This document shows, in pieces, positions 1-22,554 of a stretch of 22,554 nt of DNA; position 1 is the stretch's first letter; the number at the start of each line of letters is the position of its first letter. The translations under genes and the position numbers were made by a program. This DNA is from a virus. The notes under the pieces are model-generated. The model searched no databases. It was not told the origin of the DNA and saw only the letters and a program-made list of their open reading frames with translations. The DNA is taken from positions 1 to 22,554 of the IMG/VR virus record IMGVR_UViG_3300043172_000099. One strand, given 5' to 3'.

Positions 1-11
1 GTCTTCTTTTT

Positions 12-42
12 TTGTGCGCAGGTTTGCGGAAATGACTATAAT
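12..42 (+). promoter_or_regulatory. Candidate sigma70-type promoter before the terminase gene
   Basis: A perfect TATAAT lies at 37-42, about 30 bases before the small-terminase start. The best upstream partner is TTGTGC at 12-17, a weak -35 match with a 19-base spacer, so only the -10 element is convincing. A run of seven T at 7-13 could be the tail of a terminator whose stem lies before the window. A promoter here would start the late transcript for the head genes, but a chance match cannot be excluded. Confidence 0.35.
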
Positions 43-72
43 CGGTCAGAAACCCCGATAGGAGGCCGTACG

Positions 73-561
73 ATGGGACGTAGAGGACCACCACCCAAGC
101 CCACGGCGCTGAAGATCGCGGCGGGCAACCCCGGCCGGCGCCCCCTGAACAAATCCGAGCCGCAGCCGAAGCGTGGAAGCCCCGAGTGCCCCGATTGGTT
201 GGACGACGAGGCAAAGCGGCACTGGGAATATATCCTGCCGATCCTCGATTCCATGCGGGTTCTGACGGTGGCGGAGGGGGATGCGTTGGCGCAGTATTGC
301 CGGGCGTATTCTCGGTGGAAAGCGGCCGAGTCGTACCTGATGGAGCACGGCACGACGTACGAGGTTCTGGATAAAGACGGTTTGTTTCAGCGGGTTCAGG
401 CCCGGCCACAGATTGCGGAGGCCCGGTCGATGCTGGAGGTGATGCACCGGAAGCAACTGGAGTTTGGGTTGACGCCGGCGGCGCGTTCGCGGATCGCGGC
501 GGCGCCGGAACGGTCGGGTGATTCGAAGGGCAAGGCTCGGTTCTTCAAGAGAGGTGGATGA
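73..561 (+). CDS. terS: Terminase small subunit (P27 family)
   Basis: A 162-aa protein of the P27 type, which recognises phage DNA and hands it to the large subunit for packaging. The N-terminus, MGRRGPPPKPTALKI followed by a Gly/Pro/Arg-rich stretch (GNPGRRPLN), is the hallmark of this family. It is followed by an acidic helix (CPDWLDDEAKRHWEYI, about residues 40-55) and a helical core. The length is normal for the family. The ATG at 73 is preceded by a strong Shine-Dalgarno, AGGAGG, at 60-65. The gene directly precedes the large-terminase block, the usual order. Its last 30 or so bases, encoding the basic tail KARFFKRGG, recur at 696-730 (see the repeat entries). Confidence 0.9.
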   Translation: MGRRGPPPKPTALKIAAGNPGRRPLNKSEPQPKRGSPECPDWLDDEAKRHWEYILPILDSMRVLTVAEGDALAQYCRAYSRWKAAESYLMEHGTTYEVLDKDGLFQRVQARPQIAEARSMLEVMHRKQLEFGLTPAARSRIAAAPERSGDSKGKARFFKRGG

Positions 562-565
562 GATG
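531..565 (+). repeat. Direct repeat copy 1 (terminase small-subunit 3' end)
   Basis: A 35-base segment covering the last codons, stop, Shine-Dalgarno (GAGAGGTGG) and following ATG. It matches 696-730 at 33 of 35 positions, with differences at 546 (c versus t) and 563 (a position equivalent to 728) region base g versus t. Both copies deliver a ribosome binding site to a small gene immediately downstream. Confidence 0.9.
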
Positions 566-688
566 TTGTTGGCCTATGAGGTAACGTGGCGAATGCTGTT
601 GCCGTACTATGTCGGCGGTGCGGTCAGCGTCTGCGCCGGGATACTGCTGGCAAAGCTGTTCTGTTGGGCATGGGCAAAGAAATTGTGA
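563..688 (+). CDS. 41-aa single-pass membrane miniprotein
   Basis: A short ORF that begins one base after the small-terminase stop, behind the Shine-Dalgarno GAGAGGTGG. The 41-aa product has one hydrophobic segment at about residues 13-37 (YYVGGAVSVCAGILLAKLF and following) and ends in a basic tail, AWAKKL, the pattern of a single-pass membrane peptide. I do not recognise the family and assign no function. A small holin-like or moron role is possible but unsupported. The stop overlaps a 12-base segment identical to the start region of the large-terminase gene, so this gene may once have abutted a large-terminase gene directly. Confidence 0.6.
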   Translation: MLLAYEVTWRMLLPYYVGGAVSVCAGILLAKLFCWAWAKKL

Positions 689-698
689 TTAGCGACAA
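687..698 (+). repeat. 12-base copy of the large-terminase start region
   Basis: GATTAGCGACAA at 687-698 is identical to 920-931, where it encodes Ile-Ser-Asp-Lys at the start of the large terminase. At 696-698 it shares the bases CAA with the second copy of the small-terminase end, which starts at 696. The two borrowed segments therefore meet at a three-base microhomology. Confidence 0.75.
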
Positions 699-730
699 GG
701 CTCGGTTCTTTAAGAGAGGTGGATGATATG
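696..730 (+). repeat. Direct repeat copy 2 (vestigial terminase small-subunit end)
   Basis: A second copy of the 35-base terminal segment of the small terminase gene (33 of 35 bases identical to 531-565). It lies between the 41-aa and 65-aa miniprotein genes and supplies the Shine-Dalgarno for the latter. It has no coding role of its own here. Confidence 0.9.
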
Positions 731-925
731 CCAGACGGGATACTGGGACATTGTGAGACCTGCCGTTGGTGGGAACCGGCGCAGCGCGTCGATGCAACCT
801 TATCTGCCCAGGGTGTTTGCCGGAGATACCCGCCGAGCATCTTGTTAGGTCGCACCGATCCGCCGCATCCACCAGAAACGTGGGCGAATACCTATTGTGG
901 TGAATGGACCGTGGATGACGATTAG
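728..925 (+). CDS. Small Cys-rich (putative zinc-binding) phage protein
   Basis: A 65-aa protein with four cysteines, C9, C12, C31 and C57, in the pattern CxxCRWW ... VCRRYPP ... YCGEW. This arrangement, ending in an Asp-rich tail, is a recurrent small phage protein type. The paired cysteines suggest a metal-binding knuckle, but the function is unknown. I chose the ATG at 728 because GAGAGGTGG lies at 714-722. A GTG at 719 would extend it by three residues but lies inside that site. The 3' end overlaps the likely start of the large terminase by 11 bases, suggesting translational coupling. Confidence 0.75.
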   Translation: MPDGILGHCETCRWWEPAQRVDATLSAQGVCRRYPPSILLGRTDPPHPPETWANTYCGEWTVDDD

Positions 926-2540
926 CGACAAATGGCGAACCCGCTTCAAGCTGATCCCCGGTTACGATCCGGTGGCGTCGGCCGGCGAAGGCGAACGCTT
1001 CGACGAGCAGGCGGCGGACGACGCGATCGAGTTCGTCGAGACGTGCTGCCACCACGTCGAGGGCCGGTGGGCGGGGCAACTGCTACGGCTGGAGGAATGG
1101 CAGCGGGCGTTATTCGGTTGCCTGTTTGGGTGGAAGCGTGCGGACGGGAGCCGGCGGTATCGCGAAGCCCTGATCTTCTTGCCCCGGAAGAATAGCAAAA
1201 CCACGATGGGTTCTGCCATCGTTTGCGTCGTCGCGTACACCGACAACGAACCGGGGGCCAAGTTGTACAGCACCGCCGCCGAACGCGAACAGGCTCGCAT
1301 CTGTTTCGAGATCACGGCGGGCATGATTCGGCTTGAGCCTGACATGCTGAGCCGTGCCGAGATATTTAAGTACAGCGTCGTGTTCCACGGCGGGGCGGGA
1401 TCGTACAAGGCGTTGTCGGCGGAGGCGGGACACAAACACGGGCTGAACCCCCACCTCGTAATCAATGACGAGTTGCACGTCCACCCAACGAAAGACTTGA
1501 CTGTTGCGATGGGTTCGGGCATGGGTGCGCGGCGGCAACCGCTGCTGATCCATCTGACGACAAGCGACTTCGAGCGGCCGGGGTCAATCTGTAATGAGAT
1601 GCACGATTACGCCAGCAAGGTCCGCGATGGGATCATCGTTGATTCGTCGTTTCTGCCAATCATCTATGAAGCCAGCCGCGACGACGATTGGACCGACGCA
1701 GCTACGTGGTACAAGGCGAATCCAAACCTTGGCATATCGGTATCTCGCGACTTTATTGCCCGCAAATGTCAACGGGCGCAGGATACGCCAGCCGAAGAGA
1801 ACGAATTCAAGCGGCTGCACCTGAACATCCGCACCGAGCAGGCAGTGCGCTGGCTGCCGATGGAGAAGTGGGATGCCTGCGAGGTGGTTTGCGACGACGA
1901 AGAACTGCTCGGTAAACCGTGTATGGGCGGCCTCGACTTGGCGGCCACCAGTGATATCACGGCCCTCGTGCTTCTGTTCGATCTTGACAACGGCGTGCGT
2001 CGGCTGCTGTGCTTCTTCTGGGTGCCCGAGGCCCAGCTATTGAACCCGCGTAATCCGAATCGGGAGGCGTATCAAGAGTGGGCGAAGGCGGGCGTGCTGC
2101 GCACGACGCCGGAAGACATGATCGACTATGGCTTTGTGCGGCGCGACATAAACCAGATTGGCGAGCAGTACAAAATAATCGACCTCGCGATTGACCGGCT
2201 GTTCCAGGGGGCTCAGCTTGCGAACGAGTTGGACGAAAAGGATGGCTTCGAGGTGACGGGGTTCGGGCAAGGCTTCATGTCGATGGCCGCGCCGACGCTT
2301 GAGCTTGAAAGGCTGATCCTGTCGGGCAAGCTTGACCACGGCGGCAACCCGGTGCTTCGGTGGATGGCTGCGAACGTGGCAGTCAAGTATGACGAGGCGG
2401 GCAACATGAAGCCGAACAAGGCGAAGTCCAGCGGGAAGATCGACGGTATTGTGTGTGCGATCATGGCCCTGGGGCGGGCAATGGTACAAGAGGAACCGGG
2501 GGAAAGCATCTACGAGACGCAGGGGATTACGTTCGTATGA
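915..2540 (+). CDS. terL: Terminase large subunit (HK97-like, Terminase_1 type)
   Basis: The packaging motor: an ATPase that drives DNA into the prohead plus a nuclease that cuts the concatemer. Counting from the ATG at 915 (541 aa), a Walker A-like LPRKNSKT lies at about residues 89-96 and a Walker B LVINDE at about 181-186, followed by the LTTS coupling motif near 214. The C-terminal RNase H-like nuclease starts with GGLDLAATSD (acidic residues at about 341 and 347), with a further Asp in SGKIDG near residue 510. All key motifs are present, so the gene looks intact. In-frame GTG codons at 897 and 900 would add five or six residues but lie inside the upstream gene. The ATG is preferred, though no strong Shine-Dalgarno precedes it, so coupling to the upstream gene is likely. 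Confidence 0.93.
   Translation: MTISDKWRTRFKLIPGYDPVASAGEGERFDEQAADDAIEFVETCCHHVEGRWAGQLLRLEEWQRALFGCLFGWKRADGSRRYREALIFLPRKNSKTTMGSAIVCVVAYTDNEPGAKLYSTAAEREQARICFEITAGMIRLEPDMLSRAEIFKYSVVFHGGAGSYKALSAEAGHKHGLNPHLVINDELHVHPTKDLTVAMGSGMGARRQPLLIHLTTSDFERPGSICNEMHDYASKVRDGIIVDSSFLPIIYEASRDDDWTDAATWYKANPNLGISVSRDFIARKCQRAQDTPAEENEFKRLHLNIRTEQAVRWLPMEKWDACEVVCDDEELLGKPCMGGLDLAATSDITALVLLFDLDNGVRRLLCFFWVPEAQLLNPRNPNREAYQEWAKAGVLRTTPEDMIDYGFVRRDINQIGEQYKIIDLAIDRLFQGAQLANELDEKDGFEVTGFGQGFMSMAAPTLELERLILSGKLDHGGNPVLRWMAANVAVKYDEAGNMKPNKAKSSGKIDGIVCAIMALGRAMVQEEPGESIYETQGITFV
920..931 (+). repeat. Source copy of the 12-base terminase junction repeat
   Basis: GATTAGCGACAA, in frame as part of the second to sixth codons of the large terminase. 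It is identical to 687-698. In this copy it continues into the terminase reading frame, whereas in the other copy it continues into small-terminase sequence. Confidence 0.75.
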
Positions 2541-2701
2541 TACGCGACATTGCCCTTGACCTGTCCCTACTCTGCGGCGTTGCCGCGATTTCTTACGGGT
2601 TGTACTTGATTCATCTGTCGGTGGCGCTTATCTTTCTGGGGACAGCCCTCGCCGCTGGTGCGTTGTGGCTGGGTATGAGGCGTCGTCATGGGTCTGGTTA
2701 G
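2537..2701 (+). CDS. 54-aa two-helix membrane protein
   Basis: Starts with an ATGA overlap on the large-terminase stop and runs 14 bases into the portal gene. The 54-aa product has two hydrophobic segments, about residues 8-26 (SLLCGVAAISYGLYLI) and 29-46 (VALIFLGTALAAGALWLG), joined by a short turn, and ends in a basic RRRH cluster. Small proteins with a GLYLI-turn-hydrophobic hairpin are common between the terminase and portal genes of HK97-like phages. Their role is not settled. The topology would also fit a holin-like protein, but position alone does not support a lysis role. An in-frame upstream start at 2453 would lie wholly inside the terminase gene and is unlikely. Confidence 0.7.
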   Translation: MIRDIALDLSLLCGVAAISYGLYLIHLSVALIFLGTALAAGALWLGMRRRHGSG

Positions 2702-4346
2702 CGCCCTTGTAGAGCGTACATCGTCCCGTTCTTTCGAGAATCCCGCCACGAATCTGAGCGATCCGGCCGCCTGGCTTAGCGAGATGTTCGGCGGTGGCGA
2801 GTCAGATTCCGGCGTCAAGGTGAATCGGAAGACCGTTCTGGGACTACCGCCCTTACTGCGAGCCGTGACGCTGCTCAGCACCGACGTTGCCAAGCTGCCG
2901 CTCGTTGTCTACAGGCGATTACCTGAAGGCGGGAAGGAAAAGGCACCCGAACATCCCGCATATTATATCCTACGTCGGAAGGCTACGCCGGAGATAACGG
3001 CGTCCGTTTTCATACAGACGCTGATCGGCCATGCGTTGCTGAAGGGCGATGGGTATGCGTACATTCGGCGGCTTGGCAGCGGTGCGCCCCAAGAACTCTG
3101 GCCGCTGAATCCGGACGTGACGTTCCCCGTTCGCGAGAACGGCGTGCTCTGGTACACGACACAGATTGAGGGCAACCCGCATAAACTGCCGGCAGCGGAC
3201 GTGTTGCATGTTCATGGGTTGGGCTTCGATGGCCTAAGTGGATACCCGATAATCGAGATCGCGAAAGACGCAATCGGGCTGGGCCTGGGTATCCAGAAAT
3301 ACCGTTCCAAGTTCTTTGCGAACAACGCACGCCCCGGCATGGCGCTAGAGTTCCCGCAGACGCTCAGCGATAAAGCACGCGACAACATCGCGAAATCGTG
3401 GAAGACGATGTACGGCGGGCTTGACCAGCAGCACCGGACGGCAATCCTAGAAGAGGGCGTCAAGGTTCACCCGTTCACAACCAATGCGAAAGACGCACAG
3501 CTCGCGGAAGCTCTGCCGTTCACGGCACGCGACGTATCGAACATCACGGGCGTACCACCGCACAAGCTCGGCGACGATGTGCGTACCAGCTACGCCAGCT
3601 TAGAGCAGGAAAACCAAGCCTACCTGAACGAAGCTCTCGACGGCTGGCTCGTGGCATTCGAGGACGAATGCTGGGACAAGCTGTTGACCGAGGACGAGAA
3701 ACGGAACGATACGCACGTGGTCGAGTTCCTGCGCAACGCCCTCGTTCGGGCCGACCTAAAAACCCGCTTCGGTGCCTACCATTCTGCATTACAGGATGGG
3801 TGGATGAACCGCGACGAAGTACGCGATCGCGAGAACATGAACCCGCTCCCGGATGGGCAGGGTGAGGAATACTTGGTGCCACTGAACATGGCGCCGGCGG
3901 GCGGTGACGGGGATGACGACGGCGAGCCACAGCCGACGGATGAAGACAAAGACGACGAGCAGCCACGAGCCGTGACGCCGGCGCAGCGGGCGCTGCTGGC
4001 CGATGCCCTGGTGGGGATGGTGCGGCGGATTGCGAAGTCGGCACAACGTAACGCAAAGCGCGGCGGCGATGTGTACATGGCCTGGATTAACGACGGCCTA
4101 GATCGGCACGCGTCGGCGGTGATGGATGCGATAACGGGTCCGGTGCAGGTGATGCAGGAAAGTGGAGCGGCGTCGCCAGAGATGCTTGCGCGAGCGTGTG
4201 ACCTGTTTATGTCATGGACACGTCAGGAGCTACTCACGGTAGCGGAATGTGCCGAATCAGAACTAGTCAGGCGATTGGCAGCGGGGATGATGGCATTAGA
4301 ACTGCGCTCGGGCACGCTGCTCGATAAGATACTAGACGGAGATTGA
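2688..4346 (+). CDS. Portal protein (HK97 family)
   Basis: A 552-aa protein forming the dodecameric ring at the unique capsid vertex through which DNA enters and leaves. Typical portal features are visible: an N-terminal segment with LPPLLRAVTLLSTDVAKLPL (residues about 53-72), GDGYAYIRR, the LWPLNPD motif, the segment GFDGLSGYPIIEIAKDAIGL with its helix, and ARDVSNITGVPPHKLGD near residues 283-300. The core ends near residue 405. The last 150 residues hold a very acidic linker (about 410-430, rich in Asp, Glu and Pro) followed by a helical tail, longer than in compact family members. It overlaps the upstream membrane gene by 14 bases and is followed three bases later by the protease. Confidence 0.92.
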   Translation: MGLVSALVERTSSRSFENPATNLSDPAAWLSEMFGGGESDSGVKVNRKTVLGLPPLLRAVTLLSTDVAKLPLVVYRRLPEGGKEKAPEHPAYYILRRKATPEITASVFIQTLIGHALLKGDGYAYIRRLGSGAPQELWPLNPDVTFPVRENGVLWYTTQIEGNPHKLPAADVLHVHGLGFDGLSGYPIIEIAKDAIGLGLGIQKYRSKFFANNARPGMALEFPQTLSDKARDNIAKSWKTMYGGLDQQHRTAILEEGVKVHPFTTNAKDAQLAEALPFTARDVSNITGVPPHKLGDDVRTSYASLEQENQAYLNEALDGWLVAFEDECWDKLLTEDEKRNDTHVVEFLRNALVRADLKTRFGAYHSALQDGWMNRDEVRDRENMNPLPDGQGEEYLVPLNMAPAGGDGDDDGEPQPTDEDKDDEQPRAVTPAQRALLADALVGMVRRIAKSAQRNAKRGGDVYMAWINDGLDRHASAVMDAITGPVQVMQESGAASPEMLARACDLFMSWTRQELLTVAECAESELVRRLAAGMMALELRSGTLLDKILDGD

Positions 4347-4349
4347 CCG

Positions 4350-5078
4350 ATGCCGAACAAGACCGATACGCCACAAATGGAGCGTCGCTACACACCGCAG
4401 GTTGTCGCGGTGGAGTCGCGGGCCGACGATCAGCCGAGCCAGATCGCGGGCTATGCGGCCGTGTACTATGACGGGACGCCGGAGACCGAGTTCGTGCTGT
4501 GGGAGGGTGCCGTCGAGCGGATCATGCCAGGGGCATTCGATCGGGCGATCCGCGAGGATGACGTGCGTGGATTGTTCAACCATGATCCGAACCAGGTCCT
4601 CGGCCGAACCGCAGCCAATACGCTGACGCTATCGAGCGATGCGACCGGGCTCCGATATGTGGACGACGTGCCGGACACGGGCGTGGGGCGCGACGTGTCA
4701 GCGAGCATCGAACGCGGCGACGTAACCGGTTCCAGCTTTTCGTTCACGATTACGGACGTTGAATGGCGAGTCGAAGATGAGATAGAGATCCGCGAGATTC
4801 GGGGCGTACGGGTCTACGATGTTGGGCCGGTGACGTTCGCGGCCTATGAAGCGACAAGCGCCGGAATTCGCGCCTTGCAGGTGCTTGACGTGACCCACAT
4901 GGGGACCGTTGGTCGCGCATACACGCTAGGTGAAGATCCGCTTGATGGCGTGCGCAGCGAACGGGCTGAATTGCTCAAGGCGGATTGGGCCGGCGCCGAG
5001 AGTGACCGGCGTGAACTGGCTCGCATCGCCCGCAGAAATCGTGCCCGCATTGTCGAATTGGGGTTGACACGCCCATAA
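4350..5078 (+). CDS. Prohead maturation protease (HK97 type)
   Basis: A 242-aa serine protease that cleaves the scaffolding domain of the capsid protein during head maturation. The fold's signature runs IAGYAAVY, then PGAFDRAI, then GLFNHDPNQVLGRT carrying the catalytic His (H78), then the active-site Ser in VTGSSFSF (S128 or S129). The third catalytic residue is probably one of the acidic residues around 150-158, which I cannot fix by eye. Its position between portal and capsid genes is canonical. The last 60 residues are charged and helical, rich in Arg and Glu, and may be a scaffold-like tail. The ATG at 4350 follows the portal stop by three bases. Confidence 0.9.
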   Translation: MPNKTDTPQMERRYTPQVVAVESRADDQPSQIAGYAAVYYDGTPETEFVLWEGAVERIMPGAFDRAIREDDVRGLFNHDPNQVLGRTAANTLTLSSDATGLRYVDDVPDTGVGRDVSASIERGDVTGSSFSFTITDVEWRVEDEIEIREIRGVRVYDVGPVTFAAYEATSAGIRALQVLDVTHMGTVGRAYTLGEDPLDGVRSERAELLKADWAGAESDRRELARIARRNRARIVELGLTRP

Positions 5079-5253
5079 GTGGGTGCCATAGTTCTATCGG
5101 ATAGCATCCCCACGCCGCTCAGACGGCATGGGTAGCAGGTCTGAATCGCTGCTCAGACGGCGGAAGCCCTGTAAGCGAGATTGGTTTGTACTCGCTGACG
5201 GGTTCCCACCGTTTCCATTTCGGTCGTTCCCGCCAGCCCATGAGGATTGAGAC
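5079..5253 (+). promoter_or_regulatory. Structured leader of the major capsid gene
   Basis: This 175-base gap is the longest non-coding stretch in the window. GCTCAGACGGC occurs twice (5117-5127 and 5151-5161), and each copy can form a small stem around an identical CTCAGA loop (gccg or gctg with cggc). A third hairpin, AGCGAG at 5174-5179 with CTCGCT at 5191-5196, follows. An unlisted ORF of 40 codons at 5128-5250 (ATG, no Shine-Dalgarno) ends four bases before the capsid start with a Phe/Pro-rich C-terminus. The region may be a 5' leader or processing site boosting capsid expression, or may hold a tiny gene. The capsid Shine-Dalgarno, GAGGA, lies at 5242-5246. Confidence 0.4.
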
Positions 5254-6579
5254 ATGGACCTAAAGGAACTGCGCGAGAAACGCGCTAAGGCCGCAGCCGC
5301 AATTGCGGAACTCCAGAAGATCAATGCCGACGCCGAGCACGAATGGTCGGCGGAAGACGAGCAACGCTGGACGGGGGCCAACGGCGATTATGACAAGCTG
5401 ACGGGCGAGATCGAGCAGGCCGAGCGCAGCGAACGGGCTACCGAGATTCAGCGTGAGCAGACTGAACCCGTCGCCCCGCCGATCAGCCGCGACACGATTC
5501 CGCCCGAACGGGAGACGGCGACGCAGAGTCGGACCGTCACCGAGGAAGACCGCTCGCTTGCGTTACAGGCGTGGGCGCGTGTCGGCCAGGGCGAGGACAT
5601 CGAGGACCGACACCGGGAAGCGGCCGAGCTGTGCAACATCAATCTCCGGGCCCGGAATCTCACCATACCACTGAGCCGCAACTTTGCATCGCAGGCGCGG
5701 GAGTCCCGGGCGCTAAGCGCGACTATCCCCAGTGCGGGTGCCGCCACCATCCCTGAGGGATTCGTTCCCCGGCTTGAGCGGGCGCTGCTGACATTCGGCG
5801 GCATGATGACCGTTTCAGAGATCATCACCACGACCGCCGGCGAAGACTTGCCGTGGCCGACCACGGACGATACCAGCAATGCCGGTGAGCAGATCGGCGA
5901 GAACCAGGAAGTCAACGAACAAGACGTGACGTTCGGCGCGATGGTATTGCAGGCGTACCAGTGGTCGTCGAAGATGGTCAAGGTGCCGTTCGTCTTGCTA
6001 CAAGATTCAGCCTTCAACCTTGCGAACCTGCTCGGCGACATGCTGGGTGAGCGGCTCGCCCGCATCCTGAACACGCGCTTCACTACGGGCACGGGTGCCG
6101 GTACGGCTTACGGCATCATCCCGGCGTCCACGCTTGGTAAGACGACCGACGTGGCCGCTGCGATCGACTGGAGCGAGATCACCGACCTGATTCACTCCGT
6201 CGATCCGAGTTACCGAATGGGTGCGGGGTTCATGTTTCACGACAACATCGCGCTCTACATTCGGAAGCTCGTTGATGGTGAAGGTCGGTCGCTGTGGTTG
6301 GCCGATCCGAACGGCGTAGCACCCGCCACACTGCAAGGGTATCCGTATACCATCAACCAGGACATGGCTTCGACGGACCCGCCGACCACGGCGACGAAAA
6401 CGATGCTATTCGGCCAACTCTCGAAGTACAAGATTCGGATGGTCGGCAGCATTCGTTTGAAGCGGCTCGAAGAGCGGTATGCGGAATTCGATCAGATCGC
6501 GTTCTTGGCGTACATGCGGGCCGATGGCGCCCTACTCGACGCGGGAACGAACCCGGTTAAGCACATGCTCCAAACGTAA
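5254..6579 (+). CDS. Major capsid protein (HK97 fold)
   Basis: A 441-aa capsid subunit. Residues 1-70 are a charged, coiled-coil-like delta domain (LKELREKRAKAAAAIAELQ), which serves as built-in scaffold in this family and is removed by the protease. A disordered Pro/Glu-rich stretch follows (about 70-100). The HK97 core begins near residue 155 with ALSATIPSAGAATIPEGFVP, the N-arm and strand region, then FGGMMTVSEI, the extended E-loop (about 195-230) and the spine helix (QDSAFNLANLLGDMLGERLA). The cleavage site must lie before the core, but I cannot place it exactly. The C-terminus, ending VKHMLQT after the FLAYMRADGALLD P-domain strand, is complete. The neighbours agree with this call. Confidence 0.93.
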   Translation: MDLKELREKRAKAAAAIAELQKINADAEHEWSAEDEQRWTGANGDYDKLTGEIEQAERSERATEIQREQTEPVAPPISRDTIPPERETATQSRTVTEEDRSLALQAWARVGQGEDIEDRHREAAELCNINLRARNLTIPLSRNFASQARESRALSATIPSAGAATIPEGFVPRLERALLTFGGMMTVSEIITTTAGEDLPWPTTDDTSNAGEQIGENQEVNEQDVTFGAMVLQAYQWSSKMVKVPFVLLQDSAFNLANLLGDMLGERLARILNTRFTTGTGAGTAYGIIPASTLGKTTDVAAAIDWSEITDLIHSVDPSYRMGAGFMFHDNIALYIRKLVDGEGRSLWLADPNGVAPATLQGYPYTINQDMASTDPPTTATKTMLFGQLSKYKIRMVGSIRLKRLEERYAEFDQIAFLAYMRADGALLDAGTNPVKHMLQT

Positions 6580-6590
6580 GGAGAATCACA

Positions 6591-7025
6591 ATGGCTAGTC
6601 TTTTCCACGAGCGGCATCTCGTAACCAAGGTCGCGGACGTGTCCGGGGCGGGAAGCGGTGATGTAACCACCGACGGCGTTGACATGGCGGGCTATCAGGG
6701 TTGCTACTTCATTAGCTCATACGGTACTGCTGCATCAAACAACCTGCCGTACCTGCAAGGATCGAACGACGACGGCAGCGGCGATTCGTACGAAGATCTG
6801 GAGGGTACCGAAGTCGGCGTGGGCAGCAGCGACGAGGATGTGTGGGCGGAGATTCACACGCCAGTTGAGCAGTGGGTGCGAGCGGTCTACGAGCGTGGCA
6901 CCTCAAGCACGCTCGGTGACATCTGGTGCATCCGCTACGGCGCGCGCAGCATCCCTCAGGACAACACGACCACCGGGACGATTTACGGCGAGGCGCACAT
7001 CTCGCCCGCCGAGGGCACGAAGTAG
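6591..7025 (+). CDS. Putative capsid decoration or minor head protein
   Basis: A 144-aa protein 11 bases after the capsid stop, with a strong AAGGAG Shine-Dalgarno. The layout (N-terminal ERHLVTKVADVSG, a GYQGCYFISSYGT strand, an acidic loop, VEQWVRAVYERGTSS, IWCIRYGARSIPQ and a C-terminal HISPAEGTK) matches a type of small structural protein often found directly after HK97-type capsid genes. Expression linked to the capsid gene suggests a high copy number, consistent with a decoration or cement protein. That role is inferred from position, and I see no motif proving it. Confidence 0.6.
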   Translation: MASLFHERHLVTKVADVSGAGSGDVTTDGVDMAGYQGCYFISSYGTAASNNLPYLQGSNDDGSGDSYEDLEGTEVGVGSSDEDVWAEIHTPVEQWVRAVYERGTSSTLGDIWCIRYGARSIPQDNTTTGTIYGEAHISPAEGTK

Positions 7026-7053
7026 GTAGTTGAATCCGTGCCTTGAATGGCTA

Positions 7054-7086
7054 CTCGGCGTGGGCCTGGCATAGGCCCACGCCGGG
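7054..7086 (+). other. Strong 14-bp hairpin without a U-tract
   Basis: The sequence CGGCGTGGGCCT at 7056-7067 is perfectly complementary to AGGCCCACGCCG at 7073-7084 around a five-base GGCAT loop. Two further pairs (one G-T wobble) extend the stem to 7054/7086. It lies between the putative decoration gene and the fibre gene. No T-run follows on either strand, so it is not a standard intrinsic terminator. An RNA-processing, mRNA-stabilising or partial-termination role is possible. Confidence 0.85.
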
Positions 7087-7107
7087 GCAACTAACGGAGT
7101 ATGGAAC

Positions 7108-9639
7108 ATGCCACAATATCAGCCGAAGGTTTATCGGGAACGGGGCGGCGACAAGCAGGTCGTTGCGAGCGGCGGTACATACGCGATTGAATCAGGCGGC
7201 ACGCTTGCTATCGAATCCGGCGCGACGTGGACGCTGGGGGGCACCGCAGTAACCGCGACCGCTGCTGAACTCAACAACATCAGCACGCAAGAGGCATTCA
7301 CGGCCGATACCGGCGGCGTGTCTCAGTATGATATCGTGCACGTCAGCGGCCACGACGCAGGCAATAACCGCGTTAAGATGGACAAGGCGCAAGCCGACGT
7401 AGCCGCCACGTGCGAGGATTTGTACTGGGTCGATGCCGCAGTCTCGGCCGGTGCGGCTGGTAACGCATTGAAGCAAGGCTACTTCACTTCCGCGCTCAGC
7501 GGGACCGCTGGCGACAAGGTGTATCTGTCCGACAGTGCTGCTGGTGGCGTAACGCTCGTCGAGCCGACCGGGACGGACATTGTTCGTATCGTCGGTTCGT
7601 TGGCGACAACCGGCGCCAGCGGTGTTGTGCATGTCGATCTGGGTGGCGAATCCATCCAGGTCCACGATCATGCGGACGACGCGGGCGGCGGCACGCTGTC
7701 CAGCGTCGGCGGGTTGACGGGCACCACGCATACGTCATTCGAGATTGACACGGACGGCAGTATTCCGGCCTTGTCGCTCGGCGTAGGTACGACGGGCGAT
7801 TATACGCTGAACATCAAACCGGCCGCGACGTTGACGGGCAACGTGGACGTGACTATCCCCGATGGCGCCGATACGTTCTGCATGATCGCGGCGGCGCAGA
7901 TCCTCACGAACAAGACGCTGACCACGCCGACCATCGGTGACATGACGAATGCGACGCACGACCACAGCAACACGGCGGGCGGCGGGACGATTACGGCCTC
8001 GACGGCCTCGACCGGCACCAGCAACTCTACGTACGAGATCAACACGACTGGCAACGGAGCGACGCTGGACAGCACCGGGCTTAGCCAGGATTCGACGTTT
8101 ACGTTTCCCGACGAGGCTGGGCCGGATGAGATCGTTACGCTGACCGGGACGCAAGCACTTACTAACAAGACCATCACGAACGGCACATTGGACGGCATCG
8201 TCGGCGGCGGCACGCCGCGGGATGGTTCGTTCAGTACGCTCAGTACGTCCGGGGCTGCAACGCTGGCTTCTCTTGTCTGTACTGCGGCCGGGACGTTCGG
8301 TGGTGGATATGGCGCAACCGGCGTTACGATCAGCACTGCGGGTGTGATTCAAGCGAACGACGCGATTACAACGGACAGTACACTGACCGCAGATGATATC
8401 GTTTGCACGGCCGGGGCTACGTTCGGTGGCGGCTACGGATCGACGGGCGCAACGATCAGCACGGCTGGCGTTGTTCAGGCCAACGGTGCGATTACCACGG
8501 ATGGTGCATTGACTGCCGACAGCGCCGCGATCGGCGGCGGGTACGGAGCGACAGGCGCCAGCATCTCGAATGCGGGTGTCGGCCAGTTCAATGGAGCCCT
8601 AACGACCGATGGCGCATTGACCACCGACAACATCGTATGCACCAACGCGGCAACCTTCGGCGGTGGGTATGGCACTACGGGCGCCACCATCAGTACCGCT
8701 GGCGTCGGTCAGTTCAATGGCGCCCTCACGACGGATGGGGCGTTCACCTGCGCGACCATCGCGGTTGCGGATGCGACCACGCCGACGATTGCCCTGGCTA
8801 CCGGGAAGACGAACACCGGAACCTTCACGATCAACGGCAAGACTTCGGGCTCGCTGATAATCACCACTGCCGACGCAACGGCTCAGGCGATTACACTGGC
8901 CGTCGCTGCCCAGACGGCGGGCGCCGCGACGTTGAGTATTCCCGACATGGCGAATACCAGCGCGAATATCGTCATGTCCGCTGGCACAAATGCGCTAGGC
9001 GGGACTGATACGCACACGGGCAACCTGGATATCAGCGGGGCAACCGTGGTGTATCGGTCTATCGTCAACGCCGACGTCAGCGCGTCTGCCGCGATCGTCC
9101 GAAGCAAGTTGGCCCAGGATGCCCTTGCGAAGTACACCGTGCCCTGGAACGCCATCAAGAAAAATGACATGCTAACGCCGCTGCCCGCTGCTGGCGACAG
9201 CACTAATCTCGGCCTTGTCGCGGGCACGCATGGCACTGGCTCGCCGATGCTGGCGGGCGCCGGGGCGAACACCGACACCAAAACCGAAACGGCGCGTTTC
9301 ACGTTTGCGTTGCCCGCCGAGTATGACGCGGGCGAAACCGTTACGCTTCGGCTGCACGCGAGAGTTGACGCTGTGGCTAACACGTCCGCGACTGTTGACG
9401 TGGAATGTCGCGAGTCTGATACCGAGGCCAGTATCGGAGCTGAGATTTGCGCCACGGTCGCGCAGTCGATCAACTCGACGAGCTGGGCGGATCAAGACTT
9501 TACCATCACGCCGACCGCCCTGGTTGCTGGTGACATCCTCGACGTAGAGTTGACGACGATTGTTAATGACACCGGCGGCAGTGGCACCTGCAAGGCCAAC
9601 ATCGGGCTGGTTCAGTTCCTTCTGGATATCCGGGGATAA
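7108..9639 (+). CDS. Repetitive fibre protein, probably a capsid fibre
   Basis: An 843-aa protein rich in Gly, Thr, Ala and Ser. The N-terminus (VYRERGGDKQVVASGGTYAI, then SGGTLAIESGATW and TAVTATAAELNNIST) is a beta-rich opening known from phage fibres. Two diverged units follow (starting at residues 186 and 284), each with HDH, AGGGT, an EI-D/N-T strand and LTNKT. Next come four GGGYG-headed repeats (residues 398-550). The C-terminal third has NADVSASAAIVRSKLAQDALAKY, then a probable beta-sandwich ending VQFLLDIRG. Fibre genes usually follow the tape measure. This one sits between capsid and connector genes, which favours a fibre on the head surface. A tail-fibre role is not excluded. Confidence 0.7.
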   Translation: MPQYQPKVYRERGGDKQVVASGGTYAIESGGTLAIESGATWTLGGTAVTATAAELNNISTQEAFTADTGGVSQYDIVHVSGHDAGNNRVKMDKAQADVAATCEDLYWVDAAVSAGAAGNALKQGYFTSALSGTAGDKVYLSDSAAGGVTLVEPTGTDIVRIVGSLATTGASGVVHVDLGGESIQVHDHADDAGGGTLSSVGGLTGTTHTSFEIDTDGSIPALSLGVGTTGDYTLNIKPAATLTGNVDVTIPDGADTFCMIAAAQILTNKTLTTPTIGDMTNATHDHSNTAGGGTITASTASTGTSNSTYEINTTGNGATLDSTGLSQDSTFTFPDEAGPDEIVTLTGTQALTNKTITNGTLDGIVGGGTPRDGSFSTLSTSGAATLASLVCTAAGTFGGGYGATGVTISTAGVIQANDAITTDSTLTADDIVCTAGATFGGGYGSTGATISTAGVVQANGAITTDGALTADSAAIGGGYGATGASISNAGVGQFNGALTTDGALTTDNIVCTNAATFGGGYGTTGATISTAGVGQFNGALTTDGAFTCATIAVADATTPTIALATGKTNTGTFTINGKTSGSLIITTADATAQAITLAVAAQTAGAATLSIPDMANTSANIVMSAGTNALGGTDTHTGNLDISGATVVYRSIVNADVSASAAIVRSKLAQDALAKYTVPWNAIKKNDMLTPLPAAGDSTNLGLVAGTHGTGSPMLAGAGANTDTKTETARFTFALPAEYDAGETVTLRLHARVDAVANTSATVDVECRESDTEASIGAEICATVAQSINSTSWADQDFTITPTALVAGDILDVELTTIVNDTGGSGTCKANIGLVQFLLDIRG
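7663..8210 (+). repeat. Two diverged ~95-residue units in the fibre gene
   Basis: Unit A starts at 7663 and unit B at 7957. Each opens with His-Asp-His and AGGGT, continues with a Thr/Ser-rich strand and an F/YEI-D/N-T motif, then a PD-containing strand, and ends with LTNKT and a Thr-rich tail (at 7903 and 8158). DNA identity is low, so the duplication is old or shape-driven. Confidence 0.55.
8299..8757 (+). repeat. Four tandem GGGYG-headed repeats in the fibre gene
   Basis: Copies start at 8299, 8425, 8533 and 8659 with spacings of 126, 108 and 126 bases. The consensus protein unit reads GGGYGATGATISTAG, then V-QANGAITTDGALTADDI, then VCTAGATF. Copy 2 lacks six codons of the linker. The DNA is clearly similar between copies, so recent expansion or gene conversion is likely, and the copy number may vary between relatives. 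Confidence 0.85.
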
Positions 9640-9648
9640 CGAGGTTTC

Positions 9649-9885
9649 ATGCCTGAGACAATGGACAAGGTTCAGCCGGTCGTGCGGCTTATTGTTGACT
9701 TGATGCCCGATGGTAGCTGGCGACTGACCAGCAATCCCAGCAGCGAGCTGTGGCAATTCACGGCGATGGGGATACTACGCAAGGTGCTGACGCACCTTGA
9801 GGAACCCGCCGTGGTGAGCACGACGGCCGTATGCGACGGCGATGCCGAAGCGAAGGAGGCCAGCGATGGCGTTCCCGAGAGTTGA
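9649..9885 (+). CDS. Hypothetical 78-aa protein
   Basis: A small acidic protein directly after the fibre gene, with GAGG at 9641-9644 upstream of the ATG. The N-terminal half has alternating hydrophobic residues (VRLIVDLMPDGSWRL), which suggests a short beta hairpin. The middle is a likely helix (FTAMGILRKVLTHLEE), and the C-terminal 20 residues are acidic and probably disordered. I do not recognise a family. Its end overlaps the next gene by 20 bases, and the overlap holds that gene's ribosome binding site. It is probably translated because it lies in the same tightly packed head gene array. Confidence 0.55.
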   Translation: MPETMDKVQPVVRLIVDLMPDGSWRLTSNPSSELWQFTAMGILRKVLTHLEEPAVVSTTAVCDGDAEAKEASDGVPES

Positions 9886-10219
9886 AACCGTTACAGTGAT
9901 AACGGACGGCAGCGGTGCCGCGACCGAATATACGTCGCGGATTCGCGGGCACCTGATGCACATACGCTACACGAAAACTGACTTCGCCAATGGCTCGACG
10001 TTTCTGATTACTGGTGAGACGACCAAGCAAATTATATGGTCAGAATCATCGGTGAACGCCACGGCGGAACGCTCGCCGACCTATGCGGCACATACGGTAA
10101 CAGGTGGCGCGGTAACGAATGGCTACGTGCTGCTCACGTTGCCGAACGAACGCATCAAGATTTCGATTACGTCGGGCGGCTCTACGCACACTGGCACGTT
10201 TCGTTTCATTTGGGAATAG
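9866..10219 (+). CDS. Small beta-sandwich-like accessory virion protein
   Basis: A 117-aa protein, counted from the ATG at 9866 because AAGGAGG lies at 9853-9859. A start at 9842 would put the Shine-Dalgarno inside the gene. The order of strands, TVTVITDGSGAATEY, an IRGHLMHIRYTKTDF strand, FLITGETTKQIIW, a central loop and a closing ERIKISITSGGSTHTGTF motif, resembles a small beta-sandwich protein type that recurs in uncultured phage genomes. It often sits near fibre or connector genes. The protein at 20158-20613 may be a distant relative. The role is unknown and could be a capsid or fibre accessory. There are no membrane segments or signal peptide. Confidence 0.6.
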   Translation: MAFPRVETVTVITDGSGAATEYTSRIRGHLMHIRYTKTDFANGSTFLITGETTKQIIWSESSVNATAERSPTYAAHTVTGGAVTNGYVLLTLPNERIKISITSGGSTHTGTFRFIWE

Positions 10220-10221
10220 CC

Positions 10222-10419
10222 ATGCGACACGAGCCGAGGATTCGGGTGGCGGTGAGTATCGAGATCGTGGTGACAATGCCGGAAACGATGGCCGATATGC
10301 TAGTGGAGAAGGGCGTCGTTCGTTACGTCTGCGACAATCGCCGCCCGTGGGGCACGATTGAAACACAGATGGTGTCTCCGACCGAGCGGCGCATGGGACA
10401 CAAGCCTCATGGAAATTGA
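10222..10419 (+). CDS. Small conserved-type protein before the head-tail connector
   Basis: A 65-aa ORF filling the space between the beta-sandwich gene and the connector. It starts two bases after the previous stop and overlaps the connector start by 11 bases. An N-terminal basic strand (RIRVAVSIEIVVTMPETMADMLVEKG) is followed by VVRYVCDN and a Thr/Met-rich tail with ETQMVSPTERR. Short proteins with a strand, a helix ending in EKG, then a conserved ETxMV-P-E tail frequently precede gp6-like connectors in HK97-type phages. Their function is not known to me. No strong Shine-Dalgarno is present, so coupling to the upstream gene is likely. Confidence 0.55.
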   Translation: MRHEPRIRVAVSIEIVVTMPETMADMLVEKGVVRYVCDNRRPWGTIETQMVSPTERRMGHKPHGN

Positions 10420-11026
10420 CTGGACAACCACGCTAGGCACCGCACCGACGATCGAGCCGGTAACGGTAGACGACGTGAAGCGTCGCGGCCGTATCAGCGG
10501 CACTGATCTAAATGCCGATGTTAAGCAGAATATCACAGCAGCCCGGCTAATGGTGGAGCACGACACCGGCCGGCAGCTCATCACGGCAACCTGGAAGTTG
10601 TACCTGGATCGGTTCCCAGTGGGTGGTGGCGTGATTCGTATGCCGTACCCGCCGCTGCAGTCCGTAACCACGATCAAGTATTACGACGGCGATGGGGTTC
10701 AGCAGACCTGGACGGCCAGCGAGTACCGCGTAGACAAGGACAGCGAGCCAGCCCGAATCACGGAGGCGTACGGCCATACGTGGCCGGCAACACGCGACAT
10801 GACCGGTGCCGTCGAAGTCGAATACCTCTGTGGTTATGGCACTGCGGGCTCAAACGTGCCACGCACGCTACGGCAGGCTATCGAGGTGGTTTGTACTCAT
10901 TGGATCGAATTCCCCGAGCTAACCATCACCGGCACAACCCAGAGCCCGGTAGCGTTGGCTTACGAATCGCTGGTCAGGATGGAACGTGTGTTTCGGTACG
11001 ATGGCCCCACGGACCCCACGCATTAG
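10409..11026 (+). CDS. Head-tail connector (gp6-like adaptor)
   Basis: A 205-aa protein that binds under the portal and extends the DNA channel. It shows the family pattern: an N-terminal VTVDDVKRRGRI helix, VKQNITAARLMVEHDTGRQLI with the conserved E-TGR core, TWKLYLDRFP, IRMPYPPLQSVTTIKYYD, an EYRVDKDSEPARI strand, a VEVEYLCGYG motif and a C-terminal helix (PRTLRQAIEVVCTHWIE). The ATG at 10409 gives the canonical start. An upstream ATG at 10358 would add 17 residues with no family resemblance. Adaptors are often about 100 aa, so this is a long-form member. It lies upstream of closure and terminator genes, the standard order. Confidence 0.85.
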   Translation: MEIDWTTTLGTAPTIEPVTVDDVKRRGRISGTDLNADVKQNITAARLMVEHDTGRQLITATWKLYLDRFPVGGGVIRMPYPPLQSVTTIKYYDGDGVQQTWTASEYRVDKDSEPARITEAYGHTWPATRDMTGAVEVEYLCGYGTAGSNVPRTLRQAIEVVCTHWIEFPELTITGTTQSPVALAYESLVRMERVFRYDGPTDPTH

Positions 11027-11033
11027 GTGAGAC

Positions 11034-11438
11034 ATGAGCAATGAAGTGGAAACGCAGGTAGCCCCGAAGCCGGGACGTACTCGCGTTATTATCCCGGAAG
11101 AGACGGCGCTGTTGCTACCCGATGCCTTGGCATCAGAGCTTATCAGCCTGGACGTTGCAACGCTGGAATCCGAAACCGAGTTGGCGGAACGTGGAACGCT
11201 CGAAAGTCTCGGGCAAGAACTACTGCAAGCCACCCGGCGATTCGTCCGGTCTTTGCGCGAACATGATGCGAGTATAGCCGCCGCCGGGGAGGACATATTG
11301 GCGGCGGCCCAGCAAAGGGCAGACGCTATCGTCGAGGCGGCACACGCCGAGGCCGCGCGATGTATCGACGCGGCGATTGTAGAGGCGGGGCAGATCGCCA
11401 AAAATAAACTGGAAAGCGAGGTAAGTGACGATGGCTGA
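11034..11438 (+). CDS. Helical, coiled-coil-like hypothetical protein
   Basis: A 134-aa acidic protein of unknown function. Residues 1-30 carry a Pro-rich start and a short strand (TRVIIPEETALLLPD). From about residue 45 to the end it is one long Ala/Glu-rich amphipathic helix (QELLQATRRFVRSLRE, then DILAAAQQRADAIVEAAHAEAARC), which would form a coiled coil. There is one cysteine and no signal peptide. The gene follows the connector after seven bases and overlaps the next gene by eight. It could be a scaffold-like or accessory head protein, but I see nothing diagnostic. Confidence 0.5.
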   Translation: MSNEVETQVAPKPGRTRVIIPEETALLLPDALASELISLDVATLESETELAERGTLESLGQELLQATRRFVRSLREHDASIAAAGEDILAAAQQRADAIVEAAHAEAARCIDAAIVEAGQIAKNKLESEVSDDG

Positions 11439-11961
11439 TACAATCAGCGCGGCCTTTAGTATAGCGCTCCGAGTGACGCATACTATTGATGTGGACGTGA
11501 CGGGCGTGACGGGCGAGGTCGCAACGCACTTTACACAGATCGACGCAGATCCAAGCTTCGACGAGATTATTACTGGCACCTCGGGCACGCTGAATGCAGG
11601 TACGACGCCAGCAGCCACAAAGACGTGGAGCGGAGCATTTGCGCTTTCGGGCGGAGCAAAAACCCACGACTTTGCAGACCTGCGCAGCTATAGCGCAACG
11701 GAGGTGGACGCGAGCGGCCTCGAAGTCATCCTGTTCAAGTTCATAAACAACGGCACGAATACGATGACCATTGTCGACGGTGCGTCTAACGGCTATCCCA
11801 TCCTCGGCGATACAAGCGGCTCGATTACGATTGCGGCCGGCGGTAGTTTCGAGTTCTATACCGCAGATGGCATTGCCCAGGTCGTGGACGGCACACATAA
11901 AACAATTGACATCTCGGGAACTGGGGTTGAAGAGTATGCCATCCAGATAGTGTTTGGTTAA
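11431..11961 (+). CDS. Beta-rich putative structural protein
   Basis: A 176-aa Thr/Gly/Ala-rich protein with alternating short strands and no membrane segments. The stretch LEVILFKFINNGTNTMTIVDGASNGYPILGDTSG followed by a Gly-rich strand and a FEFYTADGIAQVVDGTHKTIDISGTG tail resembles small beta-sandwich virion proteins seen near head-completion genes of uncultured phages. The ATG at 11431 was chosen because GAGG precedes it by ten bases. A GTG at 11425 is possible. It overlaps the upstream coiled-coil gene by eight bases. It shares the first 15 bases of its start with the gene at 16093, which may be chance. The role could be head decoration or a minor tail component. Confidence 0.55.
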   Translation: MADTISAAFSIALRVTHTIDVDVTGVTGEVATHFTQIDADPSFDEIITGTSGTLNAGTTPAATKTWSGAFALSGGAKTHDFADLRSYSATEVDASGLEVILFKFINNGTNTMTIVDGASNGYPILGDTSGSITIAAGGSFEFYTADGIAQVVDGTHKTIDISGTGVEEYAIQIVFG

Positions 11962-11963
11962 TC

Positions 11964-12293
11964 ATGCGTGCGGGAACCTTGCGACATCGGGTCAAGATTC
12001 AAAAGAACAACGGTACGGCCGGCGACTACGGCGAACAGTCGGACAACTGGCAGACCGTGGCCGAGCCGGACGGTGTGGTGTGGGCTTCGGTGTCGCCGCT
12101 GTCTGGACGCGAGCTGTTGCTCGCTCAGCAGGTGAACGCCGAAGCGACGATCAGGGTAAGTATGCGATACTGGAAAGGCTTGACAACCGATCACCACATT
12201 CTACACGGCACCCGCGAATTAGCGATTGTCAGTATCGTTGACCGCGACGACCGTCACCGCGACCTTGAGCTGATGTGTCGGGAGGCGGTGTGA
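11964..12293 (+). CDS. Head closure / head-tail joining protein
   Basis: A 109-aa protein that seals the filled head and provides the docking surface for the tail. It has the clear start of the family, MRAGTLRHRVKIQ, then the DNWQTVAEPDGVVWASVSPLSGRELLLAQQV motif, MRYWKGLTTDHHILH and the C-terminal strand pair around ELAIVSIVDRDDRHRDLELMCREAV. Length and order of elements match SPP1 gp16/HK97-type stoppers. It begins three bases after the preceding stop without a clear Shine-Dalgarno, so its translation is probably coupled. Its own stop overlaps the next start as TGATG. Confidence 0.88.
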   Translation: MRAGTLRHRVKIQKNNGTAGDYGEQSDNWQTVAEPDGVVWASVSPLSGRELLLAQQVNAEATIRVSMRYWKGLTTDHHILHGTRELAIVSIVDRDDRHRDLELMCREAV

Positions 12294-12862
12294 TGGATAC
12301 GTTAGGCGCCGAGATCAAAGGCATCAAGGCCCTAGAGGTAGCGTTGCAGACCATCGGGCCGCGTGCGTGGCAGAACAGCATCAAGCGGGCATTGCGGGCG
12401 GGTGCGAAGCCGATCAGTAAGTCAATGAAGGCGGGCGCGCCAGTGGACACGGGAGCACTTAAGAAATCCATCGCGACGAAGATCAGTGCCAAGACGTTTA
12501 TCGCTGGCAAGAATCGAGGCGCACGCGGGGCAACCGGACGACAGTACACGGCCTATGCTGCTATTGGGCCACGTTCGGACTTCGTGCAATTCGCGGCCGG
12601 CGACAAGACCGGTCGCGCATCCGGCAAGGTTGCACGAAGTCTTGTCAAGGCGAAGGTGCAAGGGCTAAACCGGCCAGTGCGTTACGCACACCTCGTAGAG
12701 TTTGGCTTCCAGGCGGGAAGCCGCGAGGTGAAAGGGCGTGGCTTCATGCGCCGTGCGTGGGATGCGAACAAGGATCGATCATCGCGGATCATGCGTCGCG
12801 TCTTGTGGAAGGCGTTAGCGGAAGAGGGGCGCAAGGCGGCACTGCGCAAGGTGGCGAGTTAA
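12293..12862 (+). CDS. HK97 gp10-like tail component
   Basis: A 189-aa protein of the gp10-like type found between head closure and tail terminator genes. It starts at the overlapping TGATG and has GGAGG at 12281-12285. Features: an N-terminal helix (GIKALEVALQTIG), a basic segment with WQNSIKRALRAGAKPISKSMKAGAPVDTGALKKSI, the PVDTG-LKKS motif typical of this family, a variable loop, and the C-terminal YAHLVEFGFQ...GRGFMRRAWD signature. The last 30 residues are strongly basic. It joins head and tail during assembly. The length is slightly above the usual 130-160. Confidence 0.85.
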   Translation: MDTLGAEIKGIKALEVALQTIGPRAWQNSIKRALRAGAKPISKSMKAGAPVDTGALKKSIATKISAKTFIAGKNRGARGATGRQYTAYAAIGPRSDFVQFAAGDKTGRASGKVARSLVKAKVQGLNRPVRYAHLVEFGFQAGSREVKGRGFMRRAWDANKDRSSRIMRRVLWKALAEEGRKAALRKVAS

Positions 12863-13281
12863 TGGCAGACGTGAAAACAGCTTTGGTTGCCTTGCTCGCC
12901 GGTGACGGTGGCGTGTCTGCGATAGTCGGTACGCGTGTACGGATCGATACTGCGTGGGCCAAAGACGAGTTGCCGTACATCGTAATGCACGACATCGGTG
13001 GTGCGGTCGGCTATCACATGGGCGGCGAGGACGGCCTCGACGACATACGAATACAGATAGAGAGCTGGGCCAGTACGCGGGGCGGGGCCGAGGCACTGAA
13101 GCGGGCCGTACGTTCGGTGGTGTCGGGCTATCGGGGAACGGCTGGGCCGAGCGGTGCTCAGACCTTCATCAGCAACATCATCGTAGACAACGGACCCGAC
13201 GCCCGCGAAATCTATCCAGCGGGCTCGGACGACTGGCGATATGGCGCGCTAATTGACGCCATCGTGTGGCATCAAGCCTAA
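12862..13281 (+). CDS. Tail terminator / completion protein (DUF3168-like)
   Basis: A 139-aa protein whose start overlaps the previous stop as TAATG. The pattern VKTALVALLAGDGGVSAIVGTRV, then DELPYIVMHDIGG, a RIQIESWAST strand-helix and ALKRAVRSVVSGYRG matches the DUF3168 fold, which caps the tail tube and ends its growth. Its position between the gp10-like and tail tube genes is canonical. The C-terminal part, DWRYGALIDAIVWHQA, completes the beta sheet. An in-frame start at 12757 would lie wholly within the upstream gene and is rejected. Confidence 0.82.
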   Translation: MADVKTALVALLAGDGGVSAIVGTRVRIDTAWAKDELPYIVMHDIGGAVGYHMGGEDGLDDIRIQIESWASTRGGAEALKRAVRSVVSGYRGTAGPSGAQTFISNIIVDNGPDAREIYPAGSDDWRYGALIDAIVWHQA

Positions 13282-13297
13282 ACGGTAGGAGACTGAT

Positions 13298-13741
13298 ATG
13301 GCTGCCGATGTAGGAACTGGCGTAGTGATTTCGTCTGTCTTGGGTATAAACGGCACGTTCGCCGCAGATGTTCTCGCCGTAAGCGGTAGCGGCATCTCGC
13401 GGCCGTCCGTCGATACAAGCCACATGGGCACGACTGGCGGGCGGACCTTCATGCCGGGCGACCTGTACGACACGGGCACCACGGAAGTTGAATTCGCCAT
13501 CGATGCGGATGCGGGATTTGCCACGACACGCATACCCGGCTATAGCGCCGCATTCGACCCAGCCAGTACAACGAAGATCAAGATCCAGTTCCCGACGCCC
13601 GTCGGTGGCAGCAGTGGTGGATCCTTCGAGTGCCTCGGCTTCGTTACAGATCTTTCGTGGGGTGCGGTTATTGAAGAACGCATGACCGGCACCTTTACTA
13701 TTAAGTGGTCCGGCACGCCAACGTGGGCGCCCGGTAGCTAA
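13298..13741 (+). CDS. Tail tube protein
   Basis: A 147-aa beta-rich protein in the tail-tube position, before the assembly chaperones and tape measure. The sequence shows SVLGINGTFAADVLAVSGSGISRPSVDTSHMGTTGGRTFMP, an early strand and loop typical of tube proteins, then EVEFAIDADAG, a KIKIQFPTP strand, FECLGFVTDLSWGAVIEERMTGTFTIKWSGTP closing strands and a short tail. Tube proteins stack as hexameric rings around the tape measure. The GGAG-containing Shine-Dalgarno (TAGGAG at 13287-13292) precedes the ATG. Strong single-copy expression is expected, consistent with its separate spacing from the neighbours. Confidence 0.82.
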   Translation: MAADVGTGVVISSVLGINGTFAADVLAVSGSGISRPSVDTSHMGTTGGRTFMPGDLYDTGTTEVEFAIDADAGFATTRIPGYSAAFDPASTTKIKIQFPTPVGGSSGGSFECLGFVTDLSWGAVIEERMTGTFTIKWSGTPTWAPGS

Positions 13742-13752
13742 CTGGAGGTTTT

Positions 13753-14157
13753 ATGTCTTTGCGGGACCAGATTCTCGCCGCTGATGATCGGCCGTTTGTG
13801 AAGGAAGATGTGCCCGAATGGAAGTGCATCGTCTATGTACACACCATGACGGGCAGGGATCGCGACGCTTTCGAGATCGGGCTGGTTACGCAGCCGGCGA
13901 AGCGTGGGCAAAAGGGACAGATGGTTCGCGACAACATGCGTGCCCGGCTGCTGGTCAAGTGCCTGCGCGACGAGAATAGTGAACTGATCTTCAATGGCGA
14001 CCCGGCGGACATCGTGGCCCTGGGCGACAAGTCCGGAAACGTGCTTGGCCGCCTATTCGAGGTCGCACGCAAGCTCAACGGCTTGTCCGATGAAGATGTT
14101 GAGGAGCTGGAAAAAAACTTAGAGGGCGCCCCGAGCGAAGATTCTGGCACTTCCTAG
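13753..14157 (+). CDS. Tail assembly chaperone, short form (gpG-like)
   Basis: A 134-aa chaperone that, together with its frameshifted longer form, keeps the tape measure soluble and guides tube assembly. The protein opens with SLRDQILAADDRPFVKEDVPEW, followed by a KCIVYVHTMTGRDRDAFEIG domain, RLLVKCLRDEN, a helix LGRLFEVARKLNGLSDEDVEELEKN and an acidic tail with its own stop. The end of the helix is encoded by the slippery heptamer at 14112-14118. TGGAGG lies at 13743-13748. The short form is made by normal termination at 14155-14157. Confidence 0.88.
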   Translation: MSLRDQILAADDRPFVKEDVPEWKCIVYVHTMTGRDRDAFEIGLVTQPAKRGQKGQMVRDNMRARLLVKCLRDENSELIFNGDPADIVALGDKSGNVLGRLFEVARKLNGLSDEDVEELEKNLEGAPSEDSGTS

Positions 14158-14186
14158 CGCGGACGGTGTTGCACTGCTCGGTGCGC
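14112..14186 (+). promoter_or_regulatory. Programmed -1 ribosomal frameshift signal
   Basis: The heptamer A AAA AAC at 14112-14118 is in the correct frame (codons GAA AAA AAC) for tandem -1 slippage. After a seven-base spacer, 14126-14136 pairs with 14176-14186: GCGC with GCGC and CCGAGC with GCTCGG, with one mismatch (14130/14182), a 10-bp stem around a 39-base loop. The loop could fold further. Slippage fuses the short chaperone to the next reading frame. Confidence 0.85.
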
Positions 14187-14489
14187 GAGGCGCAGGAACG
14201 CATAGATAGCCGGGAGTTCGCGGAATGGATCGCCGAATACTCACTCGAGCCTTGGGGGGAAGTGCGAACAGACCTGATGATTGCGCAGCTCTGTGCCATC
14301 ATGGTCAACGCTTGGCGGGGCAAGCAAACGAAGGCTGTGAAGGCGATCGACTTCATGCCGCGCTTCGACCCGCGGGAGTCCAACAAGCTAACGACGGCCG
14401 CACAGATAGCCGTGTTCTTCCAGTCAATGGTGCAGGCCAAGCGGGGAGGGGATAAGCCATCGCCACCAGCATCGGAAAGCTCGCAGTAA
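14118..14489 (+). CDS. Tail assembly chaperone, frameshift extension (gpT-like)
   Basis: The -1 frame downstream of the slippery site is open for 123 codons and has no independent ribosome binding site. Fused to the first 122 residues of the short form it gives about 245 aa. The segment starts LRGRPERRFWHFLARTVLHCSV and contains the widely seen SREFAEWIAEYSLEPWGEVRTDLMIAQLCAIMVN pattern of the second chaperone domain, ending with an FMPRFDPRE motif and a Pro/Ser-rich tail. A GTG at 14166 is the only plausible start within the frame, but it would remove the FWHFLART helix. The tape-measure gene overlaps its 3' end. Confidence 0.88.
   Translation, partial: LRGRPERRFWHFLARTVLHCSVREAQERIDSREFAEWIAEYSLEPWGEVRTDLMIAQLCAIMVNAWRGKQTKAVKAIDFMPRFDPRESNKLTTAAQIAVFFQSMVQAKRGGDKPSPPASESSQ
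14445..14461 (+). promoter_or_regulatory. Shine-Dalgarno and possible ATC start of the tape measure
   Basis: GGAGG at 14445-14449, within a longer purine run, is followed nine bases later by ATC (14459-14461). This codon is in frame with the tape measure, and the next residues (ATSIGKLAVILSANATKFN) look like the normal start of such proteins. No ATG, GTG or TTG occurs in frame before 14525. Upstream, a TAA at 14453-14455 closes the frame. Confidence 0.5.
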
Positions 14490-16093
14490 TCCTCAGCGCA
14501 AATGCGACGAAGTTTAATCGCGTCATGACGCGTGCGCTGAAACCCGTGCGGATGCTGGGTAGCGTCGTTAAAAAGGTCGGCAAAGCGATTGCGACATTCG
14601 GTGCGGTAGCGGCGGCGGGGGCGCTTGTCGGCATGACGCTGATGGTTCGTAAGTCGCTGGCAATGATTGACGCGACCGGAAAGCTAGCGGATCGCATTAA
14701 CAGCACCACCGAGTCTATCATTGGCCTGCGCCATGCGGCAGAGTTGGCGGGGGTTAGTGCGGGCGACATGGACAAGGCACTCGAAAAACTGATGCGGGGC
14801 ATAGGGGAGCTAGAAGATACGGCCGGGACAGCTTCGTTTGCTATTAAGGCAATGGGTCTCGATGCAAACGAATTGAAGAAACTCGGCGGCGCAGAGATGT
14901 TCCGCGAGATTGTAGAGGAATTGGGGAAGATCGAAAACGCGACGATGCGTAGCACGCGAGCCTATCAACTGTTTGGGCGCAAGGGCCAGGCATTGATTAA
15001 TCTTGTCCTTGGCGGTATTGAGGGACTAGATGCCGCGCGAGCCGACGCCGAAGCTATAGGCCTAATGTTCTCGCGCATCGACGCCAAGCAAGTAGAAATA
15101 GCTAACGATGCACTGTTCCGAATGAAGCAAAGCTTTGTTGCTATCGGGCAGCAGGCGGCTATCAAGCTTGCACCGCTGATTGCGGCAACTTCGGATCTGA
15201 TAACGAAGTGGGTGAGTCAAGCGAACATCGCTGAGTTTGTTGGCAAGATTGCCGGTGGTATCGAGAAGGTGATCCGGTGGGCAGTCCAGGCAATGGGGCG
15301 GGTGGTTTTGACATTGATTAGTGTGTTGGAGAAAGCTATCAGTGCGATCCCGCTGGTAGACCTTGATCTAACAGAGGAATGGTTGGCCGTATCGTCAACG
15401 TTCTTTACGGTGAATGAGCGCATGAAGCACGCATTTGACGGGGTGCGGGAAAAGGCGGAGGAGTTCACGGCGGCACTGAAAGACCAAAAGGCGAACGCGA
15501 TCACCCCACTACAGACCTCGATGATAGAACAGGTCGCAACGCTGCAGCGGCAGATCGACACATTCGGAATGTCGGCACAAGCGCTCCGGCTGTATACACT
15601 AGAGCAACAGGTGGCCGCCGGGGGGGCTGCGGGGCTGAGCGCAGCATTGCTAGAGCAGGTCACCGCACTCTACAAGCAACTCGACGCTTTGAAGGCGGCG
15701 GCAGAGATGCAGCGTAAGGGTGAGGCGTTGACTAAGGCGATGCGGACGCCGATGGAAACATACACGGCGGCACTGGCCGACTACAACGCGATGCTGGAAG
15801 CTGGCGTTATCAGTTGGGAAACGTACGGCCGGGCGGTTGCCAAGGCTCGTGGACAACTGGAAGGCGTTGTGCCGAAAGAGGTGGGCGCCCCGACCGCCCC
15901 GCGTGCCCTGGTCGCCGGATCGGCCGAAGAGATATCCATGCGGATTCGGCATACGATGGGTGGCGAGCGTGAGGACCAGTTGACCAGCATTGCCGAATCG
16001 GAAGAGCAGTCGGTTGACCTGCTAAGCCAGATTCAAAAGGAAATCACACGGGTGCGCGAGTCGCTGGAAGTTCCTGGAACGGTGGTGGTCTGA
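14459..16093 (+). CDS. Tail tape measure protein
   Basis: A 544-aa protein (522 aa if started at the ATG at 14525) that sets tail length and is ejected with DNA. The N-terminus TSIGKLAVILSANATKFNRVM and basic KKVGKAIATF stretch precede a hydrophobic segment at about residues 45-62. Long Ala/Glu helices follow (SAGDMDKALEKLMRGI, SRIDAKQVEIANDAL), with a second hydrophobic cluster near 280-305 and a C-terminal coiled coil. No peptidase or lysozyme domain is evident. At about 0.15 nm per residue this implies a tail near 80 nm. It overlaps the chaperone frame by 31 bases and ends in a TGATG overlap with the next gene. Confidence 0.85.
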   Translation: MATSIGKLAVILSANATKFNRVMTRALKPVRMLGSVVKKVGKAIATFGAVAAAGALVGMTLMVRKSLAMIDATGKLADRINSTTESIIGLRHAAELAGVSAGDMDKALEKLMRGIGELEDTAGTASFAIKAMGLDANELKKLGGAEMFREIVEELGKIENATMRSTRAYQLFGRKGQALINLVLGGIEGLDAARADAEAIGLMFSRIDAKQVEIANDALFRMKQSFVAIGQQAAIKLAPLIAATSDLITKWVSQANIAEFVGKIAGGIEKVIRWAVQAMGRVVLTLISVLEKAISAIPLVDLDLTEEWLAVSSTFFTVNERMKHAFDGVREKAEEFTAALKDQKANAITPLQTSMIEQVATLQRQIDTFGMSAQALRLYTLEQQVAAGGAAGLSAALLEQVTALYKQLDALKAAAEMQRKGEALTKAMRTPMETYTAALADYNAMLEAGVISWETYGRAVAKARGQLEGVVPKEVGAPTAPRALVAGSAEEISMRIRHTMGGEREDQLTSIAESEEQSVDLLSQIQKEITRVRESLEVPGTVVV

Positions 16094-17040
16094 TGGCTGA
16101 TACAATTGCGATTCACGAGACAACCAAGGGGGACCGAGCCGATAAGACCAGGGAGGGGCGCAATTACAATCGGTCGTTTCTGGTGATTCAGGAAGATGCC
16201 AACGAGGGCATCCTCGGGGCGCTCCAAGCACGCCTCGCGCTTGCAGACGAGAATGTCCGCATTGGCATTGAGCATCCCGACGATGACTTCGTGCGTTGCA
16301 CGAAAATTACAGCAACCCGGCGAGCGGGGACACGCTTTGCCTTTGATTTCACCTGTGAATACACGCACAGCAGTATACGCAGCGACGAGCAGGTAGATCT
16401 GCCAGAGTCACGCAACCCCGAGATATCGTTTGACCCGACCGTGTACATGGTGCCGATGCAGGAAGACCTATCCGATCCGCCGCGGCCGATTATCAACTCG
16501 GCGATGCAGGATTATGATCCGCCCCTAGAGATACCAGTGAGCCGCGCCCGAATGATGGTTGCACAAAACGAAAAGCACGTAACCGATGAATTCATGGCTC
16601 ATAAACTCTGGAGCTACAACAATACGATCAACAGTGACGCATGGTTTGGCGCGGACATCGGCACGCTGCGTGTGCGGTTGCGAGCGAGTAAGCGTTTCGA
16701 GAATGGTATCTGGTACTGGGCGGTCGAATACTCACTTGAAGAGGATGCACGTGGTTGGCAACGAGAGGGCAGAATTCTCGATGCTGGTTTCGAGGAGTTG
16801 GTGATAGATCGAGTCTTCGTGCGTTGGGGCGAACACGCGGGTGAATGGGTCGAAAAATTGTGGTACAGGTCGATCGTTGATGGAGATGGGCGCAAGATAT
16901 CCAACCCCGTACCACTTGACGGGGATGGTCATGCAATCGACCCACAAGACTTGAAGGATCACACGGTCGAGCCCTATTACCATCAGTTTATCGTGTACCA
17001 CGAGACGGCCTTCCTTGGCATGGGTATAAGGGTGTTATAA
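16093..17040 (+). CDS. Putative tail-tip protein (unassigned)
   Basis: A 315-aa acidic soluble protein immediately after the tape measure, the position normally held by a distal tail protein. The N-terminal third is charged (TTKGDRADKTREGRNYNRSF). The centre contains PRPIINSAMQDYDPPLEIPVSRARMMVAQNE and a NSDAWFGADIGTLRVRLRASKRFENGIWYWAVEY strand set. The stretch INSAMQDYDPP-E-PVSR resembles a tail protein type I associate with uncultured phages and Planctomycetota-linked prophages. I cannot name the family. The end, HQFIVYHETAFLGMGIRVL, is beta-like. The role as a Dit-like adaptor is inferred from position only. Both ends overlap neighbouring genes as TGATG and TAATG. Confidence 0.6.
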   Translation: MADTIAIHETTKGDRADKTREGRNYNRSFLVIQEDANEGILGALQARLALADENVRIGIEHPDDDFVRCTKITATRRAGTRFAFDFTCEYTHSSIRSDEQVDLPESRNPEISFDPTVYMVPMQEDLSDPPRPIINSAMQDYDPPLEIPVSRARMMVAQNEKHVTDEFMAHKLWSYNNTINSDAWFGADIGTLRVRLRASKRFENGIWYWAVEYSLEEDARGWQREGRILDAGFEELVIDRVFVRWGEHAGEWVEKLWYRSIVDGDGRKISNPVPLDGDGHAIDPQDLKDHTVEPYYHQFIVYHETAFLGMGIRVL

Positions 17041-17486
17041 TGCCACTGGGCCAGTTCTCCATGCCAGACGCGCGACGGATCGCCGATGCGACTCGGTGGG
17101 TAGAGGCCCATGGCCTGGAGTCACGCCAGCGGCGACGGGTGCCACGGTCGGGCGGGGATGCCCCCACGCTTGCGACTACCGCTCGCCTCGCGGGATACCT
17201 GGGAGAGATTCCGCCGTACTATGCCTTCCGTGGGTATCTCATCCCGGCGGTTGGCGCAATCGTGGACCCGATTCCATCTGAGGATGATTGGCTGACGCTC
17301 TATACGTGGCGGTGGCCGGGATATAAGGATCTGCGGTTTTGCGTACCTGGCATTCCATTCGGTTTTGTAGGCGACAGCGATGTACCTGTCGCACGCCAGT
17401 TGGTTTGGAATGCTGGCCTAAACACAGCCGACCGAGTGTGGTTTGTGGACTTGACCTTTAATGGTTACTGTGTGGGTGTAAGCTAA
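17040..17486 (+). CDS. Hypothetical tail-region protein with ADARRIA-type N-terminus
   Basis: A 148-aa protein with TAATG overlaps at both ends, so it belongs to the same translationally coupled series. The N-terminus, FSMPDARRIADATRWVEAHG, followed by a basic, Arg-rich linker (RQRRRVPRSGG), looks like short virion proteins common in phages of uncultured bacteria. The rest is hydrophobic and aromatic with GEIPPYYAFRGYLIPAVGAI, LYTWRWPGYKDLRFCVPG and a closing FVDLTFNGYCVGVS strand, probably a beta domain. Two cysteines are present. The function is unknown; a tail-tip linker or adaptor is a guess from position. Confidence 0.55.
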   Translation: MPLGQFSMPDARRIADATRWVEAHGLESRQRRRVPRSGGDAPTLATTARLAGYLGEIPPYYAFRGYLIPAVGAIVDPIPSEDDWLTLYTWRWPGYKDLRFCVPGIPFGFVGDSDVPVARQLVWNAGLNTADRVWFVDLTFNGYCVGVS

Positions 17487-17914
17487 TGCCGCAGCTACCA
17501 CCCAAAGAAGCCATTGGTCCGCCGCCACCCGAGCCCGACCCGTTCCCCACGCTGGCGAGGTGCTGGCAGCTTGAACGGCTACCGGAGGAGTTCTTTGTTT
17601 TAGCGGCTGGGTACAACACGGCGTTGGCTGGCTCCTGCGAGCCGTGGCCGGACCCGATGCCACCCTGGCAGTACGTCCGTCCGTTTGTGCATTTGCGGGA
17701 ATGTCTACAGTTTGAAGCCGAGTATCAAGAGAACGAGACAGACGTGGCGACGGTCGCGAAGTGTGGCCCGAACATGCGCAGCGTACGTGGCACGCCGCGC
17801 GTCGTCGCTGGACAGTTGGTTGACATTGAATACGTGGAGTTACCGCGCCGCGACTACGATACGTGGATCTATTACAGGTATCGGGGCCGGGCGCCTGTGT
17901 ACGGTGTAGGCTGA
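17486..17914 (+). CDS. Hypothetical tail-region protein, four cysteines
   Basis: A 142-aa protein with a very Pro-rich first 25 residues (PPPPEPDPFP). Four cysteines follow, in ARCWQLE, GSCEPWPD, LRECLQFE and AKCGPNMR. The C-terminal half contains alternating polar and hydrophobic residues (RVVAGQLVDIEYVELPRRDYDTWIYYRYRG), a probable beta hairpin set. The motif CGPN is repeated in the larger neighbour (RGCGPNRS), which could reflect a shared metal-binding or disulfide unit. I do not recognise a family. TAATG and TGATG overlaps suggest coupled translation with both neighbours. Confidence 0.5.
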   Translation: MPQLPPKEAIGPPPPEPDPFPTLARCWQLERLPEEFFVLAAGYNTALAGSCEPWPDPMPPWQYVRPFVHLRECLQFEAEYQENETDVATVAKCGPNMRSVRGTPRVVAGQLVDIEYVELPRRDYDTWIYYRYRGRAPVYGVG

Positions 17915-19308
17915 TGCCGCGCGTTAGCACAATACATCAGGAGGGGCATACCGATGTTCACGGCCCCAACGTGCACTGTCAGGGGGAATTCGTCGGCGCA
18001 CCACCGCATTGTGATCACGTCATTCCGATGCCAAACGTACCCACCTACGCGCATCGCCGCAAGTTCATTCTGCGATACACCGAGGAACACCAGAACCGAA
18101 TTGAACTCATACTGGAAACGGACGACCCCGAGCAGCACGCTTGCGGGGGAACGTCCTGGACGTTCGATCAGGTTATCTGTGCTGATGAGTTGATGCCGGT
18201 CACGATAGACCACGAAACCGGCGCAATGACCGGGCTTCTCACGAATCGCTACAAGATGCCGACGACCTATCGGCCGGGTTATAACAACCTTTCCGGCGAG
18301 TGGTTGTGCCAGCCATGCTGCAATGGACGCCCGCCGACGCGGATGGTTGTTCCTCTGCTACGCATCATCGACCAGGTAGGACAAGTCATCCACATTCGGC
18401 TATCCGGCTCTGTTCCGCGTGCCGGCAAATGGAACGGAAGCGGGCCAGGCATCGACGATGTGGCCTTGCGATTCAGTTCGGTTGACGTGTACAGCGACCA
18501 GCTCGAAATATATCAATCGTTCTGGGGACATGATGTAAGCGAACCTAACCCGTACTGTCAGTTGCGGCCGATCCCCGAAAGTACGCGCGACCTGTGGATT
18601 CCCGTACGCTACTGCGATCAAGTCATCGACATGTGGGAGTGGTCGCCGGGAGATGATTTTCCCGACTGCACGGACGGGTATCAGCGCTGGTGGTGGCAGG
18701 GGCAGCCTTGGAACCCGGTAGCGTCAGAGCATCGTGGATATTCTCTCACCATCACTGCCGAGCTGGTGCATGAGGGGTTCACTGGCGCATCACTCGATCA
18801 CCCGCAACTACCTGCCGACGATGTTTTCAAGATGCCTGGGCCTGGGCTGGGTTCTGGTGGCGGTAATTGGCGACCAGGCGCCGGGCATGTCATCGACACC
18901 ATCGATATCCCGCGTGGCGTAACAACTGAGCAGCTTCGCGCGTGGTTCTGGTCGGACGAGGGTATGCGGGTTCGTTCGCTTGATAGAAGCGGGCCATCCC
19001 CGCCCGAGATTGTAGACCCACTGAAGATAGCATTGCCTGGCGAGCCGGAGCGCTTCGTGCCGGGGAAGCCATCACGCGGCTGTGGCCCGAACCGGAGTAG
19101 TGACGCGCAGCCGCCGTCGTTGCCGGTGCCAGGTGAATGCCTTGGGTGTTCTGCCTTTACGACGCTAGACTATGGTTGGCCAGCGTGCCGACAGATATTG
19201 AAAACAGACACGGCGTGCCCATGCAATCTGCGATGGGCCGACGCTGTGCAAGGTCGCGGCCCTCTGCCAGAGGACTGCTCACTGCGAAGGAAACGCGATG
19301 CCTGCTGA
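17914..19308 (+). CDS. Large Cys-rich tail-region protein
   Basis: A 464-aa protein with 18 cysteines, unusually many for a cytoplasmically assembled phage protein. Notable pairs are LCQPCCNG (about residue 132), ECLGCSAF (about 411) and ACPCNLRW (about 436), with a terminal Cys. The middle is rich in Trp, Asp and Gly (YQRWWWQGQPWNPV) and contains PIPESTRDLWIPVRYCDQ. These features could mean bound zinc or disulfides formed outside the cell. I chose the ATG at 17914 because it overlaps the previous stop as TGATG. An earlier in-frame start at 17863 would overlap the upstream gene by 51 bases. No enzyme motif was seen. A tail-tip or baseplate role is plausible from position. Confidence 0.6.
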   Translation: MPRVSTIHQEGHTDVHGPNVHCQGEFVGAPPHCDHVIPMPNVPTYAHRRKFILRYTEEHQNRIELILETDDPEQHACGGTSWTFDQVICADELMPVTIDHETGAMTGLLTNRYKMPTTYRPGYNNLSGEWLCQPCCNGRPPTRMVVPLLRIIDQVGQVIHIRLSGSVPRAGKWNGSGPGIDDVALRFSSVDVYSDQLEIYQSFWGHDVSEPNPYCQLRPIPESTRDLWIPVRYCDQVIDMWEWSPGDDFPDCTDGYQRWWWQGQPWNPVASEHRGYSLTITAELVHEGFTGASLDHPQLPADDVFKMPGPGLGSGGGNWRPGAGHVIDTIDIPRGVTTEQLRAWFWSDEGMRVRSLDRSGPSPPEIVDPLKIALPGEPERFVPGKPSRGCGPNRSSDAQPPSLPVPGECLGCSAFTTLDYGWPACRQILKTDTACPCNLRWADAVQGRGPLPEDCSLRRKRDAC

Positions 19309-20158
19309 AACCAAAGTGCTCGTCAACGACATCGACAATGATCTGACGAACGTGGCCAACTGGGATACCGGCAACGCGTTTACGACGGGCGACACGCTGA
19401 TAATTTCGGATGGCGATTACGTCATTACTGACAACATGGACCTGTCGGCGTCAATAAACGACCTCACAATCCACGTTGAAGAGCAGTTCACCGGGCAGAT
19501 CGGCACCAGCAGTCTGCCGCTCAAGATTGGCGGCACAGCTACGGCACTGTTCTATAACGGTTCGGGCTGCAAGAATTTCCATATAAATGCCACGATGTCG
19601 GAGTGCTATATCTTGGGCACGCATCCCGATCCTGACAGCTTCACGATCGAGGGCGGGACGACTACCGCGTTGTTCTGCCACGGCGGGGCCGGGGCCACGC
19701 TGCGGGCGGCTGGGACGTATACGACAGTGATTGTCGATGGTGCGACGGCGGACTTGAACATCGAGAACGGCAATACCATTGCGACGATCCGCGTCCCGGT
19801 TGGCATTGCGCGCAGCGCAACGCTTATCACGACGAGCCATCTCGGGAATGGGCATCTGTACCTGACTGGTGCGAGCAAGACGTATGTGACGGTCAATCTT
19901 GAATCGCCGGGAGCGAGGCTCTATCTGCATTGCCCGCTCTCTGTAATCACAAAGATCAATGCTTGGGCGGGCACGGTGGACGGTCGCAAGGGCAACAAGA
20001 AGATTACGGTCACGAACGCCGATGCGTACAGTCAAGCAACATTGATGTACGGGGGGCACATCGTCGAGGCGAACGCGGCTAATTTGTTCGGTGGCGCGAG
20101 ATACAGCGGCTATGGCTCGGCTGATCGGAAGTCGCCGATGGGAGGTGTTCCGGGCTAA
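19298..20158 (+). CDS. Putative beta-solenoid tail protein
   Basis: A 286-aa Thr/Gly/Ile-rich protein of a kind I recognise from phages of uncultured bacteria. It opens with KVLVNDIDNDLTNVANWDTGNAF, a TLIISDGDYVITDNMDLS strand pair and the phrase TGQIGTSSLPLKIGG, then runs through repeated short strands (TIEGGTTTALFCHGGAGATLRAAGTYTTVIVDG) and LTGASKTYVTVNLESPGARLYL, consistent with a parallel beta-solenoid. Such proteins are found near tail fibres and may contact host surfaces. No catalytic motif can be placed. The start overlaps the Cys-rich gene by 11 bases and the end overlaps the next gene as TAATG. The specific host target is unknown. Confidence 0.55.
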   Translation: MPAETKVLVNDIDNDLTNVANWDTGNAFTTGDTLIISDGDYVITDNMDLSASINDLTIHVEEQFTGQIGTSSLPLKIGGTATALFYNGSGCKNFHINATMSECYILGTHPDPDSFTIEGGTTTALFCHGGAGATLRAAGTYTTVIVDGATADLNIENGNTIATIRVPVGIARSATLITTSHLGNGHLYLTGASKTYVTVNLESPGARLYLHCPLSVITKINAWAGTVDGRKGNKKITVTNADAYSQATLMYGGHIVEANAANLFGGARYSGYGSADRKSPMGGVPG

Positions 20159-20613
20159 TGCCAACTATGTATGGCGATTCTGGCACAGTTCGGATGCACC
20201 GCGATTCAGCGGGCGGTGGCATGTCGCGCTTGCGATGCCACTACGAGACGGACTCCGACGGATACGCTTCGATGTCTCTGCCGTTCGCGATCGTTGGCAC
20301 GCTGGTCCGGTTCTCGTCGCGTTGCCCGGCGCGTGCATCTCCGCTGACCGGGTTCGTGCGGGTGTTGCTAATCGACGAGTGGGGTGTGGATCAGTTGGAT
20401 GGACTCTGTACGCAGCTTGATCCCGACGGTAGCGAAGACGGGCCGCTCTACCTCGATCTCGACGGCTCCGACCGGCGGCGCCCGCTGTTGTCGCTGAGAC
20501 CGCGCCGGATATTATTCGATCGATCGGCGACGGCTCCGAAGGAAATTGTTGGCGTATTCGATTTGTACTGGTCCGCGGCGGTACAATGCCCGGCGGTGAA
20601 CCTGATAGCGTAG
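20158..20613 (+). CDS. Hypothetical small virion protein, possible beta sandwich
   Basis: A 151-aa protein with an overlapping TAATG start. The first 25 residues are Gly/Arg/Met-rich. The remainder shows alternating strands: HYETDSDGYASMSLPFAIVGTLVRFSSRC, PLTGFVRVLLIDEWGVDQLDGL, an Asp-rich loop, RRRPLLSLRPRRILFDRSAT and a closing IVGVFDLYW. The order, with a SDGYAS start and a DEWGVDxLDGL middle, resembles small beta-sandwich virion proteins of uncultured phages. It may be a distant relative of the protein at 9866-10219. Three cysteines are present and no signal is seen. Function unknown. Confidence 0.5.
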   Translation: MPTMYGDSGTVRMHRDSAGGGMSRLRCHYETDSDGYASMSLPFAIVGTLVRFSSRCPARASPLTGFVRVLLIDEWGVDQLDGLCTQLDPDGSEDGPLYLDLDGSDRRRPLLSLRPRRILFDRSATAPKEIVGVFDLYWSAAVQCPAVNLIA

Positions 20614-20625
20614 AGGAGTAATATC

Positions 20626-20946
20626 GTGCCTGATATCACCGACCCCGTTGTAATCGCGTACCTCACCCTCCGTGTACGACCCCGCGCCGAGCAGATTCGG
20701 GCGCTGCTGCACCGACTCCAGGACGACCGCGACGAACTGCTGGCCGAGAATATTCTCGACCAGGTGCCCGACACCGATGACCTGATCGACGACAACCGAG
20801 AGCCTGGCGTTGCCCAACTCACGGGCGCCGAGTTTCGGCAGATCGTGCTGGGGCGCTACAACGAGCTGCTGAGTATCCTGGAAGCGGCTGGCGCCATGGA
20901 CCCGATCATCAAGGCGTGTGTGCGTCCGCTGGACGTCACGCTGTAG
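20626..20946 (+). CDS. Hypothetical helical protein with GTG start
   Basis: A 106-aa protein starting at GTG (20626), chosen because AGAGGAG lies at 20612-20618, seven bases upstream. It is almost entirely helical: TDPVVIAYLTLRVRPRAEQIRALLHRLQDDRDELLAENILDQ, an acidic loop (VPDTDDLIDD) and a second helix pair (AEFRQIVLGRYNELLSILEAAGAMD). One cysteine occurs near the end. The protein could be a small tail accessory or a regulator; I do not recognise it. It ends nine bases before the beta-helix gene. Confidence 0.5.
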   Translation: MPDITDPVVIAYLTLRVRPRAEQIRALLHRLQDDRDELLAENILDQVPDTDDLIDDNREPGVAQLTGAEFRQIVLGRYNELLSILEAAGAMDPIIKACVRPLDVTL

Positions 20947-20955
20947 GGGCCTGCA

Positions 20956-22008
20956 ATGGTGAACTATTGGGCCACGAACGCGGGAGCCGGCACGAAGGCA
21001 GGCACGTCGCTCGGCAACGCGGCTGTTACTGATCCCGCTGATGCCAACGACATCTGGACTATCATCAACGCTTCTGGTGCTCCGGCGGACGACACCACCG
21101 TTAAGCTCTGCGGGGATGCCGCGATCACCGCGACCTGCACAATTACCCAAGACGCCACGGACACCCACAAAATCATCATTCAGGGCCGCAACGCTGGGGA
21201 CACAGCGGACGCCAAGGTGACTATTGACGCCGGCGGCGGGGCCTTCCCGATCTTCAACTTTACAGCCGCCGACTTCTGGGAGATCCGCCAGGTTTACGCC
21301 TACAACACCAGCAAAGGGGCCGGCAACAACGGGTTCACCGTTGGTGCCAACGCGGACTATGTGTCATTCTATGGCTGTGAGATTTCCGACTGTTACCGGG
21401 GAATCGAATTTAGCGGCTCCTCTGGTTACGGCCGAGTGTTGTCCTGTCACGCCCACGACAACGGTAGCGGCGGGTTCCTCGGAGCCCTGACTACGTTGTG
21501 GTCGAATTCTCAGGCCATCGACAACGGGGGCGACGGGTTCTATCGCGGTGTAGCCGTGGATTGCCTGGCCGACAACAACGCCGATGGCTTTAGACAGTGT
21601 CTGGGTGCTCTACGCGTTGTGGCCTACGGCAACTCAGGGGATGGGATCGAAGCGGCGGCTGACTCCAACTGCATCATCGTCGATAGCATCGTCGAAGCTA
21701 ATGGTGCATTCGGGGCCAACGTCTCGGCGGATGCGACTGCGTATCTGCTGCGGGTGGCCTCTAAATCCAACACCTCGGGGCGCATCAGCGGCGACAACTA
21801 CATCGACGTGGACGGCATCGAGTACACAGTGACGGCGTTTCTTAACGCCGCCGCCGGTGACTTCTCGCTGAACCGTCTGGCTGGCGGCGGGGCCATGCTT
21901 CGGGGGATTGCACGGGTCTTCCCAGACGGTTTGACGACAGGCTATGACTCACTCGGCATAGCTGGATCTCGGCCGGGCACACCCAATAAGAACGGAGGGC
22001 GGCAGTAA
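20956..22008 (+). CDS. Tailspike candidate, right-handed beta-helix protein
   Basis: A 350-aa protein with strong beta-helix character. From about residue 70 it has regular strand-turn units rich in Asn, Gly and Asp: KIIIQGRNAGD, NNGFTVGANADYVSFYGCEISDCYRGIEFSGSS, LSCHAHDNGSGGFL, SNSQAIDNGGDGFY, VVAYGNSGDGIEAAADSNCIIVDSIVEANG. This is the pattern of pectate-lyase-like proteins, which in phages serve as tailspikes or receptor-binding proteins. Catalytic residues cannot be located, so no enzyme activity is claimed. The protein is short for a spike, so it may be one part of a larger fibre. It starts nine bases after the helical gene and ends in a TAATG overlap with the last gene. Confidence 0.65.
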   Translation: MVNYWATNAGAGTKAGTSLGNAAVTDPADANDIWTIINASGAPADDTTVKLCGDAAITATCTITQDATDTHKIIIQGRNAGDTADAKVTIDAGGGAFPIFNFTAADFWEIRQVYAYNTSKGAGNNGFTVGANADYVSFYGCEISDCYRGIEFSGSSGYGRVLSCHAHDNGSGGFLGALTTLWSNSQAIDNGGDGFYRGVAVDCLADNNADGFRQCLGALRVVAYGNSGDGIEAAADSNCIIVDSIVEANGAFGANVSADATAYLLRVASKSNTSGRISGDNYIDVDGIEYTVTAFLNAAAGDFSLNRLAGGGAMLRGIARVFPDGLTTGYDSLGIAGSRPGTPNKNGGRQ

Positions 22009-22554
22009 TGGCCCAGGTTGTAGTAGGATCAACCAGCGTCAGTCGGTACGTCATGCTGTTCGACACGGGCGGCTCACCGGCGACCGGGTACACGATCACC
22101 GATTTAGATCTGAGCTACGTCAAGTCTGGCGAAGCGCTGCCCGGTAAGGTGGATGCTACGGAGCTTGGTGGCCCGGCTGTGGCGTGGGACGATAACAAGG
22201 CTGTCGAGGTAGACGCGACGAATATGCCGGGGCTCTATCGGGTAGACTGGCCGGATGCAGCCTTTTCAGCTACAGGAGAAGACTCGGTAATCTTGTACGT
22301 CAACGGGGCGGGGCTCCAACCCTGCGTCGAGGACATCCGACTCAGGACCGCGGAGCCGACCGAGGCCCTGAGCGACATCAACCTCGACCACCTGCTCAAG
22401 GAGCCGACCGTTGCGGCCGACATGACCGCCGAGGTCGTGGACGCCACTGTCATCAGCCGGATCATCGCGAATGCCGACACTAGTGCCTTCGACCCGGCCC
22501 TGCACGGACTCAAGGCAATCCGGGACGCCATCATAGCCTCGGCACCGCTAGCCT
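22008..22554 (+). CDS. Tail or fibre protein, 5' part only (runs off the window)
   Basis: The ATG at 22008 overlaps the previous stop as TAATG, and GGAGGG at 21994-21999 precedes it. Only 182 codons are visible and the frame is still open at the window end. The sequence begins MAQVVVGSTSVSRYVMLFDTGG, then has LSYVKSGEALPGKV, and a strand-rich part with VDATNMPGLYRVDWPDAAFSATGEDSVILYVN. The PGLYRxDxPDA phrase is a recurrent element of phage tail or fibre proteins. The downstream helix, SDINLDHLLKEPTVAADMTAEVVD, may start an oligomerising or coiled-coil stretch. The size and C-terminal domains are unknown. It is probably part of the host-contact apparatus. Confidence 0.7.
   Translation, partial: MAQVVVGSTSVSRYVMLFDTGGSPATGYTITDLDLSYVKSGEALPGKVDATELGGPAVAWDDNKAVEVDATNMPGLYRVDWPDAAFSATGEDSVILYVNGAGLQPCVEDIRLRTAEPTEALSDINLDHLLKEPTVAADMTAEVVDATVISRIIANADTSAFDPALHGLKAIRDAIIASAPLA

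Follow-up and report, generated by a model that had tools for sequence, protein, structure and literature searches.

The terS–terL boundary and its repeats

Most mosaic junctions in phage genomes bear no trace of their formation. The locus described here raises the question how two small genes, X and Y, came to lie side by side between the genes for the small and the large terminase subunit (terS and terL), with pieces of both terminase genes between them. The window, i.e., the whole stretch of DNA that was analysed, is a complete IMG/VR record of 22,554 bases and comprises the portion of a tailed phage genome that is concerned with packaging, head and tail. The features of the locus are listed in Table 1; X, Y and the start of terL are as described in an earlier, sequence-only reading.

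Table 1. Features of the terS–terL boundary, in window positions
Feature	Position	Strand	Evidence
terS, terminase small subunit, 162 aa	73..561	+	Pfam Terminase_4 1.5e-21; phrog_83 3.1e-39
35-nt repeat copy 1 (terS end, stop, ribosome-binding site, ATG of X)	531..565	+	
Gene X, 41 aa, single hydrophobic segment	563..688	+	annotated frame best-scoring of three
12-nt repeat copy 1, terL-start vestige after X	687..698	+	
CAA, crossover point common to terL-start and terS-end vestiges	696..698	+	
35-nt repeat copy 2, terS-end vestige, provides ribosome-binding site of Y	696..730	+	33/35
Gene Y, 65 aa, four-cysteine mini-protein	728..925	+	phrog_15838 3.4e-6; conserved Cys
terL, terminase large subunit, 541 aa	915..2540	+	TerL_nuclease 3.7e-38; TerL_ATPase 8.3e-20
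12-nt repeat copy 2, terL codons 2-6	920..931	+	

The second copy of the terS end is exactly as the sequence-only reading had it, with mismatches to the first at C546/T711 and G562/T727. The former is a synonymous TTC/TTT difference in terS and the latter is non-coding, behind the stop codon, as expected if copy 2 diverged while coding in another genome. The sequence GTGGATGA is present three times (554–561, 719–726 and 911–918), and the terL ATG at 915 overlaps the stop of Y. The two copies of the 12-mer, GATTAGCGACAA, are identical at all 12 nt and are the only ones in the 22,554 nt, where shuffled sequences lead to an expectation of 0.00; any exact 12-mer repeat occurs in 0.9% of random 400-nt sequences. 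This repeat had been taken for the start region of terL. It begins with the last base of codon 2 and ends in codon 6, at the second base; the ATG itself is thus not included. The meeting of the two borrowed ends at CAA is confirmed. The view that this shared triplet was the whole of the homology needs extension, as both terS copies have GTGATT close to CAA on its 5′ side (518–523 and 685–690), with a spacing that differs by 2 nt; the homology between the partners, though interrupted, therefore exceeded 3 nt.

One could suppose that a local duplication of the terS end and its ribosome-binding site arose to serve Y, which the 35-nt copy indeed provides with such a site, and that the 12-mer is coincidental. 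This is very unlikely, given that the first half of the repeat is useless for translation of Y and that the 12-mer exactly adjoins the 35-nt copy and sits exactly at a terL start. The nine bases 5′ of CAA are matched in only 0.015% (approximately 1 in 7,000) of random terL starts, i.e., 45-nt sequences of the same dinucleotide make-up.

The direct 35-nt repeats that flank X would also fit a mobile cassette, consisting of X and a terS end, that entered the terS end site-specifically and, like an integrating element, re-formed that end. Such an origin is highly improbable: there is no recombinase in or beside the 165-nt unit, the terL-start vestige is left unexplained, and no second repeat of this kind was found in the scanned parts of the window or in the slots of relatives. 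The scan of the window (2541–7000 and 9650–22554) revealed no comparable direct repeat, and the other cargo slots of relatives contain single 10-mers only, not the same double duplication. The repetitive ORF at 7108–9639, which was excluded from the scan, encodes 843 aa with repeated segments and is probably a fibre-type structural protein. An Rfam search of the terS–terL slot gave no match to an RNA element.

Unequal exchange as the probable origin of the junction

Both kinds of repeat can be collapsed in silico. Deletion of 531–695, between the 35-nt copies, takes out X without altering the amino acids of TerS (...SKGKARFFKRGG), after which Y and terL follow. Deletion of 687–919, between the 12-nt copies, removes Y; X is then followed by GTGATTAGCGACAAATGG in the terL frame, and terL begins with GTG ATT AGC GAC AAA TGG, its GTG overlapping the stop of X. 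The GTG start that had been proposed for terL in an X-type ancestor thus reads in frame. Both products are compact and complete, the outcome predicted for two fused parental junctions and not for an unrelated duplication. The locus consists of two complete junctions, terS–X–terL and terS–Y–terL, fused at a microhomology.

The fusion of a terL start to a terS end at 687–730 is best explained as a recombination scar left by an unequal, microhomology-guided exchange, to which we assign a probability of about 0.72. The repeats lie in the order that such an exchange predicts. Two genomes of one phage lineage, one with terS–X–terL and the other with terS–Y–terL, would have undergone a single unequal recombination guided by microhomology, or a template switch during replication. 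A strand that had passed X and entered the initial codons of terL would have mis-paired with the terS end of the partner, with which it shared GTGATT...CAA, and would have switched at CAA to continue through the partner's terS end, Y and terL. As the outer ends are complete, neither terminase gene would have been broken, and a ribosome-binding site derived from terS would have remained with each cargo gene. If so, GATTAGCGACAAGGCTCGG should not be the end of a functional gene in relatives. The repeats, their positions and the complete, compact junction that results from either deletion are shown directly, and the two parents, the direction of the exchange and the enzyme are inferred.

Recombination between two phages, as the sequence-only reading proposed, accordingly has the scar in its favor, while its single-cargo parents were not met among the relatives. 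Among these, which have at most 55% identity in TerS and 53% in TerL, none has a slot occupied by only X or only Y, so that the parents are deduced from the junction.

Cargo stacking by mis-aligned exchange is known in principle, and the present case is unusually legible. At the X/Y junction, the exchange can be followed at both ends with single-base precision, which makes it a clear natural example of small cargo being stacked between essential genes that remain unbroken. It has the form of a mosaic junction at a short shared boundary, as the 35-nt and 12-nt repeats lie at gene boundaries and meet at CAA. The closest published case found is that of Island3 and Brujita, Cluster I mycobacteriophages in which the insertion of gene 68 is accompanied by a duplicated gene end of approximately 60 bp, explained by recombination between repeats or with an unknown partner genome (PMC3029335). 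The two cases share an extra small gene beside the duplicated 3′ end of its neighbor. In the window, however, the start of a second gene, terL, is duplicated as well, so that both crossover ends are readable, and the site is the terS–terL boundary.

Source of the sequence and host

The junction is covered by one assembly only. A sibling record, G001 (40,007 bases), matches at 100% identity across the 11.7 kb compared, but it ends inside terL at window position 2347 and the junction is therefore beyond its reach. With a single assembly at the junction and no second contig covering it, a laboratory chimera has to be considered, in which the slots of two strain variants became joined during multiple-displacement amplification or assembly. 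We regard this as quite unlikely, since the shared words at which assemblers make joins are much longer than the three bases present here and since every reading frame and ribosome-binding site is intact.

Among genomes, the nearest relatives of TerL are found in assemblies of Phycisphaerae and other Planctomycetota, which makes a Planctomycetota host likely. In viral contigs, TerL identity reaches up to 53%, and the closest relative of TerS is that of L233 (55% identical).

Genes X and Y and their relatives

Neither X nor Y has a match in Pfam or NCBIfam. A homing endonuclease inserted between terS and terL was considered and rejected, as these searches showed no HNH or other nuclease match for either gene. 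For X, no homologue was detected by profile or tblastn searches, and its sequence suggests, as a guess, a small membrane protein. Y matches phrog_15838 (E 3.4e-6), which has no known function. It is a member of a family of four-cysteine mini-proteins that occurs in phages and, within the class to which the Phycisphaerae assembly G006 belongs, in 17 of 397 genomes. Y and its relatives have in common four cysteines and a CRRYPP motif, and Cys 9, 12, 31 and 57 are invariant in nine relatives. Y is probably zinc-binding, although this too is a guess. Its predicted structure is of low confidence (pLDDT 55), and a comparison with solved structures yielded no match. Our guess for both genes is that they are most likely dispensable cargo acting on the host.

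Relatives of Y occur near terminase genes of different kinds. In L254 (2989–4852) and L258 (666–2502), one is located immediately 5′ of the gene for a TerL from a different family, Terminase_6N. In L152 (236–2999), the order is an N6/N4 methyltransferase gene, a Y relative with an overlapping 43-aa membrane ORF, a 59-aa cysteine-rich ORF, an HNH endonuclease gene, terS and terL. In L158 and L289, terL is preceded by a membrane ORF together with a Y-like ORF (profile E 0.04 in a search of all frames of all loci), terS not being on the contig. Within 500 nt of Y, 3/3 clade members have a small membrane ORF versus 0/15 others, against a background of 0.11; this is a lead only, as the window prompted the comparison and two cases are left without it.

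In L152 and L158, a Y-type gene is thus close to a small membrane-protein gene while the scar is absent, so X and Y may have travelled together. This weakens the earlier claim that X and Y were alternative cargo. It also makes it plausible that a Y–X pair once occupied the slot of one parent, in which case a tandem duplication joined at CAA would have been followed by loss of the first Y and the last X. The arrangements agree with this, the Y relative standing directly before the membrane ORF in L152 and both kinds of gene standing before terL in L158. We nevertheless find this course of events unlikely, because it needs a duplication and two clean deletions, and 531–925 shows no leftover of another X or Y.

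A more speculative and unlikely reading is that X and Y form a functional pair, a small membrane protein and a four-cysteine protein that the phages of this clade have beside their terminase genes, and that the locus is a toggle. If this were true, recombination at the 35-nt copies would cleanly remove X and recombination at the 12-nt copies would cleanly remove Y, in both cases with intact terminase genes.

The terS–terL boundary as a cargo slot

Most relatives have a terS that overlaps terL or almost adjoins it (L055, L056, L057, L145, L146, L150, L152, L173 and many more), and this direct, cargo-free abutment is the usual state. Clade members have an RFF-type TerS tail in common (GKARFF in L058, L060 and L146), so that the 35-nt repeat represents a conserved TerS end. 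Neither the exact DNA pattern of the window's terS end nor a degenerate, peptide-level form of it had a match in viral contigs other than the window itself. X or Y lies between terS and terL in no relative that has both genes on the contig. The sequence-only reading had proposed a search of related phages for slots with X only or Y only; what their junctions offered instead were cargo-free slots and slots with other cargo.

A tree built from 75 TerL proteins places the window within a clade of 23 rows (support 97/93). All six loci scored as carrying cargo belong to this clade, and the other 52 rows hold none. Among scorable rows this amounts to 6/17 within the clade versus 0/44 outside (Fisher p 2e-4, a guide only, as the rows are related), and well-supported TerL branches force at least three changes in cargo. 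Moreover, L148 and L288, with TerL proteins 83% identical, differ by an 806-nt island that is present in L148 only. The suggestion that the intergenic terminase slot may be a hot spot is supported for the window's TerL clade, in which the boundary repeatedly takes up cargo. It appears as a slot filled time and again within a single clade of phages from the environment, many of which have a link to Planctomycetota.

The cargo itself is diverse. The slot of L148 contains several small ORFs; at the end of its island, just before terL (1810–1870), a hairpin followed by a T run looks terminator-like by eye. L062 and L161 have a protein of unknown kind, a relative of which (62% identical) is found among further ORFs in L164. 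ParB_N and Mom (DNA modification) genes lie between terS and terL in L172 (462–2025), and a tRNA-Asn (GTT) directly behind terS in L144 (555–629). Two further loci add to the six cargo loci of the tree: L303, whose slot encodes a ParB/methyltransferase protein as well as a DUF1937 protein, and L299 (755–1836), with two adjacent paralogues of 183 and 168 aa just before terL that resemble the slot protein of L161 and L164 by eye. Outside the tree, cargo is also present in L176 and L215 (methyltransferase).

An optional cargo position at this boundary is also found in lactococcal 936-type phages, in which genes for an HNH protein or a methyltransferase separate those of the two terminase subunits (PMC6105707). 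Their cargo is an endonuclease or a methyltransferase, whereas the window has two tiny unrelated genes joined by a scar. Like morons, defined as insertions of DNA that separate genes adjacent in other phages (PMC3029335), X and Y lie between genes that adjoin in most relatives. Y differs from its neighbors in codon composition (GC3 0.57, compared to 0.77 for terS and terL), and X is at 0.73. Unlike morons, X and Y have no promoter-like or terminator-like site (0 and 0 in 400–1100, using the sigma-70 consensus only) and are read as part of the operon.

Within terL itself, insertions of approximately 1 kb near TerL residue 96, in the ATPase region, were observed in L230, L231 and L034. In L230 and L231, the insertion lies in one open frame of approximately 910 aa and is intein-like.
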